Under the pieces are notes generated by a model that was not told the DNA's origin, did no database searches, and saw nothing but the letters and a program-made list of their open reading frames with translations. Shown here one piece after another: positions 1 to 48,408 of a DNA stretch of 48,408 nt (position 1 is the stretch's first letter; every line of letters begins with the position of its first letter). A program made the translations under genes and the position numbers. Source of the stretch: an uncultured Eubacteriales bacterium (GTDB lineage: Bacteria > Bacillota > Clostridia > Christensenellales > Aristaeellaceae); assembly GCA_902764875.1 (NCBI GenBank), contig CACWXP010000030.1:1-48408 (forward strand), written 5' to 3'.

Positions 1-146
1 CGATGTACGACATTGAGATCAGGAACCCGCAGCACGTGTGCCGCGGCGTGAAGGAAGTGACCGTCGACGGGAAGAAGATCGAAGGCAATGTGCTGCCGGT
101 CTTCGGCGACGGCAAGACCCATGCGGTGGAAGTCGTGCTCGGATAA
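1..146 (+). CDS. C-terminal end of a GH94-type glycoside phosphorylase (5' end outside window)
   Basis: Only the last 48 codons are inside the window, with the stop at 144-146. The segment [20 protein letters not shown] aligns by eye with the tail of the complete GH94 enzyme at 5236-7629 (RIRVENPEHVEKGVRRITVDG region), and both end in a VE-x-(V/I)-L-G tail. GH94 enzymes are intracellular inverting phosphorylases of beta-linked disaccharides. The fragment says nothing about its own substrate, but two GH94 genes flanking one sugar importer suggests that more than one imported disaccharide is split by phosphorolysis. The family call rests only on similarity to its neighbour. Confidence 0.75.
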
Positions 147-202
147 TCTACAGGGTTCAAATCATCGGAGCCCCGGCCTGCGCCGGGGTTCCTGCTGATC
201 CG

Positions 203-257
203 GAAAAAAATCCATCAGGTGCAGACAGGGCTGCCGGCATACCGGCAGCCCTGTCTG
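203..257 (-). terminator. Long hairpin between convergent genes, likely terminator for the binding-protein operon
   Basis: 222-237 and 242-257 form a perfect 16-bp inverted repeat with a 4-base loop. Read on the minus strand, a run of seven T (complement of 204-210) follows about 11 bases after the stem. A second GC-rich hairpin (171-177 with 182-188) lies just after the stop of the plus-strand GH94 gene and may serve that side. The delayed T run makes this weaker than a textbook intrinsic terminator. Confidence 0.5.
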
Positions 258-271
258 ATGGTTCGGGGATA

Positions 272-1780
272 TTACTTCGCCAGATAGGCATCCAGCTGTG
301 CGTTCGCTTCGTCCAGGTACTTCTGCATGCCGGCGGCATCCAGCGCGCTCAGGAATTCGGGAAGCGCTGTTTCCGGATCCACGGCGCCGCAATCCAGCGC
401 CAGGGCGTACTGGGCAGCCACGTTGCCGAGAGCGGCCATTTCATTCTCGACGGGCTTGTTGTCAAAAACGAAACCCAGGGAAGGAATGCCCTTCGCTCCG
501 GCGTAGTATTCCTGGAAAGCCTTGCGGAATCCGGCGCCTTCATCAACAGTGTCCGGCAGGATCGTGACGTTGCCCATGCCGTTGGTCCAGGGACTGTAGG
601 AGGCGCGGGCATCGGCGTTGAAGACCACCAGGCCGTCATCGTTCAGGGTGTAATGGATGCCTTCGACACCGTAGTTCAGCAGGGTCATGAGCACCGGGTC
701 GCTGTTGAGCAGGGCCAGGAACTTCATGCTCTCTTCCGGGTGCTCGGAGGCGGAGTTGATGGCCATCATGGCGCCCTGAGAAGCAGTGGTGTCCACATAG
801 GGATCGGTGCAGGGCACAAACTTCACTTCCACACCCCGGGCAATGACATCCTGGGAGAATTCATAACCGTAGGCATAGGACTGGGTGCCAATCAGATAGG
901 AAGCGTCCTTCTGGTGGTTGGTGCGGGCGTCGTTGGAGGTTTCCGCTACGGACAGGGCCGGATCAATATAGCCGGCTTCGTAATATTTGTGCATCTGTTC
1001 GACGAAAGCCTTGTATTCCTCCGTGGCGAATTTGTTCAGCAGCTTATTTCCATAGGCGCCTTCGGCGGAAACATCTTCGGGATTCAGATACAGGGAAAGC
1101 AGATTGGTGGATCCGGCGTCACCGGCCACGATGATGGAGTTGGTGACCATGCGCTCGGCAACCATGGGCTCCACCAGGAAGGGATAGAAGCTGTCGCCCT
1201 TGACTTCCTTCGCCTTGGCGAAGATTTCGTCCCATCCGAAGAAGCCTTTGGTCTGCAGGTCTTCCAGCGTGTAGCCCAGCTCGTTCAGCAGGGTTACGTT
1301 CACATCCCAGGTGTTCTGGGTGGCGGTATCCTTGAAACCGTTGACGGCGTAGATGCCTTTGCCTTCCGCGCCTTCAATGGTGGCAGCCTGCATCAGGCTT
1401 TCCGGGATCGCGGTCTTCAGCGCGGCGCCGCAGGTTTCGATCAGCTCGTCCAGCTTCAGGAAGTAGCCGTTTTTGGCATAGCTGTTGTACTCGTCGGCGC
1501 TCCAGGAGCAGGTGAACACCATGTCCACATCCTTGTCACCGGAGGTCAGCACGTTGACCGCCTTCTCATCAAAGTCACCCCAGGTGCCCCAGATGACTTC
1601 CAGTTTCGCGCCGACCTTATCGGCAATGTATTCGTTGACTTTTTCCAGGACAGCCGAATCATCGGTTACGTTGCTGCCGTGGAACATGATGGTGATGGTG
1701 GGCAGGTCGTCCGCGGCAGCGAAACTGCTCAGGGAGAGGACCAGCGCCAGGGCCAGGAACAGGGACAGAAACTTCTTCAT
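272..1780 (-). CDS. Extracellular sugar-binding protein of a CUT1 ABC transporter
   Basis: This 502-residue protein has a clear signal peptide (MKKFLSLFLALALVLSLSSF, then AAADD). There is no lipobox cysteine, so it would be secreted or retained by its transporter rather than lipid-anchored. The mature part has the look of family-1 extracellular solute-binding proteins (LplA/YtcQ type), for example LDELIETCG and a Trp-rich C-terminal half. It lies last in a minus-strand operon behind two permease genes (52 bp gap), with a good ribosome site (AAAGGAGG) before ATG. Neighbouring nagA and diacetylchitobiose phosphorylase genes suggest a GlcNAc-containing disaccharide as ligand; this is inferred from context. 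Confidence 0.85.
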   Translation of the reverse strand: MKKFLSLFLALALVLSLSSFAAADDLPTITIMFHGSNVTDDSAVLEKVNEYIADKVGAKLEVIWGTWGDFDEKAVNVLTSGDKDVDMVFTCSWSADEYNSYAKNGYFLKLDELIETCGAALKTAIPESLMQAATIEGAEGKGIYAVNGFKDTATQNTWDVNVTLLNELGYTLEDLQTKGFFGWDEIFAKAKEVKGDSFYPFLVEPMVAERMVTNSIIVAGDAGSTNLLSLYLNPEDVSAEGAYGNKLLNKFATEEYKAFVEQMHKYYEAGYIDPALSVAETSNDARTNHQKDASYLIGTQSYAYGYEFSQDVIARGVEVKFVPCTDPYVDTTASQGAMMAINSASEHPEESMKFLALLNSDPVLMTLLNYGVEGIHYTLNDDGLVVFNADARASYSPWTNGMGNVTILPDTVDEGAGFRKAFQEYYAGAKGIPSLGFVFDNKPVENEMAALGNVAAQYALALDCGAVDPETALPEFLSALDAAGMQKYLDEANAQLDAYLAK

Positions 1781-1838
1781 AGGGGTATCCTCCTTTTTAA
1801 TATGATTCAGCCTTATCGGCCAAAATCCGGATGATGGA

Positions 1839-2786
1839 TCATCCCTTCACACTGCCCACCGTCAGTCCGGCGATGACATACCGCTGGAAGAAGGGATAGG
1901 CGCAGGCGATGGGAATGACGATGAAGACGACCAGGGCCATCTTCAGGGACTGGGACGGCAGCCGGGCAGCAGCCTTCGCCGCCTCCGCACCGAGCATCGA
2001 GGAGTTCTTAGCCAGGAAGTCCGCGTTTCGCTGCATCCGCATCAGCAGATATTGCAGGGGCATGATGGACATGTTTTTATTCAGGTACAGCAGGGACAGG
2101 AACCATTCGTTCCAGTAAGCCAGGGAGACCAGCAGCGCGATGGTGGCGATGCCGGGTTTTACCACCGGGAGCACGATCCGCAGAAGGGTTGAATATTCAC
2201 CGCTGCCGTCGATTGTGGCGGCCTCGATCAGCTCCGGCGGGACGGTGGTCTGGAGGAAGGTGCGCATAATAATGACGTTGAAGGGGCTGAAGAGCATGGG
2301 CACAATCAGCGCCGCGTAGTTATCGCTGAGCCCCAGCACGTTTTTGCAGATGACATAGGTGGGCACCAGGCCGCCGCCGAAGATCATGGTGAAGAAACTG
2401 AGGAAGTTGAAGAAATTCCGGTGGCGGTAATCCCGCCGGTAGAGGGGATAGGCGTAGAGCACGGTCATGGAAACACTGCAGAGCGTGCCGGCGACGGTGA
2501 TCAGGAAGGAGTTGAAATAGCTGCGCCAGAGGGCATCCCCCAGCTGGAAGGTGTAGGTGAAGGCAGCCGTGCTCCATGATTTGGGCGTGAAGGAATAACC
2601 GATCTGACGGATGCTCTCCTCCGAAGAGAAGGAGATAATGATCACAAACAGGAAGGGAATGATGCACAGCAGGGAGAACAGGGCCAGCAGCACATGGAAG
2701 AAAGCCTGTGTTCCCGCGCTGAAGCGGTTCAGGGAGAAGGAACCGGCCTTGATTTTTCCGGCTCCGGAACGGGAGATGGCAGTCAT
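1839..2786 (-). CDS. Sugar ABC transporter permease, LplC/MalG type
   Basis: This 315-residue inner-membrane protein has about six hydrophobic segments (for example VLLALFSLLCIIPFLFVIII near residue 40). A binding-protein-dependent permease loop is seen at ELIEAATIDGSGEYSTLLRI, matching the EAA motif that docks the ATPase. The C-terminal FFQRYVIAGLTVGSVKG ending is typical of the LplC/YtcP subfamily. It sits between the LplB-type permease (12 bp upstream) and the binding-protein gene. As usual for this subfamily no ATPase is encoded in the operon; a shared MsmK-like ATPase elsewhere is expected. Confidence 0.88.
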   Translation of the reverse strand: MTAISRSGAGKIKAGSFSLNRFSAGTQAFFHVLLALFSLLCIIPFLFVIIISFSSEESIRQIGYSFTPKSWSTAAFTYTFQLGDALWRSYFNSFLITVAGTLCSVSMTVLYAYPLYRRDYRHRNFFNFLSFFTMIFGGGLVPTYVICKNVLGLSDNYAALIVPMLFSPFNVIIMRTFLQTTVPPELIEAATIDGSGEYSTLLRIVLPVVKPGIATIALLVSLAYWNEWFLSLLYLNKNMSIMPLQYLLMRMQRNADFLAKNSSMLGAEAAKAAARLPSQSLKMALVVFIVIPIACAYPFFQRYVIAGLTVGSVKG

Positions 2787-2798
2787 GCGGTTACCTCC

Positions 2799-3773
2799 TC
2801 AGAAAAGAGAGCTTTCGGGATCGATCCGGCGGACCAGGGCATTGGCGCCGAGAATGCAGACCAGACCGACAAGGCTCTGCAGGAGTCCGGCGGCGGAGCT
2901 CATGCCGAGGTTATGGGTGTTGGCATAAGCCCGGTAGACATAGGTGTCCACAACCTGGGTTACGGGATAGAGAGAACCGGAATTCTGGGGCACATTGTAG
3001 AACAGGCCGAAATCGGCGTTGAAGATCTTTCCGATGTTCATGATCAGCAGGATGATGATCATGGGCCGGATGCCGGGAAGGGTTACGTGCCAGATCTGCT
3101 GCCACTTGCTGGCGCCGTCCACCGCGGCCGCTTCATACTGGGTGGTGTCAATCCCGGTGATGGCGGCCAGGTACAGCACGGAGGAATAGCCCAGGTTCTT
3201 CCAGAGATTGCAGATCGTCAGGATCAGCGGCCACCAGGTGGTCTCATGGTAGAAATTGGAGACCGGGAGACCGGAAGCTTTCTGCATGGAGGGAATCATT
3301 CCGCTGGTGGGATCCAGGAAGGCCAGCACAAAATAACTGGCAACCACCCAGGAGAGAAAGTAGGGGAAGAACATCATTGTCTGATAGGCTTTTGCCATGA
3401 AACGGGAGGTCAGTTCGCTCATCATCACGGCAAAGGCAACGGAAATGACCAGTCCCAGGACAATCCAGAGCAGATTGTAGCCCAGGGTGTTCCGGATCAT
3501 CACGCCGGTATCCGGCGAGTTCAAAAACTCGAAATTTTTCAGGCCGACCCATTCGCTTTTGACGATGTTGTTCCAGAACGTGTTGGGCCGGAATGCCCGG
3601 TAGTTCTTGAAAGCAATCACAATGCCGAACATGGGCAGATAGCGGACCAGCAGGAGCCACACGGCGCCGGGCAGCATCATGGTGGTCAGCCAGAAGGTTT
3701 TCTTCTTCGCGGCGAGACTGCTGCGGCGGAGACGGGCGCCGGTTTTTGCGGATCCGGCTTGCAACGCTGTCAT
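2799..3773 (-). CDS. Sugar ABC transporter permease, LplB/MalF type
   Basis: This 324-residue protein is the first gene of the minus-strand transporter operon. It carries the subfamily signature MMLPGAVWLLLVRYLPMFGI in the first membrane segment, followed by AFKNYRAF, and an EAA-type loop at QYEAAAVDGASKWQQIWHVT. The C-terminus RRIDPESSLF is the usual end of LplB-like proteins. Its ribosome site (AAAAGGAGGCGG) precedes ATG. It forms the membrane channel with the LplC-type partner and takes substrate from the binding protein at 272-1780. Confidence 0.88.
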   Translation of the reverse strand: MTALQAGSAKTGARLRRSSLAAKKKTFWLTTMMLPGAVWLLLVRYLPMFGIVIAFKNYRAFRPNTFWNNIVKSEWVGLKNFEFLNSPDTGVMIRNTLGYNLLWIVLGLVISVAFAVMMSELTSRFMAKAYQTMMFFPYFLSWVVASYFVLAFLDPTSGMIPSMQKASGLPVSNFYHETTWWPLILTICNLWKNLGYSSVLYLAAITGIDTTQYEAAAVDGASKWQQIWHVTLPGIRPMIIILLIMNIGKIFNADFGLFYNVPQNSGSLYPVTQVVDTYVYRAYANTHNLGMSSAAGLLQSLVGLVCILGANALVRRIDPESSLF

Positions 3774-3834
3774 GGAATGGTCCGCCTCCTTTTTTTGATT
3801 CGTTTCCGGAACACTTGTCCGATCTGGTGTCTGA

Positions 3835-3864
3835 ATTCTACAAAAAAGACAAGCGGCGTGTCAT
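3835..3864 (-). promoter_or_regulatory. Predicted promoter of the sugar-transporter operon
   Basis: On the minus strand ATGACA (complement of 3859-3864) and TAGAAT (complement of 3835-3840) are separated by 18 bases, about 60 bases before the LplB start. It lies in the 219-bp divergent region shared with nagA. Confidence 0.5.
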
Positions 3865-3925
3865 TATCTCCGTTTGTGAAAAATTGTCTCCGCTTGGCCT
3901 GTTGGCGGGAAGTAGCATTTTTCCC

Positions 3926-3954
3926 TTGAAAACCGTCGAAAGATGCGGTAGGCT
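3926..3954 (+). promoter_or_regulatory. Weak predicted promoter for nagA
   Basis: TTGAAA (3926-3931) and TAGGCT (3949-3954) are spaced by 17 bases, ending 38 bases before the nagA start. The -10 box is poor, so activation by a regulator such as the YesN-type protein at 12060-12818 is plausible but not shown. Confidence 0.35.
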
Positions 3955-3992
3955 ATGGGAAGAAGAAAAAACAAAAGACGGGGGCGCAGGAT

Positions 3993-5120
3993 ATGCTGAT
4001 CGTGAATGCCGCGGTATATAACGGAAACGATTTTGACAGGGAAAGCCGCGTCCGCATCCGGAACGGCCGGATCGCGGAAACCGGAAAAGACCTGCGGCCG
4101 GAAGCGGGAGAAGAGGTTACGGATCTGGGCGGGCATTTTCTGCTGCCCGGATTTGTGGACGTCCATATTCACGCTTTCGGCGGATGGGATACCATGCAGG
4201 GAGAGGAAGCCGTGCGGGCGATGAGCCGGGGACTCCTGAAAATGGGCGTGGCCGCTTTTTGTCCGACCACCATGAGCGCGGATCCGGAGGAGACCCGGCG
4301 GGCCATCGCGGGGATCCGGGCGGTGATGGACCGGCCGGAGAAGGAGGGCGCCGCGGTGCTGGGAGCGCATATGGAAGCTCCCTTTCTTCAGGAAAGCAAG
4401 GCCGGCGCACAGCGAAAGGATTTTTTTACAGACCCGTCCATGGAGAAACTGAAAGCCCTGACGGGAGGAGATTTTTCGGCTGTGAAACTGATCACGGCGG
4501 CACCGGAAAGGGAAGGCAGCGAAACCTTTATCCGGCAGGCGACGGCAGCGGGGATCCGCGTTTCCGTCGGCCACTCGGCCGCCACCGCGGAGCAGACCCA
4601 CCGGGCGGCAGACTGGGGGGCGGACCATGTGACCCACACGTTTAACGCCCAGACGCCTCTGCACCACCGGGAACCGGGCGTTCCCGGGGCAGCGCTGACC
4701 GACGAACGGTTCTACTGTGAAATGATCTGCGACGGGATTCATCTCCACCGGGACGCGGTGCGCCTGCTGGCTTTGTGCAAGGGGCCGGACCGGGCGGTGG
4801 CCATCACCGACGCCATGGAGGCGGCAGGTCTGCCGGAGGGAGAATATGCCCTTGGGGGACAGAAAGTATTTGTGAAAAAAGGGGAGGCACGGCTGGCGGA
4901 CGGAACGCTGGCGGGCTCCGTGCTGACCATGCCGGAGGCGCTGGGAAACCTGATCCATCTTTTCGGGATTCGGCCGGAGAAAGCCTGCGCCATGTGTACC
5001 GGAACCCCGGCGGCTTCCGTCGGGGAGAAGCTGGCGGGAAGCATCCGTCCCGGAGCGCCCGGCGTGCTGACGGAGTGGGACGCGGATTGGCGGATGTGCC
5101 GTGTGCTGACCGGTCCGTGA
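3993..5120 (+). CDS. nagA: N-acetylglucosamine-6-phosphate deacetylase
   Basis: This is a cytosolic amidohydrolase that converts GlcNAc-6-phosphate to glucosamine-6-phosphate and acetate. At 375 residues it has normal family length. Metal and catalytic features are visible: HIH at residues 58-60 inside GFVDVHIHAFGG, an HMEAPF segment corresponding to the usual HLEGPF, HSAAT, HTFNAQTPLHHREPG (family H-x-FNA-M...REPG), and catalytic Asp273 in AITDAMEAAGL. It starts divergently from the sugar importer and lies 115 bp before the diacetylchitobiose phosphorylase, so it processes the GlcNAc-6-P produced by phosphorolysis and mutase action or by a GlcNAc kinase. No nagB is in the window. Confidence 0.93.
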   Translation: MLIVNAAVYNGNDFDRESRVRIRNGRIAETGKDLRPEAGEEVTDLGGHFLLPGFVDVHIHAFGGWDTMQGEEAVRAMSRGLLKMGVAAFCPTTMSADPEETRRAIAGIRAVMDRPEKEGAAVLGAHMEAPFLQESKAGAQRKDFFTDPSMEKLKALTGGDFSAVKLITAAPEREGSETFIRQATAAGIRVSVGHSAATAEQTHRAADWGADHVTHTFNAQTPLHHREPGVPGAALTDERFYCEMICDGIHLHRDAVRLLALCKGPDRAVAITDAMEAAGLPEGEYALGGQKVFVKKGEARLADGTLAGSVLTMPEALGNLIHLFGIRPEKACAMCTGTPAASVGEKLAGSIRPGAPGVLTEWDADWRMCRVLTGP

Positions 5121-5188
5121 CGGAAAACGGAAACGCCAAAGAGAGACAAGAAAACACAAGACTGTCCCTGTGAAGGGCGTTTGGCGGC

Positions 5189-5197
5189 TGATATAAT
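5189..5197 (+). promoter_or_regulatory. Extended -10 promoter of the phosphorylase gene
   Basis: TG-A-TATAAT at 5189-5197 is a perfect extended -10 element 38 bases before the start at 5236. No good -35 box lies at the right distance, which suits either extended -10 recognition or an activator. Confidence 0.55.
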
Positions 5198-5235
5198 AAC
5201 AAGCGAATATCAGCATCAGGCGGAGGAGAACGATC

Positions 5236-7629
5236 ATGCGATACGGATACTTTGATGACGCGGCACGGGAATATGTGATCGACCGGGTTCATGTGCCCCA
5301 ATCCATGACCAACTACCTCGGCACCCAGCGGATGGGTACCGTGATCAATCATACAGCCGGGGGATATTCCTGGCTGGACAGCCCCCAGCATCACCGGATT
5401 ACCCGGTTCAGGCCCAACGGCGTGCCGATGGACTGGCCGGGACACTACGTGTACCTGCGGGATGAGGACAGCGGAAAATACTGGTCTGTGAGCTGGCAGC
5501 CCACGGGTCTCCCGCCGGAAGAGGCGAAGTATGAAGCCCGCCACGGGCTGAGCTATTCCCGGTTTCTGTGCGAAACGGAGGGGATTCGCGGAGAACAGAC
5601 CCTCTTTATTCCGCGGGAAGAGGGCGGAGCGGATCCGGTGGAGATTTTCGATGTAAAGATCCGGAATGATTCGGACCGGGAGAGGAAGCTGAGCGTCTTC
5701 GGCTATGTTGAGTTTTCCTTCCATGAAATCGACATGGACAACCAGAATTTTCAGATGAGCCTTTACGCGGCCGGATTCCACTATGAGGACGGCGCGGCGG
5801 TGTGCGAGCTGCACTATGAAAAGGACGCCTGGCAGTTCTTCGCGGGGAACTTTGAACCGGACGGCTTTGACGGCGTGCGGGAAAGCTTTATCGGCCCCTA
5901 CCGGACGGAACGGAACCCCCTGGGCGTTGAGAAGGGAGCGCTTTCCGGATCGCTGGAGCTGGGCGGGAACCCCTGCGGCGCGCTGCAGAAAAAGATCCTC
6001 CTGGCCCCGGGAGAGGAAAAGAGAGTCCTCTTCTATTTGGGTACGGGCAGGGGGGAAGCCGCCCGAAAAGCCCGGGAACGTTACGACGAGGCGGGATGCG
6101 ACAGGGCTTTTGCGGAGCTCCGGCAGTTCTGGGATGAAAAGCTGGGAAGACTTCAGGTTTCCACGCCCCATGAGAACATGAACCGAAGCCTGAATATCTG
6201 GAATTTCTATCAGAGCGAGGTCAACGTACTGTTCTCCCGGTTCTCCTCCTTTATCGAAGTGGGCGGGCGCACGGGCCTCGGTTACCGGGACACGGCTCAG
6301 GACGCCATGTGTATTCCCCACGGGGAACCCGATATGTGCGGGAAACGGATCCGTCAGCTGCTGCACGGGCAGATGCGGGCGGGCTACGGGCTGCACCTGT
6401 TTGATCCGGCTGTGCTGGAGAAAGGGGAGGACGACGGTTTCAAAAGCCCGACGGTGATTCCCGAAGCGGACAAAAAGAGTATGCTCCACGGAATCAAAGA
6501 CGCCTGCGCCGACGACGCGCTGTGGCTGATTCCCGCCATTATCGAGAACGTTCGGGAGAGCGGAGACCTCTCCTTCTTCGACGAGGTGGTTCCTTATGCG
6601 GACGAAGGCAGCGCCACCGTATGGGACCACATGAAGGCGGCGCTGGACTTTTCCTACAGTCAGACCGGGATTCACGGCGTGACCAAAGGGCTGCGGGCGG
6701 ACTGGAATGACTGCCTGAATCTCGGCGGCGGGGAAAGCGCGATGGTGGCCTTCCTGCTGATCTGGGCCACAAACCATTTCCTGGACGCCGCGCGGGCCTG
6801 CGGACGGCTGGAGGATTATGAAAAATATGCCCGGCTGAAGGAAAGCATGGAAAAAACCTGCCGGGAAACCCTGTGGAACGGAGCATGGTTCCTGCGGGGC
6901 TTTACGGCGGACGGCCGGGCGATCGGCGCCCTGGACGCCAAAGAGGGCAAGGTTCATATGGAAAGCAACACCTGGGCTGTGGTCAGCGGATGCGCAACCC
7001 GGGAAATGGGGCTGAGCTGTATGGACGCGGTGGACGAATGGCTCTATACGCCGTGGGGACTGATGCTGAACGCTCCGAGCTTTGTTACCCTGGACGACAG
7101 CATCGGGTTTGTGACCCGGGTTTATCCGGGCGTCAAGGAAAACGGCGCGATCTTCAGCCATCCGAATCCATGGGCCTGGGTGGCGGAATGCATGCTGGGC
7201 CGCGGGGAACGGGCCATGAAATTTTACGATGCCCTGCTGCCGGAAAACCAGAACGATCAGATGGAGATCCGCCAGGCCGAACCCTACAGCTACTGCCAGT
7301 TTATCATGGGAAGGGATCATACCGCCTTCGGCCGGGCCCGCCATCCCTTTATGACCGGAAGCTCCGGGTGGGCCTATTACGCGGCGACCCGGTATATGCT
7401 CGGGATCCGGCCGGGTTTTGACGGACTGACGGTGGATCCCTGCATTCCGGCGGAATGGGACGGGTTTGAGGCCGTCCGGAAATGGAGGGGAGCGGAATAC
7501 CGGATCCGGGTGGAGAATCCGGAGCACGTGGAGAAAGGCGTTCGCCGGATCACCGTGGACGGGAAAGTCGCAGAAACGATTCCTGCTTTCACAGAAGGAA
7601 TCCACACGGTTGAGATCCTGATGGGATAA
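5236..7629 (+). CDS. chbP: N,N'-diacetylchitobiose phosphorylase (GH94)
   Basis: This is a cytosolic inverting phosphorylase: diacetylchitobiose plus phosphate gives GlcNAc-1-phosphate and GlcNAc. The 797-residue length matches the characterised Vibrio enzyme (about 801). As I recall that sequence, similarity runs end to end: MRYGYFDDAAREYVI at the start, SRFSSFIEVGGRTGLGYRDT, KGLRADWNDCLNLGGGES, and PSFVTLDDSIGFVTRVYPGV. The general-acid aspartate falls at residue 492 (second Asp of ADWND), the number reported for the Vibrio enzyme. A strong AGGCGGAGGAGAA site precedes ATG. nagA upstream and a phosphohexomutase 29 bp downstream complete the route to central metabolism. Another GlcNAc disaccharide as true substrate cannot be excluded. 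Confidence 0.88.
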   Translation: MRYGYFDDAAREYVIDRVHVPQSMTNYLGTQRMGTVINHTAGGYSWLDSPQHHRITRFRPNGVPMDWPGHYVYLRDEDSGKYWSVSWQPTGLPPEEAKYEARHGLSYSRFLCETEGIRGEQTLFIPREEGGADPVEIFDVKIRNDSDRERKLSVFGYVEFSFHEIDMDNQNFQMSLYAAGFHYEDGAAVCELHYEKDAWQFFAGNFEPDGFDGVRESFIGPYRTERNPLGVEKGALSGSLELGGNPCGALQKKILLAPGEEKRVLFYLGTGRGEAARKARERYDEAGCDRAFAELRQFWDEKLGRLQVSTPHENMNRSLNIWNFYQSEVNVLFSRFSSFIEVGGRTGLGYRDTAQDAMCIPHGEPDMCGKRIRQLLHGQMRAGYGLHLFDPAVLEKGEDDGFKSPTVIPEADKKSMLHGIKDACADDALWLIPAIIENVRESGDLSFFDEVVPYADEGSATVWDHMKAALDFSYSQTGIHGVTKGLRADWNDCLNLGGGESAMVAFLLIWATNHFLDAARACGRLEDYEKYARLKESMEKTCRETLWNGAWFLRGFTADGRAIGALDAKEGKVHMESNTWAVVSGCATREMGLSCMDAVDEWLYTPWGLMLNAPSFVTLDDSIGFVTRVYPGVKENGAIFSHPNPWAWVAECMLGRGERAMKFYDALLPENQNDQMEIRQAEPYSYCQFIMGRDHTAFGRARHPFMTGSSGWAYYAATRYMLGIRPGFDGLTVDPCIPAEWDGFEAVRKWRGAEYRIRVENPEHVEKGVRRITVDGKVAETIPAFTEGIHTVEILMG

Positions 7630-7658
7630 GAAAAAAAGGATAAGGGGGGAACGGAACC

Positions 7659-9080
7659 ATGATCAAATTCGGTACGGGCGGATGGCGGGCCGTCATCGGC
7701 GACGGGTTTACAAAGGAAAACATCCGGCGGATCGCCGCGGCACTGGCGCGGCGGATGGTGCGGGAAAACTGCGCGGAGCAGGGGATCTGCGCCGGATACG
7801 ACCGCCGGTTTCTGAGCAAGGAAGCCCTGAGCTGGTTCTGCGAGGTACTGGCCGGGGAAGGCGTGAAGGTCCGGTTTGTGAACGGCTCCTGCCCGACGCC
7901 CCAGATTATGTTTACGGTGAAAAACCTGGAGCTGCCCTATGGGGCGATGGTCACAGCCAGCCACAATCCTGCCGTCTGGAACGGCATCAAGCTGTTCACC
8001 GCAGGCGGCCGGGACGCGGCGGAGGACGTGACCCGGGAAATCGAGGCGGAGGCGAATGCCCTGGAGGAAGACAGCATCCGGTCCCTGCCCTTTGAGCAGG
8101 CGCTGGAAGAGGGGAAGATTGTGTATATCGATCCCCGGGATGATTATCTGGATTCGATCCTGCGGCAGGTGGATACGGACGCGATCCGAAAGCGCCGGCT
8201 GCGGATCGTGCTGGATCCGATGTTCGGCGTCAGCCTTACGGGACTTCAGACGATTCTTTACACAGCCCGTTGCGACATTGACGTGATCAACGACCGTCAT
8301 GACGCTTTCTTCGGCCGGCATCTGCCCGCGCCCAATCCGGAAACGCTGGTGGATCTGCAGTACGCGGTGAAGGAACACCGGGCGGACGTGGGCATTGCCA
8401 CGGACGGCGACGCGGACCGTCTGGGCATTATCGACGAGAAAGGCCGCTATGTTACGGCGAACGAGACCCTGGCCCTGCTGTATTACTATCTGATGGAATA
8501 TAAAGGATGGAGAGGAGCGGCGGTTCGCAATATCGCCACGACCCACCTTCTGGACCGGATCGCAAAGGCCTACGGACAGGAATGCGTGGAGGTGCCGGTA
8601 GGCTTCAAACATATCTCCGCCGGCATGGAAGCCCACGACGCCCTGATCGGCGGCGAATCCTCCGGCGGCCTGACCGTCCGGGGCCATATCTCCGGAAAGG
8701 ACGGCCTGTATGCCGCGAGCCTGCTGGTGGAAATGATCAGCGTGACGGGAAAGAAACTCAGTGAACTGGTGCTGGATCTGTTCCGCCGCTTCGGGGAAAT
8801 GCACACGGCGGAATACGACTGGCCGCTGACGAAGGAGCTGCGGGATGAAATTTACCATACCGTCATGGAGGAACAGCGCCTGCCCGACTTCGGCCGGAAA
8901 ATTGAAAAGATCAGCTGGATGGACGGATGCAAGGTGTACCTGGAAGGCGGCTGGGTGATCACCCGGTTTTCCGGCACGGAACCCCGGGTTCGGATTTTCG
9001 CGGAAGCGGAGACGGAGAAGGAGGCCCAAAGACTGGTCGGCATCATGGCAAACCATACCGGGCTGGCCTGGGAAGACTGA
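7659..9080 (+). CDS. Phosphohexomutase, probably interconverting GlcNAc-1-P and GlcNAc-6-P
   Basis: This 473-residue alpha-D-phosphohexomutase has all four superfamily landmarks: phosphoserine loop TASHNPAVWNG with Ser101, metal loop DGDADRLGI, sugar-binding loop GGESSGG, and phosphate-binding RFSGTEPRVRIF. It opens with the characteristic KFGTGGWRA. It follows the diacetylchitobiose phosphorylase by 29 bp with its own GGGGGG site, so the natural job is to turn the GlcNAc-1-phosphate product into GlcNAc-6-phosphate for NagA. Sequence alone cannot exclude phosphoglucomutase or phosphomannomutase activity; the assignment rests on context. Confidence 0.82.
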   Translation: MIKFGTGGWRAVIGDGFTKENIRRIAAALARRMVRENCAEQGICAGYDRRFLSKEALSWFCEVLAGEGVKVRFVNGSCPTPQIMFTVKNLELPYGAMVTASHNPAVWNGIKLFTAGGRDAAEDVTREIEAEANALEEDSIRSLPFEQALEEGKIVYIDPRDDYLDSILRQVDTDAIRKRRLRIVLDPMFGVSLTGLQTILYTARCDIDVINDRHDAFFGRHLPAPNPETLVDLQYAVKEHRADVGIATDGDADRLGIIDEKGRYVTANETLALLYYYLMEYKGWRGAAVRNIATTHLLDRIAKAYGQECVEVPVGFKHISAGMEAHDALIGGESSGGLTVRGHISGKDGLYAASLLVEMISVTGKKLSELVLDLFRRFGEMHTAEYDWPLTKELRDEIYHTVMEEQRLPDFGRKIEKISWMDGCKVYLEGGWVITRFSGTEPRVRIFAEAETEKEAQRLVGIMANHTGLAWED

Positions 9081-9108
9081 CAAATAACAGGAGGATCCGG
9101 GGAAGGAC

Positions 9109-10851
9109 ATGCAGGACGCAAAGGAAGCAAAACAGAGGAAGAGCGGATGGCGGGGAAAGATTCATTCCCTGCGGGTTCAGGTCGGTCTGATGATCCTGAT
9201 CAGCTATCTGATTCCGATGATTCTTTTGGGCGCCTTCTCCGGCATTCTTCTGCTCAGAGGAATCAAGGATAAAACCGAAGCGGCGATTACCTCGGGGGCG
9301 GAGCATGCCTTTGCCATGACCAAGCAGAACGTCAGCCGGGCGGTGGAACTGGCCCGGGACGCGACCTATGACGGAGAGCTGACGGCGGCCTGGGAAAAAT
9401 GGAACGGAGGAACCGCCGGAGACGCGGAATATCTGCGCCTGTGCCGCGGGTATCTGGAAAGGAAATACAGCCGGGAGCCTCTGTTCTGCTTCGCCGGCTG
9501 TTTTCCCGTTTCCAGACCCGAAATCCTCATGAGCATCCGGGGAAGCGTAAACGATTCCCCGGCCTACCTGCAGGAGCTTCAGCAGGCGGTGACGCTCCTA
9601 GGCGAAAAGCTGGATACCCGGGCCCGCTTTTTCAGCTTCAGCGGCCGGATGTACCTGGTGCGGAACCTGCTGAATCTCCGGATGGAGCGCTACGGCATGC
9701 TGATTCTGGAAGTCAGCCGGGAAAACCTGCTGGAACCTTTGGCGGAGCTGAAGAAAAACTGGAACGCGGAGATTGCGGTCCGCCTGGATGCCTATGGAAA
9801 CAGAGGGGAGAACTGGGATCAGCTGACACCCGGGCTGACGGACGACATGCGGGCGGAAAAACTGGAGTATGTGAGCCTTTCCGGGGGTGAGGAGAACGTA
9901 CCGGATCTGAAGGTGACCATGAACCGGAGGGAACAGTACCGGGAAGTTTATGATTTCAGCCGGCTGTTTATCTGCATGTATCTGCTGCTGATTCCGATCC
10001 TGATTCTCATGGGTATCTATCTTCGCCGGAGACTGACTAAGCCGATTACGCTGCTTTCCGATGCCAGCCGCCGCCTGGAACAGGGGGAACTCGGCGTAAC
10101 GGTACCCATGCACGGAAGCGACGAGCTGGGCCGGCTGGGGGAATCTTTTTCCCATATGTCCCTGCGCCTGAAGGAACTGATCGACCGAACCTATAAGGAA
10201 GAAATCGAGCTGAAAAACGCCCAGATTCTGGCGCTGCAGAGCCGGATCAATCCGCATTTCATGAATAACGCCCTGGAGGATATCAACTGGCAGGCCCGGA
10301 TCGAAGGCTCTGAGACCATTTCCGCGATGGTGTCCTCTCTGTCGATTTTGCTGAACGCCACGATGGCCCGAAAGGATCGGAGACTGGTGACGCTGCGGGA
10401 GGAGATGGAGGTGGCGGACGCCTACATCTATTTTGTGCAGCAGCGGTTTGGTCCGGAGCTGACGGTGGAGAAGGAAACGGAGAGCGGGGCGATGGACAGC
10501 ATTCTGCCGCTGCTGACGGTGCAGCCCCTGCTGGAAAACGCCGTTGAGCACGGGATCGCTCCGGCGGGCGGGGGAAGGATCACCATTCAGGCAAAGCGGG
10601 CGGGCGAATGCCTGCAGCTCGGGATTATCAACACCGGCCGCGGCGCGGAAAAGGAGGACCGGGAGCGCATCGATGCCGCGCTTCGGGGCTGTGCCACGGA
10701 TAACCATGTGGGCCTCGCGAACATTGTAAACCGGCTGCGGCTGATTTACGGAGAAAAGGTCGTGATCCGGGTGGACATGGAACAGCCCGGGGAAACGGGC
10801 GTATTTATCGACATTCCGCAGGAGCTGCCGGCGGGGAGGGAAAAGACATGA
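9109..10851 (+). CDS. Sensor histidine kinase, YesM/LytS type
   Basis: This 580-residue membrane kinase has one membrane segment near residues 25-50 and another near 285-305 (LFICMYLLLIPILILMGIYL), enclosing a roughly 230-residue extracellular domain. A HAMP region follows (RRRLTKPITLLSDASRRLEQ), then the His_kinase domain with phospho-acceptor His383 in QSRINPHFMNNALEDINW and the N-box QPLLENAVEHG. The usual NPHFLYNTL is here NPHFMNNAL. It overlaps the next gene, a secreted binding protein, by 4 bases (ATGA). It likely signals to the AraC-type regulator at 12060 and controls the neighbouring sugar locus. Confidence 0.87.
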   Translation: MQDAKEAKQRKSGWRGKIHSLRVQVGLMILISYLIPMILLGAFSGILLLRGIKDKTEAAITSGAEHAFAMTKQNVSRAVELARDATYDGELTAAWEKWNGGTAGDAEYLRLCRGYLERKYSREPLFCFAGCFPVSRPEILMSIRGSVNDSPAYLQELQQAVTLLGEKLDTRARFFSFSGRMYLVRNLLNLRMERYGMLILEVSRENLLEPLAELKKNWNAEIAVRLDAYGNRGENWDQLTPGLTDDMRAEKLEYVSLSGGEENVPDLKVTMNRREQYREVYDFSRLFICMYLLLIPILILMGIYLRRRLTKPITLLSDASRRLEQGELGVTVPMHGSDELGRLGESFSHMSLRLKELIDRTYKEEIELKNAQILALQSRINPHFMNNALEDINWQARIEGSETISAMVSSLSILLNATMARKDRRLVTLREEMEVADAYIYFVQQRFGPELTVEKETESGAMDSILPLLTVQPLLENAVEHGIAPAGGGRITIQAKRAGECLQLGIINTGRGAEKEDRERIDAALRGCATDNHVGLANIVNRLRLIYGEKVVIRVDMEQPGETGVFIDIPQELPAGREKT

Positions 10852-12050
10852 AAAAGAAGAGATTCGTTTCGCTGGCGCTCCTTCTGGCGCTCTTTGCCTT
10901 CAGCAACGTTTCAGCTGAGGAAGTGACCTTGCGGACGGTCAGCTGTTTTGCGGGCGAGGACGCCGCGGCGGAGGTATATGTTGAGATTCTGAACCGCTTT
11001 GAGCAGGAAACCGGGAACACCGTTCTGGATACTTCCTCCACCAGCGACGAGGCCTGGAAAAGCGCGGTGCTGAACGATTTCGCGGCGGGTAATGAACCGG
11101 ATATCCTGTTTTTCTTCGCGGCCGGGGCGGATTCCGCGCCGCTTCTTTCCAGGGTCGTACCGCTGGATGAAATCAACCGGGAGATGCCGGAGGCCAGCAT
11201 TCCGGAGAATGAGGCCCTGCGGGAAGCTGACGGGAAAATTTACGCCGTGCCCGTGCGCGGCTTCTGGGAAGGCCTGTATGTGAACACAGACCTGTTTGAA
11301 GCTTATTCCGCCCCCCTGCCGGAGAACTGGGAGTCTCTGATGCAGGCGGTGCGGATTTTCCGGGAAAACGGCATCGTGCCCATCGCGGTTTCCCTTTCGG
11401 ATATTCCCCATTATCTGGCGGAAATGGCGATTCTTGCCTGTGCCGGGAAAACGGAGCAGCAAGCCCGTCCCCGCAGCTATGAGGAAGTACCGGAATCCTG
11501 GGTGGAAGCGATGGGCGTCATCCGGGAACTGACGGCGGCCGGCGCCTTTGCGGACAACGCTTCGGCCACCTATGAGAGCGCCTCCACCGCCCTGTTTCTG
11601 CAAAAAAAAGCGGCCATGCAGCTGGACGGCAGCTGGCTTGTTTCCTCGATTCCGCCGGAGCGGATGGACGAGGTGGCGGTGCTTCCGATGCCCTCCAGAA
11701 AAGGCGGAGGCACGTCGGACTGCTATATCGGCGGGGTTTCCATGGGGTTTTATCTGACAAGGCGGGCCTGGGAATCCCCCCGGCGGGATGCGGCGGTTCG
11801 CCTGCTGGCTGAACTGACCAGTCCGGAAAGCCTGCAGCGGCTCGGCAATAACGCGATGACAGGCAGGCTGCTTTCCTCGGCGAAAACGATGCAGACGGGC
11901 CGAAATATGGTCAGTCCCCTCCAGGACGCGATGAACAAGAACGCCCGGGAGGTGTGGCTGCTGGAGTGTATTCCTGCGGTGGCCGAAGGAACCATGACGG
12001 CGGAGGAGTGCTGGAAAAAGGTGATGGCACTGATGCCTTTCGGAGAGTGA
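10848..12050 (+). CDS. Secreted solute-binding protein encoded between kinase and regulator
   Basis: This 400-residue family-1 solute-binding protein has a signal peptide (MKKKRFVSLALLLALFAFSN, cleavage near VSAEE) and no lipobox. Fold-typical pieces include FEQETGNTV, DFAAGNEPDILFF, MQLDGSWLVS and TSPESLQRLG. No permease genes accompany it. Instead its start overlaps the stop of the histidine kinase by 4 bases and the response regulator follows 9 bp later. That placement argues for a ligand-presenting accessory of the kinase (a three-component sensor) rather than a transport component. A transport role with permeases encoded elsewhere stays possible. Confidence 0.85.
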   Translation: MKKKRFVSLALLLALFAFSNVSAEEVTLRTVSCFAGEDAAAEVYVEILNRFEQETGNTVLDTSSTSDEAWKSAVLNDFAAGNEPDILFFFAAGADSAPLLSRVVPLDEINREMPEASIPENEALREADGKIYAVPVRGFWEGLYVNTDLFEAYSAPLPENWESLMQAVRIFRENGIVPIAVSLSDIPHYLAEMAILACAGKTEQQARPRSYEEVPESWVEAMGVIRELTAAGAFADNASATYESASTALFLQKKAAMQLDGSWLVSSIPPERMDEVAVLPMPSRKGGGTSDCYIGGVSMGFYLTRRAWESPRRDAAVRLLAELTSPESLQRLGNNAMTGRLLSSAKTMQTGRNMVSPLQDAMNKNAREVWLLECIPAVAEGTMTAEECWKKVMALMPFGE

Positions 12051-12059
12051 GGGGAAGAA

Positions 12060-12818
12060 ATGTACCGGGTGATTCTGGTGGATGACGAGAGGCTGATTAT
12101 CCGGGGCCTTTCCAGCGTGGTGCCCTGGGCGGAGCTGGGCTGTGAAGTGGCGGGGGTGGCTTACGACGGGAACACCGGGCTGGAGCTGATCCGGCAGATG
12201 GAACCGGATATTGTGCTGACGGATATCCGGATGCCGAACATGGACGGACTGACCATGCTGGCGGCGATCCGCAGCGAATATCCGGGGATCCAGACAGCTG
12301 TGCTCACAGCTTACAGGGATTTTGACTATGCCCGGCAGGCGCTGACCCTCGGGGTGTGCCGGTATCTGCTGAAGCCCAGCAACCTGGAGGAACTGAAGGA
12401 AGCCGTGCGGATCATGACTTCCCGGCTGGATACGATGCCTCCGCGGAAGGAAGGCAGGGAAGAGGAGGTCCAGGAGGAAGCGGTTCAGGCCGCGGGAAAC
12501 CATCTGGTCAGGGCCGCTATGGCCTACATCCGGGAGCATTGTACGGAGCAGCATCTTTCCCTGAGCGAGGTGGCGGACCACGTATATGTGAGCCAATGGC
12601 ATCTGTCCAAGCTTTTGAACCGGGAAACGGGTCAGAGCTTTTTCGACCTGCTGGGGGCCATGCGGGTTGCTAGGGCTAAGGAAATGCTGGCGGATCCGGG
12701 GGTACGGATCGGAGATGTGGCGGAAGCGACGGGTTTTTCCGACGTGGGACATTTCTCCAGAAGCTTCAAAAAAATCGCCGGCTGCACCCCAGGAGAATAC
12801 AGAAATCAGAAAAGATGA
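12060..12818 (+). CDS. Response regulator, YesN type (receiver plus AraC DNA-binding domain)
   Basis: This 252-residue protein starts MYRVILVDDERLIIRGL. The receiver domain has phospho-accepting Asp55 in DIVLTDIRMPNMDGL, Thr in LTAYRDFDYARQAL and Lys in LLKPSN. The C-terminal 100 residues are an AraC-type double helix-turn-helix (HLSLSEVADHVYVSQWHLSK, then RIGDVAEATGFSDVGHFSRS). It lacks the long middle domain found in many YesN proteins and so is short for the group. It is the output partner of the kinase at 9109-10851. Targets are probably the divergent nagA/transporter region and the phosphorylase gene, by proximity. Confidence 0.9.
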   Translation: MYRVILVDDERLIIRGLSSVVPWAELGCEVAGVAYDGNTGLELIRQMEPDIVLTDIRMPNMDGLTMLAAIRSEYPGIQTAVLTAYRDFDYARQALTLGVCRYLLKPSNLEELKEAVRIMTSRLDTMPPRKEGREEEVQEEAVQAAGNHLVRAAMAYIREHCTEQHLSLSEVADHVYVSQWHLSKLLNRETGQSFFDLLGAMRVARAKEMLADPGVRIGDVAEATGFSDVGHFSRSFKKIAGCTPGEYRNQKR

Positions 12819-13020
12819 ACGGGATCATGTGAAAACTGGTAAAAAAAATTCCAAAATTTCCAAAAGCACGGAAGGAATTCCGAAATCCATGTCGAAATTT
12901 ATAAACAGAAGACAACGGAAGGACGTGGTGCCGATGGCACACATAGAATCGCGGGGCTGCTGAGGCGGCACCCGTGAGCATCGGGGAATCACAATTTCGA
13001 AAGGAGAGTCCGCTGATTCT

Positions 13021-13560
13021 ATGAAATTGACCATTACCGCTCAGAATATGGTCGTGACGCCGGCCATCACCAAGAGGATTGAGAAAAAGACCGAGACCAT
13101 GGGGCGCTATCTCCGGCCGGATACGGAGATGCTGATCAAGCTTCGCAAGGAGAAAAAGCTCCGCATCGTGGAAATTACGGTTCCGATGGGGAAAAACGTG
13201 ATCCTCCGGAGCGAGGCTTCCGCGGAGGACAACCTGTTCCTCGCGATTGACCAGGCCCTGGCCAAGATGGAGCGTCAGATCCGGAAGCACAGGACGAAGC
13301 TCGGCAAGAACCTGAGGGAAGAAATCCCGGATGTGCCGGAGTTTATTGAAGAAGACGACGATACGGCGGAGGAGAAGGACAGGAAGATCGTCAAACGGAA
13401 GACCTTCCCGGTCCGGCCCATGAGCGTTGAGGACGCCATGATCGAAATGGAACTGCTGGGACACAACTTCTTCGCGTTTGTAAATATTGATACGGAACAG
13501 ACCAACGTTCTGTATCTGAGAAAGGACGGAGACCTCGGCCTCCTTGAGCCGGAGGTATAA
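13021..13560 (+). CDS. hpf: Long-form ribosome hibernation promoting factor
   Basis: This 179-residue protein has the N-terminal S30AE/YfiA domain (MKLTITAQNMVVTPAITKRI; ALAKMERQIRKHRTKLGK) and the C-terminal dimerisation domain of long HPF (VKRKTFPVRPMSVEDAMIEM, LLGHNFFAFVN, TNVLYLRKDGDLGLLEP). It binds the 30S decoding region and drives 100S ribosome dimers in stationary phase. The ATG follows GAAAGGAGAG with a rather long 13-base spacer. The 200 bp upstream is AT-rich; a TATAAA at 12900-12905 could be the -10, without a convincing -35. A strong terminator lies at 13719-13747. Confidence 0.95.
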   Translation: MKLTITAQNMVVTPAITKRIEKKTETMGRYLRPDTEMLIKLRKEKKLRIVEITVPMGKNVILRSEASAEDNLFLAIDQALAKMERQIRKHRTKLGKNLREEIPDVPEFIEEDDDTAEEKDRKIVKRKTFPVRPMSVEDAMIEMELLGHNFFAFVNIDTEQTNVLYLRKDGDLGLLEPEV

Positions 13561-13718
13561 TCACCGACCAAAGCGTTCGGATTGCAAATCAGGAAAAGGC
13601 CGTACTGTTCCCCCCGAACACGCATCCAGAGAGATGAACCGTGAAACAAGGCGCGTTTAGCGTACACCAACAGACGATCTGCCGAAAGAACCTGAGATCC
13701 GAACGAACAACCAGCCCC

Positions 13719-13747
13719 GGGGCCGCGCGGTGCGGCCCCATTTTTTT
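13719..13747 (+). terminator. Rho-independent terminator after hpf
   Basis: GGGGCCGC (13719-13726) pairs with GCGGCCCC (13732-13739) around a 5-base loop and is followed by A and eight T. The 158 bases between the hpf stop and this hairpin hold no recognisable gene. Confidence 0.9.
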
Positions 13748-13756
13748 GCGGGTTTC

Positions 13757-13785
13757 TTGAATAACCGGGTCATCTCTGCTATAAT
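13757..13785 (+). promoter_or_regulatory. Promoter of the small Cys-rich protein / DUF368 operon
   Basis: TTGAAT (13757-13762), 17-base spacer, perfect TATAAT (13780-13785), immediately after the hpf terminator. Confidence 0.8.
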
Positions 13786-13818
13786 GCCCCTGTTGTGTGC
13801 AAAGGGGGGCTTTGGGAA

Positions 13819-14061
13819 GTGCGCTGCAGCTGCAAGGAATGCGGAACCTATATGATCCAGGCGGAAAGCGATCGTCTCGGATGCGTCTGCCCGGACTGTG
13901 GCTATCGCTGCAATGACTGCCTCGGAACGGATACGGTGGTCAGCCGGGACCGGCTGAAGGACCTGGCCTTCGATCCGCGGTTTTCCCCGGAAAACCTGGC
14001 GGCTTCCTTTGAACGCAGCGACGACGAAGAATGGTTTGAAGACGGAGGATTTGAAAGATGA
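13819..14061 (+). CDS. Small Cys-rich (zinc-ribbon-like) protein of unknown function
   Basis: I choose GTG 13819 (80 residues) because AAAGGGGGG lies 9 bases before it. The in-frame GTG at 13795 would start at or before the transcription start implied by the promoter at 13757-13785. The N-terminal half has seven cysteines: CSCKECG, then CVCPDCGYRCNDC, consistent with a zinc ribbon. The C-terminal half is acidic (SDDEEWFEDGG). Its stop overlaps the start of the DUF368 membrane protein by ATGA, so the two are translationally coupled. Function unknown. Confidence 0.75.
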   Translation: MRCSCKECGTYMIQAESDRLGCVCPDCGYRCNDCLGTDTVVSRDRLKDLAFDPRFSPENLAASFERSDDEEWFEDGGFER

Positions 14062-14930
14062 ACTGGTTTCTGGATGTGCTGCGCGGTGCGGTCATCGGAC
14101 TGGCCAACGTGATTCCGGGCGTTTCCGGCGGCACCATGATGGTTTCCATGGGGATCTACGACAAGCTGATTTACTGCATCAACAACCTTTTCCGGAAGTT
14201 CAAGGAGTGCTTCAAAATCCTCCTGCCTTACCTGGTGGGCATGGTGGGCGCGATTATTATCGGCGCCTTCGCGCTGAAGGCCGCCTTCAAGAACTATCCG
14301 CTGCCGACCAACGCGCTGTTCATCGGCCTGATTCTGGGCAGCGTCCCCTTCATCCTGAAGGAAATGAAGGGCGAGAAGATCGGCTGGCAGGGCTCGGTGG
14401 CCTTTGTGCTGCTGTTCGCGCTGGTCGTGTTCCTGAAGACGATCGAAGCGGAAAACGTGACGAAGATCAGCCTGAACGTGGGCACGGTGCTGCTGATGGT
14501 TCTGCTGGGCGCGATCTGCTCCGCCGCCATGGTAATTCCCGGCGTCAGCGGCAGTATGATTCTGAAAACCCTGGGCTACTATGAGCCCGTCGTGACCGAG
14601 GCGATTCCGGCCTGCGTGAAGGGCCTGACCCACGGGGATTTCGGCGCCTTCTTCAGCAACCTCGGCATCCTGCTGCCTTTCCTGATCGGCATCGTGGCTG
14701 GCATCTTCGGCATCGCCAAGCTGATCGATATCCTGATGAAAAAATGGAAGGGGAGGACCTATTGCGGCATCCTGGGCATGGTGCTGGCTTCCCCGGTGGT
14801 CATCCTGATGGATACCTCGATCTATGAAGGCTTCAACTGGATCATCTGCGTCGTGTCCGTTGTTGCCATGGCGCTCGGATGCTTCATCGCCTTCAAGCTG
14901 GGCGGCGATCCGGAACCGGTGAAGGAATAA
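14058..14930 (+). CDS. DUF368 membrane protein, PopT-like polyprenyl-phosphate translocase
   Basis: This 290-residue polytopic membrane protein has the DUF368 hallmarks, including the inverted repeat motif IPGVSGGTMMVSMGIYDKLI near the N-terminus and IPGVSGSMILKTLGYYEPVV near residue 165. Members (PopT) have been shown to recycle undecaprenyl phosphate across the cytoplasmic membrane, which supplies cell-wall synthesis. It overlaps the upstream Cys-rich protein by 4 bases and is followed by a clear terminator. The function is transferred from family knowledge. Confidence 0.85.
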   Translation: MNWFLDVLRGAVIGLANVIPGVSGGTMMVSMGIYDKLIYCINNLFRKFKECFKILLPYLVGMVGAIIIGAFALKAAFKNYPLPTNALFIGLILGSVPFILKEMKGEKIGWQGSVAFVLLFALVVFLKTIEAENVTKISLNVGTVLLMVLLGAICSAAMVIPGVSGSMILKTLGYYEPVVTEAIPACVKGLTHGDFGAFFSNLGILLPFLIGIVAGIFGIAKLIDILMKKWKGRTYCGILGMVLASPVVILMDTSIYEGFNWIICVVSVVAMALGCFIAFKLGGDPEPVKE

Positions 14931-14954
14931 CGGCAAAGGCCCTGAAAACACGGG

Positions 14955-14991
14955 AAAAATTGCAGTCTGCGAAGGCGGGCTGCAATTTTTT
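14955..14991 (+). terminator. Rho-independent terminator after the DUF368 gene
   Basis: AAAAATTGCAG (14955-14965) pairs with CTGCAATTTTT, and the inner TCTGC/GCGGG also pairs using G-T wobbles around a GAAG loop. A T run follows directly. Confidence 0.85.
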
Positions 14992-15010
14992 CAAAATGCA
15001 AAAAAAAAGA

Positions 15011-15039
15011 TTGACAAACGGCGAAATATTGTGTATATT
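15011..15039 (+). promoter_or_regulatory. Strong promoter of the tRNA operon
   Basis: Perfect TTGACA (15011-15016), 17-base spacer, TATATT (15034-15039), 40 bases before the first tRNA. Confidence 0.85.
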
Positions 15040-15079
15040 AACTAAGTCGCCTGCGGGAACGACCGCGGGAAGGATGCAC

Positions 15080-15153
15080 CGGGGTGTAGCGCAGTCTGGT
15101 AGCGCACGTGCTTTGGGAGCATGGGGCCGGGGGTTCGAATCCCTTCACCCCGA
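15080..15153 (+). tRNA. tRNA-Pro (TGG)
   Basis: The acceptor CGGGGTG/CACCCCG closes. The anticodon stem CGTGC/GCATG holds the 7-base loop TTTGGGA with anticodon TGG, and the T-loop is TTCGAAT. No CCA is encoded. Confidence 0.93.
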
Positions 15154-15173
15154 CTCAAACTTACCCTGTACGT

Positions 15174-15246
15174 GGCTCCGTGGTCAAGAGGCCTAAGACA
15201 CCGCCCTTTCACGGCGGCTACCCGGGTTCGAATCCCGGCGGAGTCA
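15174..15246 (+). tRNA. tRNA-Glu (TTC)
   Basis: Acceptor GGCTCCG pairs with CGGAGTC. The anticodon stem CCGCC/GGCGG encloses CTTTCAC, anticodon TTC. The T arm CCGGG-TTCGAAT-CCCGG is perfect. CCA is not encoded. Confidence 0.93.
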
Positions 15247-15267
15247 CTTTTTCTTCCTTTCCGATAT

Positions 15268-15341
15268 GGGCCTTTAGCTCAGTTGGTCAGAGCGGCCGGC
15301 TCATAACCGGTTGGTCCGGGGTTCAAGTCCCTGAAGGCCCA
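15268..15341 (+). tRNA. tRNA with CAT anticodon, most likely elongator tRNA-Met
   Basis: The acceptor GGGCCTT/AAGGCCC is perfect. The anticodon stem CCGGC/ACCGG region encloses CTCATAA (CAT). The first acceptor pair is matched, so it is not an initiator. A lysidine-modified tRNA-Ile2 also carries CAT and cannot be excluded by eye. Confidence 0.8.
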
Positions 15342-15351
15342 CAGCCTTTTT

Positions 15352-15428
15352 GGCCCGGTAGCTCAGTTGGTTAGAGCGCCAGCCTGTCACGCTGGAGGTC
15401 GAGGGTTCGAGCCCCTTCCGGGTCGCCA
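15352..15428 (+). tRNA. tRNA-Asp (GTC)
   Basis: Acceptor GGCCCGG pairs with CCGGGTC (one G-T). The anticodon stem CCAGC/GCTGG encloses CTGTCAC, anticodon GTC. CCA is encoded at 15426-15428. Confidence 0.93.
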
Positions 15429-15474
15429 CTTTTCTCAGGTTCGGATCCGCCGGCTGTGTTGGGAAGAGCTTCGT

Positions 15475-15550
15475 GCTGGCGTAGCTCAATTGGCAGAGCA
15501 GCTGATTTGTAATCAGCAGGTTGCGGGTTCGAGTCCCATCGCCAGCTCCA
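15475..15550 (+). tRNA. tRNA-Thr (TGT)
   Basis: Acceptor GCTGGCG pairs with CGCCAGC. The anticodon stem GCTGA/TCAGC encloses TTTGTAA, anticodon TGT. CCA is encoded at 15548-15550. Confidence 0.93.
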
Positions 15551-15615
15551 CCCTTTGGGTCAAGAGGGAACTGCCGCTATCAGCTTCGGTGGTTCGAATC
15601 CACCCCTGCCCACCA
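15551..15615 (+). pseudogene. tRNA-Tyr remnant lacking its anticodon arm
   Basis: Directly after the Thr CCA lies GGTCAAGAGGGAACTG, which looks like a Tyr D arm. It is joined to a variable-arm-like GCTATCAGCTTCGG, a perfect T arm (GGTGG-TTCGAAT-CCACC), the 3' acceptor strand CCTGCCC and an encoded ACCA. The anticodon stem-loop and the matching 5' acceptor strand (expected GGGCAGG) are absent, so it cannot fold as a tRNA. The Tyr identity is a judgement from the long variable arm and 3' half. It is either a deletion scar or a local assembly error. Confidence 0.65.
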
Positions 15616-15621
15616 TTTTCT

Positions 15622-15708
15622 GCGGGAATGGCGGAATTGGCAGACGCGCATGATTCAGGTTCATGTGTACGTACGTACTTGCAGGTTCAAGTCCTGTTTC
15701 CCGCACCA
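15622..15708 (+). tRNA. tRNA-Leu (CAG)
   Basis: Acceptor GCGGGAA pairs with TTCCCGC. The anticodon stem CATGA/TCATG encloses TTCAGGT, anticodon CAG. A long class-II variable arm follows, then the T arm GCAGG-TTCAAGT-CCTGT with encoded CCA at 15706-15708. Confidence 0.92.
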
Positions 15709-15710
15709 GA

Positions 15711-15736
15711 ACCCCTTGATTTTCAAGGGGTTTTTC
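15711..15736 (+). terminator. Rho-independent terminator of the tRNA operon
   Basis: ACCCCTTGA (15711-15719) pairs with TCAAGGGGT (15723-15731) and a T run follows. Confidence 0.88.
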
Positions 15737-15742
15737 ATTTGC

Positions 15743-15775
15743 ATACCCTAATTGTACCCTAATTATACCCTAATT
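15743..15775 (+). repeat. Three tandem 11-bp repeats beside tRNA-Leu
   Basis: Three copies of (A/G)TACCCTAATT lie head to tail at 15743-15753, 15754-15764 and 15765-15775, 35 bases after the tRNA-Leu gene. Directly repeated short sites next to a tRNA 3' end resemble arm-type binding sites of tyrosine integrases. No integrase gene is present in the window. Confidence 0.7.
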
Positions 15776-15939
15776 GCTTTTTCGGGGGCCTGACGAGGCT
15801 CCCGCTTTTTCTTTTTGGCCTCAACGATCAACCCGTTTTTCTTCAAATGGTTACACGTTCTACGTCTTAGCCAGCCTCCCGTTGCGATTGTTCTCCTTAA
15901 AACAATAACCTCCCGTTTCCGGAAGGTTTTGTTTTTGTA
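15776..15939. other. No convincing gene; possible eroded border of an integrated element
   Basis: This stretch separates the 11-bp repeats from the group II intron. A minus-strand frame (15957 to 15763) could encode a very basic 64-residue peptide rich in Lys/Arg (KKKKREPRQAPEK), with GTTTTAAGGAGAA inside it, but I find no family resemblance. I treat it as non-coding or as the remnant of a deleted gene. Confidence 0.35.
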
Positions 15940-16380
15940 GTGCGCCCGGCGGCGCACGTGTCTAACGGGTGAAAGTCCCGAACCCGCCCGGTAGTGGGAA
16001 GGGTATAGCCGAAGGCAAGGGTGTCCACCGTGAGGTGGAATCTAAAGGAAGCCGGATGTGGGAGCAGACTAACCACGGGCAAACCTCTGGCCTGACGAAT
16101 AGAAACCACATATAAGGCAACGTATGAGGGTAAGGCTCCTAGACAAGTCAAAGCCCGATAGCTACACGGAATCATGCGGGGTAAATGTGGCAGGTAGATG
16201 GAGGGAAAGAAACGTGTGGTACCCGGGGAGACCTGCGCGGAACGCACTGAAAGGGGTAACCGTGGCCATATAAGGAAAGTCACGCTGAGCGCGCAGGAGT
16301 CAGCTGAGGCCATAGTACCAGAATTGGGAAGGGCCGAAGTAATGCCAAAGGGAAAGCACGGAATGCAAAGAGTATCCCGG
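15940..16380 (+). mobile_element. 5' fragment of a bacterial group II intron (domain I), without ORF or 3' domains
   Basis: The segment begins with the intron-like GTGCGCC-CGGC-GGCGCAC hairpin, then GTGTCTAACGGGTGAAAGTC and the long conserved domain-I core characteristic of mobile group II introns (for example AGCCGAAGGCAAGGGTGTCC, ACCACATATAAGGCAACGTA, TCAGCTGAGGCCATAGTACC). No reverse-transcriptase/maturase ORF and no domain V hairpin follow. The recognisable intron sequence fades near 16380, so the end coordinate is approximate. It is a truncated relic that could not splice or move by itself. Confidence 0.82.
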
Positions 16381-16734
16381 ACTGTTCCTGCATTCTGCGT
16401 TTTTATGCAGTGAACCTAAGGAAAAATTTTGCCTTTTTGCTGCATTTAGTGAAAACAAGCCACAGAGAAACTCTGTGATCTGGGGGATTGGGGGCGAATG
16501 CCACCAACAAGCAAATGTGCAAATGTATATACATTTGCCCTGCTTGCAAGGACTGTTTCTGACTTTATGAGAATGGAATTTTGTGCTATACTTTAAATTG
16601 GGATTGTGTATAACAATCCGGATTTGATGCTTCTTAATTGGATGAATGACCGATTAGACCGAAACTGTAATGCCAAAGAGGAATGCCTGATGAAATCCTC
16701 AGATCGGAAAACAATGTAAGGCAGGTGCTGCAAG
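16381..16734. other. Intergenic region before the methyltransferase cassette
   Basis: This is AT-rich DNA without a gene. It contains a perfect 20-bp palindrome (16519-16538) and a TATACT (16587-16592) that could be a -10 box; the matching -35 (TTTATG, 16564-16569) is weak. The cassette start has a modest site (GGCAGGTG) before ATG 16735. Confidence 0.5.
16519..16538. repeat. Perfect 20-bp palindrome, possible operator
   Basis: GCAAATGTAT/ATACATTTGC is fully self-complementary and is preceded by an extra half-site GCAAATGT at 16511-16518. It lies about 50 bases upstream of the putative -10 of the methyltransferase cassette, so a dimeric regulator site is plausible. No T run follows, so it is not a terminator. 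Confidence 0.6.
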
Positions 16735-17496
16735 ATGAAGGATTACAGCGAACAGCATAAAAAAGCATGGGAGTATGATGCGTATGCTTTCTGGGTCAGG
16801 CATGAAGGAACGCCGGAGGAAAGGGCAAAAGAAGACACTGCGGATCCGCGGAAGATGCTCAGAAAGTACGCGGATTATTTCGACCGGTTCGATGGCGTAA
16901 AGATCGCCAATATCTGTGGTTCCTGCGGCAAGAAAGCGATTCCTCTGGCTTTGCTTGGCGCGGATGTTACGGTGTTTGATATATCCGAAGCAAACAAGCG
17001 CTATGCGATGGAGACAGCACAGGCCGCAAAAGTCATCCTCCATTATGAAGTCTGTGATGTCCTGGAGATCGATCTTTCGAAATATACACAAGCCTTTGAT
17101 GTGGTTTTTATGGAGGGCGGAATCCTCCATTACTTCCATGATATCAATGAATTTATGATGATGATGCATGCGATCCTGAAGCCGGGTGGAAAGATGATCT
17201 GCAGCGACTTTCATCCCTTTACAAAAATTCTGGACTCATTGAAGCTGGAGAGACCGACGATGAGCTACTTTTCTACAGAAATCTACGAGGGGGAAATGGC
17301 GCATGCGCGGTTCTATGAGGATGAGATTCGCAGGAAAATTCCCAAATGCCGGTACAGGCGATATACCGTTGGAGAGATTATCAACGCCATCATTGAAAAC
17401 GGATTTATTCTGAAACGCTTTGATGAACATCCTGCGTGGGAGAATAAAGATCTGCCCGGTGAGTTTACCGCTGTTGCAATCAGGAAGGATGAGTAA
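16735..17496 (+). CDS. Class I SAM-dependent methyltransferase
   Basis: This 253-residue protein has the Rossmann methyltransferase core. Motif I is degenerate (ANICGSCGKKAIPLALLGA, where Gly-x-Gly-x-Gly is expected) and is followed by the acidic end of beta-2 (VTVFDISEANKRYA). VVFMEGGILHYFHDINEFMM corresponds to motif IV and ILKPGGKMICSD to post-motif III. The substrate is unknown. It is the first gene of a tight cassette; the next gene starts at the very next base after its stop codon. Codon usage is more AT-rich than in the flanking housekeeping genes, consistent with acquisition. Confidence 0.8.
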   Translation: MKDYSEQHKKAWEYDAYAFWVRHEGTPEERAKEDTADPRKMLRKYADYFDRFDGVKIANICGSCGKKAIPLALLGADVTVFDISEANKRYAMETAQAAKVILHYEVCDVLEIDLSKYTQAFDVVFMEGGILHYFHDINEFMMMMHAILKPGGKMICSDFHPFTKILDSLKLERPTMSYFSTEIYEGEMAHARFYEDEIRRKIPKCRYRRYTVGEIINAIIENGFILKRFDEHPAWENKDLPGEFTAVAIRKDE

Positions 17497-18339
17497 ATGC
17501 TGATCCGAATTGGTTCATTCGATATTACTGAATGTTGGGATGGCGTTTTCTATAAGAAGCTGTCCCAGTATCCGAAGATGACGGCATGGGAAATCCAGAC
17601 AGTGCTGGATTTCATCCGATACGAGCAGGAAAATGGCCGGGACTGTAAGATCGAAGCAGACAAGGAGATTATCGAAGCGATTCATCAATACAGGTCAACC
17701 TATGATCGGGGTGTACGAGTTCCTGTTCCCACGAAGATCGAAGAATGTACCGCATGCCCAAAGTACAGAGGGTGCATGACAGACTATGTTTGCCATACAT
17801 CACCGGTGGAAAACGCGATCAAGATTCTGGCCTGTGGGAGCCTTCTTTCCCCGGTTCTGGCACGCAAAAAGAGTGTGGCAGAATTACGGAAAGATGGGAG
17901 AAACGCAGCAAACGATCCGGAGGATTATTTTGACTATATCATGTTTGCATGGGGAAACTGCCAGGCGGGAGATCGACTGGTTATGGAAAGAAAGCTCGGG
18001 CGGTTTCCCGATGAGAAAGATTTAGACGCAGGGTTTGAGCCAGGTGTCCGCTTTTTCTTTCGCTATGATAAATTGATTCATCATCCAAACGCTGTATTCG
18101 AAGGAGTACTGCCGTTAAAAATCCGGAATGAACTGATCCTGAAGGACTGGCTGGATGCTGTGGTTGTCCCGGAGGCTGACCGGCAGACAGTCGAGCCCTT
18201 TGTACCGGAAGAATTAAAACTGAAGACTCATTATCTCCGTAATGAAGGTAAAGACATCTGGAAATGGTCGGAGGAGGTTTATGAATATGTCAGGGAAACT
18301 ACAGGAAAAGAGGATGGATTACAGTCAGAAAATCTCTGA
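17497..18339 (+). CDS. Unknown protein with a weak ADP-ribosyltransferase-like segment
   Basis: I do not recognise this 280-residue protein with certainty. Visible are a Cys-rich patch (ECTACPKYRGCMTDYVC, residues about 85-101), then HTSPVENAIKILACGSLLSP and DPEDYFDYIMFAWGN. The H-TS...NA..IL..G-L-S pattern followed by a DY-x-x-(F/I)-x-F segment recalls the DUF4433/DarT and related ADP-ribosyltransferase folds, but this is by-eye similarity only. It starts immediately after the upstream methyltransferase stop, and the second methyltransferase starts inside its 3' end, so the three are cotranscribed. Confidence 0.6.
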   Translation: MLIRIGSFDITECWDGVFYKKLSQYPKMTAWEIQTVLDFIRYEQENGRDCKIEADKEIIEAIHQYRSTYDRGVRVPVPTKIEECTACPKYRGCMTDYVCHTSPVENAIKILACGSLLSPVLARKKSVAELRKDGRNAANDPEDYFDYIMFAWGNCQAGDRLVMERKLGRFPDEKDLDAGFEPGVRFFFRYDKLIHHPNAVFEGVLPLKIRNELILKDWLDAVVVPEADRQTVEPFVPEELKLKTHYLRNEGKDIWKWSEEVYEYVRETTGKEDGLQSENL

Positions 18340-19243
18340 GCGGCAGTGGAACCTCCCGGACAAAGGGGAACTGGAAAGCCGCCGGGAAGCGACATATATC
18401 GATGATATTATCCAGAAAGACCATATCCAGCGGAAACTGCTGGAACATCTTGACGGAATCCATACCGTCTTCGATGGGGGAGCGGGAAGCGGACGCTTTT
18501 CCATCCTCCTGGCAAAGCAAGGCTGCCGGGTGACTCACTTTGACATCTCCCAGCCGATGATTGATAAAGCACGGGAACTGGCCGCACAGGAAGGCGTAAG
18601 CGACAGAATAACGTTTGTGAAGGGCGCGCTTGAGGATCTGAGCGCTTACCGGGATCGGGAATTCGACCTTGTCATGTCTTTTGACGCGCCGGTTTCATAT
18701 ACGTATCCCAATCAGAACAAAGTCATCGGTGAGCTGGTGCGAATTGCCGGGAAAAGAATAATGATCAGCGTATCCAGCAGGCTGGGTTCGCTGCCGTATC
18801 TTGCCAATCCGATCCAGAAAAACCAGTTTATTCTGGATGAAAGTTTGGATGATCCCTTTGTGCAGTGGTGTGTTGCCAATCGGAAGCAGATGATCGCCGG
18901 CTTTACATTTAACAAAAAGAACGCAGAAAAACTGCTGGCCGACGGTTTGATGGGAGGAGAAGAAGAGATTGCCCAGTATGAGCAGGGCGGAGTCCCTTGG
19001 TGTATCACATACACGTTCATGCCGGATGAACTGGAGGGCATCCTTTCCGGATATGGGGTAAAGAATATTTGTTTATCAGGCCCCGGCGCCTATGGAAGGA
19101 CGATTCCCCGGGAGATCCTGGTAAAGATCATGGAGAACCCTGACCAGAAGAAGGCTTTCCTGGACTTCTGCTATCGTTACGATTCCAATTCATATGTATG
19201 CGGAATGGGAAAGGACAATCTATTGGCGGTTGGTGATATTTGA
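18281..19243 (+). CDS. Class I SAM-dependent methyltransferase
   Basis: Start ATG 18281 is preferred because GGAGGAGG ends a few bases before it; this overlaps the upstream gene by 59 bases and gives 320 residues. Motif I is canonical (VFDGGAGSGRFSILLAKQGC), followed by VTHFDISQPMIDKARELAAQ and DLVMSFDAPVSYTYPNQ (motif IV region). The C-terminal half (from about residue 165) does not resemble a known domain by eye and may set specificity. Substrate unknown. It belongs to the same cassette as the genes at 16735 and 17497. Confidence 0.82.
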   Translation: MNMSGKLQEKRMDYSQKISERQWNLPDKGELESRREATYIDDIIQKDHIQRKLLEHLDGIHTVFDGGAGSGRFSILLAKQGCRVTHFDISQPMIDKARELAAQEGVSDRITFVKGALEDLSAYRDREFDLVMSFDAPVSYTYPNQNKVIGELVRIAGKRIMISVSSRLGSLPYLANPIQKNQFILDESLDDPFVQWCVANRKQMIAGFTFNKKNAEKLLADGLMGGEEEIAQYEQGGVPWCITYTFMPDELEGILSGYGVKNICLSGPGAYGRTIPREILVKIMENPDQKKAFLDFCYRYDSNSYVCGMGKDNLLAVGDI

Positions 19244-19278
19244 ATTGGTAAAGACGCTATAAATGGGAAATCAAAAGA

Positions 19279-20085
19279 ATGATGTACGAGGAGAATGATA
19301 AGTATATGAATAATCCGGGATATGAAATGCGAAAGGTATTTGAAGAGATTGACAGGTATCAAGATCGGATAGTAGCTTTCGTTGATGTTATGGGCATAAG
19401 GAATAAAATGAAAGAAGCTCAGAATCCACAGGATCTTAGTTTGTTTTCAGAAATAATGTATATAAATGGTAATCAACCTTTTGCAGAAAACAAAATTGAG
19501 ACGATAATGTTTTCAGATTGCATGTATTTAGTTACAGAATCAAAGTACATAGATCAGATTATAAGCTTACTGGCAAATTTTGCATATAATCTTTTGGTCA
19601 ATAGAATCGTTCATGTGAAGATAAGTCAAGATGGAAAGCTTTATGATAATGTAGACTGGAAATGCTTCAAGTTGAGAGGCGGTATTACATTCGGGAAAGT
19701 ATTAGTATTAGATGAAGAGGCAAGAAAGAAAAACAAAATTATTAATTCTAATATTATTATTGGGCCAGCAGTGATTACAGCATATGAGCTCGAAAACAAT
19801 CATGCGATATACCCAAGGATAATAACTGACGAAGCATTCAATTCTTTGCTGAAGAGAAATAAGATATCGTTTGAACGGTGTTCCTTAGTTAGAGACAAAG
19901 ATGATGATTTCTATTATTTAGATTTTTGGAATTACATGTTTAAAGGAAAACATGGGCCAAATGGCTTTTTGCCTGGCTGTATCGAATACATTAAAAATGA
20001 ATTAGAAGAGGCCCTCAAGTCTGGAAATGCTAAGCTTGTTGGACAATTATTGTGGTATATTCGATATTTGGAAAAACATGAATAA
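19279..20085 (+). CDS. AT-rich protein with a class III nucleotidyl-cyclase-like core
   Basis: This 268-residue protein has codon usage far more AT-rich than its surroundings. Its core follows the order of class III nucleotide cyclase domains: beta-1 aspartate in IVAFVDVMGI (Asp36), second acidic site in IMFSDCMYLV (Asp80), then LRGGITFGKVL (133-143) where cyclases have R-x-G-I-x-x-G. GPAVITAYELENNHAIYPRI follows. Related hypothetical proteins are frequent in mobile and defence contexts. The start is uncertain: ATG 19279, 19282 or 19306, none with an ideal ribosome site. No obvious effector gene is adjacent. Nucleotide specificity and even activity are unproven. Confidence 0.6.
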   Translation: MMYEENDKYMNNPGYEMRKVFEEIDRYQDRIVAFVDVMGIRNKMKEAQNPQDLSLFSEIMYINGNQPFAENKIETIMFSDCMYLVTESKYIDQIISLLANFAYNLLVNRIVHVKISQDGKLYDNVDWKCFKLRGGITFGKVLVLDEEARKKNKIINSNIIIGPAVITAYELENNHAIYPRIITDEAFNSLLKRNKISFERCSLVRDKDDDFYYLDFWNYMFKGKHGPNGFLPGCIEYIKNELEEALKSGNAKLVGQLLWYIRYLEKHE

Positions 20086-20403
20086 TGTGCAAAGTGAAAT
20101 GAAGTACAAGCCAATAGTTCGGGCAATCAGTAAACGTACATCACAGATAGATGAGTAGGGCTGACTATGATGATATTGCGTGAAGAGTTCTTTCTAACGA
20201 TCAGATAAACAGGAAACAAACAAAAGCCGCCTCCGAAAAGACGGCGATCCGGATTCAGGCAAAAACCAGTTCGGCCAGCATGATTTCCTCAGCACGTTGA
20301 TGAATACTGTTGATCCGGGAAACCCATAAGCGATTTTGGCGCTAAGTCGAAATAAAAACGAGTTAGCGCCGAAAACGAGGGTCGGTTCCGGCGCTGACTT
20401 CAG
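20086..20403. other. Intergenic region between convergent genes
   Basis: No gene was seen. It contains a small GC hairpin (GCCG at about 20224 with CGGC at about 20240) and a long imperfect palindrome at 20331-20377. Confidence 0.5.
20331..20377. repeat. Long imperfect palindrome between convergent genes
   Basis: GGCGCTAA (20338-20345) and TTAGCGCC (20363-20370) are perfect arms. They extend outward through TTTT/AAAA to CG/CG with one bulged base and inward through GTCG/CGAG with one mismatch. The loop is A-rich. No T run on either side, so it may be a binding site, an mRNA-stabilising hairpin, or a bidirectional terminator of unusual form. Confidence 0.5.
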
Positions 20404-21222
20404 TTATTGTTGCTTTCTTCGCTGCATGATTTCACTTTTGAGGAACAGTTTGTATTTTGCATCCTTACGAATAGGATGCAGCTTATCCCGCTTCATAAGA
20501 TCATCAATGTTTTGACGGCTGCATCCCAGAAGCTGACATGCTTCGTTCGCATTCACAATTCTGTGCTGTACAAAACCAATGAAATCTTCCAGCGAAAGCG
20601 GAATGTTTTCGCTTTTTTCGTATAGTTCACGGTCGGAAATCATTGCCCGATCACTCCACATCACGCCATATCCATCGGGTTGAACTTCCACCGCATGGAA
20701 ACGCTTCTCCTGGGCGACATAAGGCTGACATTCCACGTGATCTGTCGTATGCTTTGCCGCGTCACAGATTTTGACTTCCCCATTGCGGAAGAAAACAAGT
20801 AAGCGAAAGCCTTTGAGAGGAACAACGTCCTCGATCTTGGTCTTCCAGCGATTCACCAGCAACGGGGGCAGTTCTGCGGTGTTTATTTCTTCAAGATAGC
20901 ATTCATCCTGCGCGCATCGCCCCATGGTCAGCATCAGCATTTGAAACTCGTCATATTCTTTGAGCCCGTTTTCCTTCAGAACCTGGCCGATATTCTGTCT
21001 GTCCCGGGGAATAATACGCTGCTGGACCCATAAACGGCTCCAATAGCTGCTGACGGAGCGCTCGCCGCGTTTTACGAACGAGGACAGCAAAAGCGGCGTT
21101 TCCCAGGGATCGGCGTCGTCCGGCAGTTCAATATAGAATGCTTTCGCGTTTTCGTAATAGATCAGGTATCCCAATACGCTCTTTTGGGAAAGCGTATCAT
21201 CCTTGATTGCAAAGATCCTCAT
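20404..21222 (-). CDS. HipA N-domain-like / DUF2442 / HTH fusion, partner of the HipA-type kinase
   Basis: This 272-residue protein has three parts. Residues 1-110 (YLIYYENAKAFYIEL...QQRIIPRDRQNIGQVLKENG...YDEFQMLMLTMG) look like the small N-terminal subdomain that precedes the kinase in full-length HipA. Residues about 135-200 match DUF2442 (GFRLLVFFRNGEVKICDAA; GYGVMWSDRAMISDRELYE). Residues about 220-272 form a helix-turn-helix of the excisionase/MerR kind (NANEACQLLGCSRQNIDDLM). It overlaps the kinase gene by 26 bases on the same strand. By analogy with three-part HipBST systems it could be both neutralising subunit and DNA-binding repressor. The HipA-N reading is my inference. Confidence 0.65.
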   Translation of the reverse strand: MRIFAIKDDTLSQKSVLGYLIYYENAKAFYIELPDDADPWETPLLLSSFVKRGERSVSSYWSRLWVQQRIIPRDRQNIGQVLKENGLKEYDEFQMLMLTMGRCAQDECYLEEINTAELPPLLVNRWKTKIEDVVPLKGFRLLVFFRNGEVKICDAAKHTTDHVECQPYVAQEKRFHAVEVQPDGYGVMWSDRAMISDRELYEKSENIPLSLEDFIGFVQHRIVNANEACQLLGCSRQNIDDLMKRDKLHPIRKDAKYKLFLKSEIMQRRKQQ

Positions 21223-22024
21223 ACGCTTGCCACCTCCTCCAAATCATTTCCCAGATCCTGTCCAGCCATTGCTGATCGAGTGCTTCTGATAAACCTTCCA
21301 GGAGAATTGCGCGGTCATTCTCTGTCAAAGGATGCAAAGGAGGACGCTGATCCCGTGGGATCAACCGGAGATTCTCCCATGATGACCGTGAACCGACAAA
21401 GCATTGGACCGGCTTATCAGCCATAACGTCCTCCCGAAGCATGGCTTCGGTGCTTTCACACCGGCTGAGCAGTGACAGTCCGTGATCAAACAAAGGGGCC
21501 GGACGGATGGTTTTCTTCCGCTGGTTCCGAAGAACTTCCATATTTGCGCCGTGACGGTCACGATTGAGAATCAGATAATCGACGACCAGCATCTCATAGA
21601 CTGTGCTTTCCCACCCGCAGCGGATGCAAAAATCCATGGGAGATTCATTCGGCAAGCTCTCTACCTGATAATATGCGTCCAGTGCGATTTTGCTTTCTCC
21701 ACGCTGCTTGAAATCCTTGGAGGCGCAAAGCCAGGTTTCATATTCTTTCTGATCGATCAGGATCTTCGCATGGATCAACTGATAGGGCAGGTGGCTGATG
21801 CCCAGGATCGACAATAAACGATCTACAATGATTTCATTAACGCATTCATGTCCGATGATCCCTTTCCAGGCATCATAATTTGACAGCTTGAAATAAGTCT
21901 TCCCATCGACTCCGTCTTCATACGCTTTCAGGAATGAACCCGCCGTACCGGACGAATTACGCGTCTTTGCCCAGCTGAGATGCGTCATGTCCTGTAATTC
22001 ATGAATGATTTGATTCAATGCCAT
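21197..22024 (-). CDS. HipA-like serine/threonine kinase (toxin), lacking the N-terminal subdomain
   Basis: This 275-residue protein is much shorter than E. coli HipA (about 440). Kinase features are present: a Gly/Ser-rich loop NSSGTAGSF (23-31), a probable ATP-binding Lys46 in TYFKLSNY, the catalytic NRDRHGAN (154-161, Asp156) and the metal-binding Asp180 in APLFDHGLSL. This is the HipA/HipT arrangement of N-x-D-x-H-x-x-N followed by P-x-F-D. The missing N-subdomain appears to be in the downstream overlapping gene. GGGAGG lies unusually close (about 3 bases) to the ATG. It is transcribed from a near-consensus promoter with a dyad over the -35 box. Confidence 0.78.
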   Translation of the reverse strand: MALNQIIHELQDMTHLSWAKTRNSSGTAGSFLKAYEDGVDGKTYFKLSNYDAWKGIIGHECVNEIIVDRLLSILGISHLPYQLIHAKILIDQKEYETWLCASKDFKQRGESKIALDAYYQVESLPNESPMDFCIRCGWESTVYEMLVVDYLILNRDRHGANMEVLRNQRKKTIRPAPLFDHGLSLLSRCESTEAMLREDVMADKPVQCFVGSRSSWENLRLIPRDQRPPLHPLTENDRAILLEGLSEALDQQWLDRIWEMIWRRWQAYEDLCNQG

Positions 22025-22042
22025 CCACCTCCCACGGGCTCT

Positions 22043-22071
22043 ATGTTAGCAAAGTACTTGATAAATGTCAA
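22043..22071 (-). promoter_or_regulatory. Near-consensus promoter of the HipA-like operon
   Basis: Minus strand TTGACA (complement of 22066-22071), 17-base spacer, TAACAT (complement of 22043-22048), 18 bases before the kinase start. Confidence 0.82.
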
Positions 22072-22073
22072 GT
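22056..22073. promoter_or_regulatory. Dyad over the -35 box, candidate autoregulatory operator
   Basis: ACTTGA (22056-22061) and TCAAGT (22068-22073) are perfect arms around a 6-base spacer, flanked by direct repeats of GCAAAG (22049-22054 and 22075-22080). It covers the -35 box of the HipA-like operon, as expected for repression by the HTH partner protein. Confidence 0.55.
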
Positions 22074-22106
22074 TGCAAAGCGTAAGCTGTGCACTGCTGG
22101 AATACA

Positions 22107-22135
22107 TTGATTATTTTTCTATCTTCGGCTATAAT
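22107..22135 (+). promoter_or_regulatory. Promoter of the DUF4143 ATPase gene
   Basis: TTGATT (22107-22112), 17-base spacer, perfect TATAAT (22130-22135). It is divergent from the HipA-like promoter, with the two -35 boxes only 35 bases apart. Confidence 0.8.
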
Positions 22136-22175
22136 AGAATTGAACCAAAAATCTGCCGAAATCGTGGAGTGGTGT

Positions 22176-23408
22176 ATGATGGAGTATATCAGACGGCACA
22201 TGGAAGGCCGGATTCTGGAATTGAGCAAATCGTATTCCGCTATCCTGCTGACCGGTCCCCGTCAGGCGGGCAAAACGACGATGCTGCGGGAGCTGGCGGA
22301 AAAAGAGAAAATCGGGCGGCAGTATGTAACACTGGATGATCTCAACGAGCGGGATATTGCAAAAAACGACCCCGCCCTGTTCCTCCAGCTTCATAAACCG
22401 CCGGTGCTGATCGATGAGGTGCAGTACGCACCGGAGCTGTTCACCTACATCAAGATATACGTTGACGAGCATCATCATCCCGGCGATTTCTGGATGACCG
22501 GCTCGCAGATTTTCCGGCTGATGCGGGGCGTGCAGGAATCCCTGGCGGGGCGCGTAGCGCTGCTGCATATGTCGCCCCTGTCCCATCGGGAAATCGTCGG
22601 CGCGCCCTGCGTACCGTTCACGACGGATTTGGATCGTCTGCTGGCCCAGCGGGATCAAATGCAGCCGGTTTCCACGCCGGAGCTGTTTGCCCGCCTGTGG
22701 CGCGGCTCCATGCCGGGGCTCGTCAGCGGGCAGACGCCGGACCGGAACGTGTTCTATTCGTCCTACCTTTCCACCTATATGGAGTGCGACGTGCGGGACC
22801 TGTCCGGCAGCGTGGACGCGCTGAAATTCAACCGTTTCGTTACGGCTGTTGCCGCAAGGACTTCTCAGCTTTTGAATTACAATGCCCTGGCGGAGGAAGC
22901 CGATATCGACATTCAAACCTCCAAAGCATGGATCAATATTCTGGAAACGCTGGGGATCATTTTCCTGCTGCATCCCTATTCCAACAATGTTCTCAAGCGC
23001 ACCATCAAAACGCCGAAGGTGTATTTCTACGATACCGGCCTGGTGTGCTATCTCACCCACTGGTCCTCCCCGGAAGTGGCCGAAAGCGGAGCCATGAGCG
23101 GCGCGCTGCTGGAAAACTTCGCCGTGTCGGAGATCGTGAAAAGCTATCAGAACGCGGGGCTGGAGCCGTATCTCTACTTCTACCGCGACCGGGACGCCAA
23201 AGAGATCGACGTGATTCTGGAGGGCGACGGCAAGCTTTGCCCGCTGGAGATCAAAAAGACCGCCACGCCGGATCAGCGCCTGACCCGCGTTTTCGGCGTG
23301 ATCGACAAATCCCCTCTCCAGCACGGCACCGGCGCTGTCCTCTGCATGGCGGACAAATTCAGCGCTTTCGACAGCGACAATCTGATTGTCCCGATTTGGA
23401 TGATATAA
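22176..23408 (+). CDS. AAA ATPase with DUF4143 C-terminal domain
   Basis: This protein of about 410 residues begins at ATG 22176 (or 22179) after GGAGTGG; both starts suit the promoter at 22107-22135. Walker A is LLTGPRQAGKTTML (AAA_14 type), the Walker B region is PPVLIDEVQYAPELF, and sensor 1 is FWMTGSQIFRLM. The DUF4143 half includes NVLKRTIKTPKVYFYDTGLV and the restriction-endonuclease-like KEIDVILEGDGKLCPLEIKK. Such ATPases are abundant in gut and rumen anaerobes and their function is largely unknown. It lies 42 bp upstream of a secreted protein gene without a clear terminator between. Confidence 0.88.
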   Translation: MMEYIRRHMEGRILELSKSYSAILLTGPRQAGKTTMLRELAEKEKIGRQYVTLDDLNERDIAKNDPALFLQLHKPPVLIDEVQYAPELFTYIKIYVDEHHHPGDFWMTGSQIFRLMRGVQESLAGRVALLHMSPLSHREIVGAPCVPFTTDLDRLLAQRDQMQPVSTPELFARLWRGSMPGLVSGQTPDRNVFYSSYLSTYMECDVRDLSGSVDALKFNRFVTAVAARTSQLLNYNALAEEADIDIQTSKAWINILETLGIIFLLHPYSNNVLKRTIKTPKVYFYDTGLVCYLTHWSSPEVAESGAMSGALLENFAVSEIVKSYQNAGLEPYLYFYRDRDAKEIDVILEGDGKLCPLEIKKTATPDQRLTRVFGVIDKSPLQHGTGAVLCMADKFSAFDSDNLIVPIWMI

Positions 23409-23449
23409 GGATTCAGGAGAGTATGATGAATGAATAAAGGAGAATTACC

Positions 23450-26400
23450 ATGGGTCAAAGCATCAAACACCGTATGAAAAACGCGCTTGCCTTGCTGATG
23501 ACGCTTTGCATCGCCGGCTCATTGCTCTTCCCGTTTTCCGCGCTGGCGGCGGCCCCGGTGGGCTACATGCCGGGAGTTACGGAGGAGATGACGGAGCCTT
23601 CTTTCTGGTACGGCCAGACGGTCGATCCCGACGCGCTGCTGGCAACGGCGGAAGATATCGCCCGGATCAACCAAGCCGCCATCGACGGCGCGGGCACCAA
23701 CCGGCGGGATATGAAAAACCTGAAAGAGACTTACAATGGGATCACCAAAAGAGAATCGCTGCAAAAGAGCACGGCGGAGGACGTGAAATACTATCTGGGC
23801 TGGGTCTGGGATCAGACCGGGAAAAAGCTGACCCAGGAGGATTTTGACCTGATCATCGCCAACACCATCGATCCCAACGCGGCGGAAGAAATGCCTGTGC
23901 GCTGGGGCATCGCGGTGAACCGGACCGAGTTGCTCACCTTCCCCTGGGATGGGCAGATCCTGGACGATCCCGTGGACTATGATTTCGACTATCAGCCCTT
24001 GGTGGGTATCCGGGTGAACGAGCCGGTGGCAATCTATTCCACCTCCGCGGACGGGAAATACTTCCAGGTATCCACCTCCTGCTGCACGGGCTGGGTGCGG
24101 ACGGAGGATATCGCCATCTGCAAGGATAAGGAAGAATGGCTCTCCGCCTGGGATATACCCGCCGAAAAGCGGCTGGTGTTCTGGGGCAATAAGATGTATA
24201 CCGATTACTCCAAAACAGCTTTGCAGACCGTCTGCCGCCTGATCACCATGGGCACGGTGCTGGAAAGGATGGACGAAGGGGACCCCGACGCCTTGGTGAT
24301 CAACCGCCTGCCCCTGCACAACTACGCCGTGTACCTGCCCGTGCGGAACGAGGACGGCAGCTACGGCAAAACCCCCGCCCTCATCAACGCCCGGGAACGG
24401 GTGAGCGAGGATTACCTGCCCCTGACCGCCCGGAATCTGGCCACGGTGGCGCTGACCTCCCTGGGGGACGCTTACGGCTGGGGCGCGGGGCTGAACAACG
24501 AGGATTGCACCAGCCTGAACCATTCCATCTTCTGCTGCTTCGGCCTGGATATGCCGCGGAACGGCACCTGGCAGCAGCTGGTGGAAAGCATGCCGAGAAT
24601 CATAATCGGCAATTATACGCTGGAGGAAAAGGAAGCGTTGCTGGACGCGCTGCCCATGGGCGCGCTGCTCAATTTCCCCGGCCATCAGATGATGTATCTG
24701 GGAAAGCAAGCGGGGCAGTATTACGTGGTCAGTACGGTCAGCAGCCTGATGAGCCCTTACAGCGGAAAACGTCAGCGGACCCGTTGCTGCCAGATCAATA
24801 CATTGGACATCAAACGCGCAAACGGAAAAACCTGGATGTCTGAACTGAACCGGATTTTTATTCCGTGGGTTCATCTGGCGGAAGATGAAGAATATCCTCA
24901 GCCTGAGCTTCCGGCATACCATGAATATACCGCGTTTGTTCTGGAAAAAGGGCTGATGGACGCCTATCCCACGGGCTATTTCCTGCCGGATCGCGCCGCT
25001 ACCGTGGTGGAAGCCGTGGAAGCGCTGTGGCGCACGGCCGGAAAGCCGGAGCCTGACGGGATGGGTGAAGGCTTTTCGGATGTTGCCGCCGGATCTGCGA
25101 ACGAAAAGGCGGCCCTGTGGGCCAAACAGGCGGGCGTCTATGCCGGCGCGGACGGGCAGTTCAGGGGGAACGATTCCCTGACAGGGGCCTGTCTGGCCGA
25201 AATTGCCCAAAACTTCCTGAACGAGGATGCTGGGATCGATGCTCCGTCGCCAAATACGATCGTCACCCGGGCTGGGCTGGCCAAAGCCGCTCAGGCGGTG
25301 TGGACGGCATACGACGCGCAGAAAATGCCCGCCTCGCCCTTCGGCACGGCCAGCGCGTCCTCTCCCTATTACGCAAAACCTTGCAACGAGCGCCTCGCGT
25401 CCCTGCCGGAAGCCCTGATGAAGATGGCGGAAGGCGGCTACGGATGGGAATACGAATACGTTGCGGATAAGCCCGCTTATGCCCTGACGCTGATGGATTA
25501 CGCGAATATCTATTCCTTCATCCATACCTACGAGCTTGATCAGGCCGCGCTGCGCGAAGTCCTTTCGGACGCAGATCAGATGGTGCACCGCAAAGCGTTC
25601 ACCGAGGAAGAAATCGACCTGCTTCTGGGCGACGATCAGGCAGCGGCCATGGCGCATTTTGCGTCGGCCAGCACCATCGTGATGGGCGAAAAGGGCTACA
25701 GCGAAAAATGGATGTACGATCATCCCCTCTGGGCCTGGCGGATGGCGGGCATCACCCCCGACATGGTGACCGCCGTGCAGGAAAACTACTACAATCCTCT
25801 CTTCACGCAGGAAGCGGCGGACACTTTCTCCCGGAAGCTGTACCGGTATACAGGCGTCGTGACGCCGGTGAAATGGCATCAGTGGAAGCCCGGGGATGTG
25901 AAGCCGGACGGATCCGTGGAAGAAAACGCTGCGGAAGGTGGCGTAATGCTGGACGTGATGGAATTCTGCCAGTATCCCGATTATCCCACGGGCTGCGAAA
26001 GCGTATCGCTGTATATGCTGCTCCGGTACTACGGCGTGGACGTAACGGTGGAAAACATCTACGATCTGCTGCCCATGGGCGCGCAGCCTTACGACGATGA
26101 AAACGGCGTGCGGCACGGAGCCAATCCGGAGCGCGAGTTCGTGGGCGATCCCCGGAGCGAATACTCTTACGGCGTGTTCAACGAGCCCATCGCGAAAGTA
26201 GCGGAACAGTTCATGCCTGGCGTCAAAACGGAAAAAGGCGCGACCGTTGACGACATCAAAGCGATTTTGGATACGGGCAATCCTGTCCTTACCTGGTATG
26301 TCTCCGCTCCTATGCGGGACATCATGTACCGCTGGGCCTGGCTGGATGAAAATGGGGAATTGGTTCACTGGCCGGGCGGCGAGCACGCCGTGGTGGTCTG

Positions 26401-26533
26401 CGGCTATGACGATACCTCCCTCACCTACCGGGACCCCAACGCCGGCACCACGGTCATCATTGATTACGACACGTTCGCCAAGAGCTTTTCCGAGCTTGGC
26501 GGCAGAATCGTATATTACGCTGCACAGCAATAA
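23450..26533 (+). CDS. Large secreted protein: SH3-like, NlpC/P60-like, SLH-like and C39-like regions
   Basis: This 1027-residue protein has a signal peptide (LLMTLCIAGSLLFPFSALAA). An SH3-like segment follows near residues 185-225 (VAIYSTSADGKYFQV...GWVRTEDI). The NlpC/P60-like cysteine peptidase has Cys353 in NNEDCTSLN and His412 in FPGHQMMYLG. Degenerate SLH-type repeats lie at about 485-620 (AYPTGYFLPDRAATVVEAVE; YAGADGQFRGNDSLTG). The C-terminal C39-like papain-fold domain has Cys849 in YPTGCESVS, His979 in GEHAVVVCGYDD and Asp995 in RDPNAG. It probably acts on peptide cross-links at the cell surface and binds the wall through the SLH part. AAAGGAGAA precedes ATG. Confidence 0.8.
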   Translation: MGQSIKHRMKNALALLMTLCIAGSLLFPFSALAAAPVGYMPGVTEEMTEPSFWYGQTVDPDALLATAEDIARINQAAIDGAGTNRRDMKNLKETYNGITKRESLQKSTAEDVKYYLGWVWDQTGKKLTQEDFDLIIANTIDPNAAEEMPVRWGIAVNRTELLTFPWDGQILDDPVDYDFDYQPLVGIRVNEPVAIYSTSADGKYFQVSTSCCTGWVRTEDIAICKDKEEWLSAWDIPAEKRLVFWGNKMYTDYSKTALQTVCRLITMGTVLERMDEGDPDALVINRLPLHNYAVYLPVRNEDGSYGKTPALINARERVSEDYLPLTARNLATVALTSLGDAYGWGAGLNNEDCTSLNHSIFCCFGLDMPRNGTWQQLVESMPRIIIGNYTLEEKEALLDALPMGALLNFPGHQMMYLGKQAGQYYVVSTVSSLMSPYSGKRQRTRCCQINTLDIKRANGKTWMSELNRIFIPWVHLAEDEEYPQPELPAYHEYTAFVLEKGLMDAYPTGYFLPDRAATVVEAVEALWRTAGKPEPDGMGEGFSDVAAGSANEKAALWAKQAGVYAGADGQFRGNDSLTGACLAEIAQNFLNEDAGIDAPSPNTIVTRAGLAKAAQAVWTAYDAQKMPASPFGTASASSPYYAKPCNERLASLPEALMKMAEGGYGWEYEYVADKPAYALTLMDYANIYSFIHTYELDQAALREVLSDADQMVHRKAFTEEEIDLLLGDDQAAAMAHFASASTIVMGEKGYSEKWMYDHPLWAWRMAGITPDMVTAVQENYYNPLFTQEAADTFSRKLYRYTGVVTPVKWHQWKPGDVKPDGSVEENAAEGGVMLDVMEFCQYPDYPTGCESVSLYMLLRYYGVDVTVENIYDLLPMGAQPYDDENGVRHGANPEREFVGDPRSEYSYGVFNEPIAKVAEQFMPGVKTEKGATVDDIKAILDTGNPVLTWYVSAPMRDIMYRWAWLDENGELVHWPGGEHAVVVCGYDDTSLTYRDPNAGTTVIIDYDTFAKSFSELGGRIVYYAAQQ

Positions 26534-26584
26534 TAACATTACCGTATTCCAGGAAAACAGCGAAGTGAAAGGAAAGCGTTTCAA

Positions 26585-28279
26585 ATGAAAAACACAATTT
26601 TGCGCACCGTCATCATTTATCTGATTTTGTGCATGGCAGTCCCCGCCGCCTTGGCCGAGGGCGGGAATGTGATCTCTTTGCACCAGGAAGCGGAAGCGCA
26701 GCTGGAAAAGGAACTGGGCGCGTTTGAAATCACCGCCATGCAGCGGGAACTGGCAAAGACCAATGAAGCAGGCTATTCCGTGCTGGACGCGGGGCGGGGC
26801 AATCCCAACTGGATCAACACCCAAACGCGCTATGCCTTCACCCGGTTCATGAATTTCGCTATCGGCGAATGTGAGCTGGATATGAACCAGGGCAGCATGG
26901 CGGGGCACGGGAAACTGGAAGGCGTGGGCGAACGCTTTGACGCGTCCATGAATCCGGACGATCCGACCGACGCTTTCCTGATTGCCGCCGTGGATTACTG
27001 CGTGAACACCCTGGGTCTGGACAAGGACGTCCTGCTCAAGGAGCTGGGAGACGCCGTTATCGGCGACTACTATCCTTCCCCCAGCCGGTGCCTGCCTTGC
27101 ACGGAAGCCATCCAGAACGCTTACCTGCAATCCACGCTGTACGGCGGTGCCGATCTGGCGGCGGAAACGCAGGTGTTTCCCACGGAAGGCGGCAGCGCGG
27201 CCATGGTGTACATCTTCGAGGCGCTCAGTCATAATAAGCTGCTGAAAGCTGGAGATCAGATTGCCATCGGCACGCCCATCTTCACCCCCTATATGCAGAT
27301 CCCGTCCGTGAAGGATTACGGCCTGGTGTCTATCGACGTGAGCAGCACGGAGGAAGACGGATGGGATATCCCCGAAGCCGAATTGGTCAAGCTGGAAGAC
27401 CCCGCCGTGAAAGCCTTTTTCCTGGTGAACCCCTCCAACCCCGCCTCCCATGCCCTGTCGGAAAAAACGCTGAAAAGGCTGGAGCTTGTGGTGGAAAAGA
27501 ATCCCGACCTCATCATCCTGACCGACGACGTGTACGGTACTTTCGCCCAGGATTTTAAGACGGTGTATGCCGTGCTGCCGTACAATACCATCCTGGTTTA
27601 TTCTTACTCCAAGCTGTACGGTGCGACCGGCTGGCGCGTGGGCATGATCGCCATGAACAAAGACAACGTATGCGACCGGTTGCTGCGGGAACTGCCCGAG
27701 GAGGACAAAGCGTTCCTGCAGCGCGAATACGCTATCGTGACCTCCGAGCCGGATGAAATGCTCTTCCTGGACCGCGTGGTGGCGGACAGCCGTTCCATCG
27801 GCCTGTACCACACCAGCGGCCTGAGCACCCCGAGCCAGGTGTTCATGGACATGCTTGCGCTGAGCCATTTGGTTTACGAAGCGGAAGACCCCTATATCAA
27901 GCTGGCAAACGATACGGTGCGCGCCCGGTATACGGCGCTGATGAACGCCCTGGGCCTGCCTGCTGACGACAGCGCGCAGAACGCCCGGTATTACACGCTG
28001 GTGGACGTGCTGGCCATCGCTTCCGCCCGGTACGGCGAAGATTTTGCCGATTGGCTGAAAGACAGTCGAACTGAAATCGACTTCCTGAACGACCTGGCCG
28101 GGAAGAAAGGCGTGGTGCTGATGTACGGCCCCGGCTTCAACGCTTCCGAAGGAACCGTGCGCATCTCCCTGGCAAACCTGTACACCGAGGACTATGTGGA
28201 AATCGCGTCCCGGCTGTTTGAGCTGCTGGACGAATACTACACTGAATACGAAACTGAAGCCGTCCCGGACGCGGCTTAA
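26585..28279 (+). CDS. Aspartate 4-decarboxylase / aspartate aminotransferase-like PLP enzyme with a signal peptide
   Basis: This 564-residue fold-type-I PLP enzyme resembles the bifunctional aspartate aminotransferase/L-aspartate beta-decarboxylase family (cytosolic members about 530 residues). Visible are AGRGNPNWINTQTRYAFTRF near the start, FPTEGGSAAMVYIF, FLVNPSNPASHALS, TDDVYGTFA and the PLP-lysine motif YSYSKLYGATGWRVG. It begins with MKNTILRTVIIYLILCMAVP and AALAEGG, a convincing Sec signal peptide, which is unexpected for a PLP enzyme. It follows the secreted multidomain protein by 51 bp with AAAGGAAAG before ATG. The reaction would be Asp to Ala plus CO2 or transamination. An extracellular role is inferred from the signal peptide. 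Confidence 0.78.
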   Translation: MKNTILRTVIIYLILCMAVPAALAEGGNVISLHQEAEAQLEKELGAFEITAMQRELAKTNEAGYSVLDAGRGNPNWINTQTRYAFTRFMNFAIGECELDMNQGSMAGHGKLEGVGERFDASMNPDDPTDAFLIAAVDYCVNTLGLDKDVLLKELGDAVIGDYYPSPSRCLPCTEAIQNAYLQSTLYGGADLAAETQVFPTEGGSAAMVYIFEALSHNKLLKAGDQIAIGTPIFTPYMQIPSVKDYGLVSIDVSSTEEDGWDIPEAELVKLEDPAVKAFFLVNPSNPASHALSEKTLKRLELVVEKNPDLIILTDDVYGTFAQDFKTVYAVLPYNTILVYSYSKLYGATGWRVGMIAMNKDNVCDRLLRELPEEDKAFLQREYAIVTSEPDEMLFLDRVVADSRSIGLYHTSGLSTPSQVFMDMLALSHLVYEAEDPYIKLANDTVRARYTALMNALGLPADDSAQNARYYTLVDVLAIASARYGEDFADWLKDSRTEIDFLNDLAGKKGVVLMYGPGFNASEGTVRISLANLYTEDYVEIASRLFELLDEYYTEYETEAVPDAA

Positions 28280-28310
28280 AGCGATCAACATACAAAAGGA
28301 GACAATCACA

Positions 28311-28416
28311 ATGAAAAAAAACCTTGCGCTGCTGCTGACCCTGATCTTGCAGATGCTTTAGTATGCACGTGCTGATTGATCAGATGAAAGGGAATCCGGT
28401 ACTGGTGCTGAAATGA
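28311..28416 (+). pseudogene. Scar of a deleted secreted-protein gene
   Basis: A perfect ribosome site (AAAAGGAGA) leads into ATG 28311 and a signal-peptide start MKKNLALLLTLILQML that stops after 16 residues at 28359-28361. In another frame, 28363-28416 encodes HVLIDQMKGNPVLVLK and a stop, which reads like the C-terminal end of a protein. I interpret this as a large internal deletion of the third gene of the secreted-protein operon. Alternatively the 16-residue peptide is real and the rest is chance. Confidence 0.5.
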
Positions 28417-28451
28417 ACTGACGGGAATCGGAAGATTGACCGGGTTATCGG

Positions 28452-28480
28452 AGCTGCTCAATGGGGCAGCTTTTTCTTTT
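28452..28480 (+). terminator. Rho-independent terminator of the secreted-protein operon
   Basis: AGCTGC (28452-28457) pairs with GCAGCT (28466-28471), followed by TTTTTCTTTT. Confidence 0.75.
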
Positions 28481-28540
28481 GGCCTTTTTTGTTGCTGCGG
28501 AAATGGGTCAGCGAGACCCGGACCGCACGATCCAAACGCA

Positions 28541-28563
28541 CCACGAGATGGCATCTCCGTGGT
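28541..28563. repeat. Hairpin repeat, copy 1 of a dispersed 19-bp element
   Basis: CCACGAGAT-GGC-ATCTCCGTGG folds with a single bulge. The core GAGATGGCATCTCCGTGGT (28545-28563) recurs at 30121-30139 with one mismatch. Confidence 0.6.
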
Positions 28564-28649
28564 TCCAGAAGTCCCTCGGCGAGGGACGCATGAAACGCCA
28601 AAAGGGGATATAATAGCGTTAAGGGGAACACACGATGGGAGGGATTCGC

Positions 28650-29129
28650 ATGAAGGCATGCTGTTTCACCGGGCACAGGGATCTTCCGAAGGGAGAAGCG
28701 GAGCGGCTGACAGAGAAAGCAAGGGCGCTGATCCTGCTGCTGATCCAGGAAGGCTTCACGGAGTTTCGCGTGGGCGGGGCCGTTGGGTTTGATATGATCA
28801 TGGCGGAACTGCTGCTAAGGCTGCGGGACGAGGAGAAACAGGAGATCCGGATCATATCCGTGATACCGTTTCCTTCCTGGCGGGCGAAGTGGTCATCGGA
28901 GGAAATCCGGCGGCAGAACATGATTCTGGAAAAGAGCGACGAAGTGATCTTCGTCCGGCAGCATTACTGCCAGGGCATCTACATGATCCGGAACCGGGCA
29001 CTGGCGGACGGCGCTCAGGTCTGTATCGCGTACTGTAACCGGCCGAAAGGCGGAACCGCATGGACCGTCCGGTACGCGAAACAGAACGGGCTGCGGACCT
29101 ATAACCTGGCGGGAGGTGAAGGAAAGTGA
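28650..29129 (+). CDS. SLOG-domain protein (DUF1273/YpsA-like)
   Basis: ATG 28650 is preferred (159 residues) because GGGAGGG lies 6 bases before it and members of this family begin with M-K-x-x-x-F-T-G-H-R, as seen here (MKACCFTGHRDLPKG). ATG 28635 is the alternative. The Rossmann-like SLOG fold shows TGHR, VGGAVGFDMIMAE and an RIISVIPFPSW strand, a set used to bind nucleotide-derived ligands. A TATAAT at 28609-28614 gives a plausible -10. It overlaps the next small gene by 4 bases (GTGA). SLOG proteins occur in stress and defence pathways, but this member's ligand is unknown. Confidence 0.8.
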   Translation: MKACCFTGHRDLPKGEAERLTEKARALILLLIQEGFTEFRVGGAVGFDMIMAELLLRLRDEEKQEIRIISVIPFPSWRAKWSSEEIRRQNMILEKSDEVIFVRQHYCQGIYMIRNRALADGAQVCIAYCNRPKGGTAWTVRYAKQNGLRTYNLAGGEGK

Positions 29130-29317
29130 AAAAGGATCAGACTGTGGACTATCTGCGGATTGTTGTCGATTATGAAAAGAAGCGGAACAGAAAGCAGAAG
29201 GAGCCGGACAGTATCCCAGATGAGCATGTGTACCGCAGGGATACCGTCGATTATATGGCCGCCGTGAGAAAATACGGAAGAAGGGAAACCCGGACAATGA
29301 GCCTGCAGGGACATTGA
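29126..29317 (+). CDS. Small charged protein coupled to the SLOG gene
   Basis: This 63-residue, Lys/Arg/Asp-rich protein starts at GTG 29126, inside the SLOG stop codon, with GGGAGG 9 bases upstream. It contains two similar segments (TVDYLRIVVDYEKKR and TVDYMAAVRKYGRRE), so it may be a tandem of two short helices. No family recognised. Confidence 0.55.
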   Translation: MKKDQTVDYLRIVVDYEKKRNRKQKEPDSIPDEHVYRRDTVDYMAAVRKYGRRETRTMSLQGH

Positions 29318-29343
29318 CAGGCGGTTCCGGGAAATCTATATTT

Positions 29344-29369
29344 GGAGTGAAGCGCTCCCGCTGTTTTTT
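29344..29369 (+). terminator. Possible terminator after the SLOG operon
   Basis: GGAGTG-AAG-CGCTCC forms a 6-bp stem (29344-29358); a T run starts five bases later. Confidence 0.45.
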
Positions 29370-29400
29370 GTACATGAGCCCAACAAGGCTGATGTACAAA
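29367..29400. repeat. 13-bp-stem palindrome
   Basis: TTTGTACAT-g-AGCC and GGCT-g-ATGTACAAA pair with one G-G mismatch around the loop CAACAA. No T run follows on either strand. It could be a relic of a miniature mobile element or an mRNA-protecting hairpin. Confidence 0.6.
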
Positions 29401-29430
29401 CTATGGCAGGAACCCGGTTTCCGACACCTG

Positions 29431-29473
29431 TAAAAAAGAAAGGGGCTGTCTCTTTGATCTTTGCGACAGTCCC
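29431..29473 (-). terminator. Rho-independent terminator of the Rpn-like gene
   Basis: On the minus strand GGGACTGTC and GACAGCCCC pair with one mismatch, followed by TTTCTTTTTT. Confidence 0.8.
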
Positions 29474-29482
29474 GAAAGTTTG

Positions 29483-29956
29483 TTACTGTTCCTTCTGAAT
29501 GCCGGCTTTCTCACAGAAATCCTTTTCTGTTATTCCGAGCTGCTCGGCTGCAACTTTGATGGAAATCAGTTTTTTGCGGACTAAATCAAGGATTGTTTCA
29601 TATGCGCCGATATCTTTGCCCTGTGCCATGCCCTGTGCTATGCCTTTTTCTATACCCTGCATCCAGATCGCTTCGCTGTAGTTGCACATTTTTCCCACAT
29701 CCTCTCTCACATCTTCCGTCATCTGAAGGTCTTTCACATCCGGATCGGGAGGGACATCCCTGTCCACCGGAAGCTCCCGGACCGAGACTTCGCCGACAAA
29801 GCAGTGTTCCATGATATATTCGGCGGAAAAGCCCTTGAACTCCTCCACACAGTACATCATCAGGACAGCCTTGTGGCCGAACAGATTCACAACATGACGA
29901 TCCAGCGTTGACTTATCAGCCGCGATCTTCATTGAATGGGCGATCCCCGTATTCAC
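29483..29956 (-). pseudogene. Internally deleted Rpn-family (PD-(D/E)XK) nuclease-like gene
   Basis: This 157-residue ORF has an N-terminal part (LFGHKAVLMMYCVEEFKGFS; VRELPVDRDVPPDP) like the start of gut-type Rpn/PDDEXK proteins. It has the typical C-terminal tail: a Gln/Gly-rich repeat (GIEKGIAQGMAQGKDIGAYE) then ILDLVRKKLISIKVAAEQLG. Full-length relatives are about 300 residues with the nuclease core in the middle; here PVDRD runs almost directly into the tail, so the catalytic region is missing. Reading frame is intact, so a small protein may still be made. Family assignment is from the tail architecture. Confidence 0.55.
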
Positions 29957-30093
29957 GCTGCGTTCAACTCCTCCGGAACAGATATTTTATCACAACCATC
30001 AGGCGGTTTCAATTTCGATTTCGCCGCCCTGTGCATGTAATATTTTACCATGAACACAAAAGTATTGGAATTGGAACAAAAATATTTTTCAAA

Positions 30094-30126
30094 GGCGCCG
30101 GTGAGATGCAAGGCGCCGGTGAGATG
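30094..30126. repeat. Tandem duplication of a 15-bp unit
   Basis: GGCGCCGGTGAGATG occurs at 30094-30108 and again at 30112-30126, separated by CAA. Confidence 0.75.
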
Positions 30127-30139
30127 GCAACTCCGTGGT
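30121..30139. repeat. Copy 2 of the dispersed 19-bp repeat
   Basis: GAGATGGCAACTCCGTGGT, identical to 28545-28563 except for one base. Confidence 0.6.
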
Positions 30140-30201
30140 GCGTGAGTCGTCTATGCTTCATCAGTCTTTCATAAACGCTGTTTTTTTCGATTGTTCGAGT
30201 G

Positions 30202-30219
30202 TGTAAGTTTTTTCTTACA
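30202..30219. promoter_or_regulatory. Short inverted repeat upstream of the DUF1492-like gene
   Basis: TGTAAG-TTTTTT-CTTACA is a perfect 6-bp dyad, 125 bases before the start at 30344. Possible operator. Confidence 0.4.
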
Positions 30220-30343
30220 TACCGTTTGGTACGATGTATATGCAGGGGAGAGAGAAGGAACTTCCCGGGGGCCTGAAACTGAAGAATCCCTGATCGCCGC
30301 CGTGAAGGCGCAGATCCCCACGAAGCTAAAAAAGGAGAGCAGG

Positions 30344-30778
30344 ATGATGAACGCCAAAGATTTTCTGAGCCAGGCCTGGATCCTCGACGAGCAGGTCCAG
30401 AGCAAGCTGATGCAGGTCGAAGCCCTGAAGTCCATGGCCTGCCGGGTTATGACCGTTTACGGCGCAGAGCCGGTGGCCCACACCCGGAATGCTTCCGGCA
30501 TGGAGGACGTCATTCTCCGTATTACGGAAGCGGAAGAAGAACTGCAGCGTAAAATCGACGAGCTGGTTTCCGCCAAGCCGCGGATCGGACTGGTGATCAG
30601 CCGGGTGGAGGATCCGAGCATCCAGCTGATCCTTGAGAAAAGGTATCTTGAATTCCAGCCGCTGAGCAAGATCGGCGTGAAGATGAAGTTCACATACCGC
30701 TGGACGCGCGAACTGCACCACCGGGGCCTGGAAGCGGTTCAGCAGATACTGGACGAGGAAGATAATACTTCCGCTTAG
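30344..30778 (+). CDS. DUF1492-like, phage-type sigma-factor-like protein
   Basis: ATG 30344 follows AAAAGGAGAG and gives 144 residues. The N-terminal two thirds look helical (AKDFLSQAWILDEQVQSKLM; ITEAEEELQRKIDELV). The C-terminal third has the shape of sigma-70 region 4 (LILEKRYLEFQPLSKIGVKM, then FTYRWTRELHHRGLEAVQQI), as in DUF1492/ArpU-type proteins of phages and mobile elements that switch on late genes. No other phage genes surround it, so it is probably a leftover. Confidence 0.7.
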   Translation: MMNAKDFLSQAWILDEQVQSKLMQVEALKSMACRVMTVYGAEPVAHTRNASGMEDVILRITEAEEELQRKIDELVSAKPRIGLVISRVEDPSIQLILEKRYLEFQPLSKIGVKMKFTYRWTRELHHRGLEAVQQILDEEDNTSA

Positions 30779-30805
30779 TTCCTCATGAGTTCCGCTTACT
30801 CCTCT

Positions 30806-30835
30806 TGTCTGCCGCAGGTTCCCTGTGATATAGTA
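30806..30835 (+). promoter_or_regulatory. Promoter of the secreted thioredoxin gene
   Basis: TTGTCT (30806-30811), 18-base spacer, TATAGT (30830-30835) with extended TG at 30827-30828. Confidence 0.6.
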
Positions 30836-30896
30836 TGCTCAGCAAACTGTGACAGATTGCACAGAATAAACCAGGATTGAACGAGGAGAGATGACC

Positions 30897-32195
30897 ATGA
30901 GAAAACACCATTGCAGGTTTGCAGCACTGATCCTTTGCATGGCGATGATGCTCGCGGCGCTTTGCGCCGGCGGCGCATGCGAGGAGGCGTTCGGCACTTC
31001 ATTTCTTGGGAAGCCGTTCCCGGATTTCACCGTGACGGACACAGAGGGGAATACGTTCACCCTGAGCGAGGCGCTGAAAGACCACGAAGCCGTGCTGATC
31101 AATTTCTGGGCGACCTGGTGCGGACCGTGCAAGCATGAATTTCCGTATCTGAACGAAGCCTATGAAAAATACCGCGACCGGGTTGCCTTTATCGCCCTGA
31201 GTAAGGAAAACAAAGACACGACTGAAAAGATCGCGGCTTTCAAAAAGGAAAACGGCCTTTCCCTGCCCATGGGGCGTAACGAGGACGGGAAAGCAAGTCA
31301 GACCGTTGATTTGTCCGGCATTCCCGTTACTGTCGTCGTAGACCGCTTCGGCAGTGCCGTTTTTGCCCAAAGGGGCGGTTTTATCAACGCGGATGAAGTA
31401 GGTCGCGTACTGGACGCGTTCCTGGGAGACGGCTATACCGAGACGACTGTGCTGGAAGAAATCCCCGTTGATACCAAGACCCGGTCGTTCCCCGTGGGCG
31501 CGGCACGAGCCATCTATCCGGACAGCGGGAACTACAAAAAGGTTCTTCTGCATGTGACCTCCTACGAGAAGCCCTTCACCGGTTTTATCATTCCGGATGA
31601 TTCGGTGCGCCTTCGGATTGAGATCACGGCGGAAGATAACGCCGTCAACATGGTGTACACGGATTTATATGAGTATAAATTGATAAGCGTCCTGAAGCTG
31701 CTGGATCCGGAACGCGGCGTGTTTGTATACGACCAGAAAATGTACAACGCGGAGAACGAGGGCCAGTTTTTGAAAGCCGGCCTGGGCGACTACACCAAAG
31801 ATCCGGACGATAAATTTATTTCGGTGCTTCTGTTCAGAAACGAGGAAGACATCGACAAATTTGCAGAAAGGTACAAGGCAGAGGGCTTAGGCGAAATCAC
31901 CTGGGAATACGCGGACGAAGCGACCCCGGCGGAAGGCAGCGCGCAGGCCTATATCATCCACGTGGTGGATCAGAACAACAACCCCGTGGAAGAGGTCACG
32001 GTGAATTTCTGCACAGATACGGCCTGCACACCGCAGGAAACCGACGAGACAGGAACCATCACCTATGAAGCGGCGCCCTACAAATATCATGTGCAGATTA
32101 TCGATGCGCCGGAAGGCTACAGCTGGGACGAGGGTTTTGATATGTACACCCCCGCCGAATACGGCGAATGGGTGCTGCGGGTGCGGAAAGACTGA
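30897..32195 (+). CDS. Secreted TlpA-like thioredoxin with extra C-terminal beta domain
   Basis: ATG 30897 is chosen over 30891 because GAGGAG is then 8 bases away; 432 residues. The signal peptide (FAALILCMAMMLAALCAGGA) may be cleaved before CEEAFG. The redoxin domain has LGKPFPDFTVTDTEGNTFTL, active site WATWCGPC (Cys75/Cys78) and the cis-Pro loop SGIPVTVVVD. It is followed by a roughly 160-residue region of unknown fold and a C-terminal prealbumin/CnaB-like beta domain (AYIIHVVDQNNNPVEEVTVN) with its own Cys pair in FCTDTACTPQ. It likely handles thiol-disulfide exchange outside the membrane. A terminator follows 30 bases downstream. Confidence 0.82.
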   Translation: MRKHHCRFAALILCMAMMLAALCAGGACEEAFGTSFLGKPFPDFTVTDTEGNTFTLSEALKDHEAVLINFWATWCGPCKHEFPYLNEAYEKYRDRVAFIALSKENKDTTEKIAAFKKENGLSLPMGRNEDGKASQTVDLSGIPVTVVVDRFGSAVFAQRGGFINADEVGRVLDAFLGDGYTETTVLEEIPVDTKTRSFPVGAARAIYPDSGNYKKVLLHVTSYEKPFTGFIIPDDSVRLRIEITAEDNAVNMVYTDLYEYKLISVLKLLDPERGVFVYDQKMYNAENEGQFLKAGLGDYTKDPDDKFISVLLFRNEEDIDKFAERYKAEGLGEITWEYADEATPAEGSAQAYIIHVVDQNNNPVEEVTVNFCTDTACTPQETDETGTITYEAAPYKYHVQIIDAPEGYSWDEGFDMYTPAEYGEWVLRVRKD

Positions 32196-32225
32196 GTATG
32201 ATCATCTTATAACGCGACAGGTAAG

Positions 32226-32247
32226 AGCTCCTTCGGGAGCTTTTTTT
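32226..32247 (+). terminator. Rho-independent terminator after the thioredoxin gene
   Basis: AGCTCC-TTCG-GGAGCT with seven T directly after. Confidence 0.92.
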
Positions 32248-32276
32248 CGTGGTGATTTGGCAGGAGGAGATACGGC

Positions 32277-32441
32277 ATGGGTCATTTTGTTCTGCAGGCC
32301 GGAGACGAGGCGAAAAAGCCTACGCCGGAAGCGGCGGCGCGGGACGCGCTGACGACACTCCAGGGGCTGGCGGAAGACGCGGCGGACCGAATGCGTCCTG
32401 GGGATTCCCGGGATGCTGGCGGGACTTGTGACTTTCATTAA
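32277..32441 (+). CDS. Small ORF, probably remnant of a phage-associated gene
   Basis: ATG 32277 has an excellent site (CAGGAGGAGA). The 54-residue product is Ala/Asp/Glu-rich (AARDALTTLQGLAEDAADRM) and ends soon after the next ORF has begun in another frame. It may be the true N-terminus of that gene before a frameshift, or a separate small protein. Function unknown. Confidence 0.4.
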   Translation: MGHFVLQAGDEAKKPTPEAAARDALTTLQGLAEDAADRMRPGDSRDAGGTCDFH

Positions 32442-32697
32442 GCTGCAGGTTCACCAGAACAGGGCCATGAAGCTGGCCGTGCAGGCGATTCTGCGGGACC
32501 GACTGCTGCAAAGCTTCCAGTTCTGCAAGCGTCAGGGGTTTGCCACCTCGGACGACCGGCAGAACTTTGAGAACATGTATGTCCAGCTGGTGCTTGGAGA
32601 CGTGAACTGGGTCGCGGCGCTGAGCGCCGGCGGCTTCGGCTTCATCACAGCCGTTCTGCTCGCGTTGACCGGCCTGCCGGAGGCGTCACAGGAATAA
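32413..32697 (+). CDS. Phage-like small membrane-associated protein, possibly frameshifted
   Basis: This 94-residue frame has no good ribosome site of its own at ATG 32413. It has a hydrophobic start (GMLAGLVTFI), then VQAILRDRLLQSFQFCKRQG and DDRQNFENMYVQLVLGDVN. These segments resemble a family of short phage proteins with the pattern RDRLL...G-x-A-x-x-D-D-x-x-N-x-E-N-M-Y. The C-terminal 25 residues are hydrophobic (FGFITAVLLALTGL). Together with the DUF1492-like gene at 30344 it suggests prophage debris. Confidence 0.45.
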   Translation: MLAGLVTFIKLQVHQNRAMKLAVQAILRDRLLQSFQFCKRQGFATSDDRQNFENMYVQLVLGDVNWVAALSAGGFGFITAVLLALTGLPEASQE

Positions 32698-32735
32698 AAC
32701 TGAAAAGGGGTCTTCTTTCATTTTTTGGACAGGTA

Positions 32736-32744
32736 TGGTATAGT
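32736..32744 (+). promoter_or_regulatory. Extended -10 promoter before the membrane protein gene
   Basis: TG-G-TATAGT at 32736-32744, 65 bases before the start at 32810; no clear -35. Confidence 0.45.
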
Positions 32745-32809
32745 GCTGACAGCGAAAAAAGGCAGAAGGGTGGATTCAGAGATGGAATTCACGGGAAACC
32801 GGAGACATT

Positions 32810-33394
32810 ATGCTGTATCTTGATATTGCGATTGTTGCGGGCGAAACAGCCGGTTTGGTGTTTTCGATTGGAAAACACGGCTGGTGGGGGCAGTTTGTAT
32901 ATTACACACAATGGAGCAACTATCTCCTGCTGCTGACGACAGCAGTGCATCTTTTTTGCCTGCTTCGGAGGAAGATGCCGGCCGCGGTTGAGAGATGCAA
33001 GTACTATGCGACCTGCATGACCACGGTCACCTTCGCAGTGACGGTCGGTATCCTGATTCCATGGTATGGACATCCGGATTTTTTCCTGCTGCAAAGCAAC
33101 GGTCTTTTCCATCACCTGCTCTGTCCGATCCTAGCTGTGGCGAGCCTGCCTTTCCTAACGAGGATCAGAAAAAAAGACAGCGCGCTGGCCATGATTCCAA
33201 CGGTCATTTATGGCATTGTGCTGTATACGTTGAATTATTTCAGGATGACGGACGGACCCTACCCGTTTCTTCGCGTTCATGAACAGCCGTGGTACATGAG
33301 CGTAGTCTGGTTCGTTGCACTGGCAGCTGCCGCATACGGAATCGCAACAGGGCTGAGGCGGCTTAGCGGGAGGAAAAGAGAAAGGGAAGTTTGA
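32810..33394 (+). CDS. Pr6Pr-like integral membrane protein of unknown function
   Basis: This 194-residue protein has about six membrane segments (for example FVYYTQWSNYLLLLTTAVHL and NGLFHHLLCPILAVASLPFL). The pattern of an early Tyr-Thr-x-x-Ser-Asn motif and a mid-protein His-x-x-x-P segment resembles the Pr6Pr (FAR-17a/AIG1-like) membrane family. No enzymatic function can be assigned. Confidence 0.6.
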   Translation: MLYLDIAIVAGETAGLVFSIGKHGWWGQFVYYTQWSNYLLLLTTAVHLFCLLRRKMPAAVERCKYYATCMTTVTFAVTVGILIPWYGHPDFFLLQSNGLFHHLLCPILAVASLPFLTRIRKKDSALAMIPTVIYGIVLYTLNYFRMTDGPYPFLRVHEQPWYMSVVWFVALAAAAYGIATGLRRLSGRKREREV

Positions 33395-33449
33395 CGCCGT
33401 GTGAGGAAGATCATACAGGGGAGCAAAGTCAGCCGAAGGAGGAACGGGA

Positions 33450-34373
33450 TTGAAGATTTATTTTGCACCGATGGAAGGCGTTACAGACGGGATCCTGCGC
33501 CAGACACACAACAGGATCTTCGGAGGGATTGACGTATACTGTCTGCCTTTTCACAAGCTGACGCAGTCCCTGTCCCTGCTGACACGGGAGATCAGGGATA
33601 TCGCTCCGGAGGAAAACGAGGGCCTGAAGGTGCTGCCCCAGGCGCTGACACGGGATCCGGAACAACTGTCCGCCTGGCTTTATTATGTCAGTGAATGTGG
33701 TTATTCCTGCGCGGATCTGAACCTCGGATGTCCGTCTCCGACGGTGACCAAAAGGGGACGGGGCAGCGGCATGCTTTGCAATCCGGATGATCTGCGATCC
33801 TTCCTGGACCGGCTGTTTTCAAACACGCTACCCGTGTCGCTCTCCGTCAAAACCCGTATCGGATATGAAAGCCCGGAGGAATGGCCCATTCTGGCGGAAC
33901 TGCTTGCCCGATATCCTTTTGCCCATGTTGCCATTCATGTCCGTACGACAAAGGAACAATACACCGGCGCGACGCACCCGGAAGCTTTTGAAACGGCGCT
34001 GCAGAAGGGGGTGCAGCATCCGGTTTACAACGGAGACCTGCGCACGCCGGAGGATGTTCAGACGCTGGCGGCACGCTGCCCCGGAACCGAAGCCATTATG
34101 ATCGGCCGCGGCCTGCTGGCGGATCCGGCGCTGGCACGCCGGATCCGGGGAGGAAAAGAGGCCGGCGAGGATGAACTGAGGGCCTGGTATCATGCCCTTT
34201 ATGAAGGCTGGAGGAACAGGTTCGGTGAAACGATTGCCCTCGGAAGGATCAAGAAACTGATGGAATGGCCCAGCGGGGACGATATCAGAAGGAAGAGGCT
34301 GCTGCGCAGAGCCGGCGATATCGAAAGCTGCATCGGCGCGGTCGTTGGAAATCTGCCCGAAATTGTGATATGA
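33450..34373 (+). CDS. tRNA-dihydrouridine synthase
   Basis: This 307-residue flavoenzyme reduces uridines in the tRNA D-loop using NADPH. It begins at TTG 33450 after AAGGAGGAA, giving the family start KIYFAPMEGVTDGILRQTHN. Catalytic Cys110 lies in GRGSGMLCNPDDL, preceded by DLNLGCPSPTVTKRG; the FMN-binding KTRIG and the phosphate loop AIMIGRGLLADP are present. The sequence is shorter and more divergent than DusB, closer to the DusC-like/short Firmicute group. Its DusB/C class is not settled here. Confidence 0.9.
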   Translation: MKIYFAPMEGVTDGILRQTHNRIFGGIDVYCLPFHKLTQSLSLLTREIRDIAPEENEGLKVLPQALTRDPEQLSAWLYYVSECGYSCADLNLGCPSPTVTKRGRGSGMLCNPDDLRSFLDRLFSNTLPVSLSVKTRIGYESPEEWPILAELLARYPFAHVAIHVRTTKEQYTGATHPEAFETALQKGVQHPVYNGDLRTPEDVQTLAARCPGTEAIMIGRGLLADPALARRIRGGKEAGEDELRAWYHALYEGWRNRFGETIALGRIKKLMEWPSGDDIRRKRLLRRAGDIESCIGAVVGNLPEIVI

Positions 34374-34408
34374 TACAGGCATGTGCGAGCCCGAGAGATT
34401 GAGAGATC

Positions 34409-34522
34409 ATGGCGGAGAACTTCGGGCTGATGTTCGTGGACCTGTACGACAGCAGGCTGATCGAATGGGTGACCGAGGAGATTCCGAACGGGATTGTTGC
34501 GTATATGAAGAACGGCGGGTGA
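34409..34522 (+). CDS. Possible 37-residue protein, low confidence
   Basis: ATG 34409 opens a frame for MAENFGLMFVDLYDSRLIEW and a further 17 residues, with only GAGAG as ribosome site. It lies 35 bases after the Dus stop and before a strong terminator. It could be a genuine small protein or the end of a decayed gene. Confidence 0.3.
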   Translation: MAENFGLMFVDLYDSRLIEWVTEEIPNGIVAYMKNGG

Positions 34523-34578
34523 CGGCAGCGGCGGGACGCCGGAGACCGCGCCCGCGGAGGACCGCGTTTTACAGCAGA

Positions 34579-34612
34579 ACCCCCCTGTGCCGTGTGGCAC
34601 AGGGGGGTTTTT
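34579..34612 (+). terminator. Strong Rho-independent terminator between convergent genes
   Basis: ACCCCCCTGTGCC (34579-34591) and GGCACAGGGGGGT (34596-34608) form a perfect 13-bp stem with loop GTGT, followed by TTTT. It may also stop the minus-strand LysM gene. Confidence 0.88.
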
Positions 34613-34630
34613 GAAGAGCCGAACGGATGA

Positions 34631-34876
34631 TCAGCGGCGCGGGACGTACATATAGCGCCCGGCGGTGATGTCGTTCCTGTTGGTGATGATGCCCTCGTTG
34701 ATGTACATCAGGTAATCAACGGTGGTGTTCCACCGGCCGGCAATGCGGCTCAGGGTGGCTCCGCTTTCAATCCGGTAGACATCGCAGCCGTCCTTGTGGG
34801 GCAGAGGGTATTTGGATCCGCCGGTTCCGCCGGAGGCATTTTCCATTTCGTTCAGGTTCAGTTCCTTATTTTCCAT
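34631..34876 (-). CDS. LysM mini-protein with a double-glycine-like leader
   Basis: This 81-residue protein has a perfect ribosome site (AAAGGAGG) on the minus strand. The first 17 residues, MENKELNLNEMENASGG, look like a bacteriocin-type leader (acidic, E-L-x-x-x-E-M-x-x-x-S-G-G) that C39-peptidase ABC exporters cut after Gly-Gly. A second Gly-Gly follows (TGGSK). The rest is a LysM module (VYRIESGATLSRIAGRWNTT...YLMYINE...ITAGRYMYVP) that would bind peptidoglycan or chitin-like glycans. There is no Sec signal. No exporter gene lies next to it. Confidence 0.75.
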   Translation of the reverse strand: MENKELNLNEMENASGGTGGSKYPLPHKDGCDVYRIESGATLSRIAGRWNTTVDYLMYINEGIITNRNDITAGRYMYVPRR

Positions 34877-35106
34877 TGCTGGTTCCTCCTTTGTTTGCTT
34901 TCGGTTTATTATCTGTCAGGCTTTTTGTGTCCTGACACTATTTCATACGCAGCACATTTGCCGCCTGGCAGCAGAAAAAGGAGATTTCGAAAAATTTTTG
35001 TTCTTTCATTCCGCGGGGGCGTAACGTATAATGGGAAGCGGGAAAGGAACGCGGGGCATCTTATATGACCCTGCGGGGAAGAACAAAAGGCTTTCGGAGA
35101 GAAACC

Positions 35107-36234
35107 ATGGCGAACGTATTTGACTATCTTGAATGGCGGGGGGATATTCCGCTGGACGCGGATCCTTTCAACGAGGTTGACAATCTGGTCCTCGCCATGC
35201 TGAGCTATACAGACTTCGGCGGCATCGTTGGCGGGGACGGGAAAAGAATTCCGCTGGGCGAGGCCTGCCGTGTTTTCTTTTCACAGCACACCCGGGAGGA
35301 GATTCTGGCCAGGACATCGTTTACCGCGAAGGCGCCGCTGATGATGGAGAAAATGATCCGGGGACAGCGGTTTGGGAACATGACCCTTCGGAACTATACG
35401 GAGGCAAGCGGCGACGGGTATCAGCTTTCGGCGGTGACCTTCGGCCTGGACGACGGGACGGAATACGTCGCTTTCCGCGGGACGGACGGCACGGTTGCCG
35501 GATGGAAGGAAGACTTCAATTTCAGCTTCATGGACGAAACAGAGGGGCAGCGGCTGGCGGTTCAGTACCTGAGCGGGATCACGGCCGGCGGCACGGGCGA
35601 TAACCTTCGGGTCGGCGGCCATTCCAAAGGCGGGAACCTGGCGATCTATGCTTCCGCCTTCTGCGAGGGCGGGGAGCGGATTTTTGAGGTTTACAGCAAC
35701 GACGGACCGGGATTCAAGGAAGAGATCGTTCAGCGGGACGGGTTTGCGGAGAATCTTGCGAAAGTGAAGAAGTTTATTCCGGACAGCTCGATCATCGGGC
35801 TGATGCTTTCGGACGGGGAAGACTATACAGTTGTGAAAAGCACGGCCATGGGGATCAAGCAGCACGACGCCTTTACATGGAAAGTGGAGCGGAACCGGTT
35901 TGTGAAAGCGCCGCTGTCCGACATGAGCAAGGTGACGAAAAAACTGATCGGCACCTGGCTTGAAACCATGAAGGACGAAGAGCGGCAGACGTTTACCGAA
36001 CTGATTTTTACGCTGATCGAATCCACGGGGCAGGAACGGTTCAGCAGCATGAAGGCCGACAAACTGAAAACCGCCGAATCCATTCTGAATGCGGTGCGGC
36101 TGATGCCGAAGGAGAAGCAGCAGGAGGCGATGAAGCTCCTCGGCGTGATGGGGCTGCGCGGGGGGCAGAAAATCGCTGACTACCTGGCACGGAAGACCAA
36201 CGAGCTGCCGGGGCTGTTTGGGAAAAAGCACTGA
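35107..36234 (+). CDS. Mbeg1-like alpha/beta hydrolase (DUF2974)
   Basis: ATG 35107 follows GGAGAG and yields 375 residues, typical for the family. The nucleophile elbow is GGHSKGGNLA with Ser173, and FGLDDGTEYVAFRGTDGTVA precedes it as in lipase-like folds. YSNDGPGF, GLMLSDGEDYTVV and HDAFTWKV contain candidate Asp and His triad members. A TATAAT (35027-35032) without a strong -35 lies upstream. Substrate unknown; cytosolic, as no signal peptide is present. Confidence 0.8.
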   Translation: MANVFDYLEWRGDIPLDADPFNEVDNLVLAMLSYTDFGGIVGGDGKRIPLGEACRVFFSQHTREEILARTSFTAKAPLMMEKMIRGQRFGNMTLRNYTEASGDGYQLSAVTFGLDDGTEYVAFRGTDGTVAGWKEDFNFSFMDETEGQRLAVQYLSGITAGGTGDNLRVGGHSKGGNLAIYASAFCEGGERIFEVYSNDGPGFKEEIVQRDGFAENLAKVKKFIPDSSIIGLMLSDGEDYTVVKSTAMGIKQHDAFTWKVERNRFVKAPLSDMSKVTKKLIGTWLETMKDEERQTFTELIFTLIESTGQERFSSMKADKLKTAESILNAVRLMPKEKQQEAMKLLGVMGLRGGQKIADYLARKTNELPGLFGKKH

Positions 36235-36354
36235 GGCGGGGGCCCGGCAGTCTACACGTGCAAAACGGAGAAGACAAGGGTCGCAGGCCGGAGAGCAGGG
36301 ATGCTATCAAATGAATTGATAACGCATTATTAAAAGAAGGTATAGGACGAAGAC
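36235..36354. other. Intergenic region upstream of the sulfur-locus promoter
   Basis: No gene seen. It contains the short dyad ATCAA-ATGAA-TTGAT (36306-36320), 35 bases before the -35 box of the LysR transcription unit, which could be a regulator half-site pair. Confidence 0.4.
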
Positions 36355-36382
36355 TTGACGGAAACGGGAAACATGTTATAAT
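36355..36382 (+). promoter_or_regulatory. Strong promoter of the leader/LysR sulfur transcription unit
   Basis: TTGACG (36355-36360), 16-base spacer, perfect TATAAT (36377-36382). Confidence 0.85.
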
Positions 36383-36388
36383 GCACAT

Positions 36389-36411
36389 AAACCTACTGAA
36401 CAGATAGGTTT
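36389..36411 (+). promoter_or_regulatory. 5'-end hairpin of the leader transcript
   Basis: AAACCTA (36389-36395) and TAGGTTT (36405-36411) form a perfect 7-bp stem with a 9-base loop exactly at the predicted transcript start. It probably protects the RNA end or shapes the leader. Confidence 0.55.
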
Positions 36412-36435
36412 TAAGAACGAAAGGAGGAGGCAACC

Positions 36436-36534
36436 ATGATCAGACGGCAGGTTGAGAAGACAATGCGGAAGGAGCAGCGCTGTACCATGTGTATGTGGCG
36501 TAGTTTTCACATACCCTCCTGCTGTGCAAGCTGA
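36436..36534 (+). CDS. Cys/Met-rich leader peptide 1 (candidate attenuator ORF)
   Basis: A 32-codon ORF sits behind a superb ribosome site (AAAGGAGGAGG, 7-base gap). The centre reads RCTMCMW with codons TGT ACC ATG TGT ATG TGG, and the tail has adjacent TGC TGT (PSCCAS). The tract right after the central Cys codons can fold (GTATGTG 36491-36497 with CACATAC 36508-36514). CCTCCT at 36515-36520 is complementary to its own ribosome site. An intrinsic terminator follows 28 bases after the stop, and the LysR gene starts 33 bases after that. The same C-x-M-C core recurs in the leader at 47733. I infer a sulfur-amino-acid-sensing leader; a genuine metal-binding micropeptide is the alternative. Confidence 0.72.
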   Translation: MIRRQVEKTMRKEQRCTMCMWRSFHIPSCCAS

Positions 36535-36561
36535 TTTGCGGAAGAAACCAAATGGAAGGCA

Positions 36562-36589
36562 ACAGGCACAGTGGTGCCTGTATTTTTTT
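36562..36589 (+). terminator. Attenuator terminator between leader peptide 1 and the LysR gene
   Basis: ACAGGCAC (36562-36569), loop AGTG, GTGCCTGT (36574-36581), then A and seven T. It lies inside the transcription unit, upstream of the LysR start, so regulated read-through is expected. Confidence 0.85.
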
Positions 36590-36621
36590 ACCTTCAGGGG
36601 ATGAAAGGACGGTGAATTCGG

Positions 36622-37566
36622 ATGACTTTGCAGCAGGTGCTGTACGCACTGACGATTGAAGAATGCGGGTCAATGAACAAAGCGGCTGAAAAGCTGTTCA
36701 TCGTCCAGCCGACGCTGTCCAGCGCCATTCAGGAGCTGGAGAATGAAACGGGAATCAAAATTTTCGTAAGGACTTCCAAGGGGATCACACCGACGCCGGA
36801 GGGAAAAGCATTCCTGAACGATATCCAGAATCTGTACCGGCACTACACGCTGGTGAAACAGAAATATGGGGACGACGGAAACTACAGGAGGAAATTCGGC
36901 GTATCCGCCCAGCACTATTCCTTCGCCGTGAAAGCCTTTGTCGAGACGGCCAAGCGATATGACATGAAGCAGTTTGACTTTGCCGTTCGGGAAACGGGAA
37001 CGTTGAACGTGATTACGGATGTGGGGAGCCTTAAAAGCGAGATCGGCGTTCTGTTCATCAGCCCGCGAAACGAGAAACCGCTGCGGAAACTGATGACCCA
37101 ATACGAAGTGGAATTCCACCCGCTGGTAAAAGGCCGGGCCTGCGTTTATCTGTGGGGAGGGCACCCGCTGGCCAAAGAACCGTCGATCGGGATCGAACAG
37201 CTGGAACCTTATCCGTGCCTGTCCTTTGAACAGGACGAGGATGACTACTACCTGGCGGAAGAGATTCTGAGCGAAAACGTTTATCCTCAGACAATTCGGG
37301 TGCGCGACAGGTCAACGATGCTGAACCTGATGGTGGGGCTGAACGGGTATACCCTTTGCTCGGGAATCATTTCCAGCGATCTGAACGGGGAGGGGTTCAC
37401 GGTGATCCCGTTCCGGGAGGACACGGAGAACCCCAACAGCGTGATGGAGATTGGATATATCACAAAGAAAAACAGTCCGCTGAGCCAGATGGGAGAGGAG
37501 TATATAGAGGAAATGAGAAGGTATATGTCCGCAGGAGGTATCATCGCGTGTACGCAGCCTGAATGA
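36622..37566 (+). CDS. LysR-family transcriptional regulator of the sulfur locus
   Basis: This 314-residue protein has the standard LysR architecture: N-terminal winged helix (LYALTIEECGSMNKAAEKLF, IVQPTLSSAIQELENETGIK, PTPEGKAFL) and a two-lobed effector domain from about residue 90. No fresh promoter separates it from the leader ORF, so its expression depends on read-through of the terminator at 36562-36589. By position just before a sulfonate importer it probably plays a CysB/Cbl/CysL-like role; its inducer cannot be read from sequence. A rather distant AAGGACGG is the only ribosome site. Confidence 0.88.
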   Translation: MTLQQVLYALTIEECGSMNKAAEKLFIVQPTLSSAIQELENETGIKIFVRTSKGITPTPEGKAFLNDIQNLYRHYTLVKQKYGDDGNYRRKFGVSAQHYSFAVKAFVETAKRYDMKQFDFAVRETGTLNVITDVGSLKSEIGVLFISPRNEKPLRKLMTQYEVEFHPLVKGRACVYLWGGHPLAKEPSIGIEQLEPYPCLSFEQDEDDYYLAEEILSENVYPQTIRVRDRSTMLNLMVGLNGYTLCSGIISSDLNGEGFTVIPFREDTENPNSVMEIGYITKKNSPLSQMGEEYIEEMRRYMSAGGIIACTQPE

Positions 37567-37621
37567 TGGGAAAACGGAAACAACACCAATAAAAAACAAA
37601 AACAATCAGGAGGATATGAAG

Positions 37622-38587
37622 ATGAAAAAGATTTTTGCAGCAATGGTTGCTATAGCTCTGGTTTTGTTTACAGTTTCGGTTTACGCGGAATCCGGGAATC
37701 AGGAAATTACAGTGAACGTCGGAGATCAGGCGGCTTTCTTCCTGGTCAAGGTTGCAGAAGCCAAAGGGTTCTTTGAGGAAGAGTTTGCAAAGGATAACAT
37801 CAAGATCCATACAGAGATTTTTGCCAAAATGGGACCGGCCATTATCGAAGCTATGTCTACGGGTGATGTGGACCTGAGTATTGTCGGTGTGTTTCCTGTA
37901 GTCAATGCGAACAACGCCGGCAATAAGATCATCATTCTGGCCAGCGGTAACTATACAGAGGACGGATTCAGGCTTGTAGTCGGTCCGGAAGCAACCATCA
38001 CGAGCGTGGAAGAACTGAACGGCCTGAAGATCGGAGTTCCTTTCGGAACAGCTGAACATCAGATTACGCTTCAGCTTCTGGAAAAACACGGCCTGACAGC
38101 AGATCAGGTTGAACTGATAAACCTGCAACAGGCTGATGCACTCACAGCGCTTCTCGGCAAGGAAATCGACGCAGCATTGTTTAACAGCGGCACACTGAGT
38201 GCAGCGGAGAATGCGGGAGCGAAAACAATTGCCACCAACAAAGAAGTGGGGCTGATTGTGAATCCCGTGATCGGAAAAAAAGAATTCGTGGAAGCCAATC
38301 CTGAAATCACATCCAGATTCCTGAAGGTGCTGGACAAGACGGCAAAATGGATCGATGAGAACGAGGACGAAACGGTAAAAATCGCCGCTGAAATTAACGG
38401 AACCGACGAGGAAAGCATCCGGGTCAGCCTGCTTTCCAGAGGCAGAACGATCTCTATCGACGACGAGTATCTGAGGGGTCCGGTGGAATCCACGCTGAAC
38501 TTTGTTCTGGCCCAGGGCCTGATTGAGAACCTGGCCTACGACGATATTGTGGATACATCTTATTTTCTGAACGCGGGAATTCAGTGA
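37622..38587 (+). CDS. Sulfonate/taurine-type ABC transporter binding protein (SsuA family)
   Basis: ATG 37622 is 8 bases after AGGAGG and is preferred over 37616; 321 residues. The signal peptide is MKKIFAAMVAIALVLFTVSV with cleavage after YAE or nearby, and no lipobox. The NMT1/SsuA-like fold shows FFLVKVAEAKGFFEEEF, GPAIIEAMSTGDVDLSIVG, LNGLKIGVPFGTAEHQ and LLGKEIDAALF. It belongs with the permease at 39832 and ATPase at 40617, separated from them by the threonine-synthase-like gene. The family imports sulfonates, taurine, nitrate or pyrimidine precursors; the sulfur genes around it favour a sulfonate. Confidence 0.85.
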   Translation: MKKIFAAMVAIALVLFTVSVYAESGNQEITVNVGDQAAFFLVKVAEAKGFFEEEFAKDNIKIHTEIFAKMGPAIIEAMSTGDVDLSIVGVFPVVNANNAGNKIIILASGNYTEDGFRLVVGPEATITSVEELNGLKIGVPFGTAEHQITLQLLEKHGLTADQVELINLQQADALTALLGKEIDAALFNSGTLSAAENAGAKTIATNKEVGLIVNPVIGKKEFVEANPEITSRFLKVLDKTAKWIDENEDETVKIAAEINGTDEESIRVSLLSRGRTISIDDEYLRGPVESTLNFVLAQGLIENLAYDDIVDTSYFLNAGIQ

Positions 38588-38597
38588 GGAGATACAT

Positions 38598-39809
38598 ATG
38601 AAAAAGACGGGCAGTTTTCTGACAGGACTGGTTTGTCCGAAATGCGGAAAAAAATATGACAGCAGGAGGATTCAGCATCTGTGTGAATGCGGTTCTCCGC
38701 TGCTGGCTGAATATGATCTGAAAAAGGCAAGAGCGGAATGGAAGAAGGAAAGTGTTTCCGGACGGAAGCCAGATCTGTGGCGATACCGGGAACTGCTGCC
38801 CGTTGAGTATGAGGAAAACATCGTGACGGCGGGTGAGGGGATGACTCCCCTCATCCCGCTTCCCCTGCTTGGCGAAAAGCTGGATGTACCAAACCTGTTT
38901 CTGAAGGATGAGGGGATCATTCCGACGGGAACCTTTAAGGCGAGGGGAGCGGCAGTTGGCGTATCCAAAGCGAAAGAACTGGGTGTGCAGACGATTGCCA
39001 TGCCGACCAACGGGAATGCCGGTGCGGCATGGGCATTATATGGAAAGCGTGCCGGGTTTCGCTCCGTGATCGTGATGCCGGAAGACGCCGCGAAGATTAC
39101 AAGGAATGAATGCCTTGCCGCCGGGGCGGATATCTACCTGGTGAAGGGCCTGATCAGCGACGCCGGAAAGATTGTTGCCCGATCGATTGCCAGGAACGGA
39201 TGGTACGATGCATCAACGCTGAAAGAACCCTATCGGATCGAAGGAAAGAAAACAATGGGGTTTGAAATTGCGGAGCAATTCGGCTGGGAAGTGCCGGACG
39301 TGATTTTGTATCCGACCGGGGGCGGGGTTGGAATCATCGGGATTTACAAAGCACTGAAAGAGTTGCAGGAGATTGGATGGATTGGAGAAAAACTGCCGAA
39401 ACTGGTTTCCGTTCAGGCTGAAGGCTGCGCACCGATTGTGAAAGCTTTCAGGGAAGGAAAAGGAGAGTCTGAATACTTTACAGATTCCAGGACTGTCGCC
39501 TTCGGGATTAACGTTCCCAAAGCACTGGGGGATTTCCTCGTGCTGAAGGCAATCTATGAGACAAAAGGATGTGCCGTCGATGTTTCCGATGAGAAGATTC
39601 TGGAGGGAGTTCATCGATTGGCAGATACCGAAGGGATTTTTGTCTGCCCGGAGGGAGGGGCGCTGTATGCCGCGGTGGCCCGGCTGAGGGAAGAAGGTTT
39701 CATTCAAAAGGACGACAAGGTGGTTATGCTCAATACGGGAGCAGGCATCAAATATCCGGATACGATCGAACCGAATTTTCCCTATCTGGAGCTGGATGCC
39801 ACTATCTGA
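38598..39809 (+). CDS. Threonine-synthase-like PLP enzyme in a sulfonate operon
   Basis: This 403-residue fold-type-II PLP enzyme carries an N-terminal zinc ribbon (VCPKCGKKYDSRRIQHLCEC). The PLP lysine is Lys114 in GTFKARGAAVG, with the serine/asparagine loop MPTNGNAGAAWA and the phosphate cup LYPTGGGVGIIGI. Housekeeping threonine synthase uses O-phosphohomoserine, but archaeal cysteate synthase is a close paralogue that exchanges phosphate for sulfite. Placement inside an SsuABC-type operon that also has a sulfite reductase suggests beta-elimination or beta-replacement chemistry on a sulfur-containing amino acid. A plain threonine synthase recruited to the locus cannot be excluded. Confidence 0.8.
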   Translation: MKKTGSFLTGLVCPKCGKKYDSRRIQHLCECGSPLLAEYDLKKARAEWKKESVSGRKPDLWRYRELLPVEYEENIVTAGEGMTPLIPLPLLGEKLDVPNLFLKDEGIIPTGTFKARGAAVGVSKAKELGVQTIAMPTNGNAGAAWALYGKRAGFRSVIVMPEDAAKITRNECLAAGADIYLVKGLISDAGKIVARSIARNGWYDASTLKEPYRIEGKKTMGFEIAEQFGWEVPDVILYPTGGGVGIIGIYKALKELQEIGWIGEKLPKLVSVQAEGCAPIVKAFREGKGESEYFTDSRTVAFGINVPKALGDFLVLKAIYETKGCAVDVSDEKILEGVHRLADTEGIFVCPEGGALYAAVARLREEGFIQKDDKVVMLNTGAGIKYPDTIEPNFPYLELDATI

Positions 39810-39831
39810 TTGAAAAGGGGCAGTATATTGA

Positions 39832-40620
39832 ATGAAAAAGTGGAAGCAGCTGACCGGAACAGACAGAATACTGTATGCTTTGTCAGTGCTGTTGGTTGCA
39901 GCAATCCTGTGGTACTGGCAGACAGGCACAGATAACGGTACGCTGAACAAGGTTCTGCTTTCCTCGCCGGAAAATGTCCTGAAATCATTTACCCAACTGT
40001 GGGGAAAAGGCAGTTTGCAGAAACACATTCTTGTCAGCTTCCAGCGGGTTATGACAGGCTTTCTTTTCGGCGCGGGCGCCGGAATCATTCTTGGATTTAT
40101 TCTGGCTGCAGTTCCGGCACTGAAGAAATTGCTCAGTTTCCTGCTGGGGCTGATCCGGCCGATTCCTTCGATGGCGCTTTTTCCGCTTTTCATTCTCTGG
40201 TTTGGCATTGGCGAAACTTCAAAAATCATTGTGATCGCTTTTGTTTCTTTCTGGCCGACTTTTCTGAATACAGAGGAGGGAGTGCAACAGGCGGACAAAA
40301 AACTGCTTGAACTTGCAACCGTTCTGCAGAAAGGCACGGTTGCCAAAATTCTGACAGTCATTCTGCCATCCACCATTCCGTATATTTTTGCCGGCCTTCG
40401 TCTGGCCATCAGCAGAGCCTGGGGCGGTGTTGTCGTTGCGGAAATGCTGGCAGCTAGTTCCGGAATCGGCTTTTTGATCGAATACTCCCGGAACATGTCG
40501 CAAACCGCATCTATGTTTGTGGGCGTGCTGATGATTGCAATCATCGGTTTTATTCTGGATCTGATCCTGAAAATCATTGAAAGCAGGATATGCTACTGGC
40601 ACACGGGGGAAATCAAATGA
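39832..40620 (+). CDS. Sulfonate-type ABC transporter permease (SsuC/TauC family)
   Basis: This 262-residue membrane protein has about six hydrophobic segments. RPIPSMALFPLFILWFGIGE and the EAA-like KILTVILPSTIPYIFAGLRL are diagnostic of the SsuC/TauC/NrtB family. The ATPase gene overlaps its end by 4 bases. It forms the channel for the ligand delivered by the binding protein at 37622. Confidence 0.88.
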   Translation: MKKWKQLTGTDRILYALSVLLVAAILWYWQTGTDNGTLNKVLLSSPENVLKSFTQLWGKGSLQKHILVSFQRVMTGFLFGAGAGIILGFILAAVPALKKLLSFLLGLIRPIPSMALFPLFILWFGIGETSKIIVIAFVSFWPTFLNTEEGVQQADKKLLELATVLQKGTVAKILTVILPSTIPYIFAGLRLAISRAWGGVVVAEMLAASSGIGFLIEYSRNMSQTASMFVGVLMIAIIGFILDLILKIIESRICYWHTGEIK

Positions 40621-41396
40621 ACCGGGAAAATGAAGTTGTTATTTCGCATATCCGGCAGGAGTTTTCCATCGGAGACAAAACGCTTGAAGTTCTGAAAGAC
40701 ATCAATCTGGAACTGCAGGGCGGAAGCTTTGTTTCCGTTGTGGGTCAGAGCGGGTGCGGAAAAAGTACACTGCTGCGCATCATTGCCGGTCTGGACATTC
40801 CAACGGGCGGAGAGGTCAGGATCGGGGGAAATCCTGTTCAGTCAGTCAGCCCGGACGTGGGAATCCTTTTCCAGGAATCCAGACTGCTGCCCTGGTACAA
40901 TGTTGAAAAGAACATTGCGTATGGAATCCAGGAGAAAAAGAACAGGAAAGAGATCCGGGATACTGTTTATGAACTGATTGAACTGGTTGGACTGAAAGGC
41001 TTTGAAAAAGCGCTGCCAGAACAATTGTCCGGAGGAATGCAGAAGAGAGTAGCCATTGCAAGAACGCTGGCGGCACGCCCGAAAGTTCTCCTGCTGGATG
41101 AACCATTCGGAGCCCTGGATGCCTTTACAAAAATGAATATGCAGGAAGAGATTCTTAAGCTTTGGAAAAAGGAAGGAATCACCATGATGCTGGTGACGCA
41201 TGACATTGATGAGGCGATCTACCTGGGCGAACACGTTGTCGTCATGTCACCCAAACCCGGAGTGATCAAAAGAAGCTTCCGCATTGAACTGACATCAGAC
41301 AGGAGCAGAACCAGTGCAGAGTTTGACCGGTACAGAAAAGAGATTTTTGCTGAGTTTTTCGAGGATCAAACGATGGTTCCGGAGTATCAGATATGA
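40617..41396 (+). CDS. Sulfonate-type ABC transporter ATPase (SsuB/TauB family)
   Basis: Start ATG 40617 overlaps the permease stop (ATGA); 259 residues. Walker A is VVGQSGCGKSTLLRI, the Q-loop GILFQESRLLPW, signature LSGGMQKRVAIARTL, Walker B VLLLDEPFGALDAFT and H-loop VTHDIDEA. The PDVGILFQESRLLPW segment is typical of SsuB/TauB. The racemase gene overlaps its stop by 4 bases, so the genes from the permease to the racemase are translationally chained. Confidence 0.92.
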   Translation: MNRENEVVISHIRQEFSIGDKTLEVLKDINLELQGGSFVSVVGQSGCGKSTLLRIIAGLDIPTGGEVRIGGNPVQSVSPDVGILFQESRLLPWYNVEKNIAYGIQEKKNRKEIRDTVYELIELVGLKGFEKALPEQLSGGMQKRVAIARTLAARPKVLLLDEPFGALDAFTKMNMQEEILKLWKKEGITMMLVTHDIDEAIYLGEHVVVMSPKPGVIKRSFRIELTSDRSRTSAEFDRYRKEIFAEFFEDQTMVPEYQI

Positions 41397-42076
41397 AAAA
41401 ACTTGGGATTATCGGCGGCATGGGACCTCTGGCAACAGCTTTTTTTTATCGAAAAGTGGTTGAGAAAACGCCGGCAGAAAGGGATCAGCAGCATATAGAA
41501 ACCATCATTGTCAGCGGTCCGTCGATTCCGGGGAGAGTCGATTATATCCTTGGGAGGAGCGCTGACAGCCCGGTGCCGAACATCAGAAGAATCGTTCGAA
41601 CGCTGGAAAATGCCGGAGCGGAACGGATCGTGATGCCCTGTGTGACAGCGCATTATTTCTATCCGGAGATCTGCGAAGGGTTTTCTGTGCAGATACTGAA
41701 TCTGCTTTCGGAGATTGCTGCCTACTTTGCGGAAAAGAAGATCCGGAGGGCAGGGGTTCTGGCCACCTCTGCAACCATCAGAAGCAATGTGCTGCAGAAT
41801 GATCGCGGATTGAACGGAACAGAACTGCTCTTTCCGGATGAATGGGAGATGGAGGAGACAGACAGAATCATTTTCCGGCAGATCAAGGCCGGGAAAGAGG
41901 CAGATACGAAAACACTGCAGGGAATTGCCGATCACCTGGTGCGGCGGGGGGCTGAACAAATTCTTGTTGCGTGTACGGATCTGTCTGCTTTATCACCATC
42001 CGAATGGATGAACGGACCTGTGACCGATGTGCTCGATATTCTTGCGGAAGCCGCTGTGAGGGAATGTTTGAGGTAG
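41393..42076 (+). CDS. Aspartate/glutamate racemase-family protein
   Basis: This 227-residue protein starts with KKLGIIGGMGPLATAFFYRK, the standard opening of AspR/YgeA-type racemases. Both catalytic cysteines are present: Cys83 in VMPCVTAHYFYP (usual P-C-N-T-A-H) and Cys194 in LVACTDLSAL (usual G-C-T-E). The Asn to Val and Glu to Asp changes next to the cysteines are deviations from aspartate racemases. Cysteate and cysteine sulfinate are structural analogues of aspartate, so within this operon an acidic sulfur amino acid is an attractive substrate. That is inference. Confidence 0.83.
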   Translation: MKKLGIIGGMGPLATAFFYRKVVEKTPAERDQQHIETIIVSGPSIPGRVDYILGRSADSPVPNIRRIVRTLENAGAERIVMPCVTAHYFYPEICEGFSVQILNLLSEIAAYFAEKKIRRAGVLATSATIRSNVLQNDRGLNGTELLFPDEWEMEETDRIIFRQIKAGKEADTKTLQGIADHLVRRGAEQILVACTDLSALSPSEWMNGPVTDVLDILAEAAVRECLR

Positions 42077-42088
42077 GGGGAGAAGAAA

Positions 42089-43333
42089 ATGGAAGACGGC
42101 TGTCGGTTTAACACAAAGCTGCTGCACGGAAAAACATCCGCGGGATACAGGCAGCGGGAGATTCTTCCGCCGGTTTCACAGGTGACGGCTTTCCAGTATG
42201 AAAGCATGGAAGAACTGGAAAAAGTGTTTGCCCATAAAAAGATGGGATACGCCTATACGCGGATCGGCAATCCGACGCTGACGGCCTTTGAACAGAAAGT
42301 GAACGACATGGAGGGCGGCGCGGGCGCGATCAGCACCAGCAGCGGCATGGCGGCGATTACGGCGGCGCTGCTGGCCGTATGCGAAAGCGGGGATGAAATC
42401 ATCGCGGGATCCGGCCTGTACGGGGGAACGATTGACCTGCTGCACGACCTGGAAAAGCTGGGCATTCATACCGTTTTTGCCGGCGGCCTGACCAGGGCAG
42501 AGATCGAAAGCCGGCTGACCAAGAGAACAAAGGTGGTTTTCGGGGAAATGATCAGCAATCCAGCGCTGAAAGTGTTGGATGTTCCGGAGGCCGCGGCGGC
42601 TGCGCACGAAGCCGGCATACCGCTGTTTGTGGATTCCACGACGGCGACGCCCTTCATCGCAAGACCGCTGTCGCTGGGGGCGGATGTTGTGATCCATTCC
42701 ACCAGCAAGTATATTAACGGCGGAGGAAACGCCATCGGCGGAATCATTGTGGACGGAGGCCGTTTTGAATGGGATGAACGGCATACCGCTCTGCGTGAAT
42801 TCCGGAAATTCGGGAAGGCGGCTTTCTCCGTGCGGCTCCGGACGGACCTTTGGGAAAACCTCGGATGCTGCATGGCGCCAGCCAACGCGTTTCTTTCCTA
42901 TACGGGCATGGATACGCTGGGGCTGAGAATGGAAAGAATCTGCGAAAACGCGGACACACTGGCGCGGGCGCTGGACGAAGAGGAGGACATACAGGTCAGC
43001 TATCTGACACTAAAGTCGCATCCGTATCATGAATACCTTGCCAGGGAACTGGGCGGATACGGCGGCGGCATTCTGACGCTGAGAACCGGATCAAGGGAAA
43101 GAGCTTTCCGGCTGATTAACGCGCTGCATTATGTCAGAATCGCAAGCAACATCGGGGATGTGCGAACGCTGGTGATTCACCCGGCTTCCACGCTGTACCT
43201 GCGTTCTGGCCGCGAGGAAACGGAGGCCGCCGGCGTGTACGACGATACGATCCGGGTCAGCGTCGGTATTGAAGATATTGAGGATCTGATTCGGGACTTC
43301 CGGAACGCGGTGCGGGTCAGCCGGAATGCGTGA
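42089..43333 (+). CDS. MetY-like O-acetylhomoserine sulfhydrylase / Cys-Met metabolism PLP enzyme
   Basis: This 414-residue Cys/Met-metabolism PLP enzyme is near the usual MetY length. Features are GYAYTRIGNPTLTAFEQKV, STSSGMAAITAALL, GLYGGTIDLLHDL, FVDSTTATPFIARPL and the PLP-lysine segment IHSTSKYINGGGNAIGGIIV with Lys207. The long N-G-G-G-N-A-I-G-G-I-I-V-D-G-G stretch after the lysine is typical of MetY rather than MetB/MetC. It would join sulfide to O-acetyl- or O-succinylhomoserine, giving homocysteine. Its place just before TusA and sulfite reductase fits use of freshly made sulfide. Methionine gamma-lyase is the main alternative. Confidence 0.82.
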   Translation: MEDGCRFNTKLLHGKTSAGYRQREILPPVSQVTAFQYESMEELEKVFAHKKMGYAYTRIGNPTLTAFEQKVNDMEGGAGAISTSSGMAAITAALLAVCESGDEIIAGSGLYGGTIDLLHDLEKLGIHTVFAGGLTRAEIESRLTKRTKVVFGEMISNPALKVLDVPEAAAAAHEAGIPLFVDSTTATPFIARPLSLGADVVIHSTSKYINGGGNAIGGIIVDGGRFEWDERHTALREFRKFGKAAFSVRLRTDLWENLGCCMAPANAFLSYTGMDTLGLRMERICENADTLARALDEEEDIQVSYLTLKSHPYHEYLARELGGYGGGILTLRTGSRERAFRLINALHYVRIASNIGDVRTLVIHPASTLYLRSGREETEAAGVYDDTIRVSVGIEDIEDLIRDFRNAVRVSRNA

Positions 43334-43360
43334 ATCATTCATCAGGGGGAGGGAAAGAAC

Positions 43361-43606
43361 ATGGCATACATCAAAGCGGACGAGAGACTGGATATCACGG
43401 ACGTAGTGTGCCCGGTGACATTTGTGAAAACGAAGGTTGCCCTGGAAGAAATGGAGGAAGGGCAGATTCTGCAGGTTCATCTGAACGACGGCGAACCGGT
43501 TCAGAATGTTCCGCGGAGCGTGAAGGACGAAGGCCATAGGATTCTGAAACTTGAAGAAAACGACGACGGGACTTATGAGCTGTTTATCAGAAAGGTGGGG
43601 GAATAA
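43361..43606 (+). CDS. TusA-family sulfur carrier
   Basis: This 81-residue protein has the TusA/SirA core: DVVCPVTFVKTKVALEEMEE with sulfur-binding Cys17 followed by Pro, then GQILQVHLNDGEPVQNVPRS and the closing beta strand. It would hold a persulfide and pass sulfur between enzymes. The sulfite reductase starts on the base after its stop codon, so the two are tightly coupled. Such TusA/sulfite reductase pairs occur in sulfur-assimilation islands of anaerobes. Confidence 0.88.
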   Translation: MAYIKADERLDITDVVCPVTFVKTKVALEEMEEGQILQVHLNDGEPVQNVPRSVKDEGHRILKLEENDDGTYELFIRKVGE

Positions 43607-44476
43607 GTGGCTGTGGATTACGCTGTGCTTAAAAAAGGCGGCTTCATGCGCCAGAAGCAGAAGAATCATTTTTCTCTCCGCCTTTCCGTGGTCGGCGGAC
43701 AGGTGACGGCGGAACAGCTGGTTGCGATTACGGAAGTGGCGAAAAAATTCGGCAGGGGATACATCCACCTGACCAGCCGCCAGGGAATCGAGATTCCTTT
43801 TATCCGGCTGGAGGATATCGACAGCGTGAAGGCGGCCCTTGCCGAAGGCGGCGTAAGCCCCGGCGTTTGCGGGCCGAGGGTGCGAACCATCACGGCGTGC
43901 CAGGGAGCGGCCGTGTGCCCGAACGGTTGTATTGAAACGGAAGAGCTGGCCCGGGAACTGAACGACCGGTATTTCGGACAGGAACTGCCGCACAAATTCA
44001 AGTTCGGCGTGACCGGCTGCCAGAATAATTGCCTGAAGGCCGAAGAAAACGACCTTGGAATCAAAGGCGGCGTGAGGGTATCCTGGAAGGCGGACAAATG
44101 TTTTGCCTGCGGACTGTGCGCAAAACTGTGCCGGGAAGGGGCTGTTTCCATACACGACGGCAAGGTTGCGATTGATTCGGGAAAATGCAATTACTGCGGG
44201 AGATGCGCTTTCGGCTGCCCGGCGGATGCCTATGAAACGGCGCCCGGATATCTGCTGAGCTTCGGGGGATTGTTCGGCAACAGAATTCAGAAAGGTTCGC
44301 CGATTGTGCCTTTCGTGGAAGACAAGGAAAAACTGTTCGCGATCTGCGACGCGGCGCTGCAGTTTTTCCGGGAAAACGCGAACCCGAGCGAGCGGTTCCG
44401 TTCAACGATTGAGCGGGTCGGGAAGGAGAAACTGGATGAAGCGGTTTGGAAAGCGTACAACGGAGAAACGAAATAG
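43607..44476 (+). CDS. Siroheme/4Fe-4S sulfite reductase with fused ferredoxin domain
   Basis: This 289-residue protein starts at GTG directly after the TusA stop, with GTGGGGG upstream. The siroheme-4Fe4S ligands are Cys98 and Cys104 (TACQGAAVC) and Cys138 and Cys142 (GCQNNC). These sit inside a nitrite/sulfite reductase half-domain beginning FSLRLSVVGGQVTAEQL. Two 4Fe-4S motifs follow from Cys165: CFACGLCAKLC and CNYCGRCAFGC. The compact one-subunit layout resembles AsrC-like or small Fsr-type sulfite reductases rather than CysI. It should reduce sulfite to sulfide, taking electrons through its ferredoxin part. Nitrite reduction is less likely given the neighbours. Confidence 0.85.
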   Translation: MAVDYAVLKKGGFMRQKQKNHFSLRLSVVGGQVTAEQLVAITEVAKKFGRGYIHLTSRQGIEIPFIRLEDIDSVKAALAEGGVSPGVCGPRVRTITACQGAAVCPNGCIETEELARELNDRYFGQELPHKFKFGVTGCQNNCLKAEENDLGIKGGVRVSWKADKCFACGLCAKLCREGAVSIHDGKVAIDSGKCNYCGRCAFGCPADAYETAPGYLLSFGGLFGNRIQKGSPIVPFVEDKEKLFAICDAALQFFRENANPSERFRSTIERVGKEKLDEAVWKAYNGETK

Positions 44477-45341
44477 CATTTTGACGCTGATGCTGATCCT
44501 CTCTCTTCTGGCAGGATGCGCCGCCGGAACGGCCGCGGCTGAAACGGCGAAGGGCGCATTCGACCGGGTGATCGCCCTGTCCAGATCCAATGCGGAACTC
44601 TGGATTCTTGCGGGAGGGAAACTCATCGCGACTTCGGACGACGCCGCCGGCATGGACGGGCTGAACGAGGACGCGCAGTTTCTGGGGGATATGGATCATG
44701 TGAGCCTGGAAGCCATTGCCGCGCTGTCGCCGGATCTGCTGATTCTTTTTTCAACGGAACCGGCGCAGAAAGCGCTGGGAGAGGCGGCTGAAGGGATAGG
44801 CATCCATGTATACTACACCAATATCGACAGCTTTGACGACTATGACCGGGTGATGAAGGAACTGACGGGCTTTACGGGCTGTTCCGGGGCCTATGAACGC
44901 CATGTGGAGCAGGTTCGGGAGGAAATCGGCGGGATTCTGCGGCAGGTTCCGGAAAAGGCGGAAAAGGACAGCTACCTGCTGCTGCATGTGTCTGCGACGA
45001 AGAGCAAGGCGGAGAAAAACGACTACTTTGCATGCGAGATCCTGAACGGGCTGGGACTGGACAACCTGGCCGGGGACAGCAGCGCATTTGACGTGCTGTC
45101 CATGGAGGCGATTGTTGCCGCGGATCCCGACTATATTTTTGTGGTGCCGAGGGGAAATGAAAAAAAGGCGGCGGAGAGCTATGAAAAACTCTTTTCATCC
45201 CAACCGGCATGGGAAGCACTGTCCGCGGTTCGCGACGGACGCCATTTCCTGCTGGACAAGAATCTTTTCGGACTGAAACCGAACGCGCGGTGGGCGGAGG
45301 CGTACAGGGAGGCCTATGACCTTCTGTACGGGCAGCCGTGA
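44436..45341 (+). CDS. FecB/BtuF-type binding lipoprotein
   Basis: Start ATG 44436 lies inside the sulfite reductase gene (41-base overlap) after GGAAGGAG; 301 residues. The lipoprotein signal ends in SLLAGC, so unlike the other binding proteins in this window it is lipid-anchored. The helical-backbone cluster A-II fold is suggested by LEAIAALSPDLLILFSTEPA, IHVYYTNIDSFDDYDRVMKE and VAADPDYIFVVPRGN. It pairs with the permease and ATPase that follow. The class takes up iron-siderophores, haem, cobalamin or related chelates. Confidence 0.83.
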   Translation: MKRFGKRTTEKRNSILTLMLILSLLAGCAAGTAAAETAKGAFDRVIALSRSNAELWILAGGKLIATSDDAAGMDGLNEDAQFLGDMDHVSLEAIAALSPDLLILFSTEPAQKALGEAAEGIGIHVYYTNIDSFDDYDRVMKELTGFTGCSGAYERHVEQVREEIGGILRQVPEKAEKDSYLLLHVSATKSKAEKNDYFACEILNGLGLDNLAGDSSAFDVLSMEAIVAADPDYIFVVPRGNEKKAAESYEKLFSSQPAWEALSAVRDGRHFLLDKNLFGLKPNARWAEAYREAYDLLYGQP

Positions 45342-46318
45342 GAAGGTATGTGACAGCCGGAATCGTGCTGATCCTTGCTGCGGCTGCCGCGCTGCTGTGC
45401 GGCAACAGCGCGATCGGAGCGGGAGACGTGCTGCGGACGCTGGCAGGAAACGGAACGCGGGCACAGCAGGTGATCGTTTTTCAGGTCAGGCTTCCGCGAA
45501 TAGCCGCCGCTTTGCTTTCGGGCGCCGCACTTTCGGTTTCCGGCTATCTTCTGCAGAACAACCTGAATAACGCGGTCGCGTCTCCGGGACTGCTGGGGAT
45601 CAACAACGGCGCCGGACTTTTCGTGCTGATTTCGGCACTTGTTTTTCCGTATCAGGCGGGAATGAAATGCGTGATGGCTTTTGCGGGGGCGCTTGCGGTT
45701 ACGCTGCTGGTGAGTCTTCTTTCTTCGGGAACCGGACTGTCGAAAACGTCCGTCATTCTGAGCGGGGTTGCGGTTTCCGCCGTATGCGTTGCCGCGGCCG
45801 ACGTGATCATCTCAGTCAGGCCGGAGACCGTGGCCGACAAGACCGCGTTCCAGCTGGGAGGGTTTGGGGATGTATCCCTGACGACGGTCTCCATCGCGGC
45901 GCCGGTGATTGTGACGATGCTTGCGCTGGCTTTTGTGCTGGCAGGCGGGATGGACCTGATGGCGCTGGGGGACGAGGTTGCGCAGGGGCTTGGCGTCCAC
46001 GTGCGGATGTACAGGCTGATTTACCTTCTGTGCGCCTCTCTTCTGGCCGGGGCGGCGGTGAGCATGAGCGGGATGATCGGGTTTGTAGGGCTGATGGTTC
46101 CGAACCTGGTCCGCATGGTTCATCGCGGGAAAAGCAGGGGAGGAATTGCGCTGTGCATGATGGTCGGATCGGCATTTTTGCTGCTGTGCGATACACTTGC
46201 CCGGGCGATTGTTTTTCCGTATGAGCTGCCATGCGGGCTGCTGCTTAGCGCGCTGGGCGCGCCGTTCCTGATCTGGATGCTTGTGCGGAAAAGAAAGAGG
46301 CTTGGTGTGAATGATTGA
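45338..46318 (+). CDS. FecCD-family ABC transporter permease
   Basis: GTG 45338 overlaps the lipoprotein stop by 4 bases; 326 residues. FecCD family markers are VRLPRIAAALLSGAALSVSG, LLGINNGAGLFVL, SMSGMIGFVGLMVPNLVRMV and PYELPCGLLLSALGAPFLIW. About nine to ten membrane segments. It functions with the upstream lipoprotein and the downstream ATPase. Confidence 0.9.
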   Translation: MRRYVTAGIVLILAAAAALLCGNSAIGAGDVLRTLAGNGTRAQQVIVFQVRLPRIAAALLSGAALSVSGYLLQNNLNNAVASPGLLGINNGAGLFVLISALVFPYQAGMKCVMAFAGALAVTLLVSLLSSGTGLSKTSVILSGVAVSAVCVAAADVIISVRPETVADKTAFQLGGFGDVSLTTVSIAAPVIVTMLALAFVLAGGMDLMALGDEVAQGLGVHVRMYRLIYLLCASLLAGAAVSMSGMIGFVGLMVPNLVRMVHRGKSRGGIALCMMVGSAFLLLCDTLARAIVFPYELPCGLLLSALGAPFLIWMLVRKRKRLGVND

Positions 46319-47072
46319 GATCCGCAATATGACCACTTCCTATGGACGCGGGGAGCTTTTCCGCGTGGCCGGCCTTACGCTGAAAACGGGTGAAATCACC
46401 GCCGTGATCGGCAGAAACGGAAGCGGAAAATCCACACTGCTGAAAACCCTGGCCGGCTTTCTGAAATATCAGGGAAGCATTACGATCCGCGGCAGGGAAT
46501 GCAGGGATTATTCCGCCCGGGAGAGAGCAAGAGAGATTGCCTGGCTGTCGCAGATGCTGAAAACCGTGCAGATGGACGTGGAAACGCTGGCGGAACACGG
46601 AAGGTATCCGCACCACGGCAGCACGCGGCGGATGGGCGACGCGGACAGGGAGAAGGTGAAGGAAGCCCTGCGCATGACCGGGATGGAAAAGATGGCAAAG
46701 AGATCTTTGCAGGAGCTGTCCGGCGGGGAAAGACAGCGGGCCTATCTGGCCATGGTCATTGCCCAGGACACCCCCATGATTCTGCTGGACGAACCGACCA
46801 CATACATGGATCTTGTTTACCAGAAAACTTTCTTTGAGATTCTTCAGCGTCTGAAGCAAAGCGGGCGGGGGATCGTGCTGTCCGTTCATCACCTGGAGCA
46901 ATGCTTTGCATTCTGTGATTCGATCTGCCTGATGGATCAGAGAACGCTGGTGCGGAAAGCAACGCCGGAGGAATGGGCAAAGGATACGGACACATTGCGG
47001 GCCGTGTTCGGCATTGAAATGAAAAAAACAGAGGACAGGGAATTGATGTATCCCTATATGATCAGGAGGTGA
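46311..47072 (+). CDS. FecE-family ABC transporter ATPase
   Basis: This 253-residue ATPase overlaps the permease by 8 bases. Walker A is AVIGRNGSGKSTLLKTL, Q-loop AWLSQMLKTVQMDVE, signature LQELSGGERQRAYLAM, Walker B MILLDEPTTYMDL and H-loop SVHHLEQC. It energises the FecBCD-type importer. Spacing and overlap show it is cotranscribed with sulfite reductase and the siroheme gene. Confidence 0.9.
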   Translation: MIEIRNMTTSYGRGELFRVAGLTLKTGEITAVIGRNGSGKSTLLKTLAGFLKYQGSITIRGRECRDYSARERAREIAWLSQMLKTVQMDVETLAEHGRYPHHGSTRRMGDADREKVKEALRMTGMEKMAKRSLQELSGGERQRAYLAMVIAQDTPMILLDEPTTYMDLVYQKTFFEILQRLKQSGRGIVLSVHHLEQCFAFCDSICLMDQRTLVRKATPEEWAKDTDTLRAVFGIEMKKTEDRELMYPYMIRR

Positions 47073-47077
47073 GAGGA

Positions 47078-47650
47078 ATGGCTTACTTTCCGATGATGGT
47101 CAGCCTGGAAAACCGGCCTGTTCTGGTTCTGGGAGGGGGAGCGGAAGGCCTGAAGAAAGTCAGGGTTCTGCACGACTTTGGCGCAAGAATCACCCTGGTG
47201 GCAAAGGACGCACTGCCCGAAGCTTCGGCACTGGCGGAGAAATACGCTGCGAAAGCATTCACGGATGAGGATCTGGACGGGGAGAAATATGCGGTTGTCG
47301 TTGCCGCCACGGATGAAGAAGAGCTGAACAGGAGAATCAGCAGCCTTTGCACAAGCAGGGGCATTCCGGTGAATATCGTCGACAGGACAGAACTGTGCAC
47401 TTTCATCTTTCCCGCGATCATTCGGGAAAACGACCTGGTTTGCGCGGTGTCAAGCTCCGGAAAAAGCCCGCTGGTAACGCAGCATATCAAGGCGCTGATC
47501 CAAAGAATCCTCCCGAAAAAAATCGGGCAGATCAATGACCGGATGGGTGAATACCGCATACAGGCCAAAGCGGAGATTCCGAATGCCGGGGAGCGGCGGA
47601 AATATCTGAAAAGCAAACTGGAGGAACTGCTGGCTGAAGAACAAATATAA
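47078..47650 (+). CDS. Precorrin-2 dehydrogenase / sirohydrochlorin ferrochelatase (siroheme synthesis)
   Basis: ATG 47078 with AGGAGG 9 bases upstream is preferred over GTG 47069; 190 residues. It matches the N-terminal part of CysG and Met8/YlnF-type enzymes: YFPMMVSLENRPVLVLGGGA (NAD-binding Rossmann loop), AVVVAATDEEELNRRISSLC, IPVNIVDRTELCTFIFPAII and AVSSSGKSPLVTQHIKALI. It oxidises precorrin-2 and may insert iron, producing the siroheme required by the sulfite reductase upstream. No uroporphyrinogen methyltransferase is in the window. Confidence 0.9.
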   Translation: MAYFPMMVSLENRPVLVLGGGAEGLKKVRVLHDFGARITLVAKDALPEASALAEKYAAKAFTDEDLDGEKYAVVVAATDEEELNRRISSLCTSRGIPVNIVDRTELCTFIFPAIIRENDLVCAVSSSGKSPLVTQHIKALIQRILPKKIGQINDRMGEYRIQAKAEIPNAGERRKYLKSKLEELLAEEQI

Positions 47651-47663
47651 AACATTATACCCA

Positions 47664-47692
47664 TTGACATAGTAGACAATAGGCGTTATGAT
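47664..47692 (+). promoter_or_regulatory. Strong promoter of the second leader / rhodanese unit
   Basis: Perfect TTGACA (47664-47669), 17-base spacer, TATGAT (47687-47692). Confidence 0.85.
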
Positions 47693-47732
47693 CCCAACAA
47701 GTCCTATGCTGCGATGAAAGGAGGGTACTGAT

Positions 47733-47843
47733 ATGTTTACTGAAAAGAAGGAATTCATGCTGTGTATGATGTGTCGAATGCTGATTTTCCGGACAGACAG
47801 GATGACCGGGGTATTGACATATACATGTCAGTACCCTGAATAG
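47733..47843 (+). CDS. Cys/Met-rich leader peptide 2 (candidate attenuator ORF)
   Basis: This 36-codon ORF follows AAAGGAGGG with a 6-8 base gap. Its N-terminal half reads FMLCMMCRML, codons ATG CTG TGT ATG ATG TGT CGA ATG. It shares the TGT-NNN-ATG-TGT core (Cys-x-Met-Cys) with the leader at 36436. A charged stretch (TEKKE) precedes the core. Near the end it encodes TYTCQYPE, and this part of the RNA folds into a stable hairpin. An intrinsic terminator follows 34 bases after the stop, before the rhodanese gene. I infer translation-controlled attenuation by Cys and/or Met supply. Confidence 0.72.
   Translation: MFTEKKEFMLCMMCRMLIFRTDRMTGVLTYTCQYPE
47807..47838 (+). promoter_or_regulatory. 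Stable leader hairpin overlapping the end of leader peptide 2
   Basis: GGGTATTGACAT (47809-47820) and ATGTCAGTACCC (47825-47836) pair fully (one G-T) around loop ATAC; two more outer pairs are possible. A translating ribosome would melt it; a ribosome stalled at the Cys codons 35-45 bases upstream would not. Confidence 0.7.
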
Positions 47844-47877
47844 CCAAATGACAGAAAGACATGGCAGTCATCCTGCC

Positions 47878-47907
47878 CGGAAGCCGTATAAACAGCTTCC
47901 GTTTTTT
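47878..47907 (+). terminator. Attenuator terminator between leader peptide 2 and the rhodanese gene
   Basis: CGGAAGC (47878-47884) pairs with GCTTCCG (47895-47901), followed at once by six T. It lies upstream of the rhodanese start within the same unit. Confidence 0.82.
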
Positions 47908-47944
47908 GTCGCCATGGAGAGATGATGTGAGAGGGAGAACCATG

Positions 47945-48376
47945 ATGAGCAACGAGGAAACGTTCAGGCATATTTCAGTCGAAGAATTCTCCGGACTGGA
48001 TTTCAGTACGGTTACCCTGCTGGACCTGCGGGAACCGGATGAGGTACTGGTCAGCGGTATAGATGGCGCAATCAATCTGCCGTTTTCTGCCGGTTTTGAA
48101 AAATTGGATGCTGTTCCCAAAGATAAACCGGTGATTGTTTTCTGCCGTGTCGGAGACTGGAGTGAACAGATCGCGGAAATTCTGGCTGACCGCGGCTACG
48201 ATGTGTCCACACTGGACGGAGGATACAACGCATACCGCGCGCTGAAATCTCTCGCGACGACAAAAGAGATTCCGGTTCAATCGGTGAAAACAGGTCGGGG
48301 TAAACCGGTTAAAGTACTCCCCATGTCAAGGACAATCGAATTTAACACCCTGGAAAACAGTTACCAATCATGGTAG
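47945..48376 (+). CDS. Rhodanese-domain sulfurtransferase
   Basis: ATG 47945 (or 47942) follows GGGAG; 143 residues. The single rhodanese domain includes ISVEEFSGLDFSTVTLLDLR, GIDGAINLPFSAGFEKL, the active-site loop VFCRVGDWSEQIAE with Cys67, and YDVSTLDGGYNAYRAL. The C-terminal 35 residues beyond the domain are basic and unfamiliar (PVQSVKTGRGKPVKVLP). It would carry persulfide sulfur in the cytosol, linking to TusA or the sulfhydrylase. A ribosome site (GGAGG) near 48395 announces another gene beyond the window. Confidence 0.87.
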   Translation: MSNEETFRHISVEEFSGLDFSTVTLLDLREPDEVLVSGIDGAINLPFSAGFEKLDAVPKDKPVIVFCRVGDWSEQIAEILADRGYDVSTLDGGYNAYRALKSLATTKEIPVQSVKTGRGKPVKVLPMSRTIEFNTLENSYQSW

Positions 48377-48408
48377 ACTTCAGATGCCAGCAATCGGAGG
48401 ATAAGGCA

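Follow-up and report, generated by a model that had tools for sequence, protein, structure and literature searches.

The window, the whole stretch of DNA that was analysed, is an entire contig of 48,408 bases that carries two short leader ORFs, each followed by sulfur genes (Table 1). Leader 1 stands before a LysR-type regulator gene and a series of further genes that, judging from their spacing and strand, probably form one operon. Leader 2 stands before a gene for a rhodanese-domain protein, past which the contig end sets the limit of view. A sequence-only reading of this DNA had described both leaders, and our analysis confirmed them, each with a promoter-like site, a Shine–Dalgarno (SD) sequence, Cys and Met codons and an intrinsic terminator. 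The leader 2 terminator, with a loop of 10, is unlisted in our terminator scan, which admits loops of 3–8, and was located by a separate script.

Table 1. Positions of the leader elements and neighbouring genes in the window
Feature	Position	Strand	Details
Promoter-like site before leader 1	36355–36382	+	TTGACG-16-TATAAT, TG before second hexamer; 11/12 consensus positions
Dyad ACCTACTGAACAGATAGG	36391–36408	+	Right after −10; putative operator
Leader peptide 1 ORF	36436–36534	+	32 aa, MIRRQVEKTMRKEQRCTMCMWRSFHIPSCCAS; SD AAAGGAGGAGG
Leader 1 Cys/Met codon cluster	36481–36498	+	TGT ACC ATG TGT ATG TGG; proposed sensor codons
Leader 1 candidate antiterminator arm CTGCTGTGC	36519–36527	+	Proposed by hand; pairs with 36566–36574, two G-U
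Leader 1 intrinsic terminator	36562–36589	+	Hairpin 36562–36581 and T-run
LysR-type regulator	36622–37566	+	First gene behind leader 1; PF00126, PF03466
Further genes behind leader 1	37616–47650	+	SsuA-like, threonine-synthase-like, permease, ATPase, Asp/Glu racemase, OAH/OAS-sulfhydrylase-like, TusA, sulfite-reductase-like, binding protein/FecCD/ATPase transporter, siroheme-synthase-type NAD-binding protein
Promoter-like site before leader 2	47664–47692	+	TTGACA-17-TATGAT; 11/12 consensus positions
Leader peptide 2 ORF	47733–47843	+	36 aa, MFTEKKEFMLCMMCRMLIFRTDRMTGVLTYTCQYPE; SD AAAGGAGGG
Whole leader 2 class element	47763–47909	+	Held-out model R2, 77.6 bits, E = 1.3e-14
TGTCGAATG, Cys-Arg-Met codons	47772–47780	+	Constant part of leader 2 class; proposed sensor codon TGT
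Leader 2 antiterminator 5′ side	47786–47806	+	TTTCCGGACA 47786–47795 (9/10 aligned pairs form); CAGGATGAC 47798–47806 (9 bp); pairs with 47867–47885
Leader 2 antiterminator 3′ side GTCATCCTGCCCGGAAG	47867–47883	+	Overlaps terminator 5′ arm
Leader 2 intrinsic terminator	47878–47907	+	CGGAAGC, 10-nt loop, GCTTCCG, T6; hairpin 47878–47901
Rhodanese-domain protein	47942–48376	+	PF00581; contig end 48408

The TGT-NNN-ATG-TGT core noted earlier in both leaders, TGTNNNATGTGT, occurs exactly twice across the window (36481–36492 and 47763–47774) against 0.16 expected, a count of two being reached in 1 of 100 shuffles, and both copies lie in frame inside the SD-preceded leader ORFs. Pfam and NCBIfam searches with the two leader peptides gave no match. 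At both leaders, no Rfam family reached its gathering score, and the matches at E ≤ 1 were to eukaryotic RNA families only, far under the scores these require; neither a SAM-I riboswitch nor a T-box model matched at either leader.

A class of leaders related to leader 2

Leader 2 belongs to a class with a common layout, in which TGTCGAATG (Cys-Arg-Met) is followed after 5 nt by an antiterminator arm whose sequence complements the terminator 5′ side. Model R2, built without the window or its own genome, recovered leader 2 at the score in Table 1, and leader 1 was absent among its matches at E ≤ 10. The proposal of a single sulfur-regulon attenuator family thus divides: predicted attenuators do precede sulfur genes, and membership of the two leaders in one family is not supported.

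Among 65 class elements set by RNA sequence alone, a single SD-ATG lies within 78 nt in 59, in frame every time, pointing to a short, SD-preceded ORF that is probably translated; such an SD-ATG was absent in the other six, including the contig C20 copy of the own genome. A terminator was found by scan in 54 of the 65 elements and was not found in 11. Counted from the first base of the Cys codon, the longest arm helix begins 14 nt on in 41 of 52 elements and 12–15 nt on in 47 of 52. Leader 2 of the window is among the five exceptions: here the longest helix without a break measures 9 bp and begins 26 nt past the Cys codon, and the aligned arm at +14 carries one mismatch. The looser class pattern also draws chance matches: of 70 rows fetched, 11 lay out of frame and several more were long or had no terminator.

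For gene context we took 67 elements, 58 of which have an ORF of at least 90 aa in the fetched stretch and nine of which do not. Most of the downstream genes encode OAH-sulfhydrylase-type enzymes or amino-acid transporters, as assigned by Pfam and NCBIfam runs on representative ORFs and by BLAST linkage for the remainder. PepT-like peptidases account for 2 of the 58 ORFs, two of the 58 look like wrong-frame picks over a permease, and the gene behind L339 appears from our own reading of its sequence to be CysK. No cysS was seen on inspection of the clusters of these 58 ORFs. In the own genome, model R1 finds four elements, all of which sat in its training set, before an OAH sulfhydrylase, a MetQ/NlpA protein, an amino-acid (cystine-like) ABC operon and the rhodanese gene. 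The bacterial family that carries the class is, to judge from its named relatives, probably related to or within the Clostridia.

The Cys-x-Met-Cys (C-x-M-C) residues had been taken for the retained core of these peptides, and this claim did not survive comparison. Outside the window, C-x-M-C occurs in 1 of 59 leader 2 class peptides; elsewhere it occurs in 1/3 LysR-ssu, 1/1 ssuB, 2/2 SBP, 2/6 CGS, 0/10 OAHS and 2/22 metN leaders, counts in which some peptides had been gathered with the C-x-M-C pattern itself. Among the matches listed, 19 places were picked by eye, with one own-contig stretch added; of 57 listed rows taken further, 37 were in frame, many of these being long proteins. Across 52 loci, short SD-ORFs with C-x-M-C had a terminator at seven places, all before sulfur-type genes and two of them the window's own, and at ten places, including the binding-protein leader of G099, no terminator was found. 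The search among relatives that had been suggested returned repeated and mostly sulfur contexts, a translated frame and downstream terminators, with C-x-M-C not a common feature.

Pairing between leader and terminator

In alignment A1, made from 55 of the 56 sequences whose terminator was recognised (a duplicate was removed), the predicted antiterminator comprises 14 pairs with 96.5% of cells paired, and 8 of the 14 pairs show two-sided changes, in 22 cells. None of 500 shuffles, which do not preserve relatedness among the 55 elements, was as high on any measure, and slid versions were 20–47% paired. A T-tailed hairpin overlaps the antiterminator in 55 of 55 aligned elements, a set chosen for having a terminator, and the two structures are predicted to be mutually exclusive. 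The leader 2 duplex itself is stronger than its shuffles (z = −3.1, p = 0.015), and a chance origin of leader 2 is rejected on the pairing statistics and the held-out model. In the same test, 3 of 22 metN leaders and 1 of 6 CGS leaders reached p ≤ 0.05; L036, which has no terminator, was left out of the antiterminator shuffle test.

When the RNA was folded with the ribosome placed at successive positions, leader 2 arm pairing was 0.8 and 0.6 with the ribosome on the two core Cys codons, dropping to 0.4 on Arg and 0.1 on Met. Past Met the pairing rises again to 0.4–0.7, with 0.5 at the stop codon; relatives L158 and L178 switch similarly, and L167 and L181 hold 0.7–0.9 throughout. Since arm pairing returns or stays high in this folding, termination would require either suitable timing or a protecting hairpin. 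A candidate for the latter, TGTCGAATGC with GCGTYCGGC, has 77% of cells paired, above slid versions, and no covariation.

Leader 1 and its relatives

By its SD and frame, the leader 1 ORF is predicted to be translated. It appears to be part of a sulfonate-linked attenuator that has three relatives and is distinct from the leader 2 class; only four members of this group are known, two of them near-identical. Among 31 loci of LysR relatives, one of which (L071) offers just 9 nt upstream, an SD-ORF with at least two Cys codons and a terminator lies directly upstream in two (L055 and L056), and the third relative, L062, stands before an SsuB-type gene. A pattern for the leader 1 terminator core, written from the four known copies, found those four copies only in 30 genomes. 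The nearest LysR relatives recovered come from Lachnospiraceae MAGs. Relatives of the window SsuA within its own family occur in just 2 of 150 genomes, the own genome counted, so the sulfonate cluster behind leader 1 looks imported.

An unlikely but serious alternative is that the leader 1 ORF arose by chance within an ordinary 5′ region and that the operon answers to LysR alone or to the promoter dyad. The candidate antiterminator duplex is not above shuffles in leader 1 (z = 0.1) or in its relatives (z = −0.1, −0.8 and −0.8), the LysR gene lies directly behind the leader, most LysR relatives have no such leader, and a dyad, with similar counterparts near promoters of relatives, sits at the promoter. 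Against a chance ORF, three Lachnospiraceae loci, two of them nearly identical, keep the SD-ORF, the Met-Cys cluster and the terminator core GGYACRGYGGTGCC before LysR or SsuB-type genes. In the own genome's assembly (3.27 Mb, 93% complete), moreover, the pattern SD-ATG-(12–42)-TGYNNNATGTGY matches only leaders 1 and 2, both sulfur leaders, and its reversed-pattern control matches nothing.

Discussion

We propose, with a probability of roughly 0.83, that both leaders act as ribosome-mediated transcription attenuators, switching on sulfur genes when cysteinyl-tRNA, and possibly also methionyl-tRNA, is scarce. In the leader 2 class, the ribosome would translate up to the Cys codon, the TGT of TGTCGAATG. 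With Cys-tRNA in short supply it would pause there, TGT occupying the A site and the ribosome's leading edge stopping right before the arm in the next leader codons, and the freed arm would pair with the terminator 5′ side, block the terminator and let RNA polymerase continue into the sulfur gene. With ample Cys-tRNA, the ribosome would pass over the arm and the terminator would form. Leader 1 may follow the same logic, with TGT ACC ATG TGT ATG as the sensor cluster. For the leader 2 class the sequences themselves show the ORF with its SD and frame, the terminator, pairing that excludes it and is kept by compensatory changes, the spacing and the gene context; stalling at Cys and the sense in which the genes respond are inferred.

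The proposed sensor codons belong to the amino acids of the regulated pathway, Cys and Met, as judged from the window leaders and from an upstream scan made without residue demands. In that scan, which covered 50 metN and 70 PLP-enzyme loci as part of the matches, at least 18% Cys plus Met was found in 22 of 24 SD-ORF-plus-terminator candidates before metN, 10 of 19 before Cys/Met PLP enzymes, 0 of 5 before glnA and 1 of 2 at S-box loci. The stretches fetched around the three metN genes of G000 held no Cys/Met leader; a class element lies just beyond them, before MetQ on contig C5.

The leader could instead act as an arrest peptide or a metal- or thiol-binding nascent peptide, its Cys-rich sequence sensing a thiol, metal or oxidant irrespective of codon supply. 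Cys clusters can bind metal, and the class residues C-R-M-L-x-S-R are strongly conserved, with C-R-M hardly varying. We nevertheless regard this second suggestion of the earlier reading as improbable, because the residues after Cys-Arg-Met (Ser-Arg-Ala, Ser-Gln-Ala, Phe-Arg-Thr) track changes in the paired terminator arm, as when CTCCCGGGCA/TGCCCGGGAG becomes CTCCCAGGCA/TGCCTGGGAG (Arg to Gln; TTCCGG/CCGGAA in the window). The N-termini of class peptides also differ in sequence and length, and metN and CGS leaders carry Cys and Met in unrelated arrangements. Similarly improbable is a pure RNA element, either a metabolite riboswitch or an RNA bound by a protein, in which the ORF would be incidental. 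In its favour, TGTCGAATG is constant, wobble bases included, in 12 of 14 C-R-M leaders collected before the nucleotide pattern was used (the other two have TGCCGCATG). Against it stand the uniformly in-frame SD-ATGs, the Rfam result and an alignment in which conservation is weak except in the core, both pairing arms and the terminator.

The wobble bases of TGTCGAATG are kept beyond what codon sensing alone demands. CGA is a rare codon in many bacteria. We raise as a doubtful, speculative idea that this constancy across several families and genes marks a nucleotide-level signal tuning a clostridial sulfur regulon, such as a programmed pause at the CGA that directly follows Cys or a site for a trans-acting RNA or protein, and that Cys-codon attenuators, spread with their genes, hold what are S-box targets elsewhere and leave metK to the S-box.

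Under the attenuation model, this bacterial family would carry leader-peptide attenuators of very regular layout before several sulfur operons, with the S-box, where examined, before metK. With such regular spacing and compensatory changes the mechanism lends itself to direct testing, and the leader 2 class element offers a handle for annotating sulfur transporters and sulfhydrylases in uncultured genomes.

Sulfur-amino-acid genes of Firmicutes are usually discussed under S-box, T-box and CymR-type control, and the S-box (SAM-I) riboswitch and the T-box act on sulfur and methionine genes there by transcription attenuation. The present leaders differ in matching neither. The S-box in this family is usually single (present in 51 of 60 genomes, in single copy in 49) and lies before metK at 9 of 10 loci examined, the own genome's likewise.

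In trp and his attenuators, ribosome position decides between antiterminator and terminator, and Staphylococcus aureus is said to have a leucine-rich attenuator peptide (PMC5794164). These systems and the his leaders of Firmicutes share with the proposed mechanism the choice by ribosome position and differ in the amino acid. Such his leader peptides are described in PMC2965389, whose authors, in the portion available, were aware of no leader peptide systems beyond Proteobacteria and Actinobacteria, ermC apart.

Mycobacteria reportedly possess polycysteine leaderless ORFs, cysteine-responsive by the title of Canestrari 2020. Cys-codon short ORFs also precede cys operons in Actinobacteria, and the accessible sections of PMC1262725 report no conserved terminator hairpins in mycobacterial cys regions. 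The mycobacterial ORFs are leaderless, by title, and the mycobacterial cys regions show no conserved terminator hairpins in that text, whereas the leaders described here are SD-led ORFs with a terminator and a predicted antiterminator.

Another system with Cys codons is uORFC-8-2, a uORF before cysS in Rhodobacterales with conserved tandem Cys codons at about positions 14 and 15 and a U-tailed terminator-like stem, for which the excerpted text of PMC8632094 proposes ribosome-mediated attenuation by Cys-tRNA shortage. It resembles the present leaders in its short Cys-codon uORF, terminator-like stem and attenuation logic. As far as that text goes, uORFC-8-2 is confined to Alphaproteobacteria and cysS and uses tandem Cys codons, whereas here transport, sulfhydrylase and sulfur-transfer genes follow a Cys-Arg-Met core with the predicted antiterminator arm within the leader codons, and the window leaders precede LysR and rhodanese genes rather than cysS.

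Two Cys/Met-rich leaders precede sulfur genes

We located the TGT-NNN-ATG-TGT core at the two places in the window named by the sequence-only reading and found no third copy there (0.16 expected). Both cores encode Cys-x-Met-Cys in frame within short open reading frames (ORFs) that carry a strong Shine-Dalgarno (SD) site, a promoter-like site matching 11/12 positions lies 5′ of each leader, and an intrinsic terminator separates each ORF from the next gene. In the 3.27 Mb assembly the pattern SD-ATG-(12–42)-TGYNNNATGTGY matched leader 1 and leader 2 only. Gene context confirmed the sulfur genes claimed behind both: rhodanese behind leader 2 and, behind leader 1, LysR, SsuA-like, permease, ATPase, OAH/OAS-sulfhydrylase-like, TusA and sulfite-reductase-like genes, among others.

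Features of the window, by position
Feature	Position	Strand
Six tRNA genes, then two group II intron matches (Rfam)	15080–15705, 16024–16334	
Dyad at leader 1 promoter	36391–36408	
Leader 1 ORF	36436–36534	+
Leader 1 arm, hand-drawn	36519–36527	
Leader 1 terminator	36562–36589	
Pairing partner of leader 1 arm	36566–36574	
Sulfonate/sulfite cluster	36622–47650	
Threonine-synthase-like PLP enzyme within the sulfonate cluster, sub-threshold cysteate-synthase match	38598–39809	
Leader 2 ORF	47733–47843	+
Leader 2 terminator	47878–47907	
Rhodanese gene	47942–48376	

We scanned both strands of same-family regions upstream of metN (50 loci) and of Cys/Met-metabolism PLP enzymes (70 loci), each set a part of all matches, for SD-preceded ORFs of 12–45 amino acids followed by a terminator, leaving residue content free. 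At least 18% Cys+Met was present in 22/24 leader candidates at metN, such as MQITAMMMRMSMMMCEASPRFFCCVA, and 10/19 at PLP enzymes, compared with 0/5 at glnA (30 loci), and in 1/2 at S-box loci (10 loci); a further example, MTRTVKLCCCHMCMCRSMPVCHLALL, lies 5′ of a cystathionine-synthase-like gene. The feature common to leaders is Cys/Met richness, and the proposed C-x-M-C common core was not borne out. Nor do the two leaders form one family: a held-out RNA model built from 40 elements, none of them from the window, its genome or other families, matches leader 2 (77.6 bits, E=1.3e-14), and leader 1 is absent from its matches at E≤10.

A Cys-Arg-Met leader class with an antiterminator arm

Among 14 C-R-M leaders gathered before the nucleotide pattern came into use, the Cys-Arg-Met codons are TGTCGAATG in 12 and TGCCGCATG in the remaining two, both at solute-binding protein (SBP) genes. 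Leaders of OAH sulfhydrylase (OAHS) genes share M-C-C-R-M-L-x-S-R-A, which corresponds to the leader 2 stretch M-C-R-M-L-I-F-R-T. The codons 3′ of Cys-Arg-Met are complementary to the 5′ side of the terminator, most commonly as CTCCCGGGCA with TGCCCGGGAG, in Lachnospiraceae as CTCCCAGGCA with TGCCTGGGAG (Arg to Gln), and further as CTCCCGGACA with TGTCCGGGAG; in leader 2, TTTCCGGACA (one mismatch) and CAGGATGAC pair with GTCATCCTG-CCCGGAAG. Leaders MMCRMCCFRRPSHLK (~990–1114) 5′ of an SBP_bac_3 binding protein at three relatives' loci (L036–L038) carry codons TGCCGCATG and arm CGTCCGTCTC and are a type of their own, though related.

Antiterminator duplex energies fell below those of dinucleotide shuffles (p≤0.05) in 9/10 OAHS leaders, leader 2 (z=-3.1, p=0.015), 2/2 Lachnospiraceae C-R-M leaders tested and 1/2 SBP leaders, and in only 1/6 cystathionine-synthase-like (CGS) and 3/22 metN leaders. 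Across 55 aligned elements, two-sided changes occur in 8/14 antiterminator pairs (22 cells), with 0/500 shuffles as high. A T-tailed hairpin overlaps the antiterminator 3′ arm in 55/55, all picked for having a terminator; 11/65 class elements lack one by scan.

These 65 distinct elements were defined solely by TGTCGAATG-N5-YTCCCRGG, and many were retrieved by a pattern requiring SD-ATG with the frame left free. One SD-ATG lies within 78 nt upstream in 59/65, in frame in 59/59; six lack one by the strict rule, including an own-genome copy (contig C20) with a weaker site. Counted from the first base of the Cys codon, the longest arm helix begins at 14 nt in 41/52 elements and at 12–15 nt in 47/52; leader 2 is among the five exceptions, its outer 9 bp forming the longest stretch of unbroken pairing. 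A ribosome covers ~15 nt downstream of the first base of its P site. If the ribosome stalled while TGT occupied the A site, an arm at +14 would stay free; one or two codons further on, the ribosome would cover it.

Folding with the ribosome footprint kept unpaired gave leader 2 arm-pairing values of 0.8 and 0.6 for the two Cys codons, with 0.4 for Arg and 0.1 for Met, returning to 0.4–0.7 past the core (0.5 at the stop). Two relatives (L158, L178) likewise switch at the core and two (L167, L181) do not. Because pairing recovers and some relatives lack the switch, the off state would need timing or a protecting hairpin, for which one candidate is 77% paired with covariation absent.

Distribution and regulon

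The held-out model also matches the three remaining own-genome copies and five loci that are Lachnospiraceae by title (L055, L059, L061, L062 and L075, the last Pseudobutyrivibrio). A second model, R1, finds four elements in the own genome, all contained in its training set, upstream of OAH sulfhydrylase, a MetQ/NlpA protein, a cystine-like ABC operon and rhodanese. R1 matches 26/61 relatives, all of the own genus, and 0/24 genomes from other families of the order; the DNA pattern occurs in 10/391 genomes drawn from the taxonomic class (13 places; families f1, f34, f47, f64), and its reverse in none of the 391. The spread of the element is therefore patchy.

An ORF was found behind 58/67 elements, assigned by BLAST linkage with representatives checked: 26 OAHS/CGS-type, 13 amino-acid ABC permeases plus two probable wrong-frame picks over a permease, 10 solute-binding proteins (SBP_bac_3 or NlpA), two MetN, two PepT-like peptidases, and one each of rhodanese, JAB-domain protein and CysK-like fragment. 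The S-box is present in 51/60 family genomes (single copy in 49) and lies 5′ of metK in 9/10 loci, as in the own genome. T-boxes occur in 30/30 genomes searched, and other sulfur genes may be under T-box control.

Leader 1 and its cluster

Leader 1 has three relatives, the nearly identical pair L055 and L056, and L062. They retain the SD-ORF, a Met-Cys cluster and a terminator with core GGYACRGYGGTGCC, with LysR or SsuB-type genes following; across 30 genomes this core has no copy beyond those of leader 1 and its three relatives. A hand-drawn arm, CTGCTGTGC, pairs with GCACAGTGG; a ribosome that has reached the stop codon would cover this arm. The duplex is not above shuffles, and 0/4 leaders of this type reached p≤0.05; leader 1 is probably an attenuator.

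A dyad resembling ACCTAYT-N5-ARTAGGT lies at, or within, the promoter of leader 1 and those of several Lachnospiraceae leaders, with copies in the three relatives at most ~100 nt upstream of the leader ORFs and CCTATTGACATAGTAGG around -35; it may serve as operator for a second sulfur regulator, one acting at the DNA level. The sulfonate/sulfite cluster appears to have arrived by horizontal transfer: SsuA matches occur in only 2/150 family genomes, own genome counted, and among the LysR relatives found the nearest belong to Lachnospiraceae (up to 79%).

Comparison with known leader peptides

Among the open-access papers searched, no title or abstract opening describes Cys-codon attenuators 5′ of sulfur genes in Clostridia. 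Earlier papers describe Cys leader peptides in Actinobacteria (PMC1262725), his leader peptides in Firmicutes (PMC2965389) and uORFC-8-2 5′ of cysS in Rhodobacterales (PMC8632094), and cite mycobacterial polycysteine work (PMC13236596). What is described here is a new family and regulon, with a mechanism that is already known.
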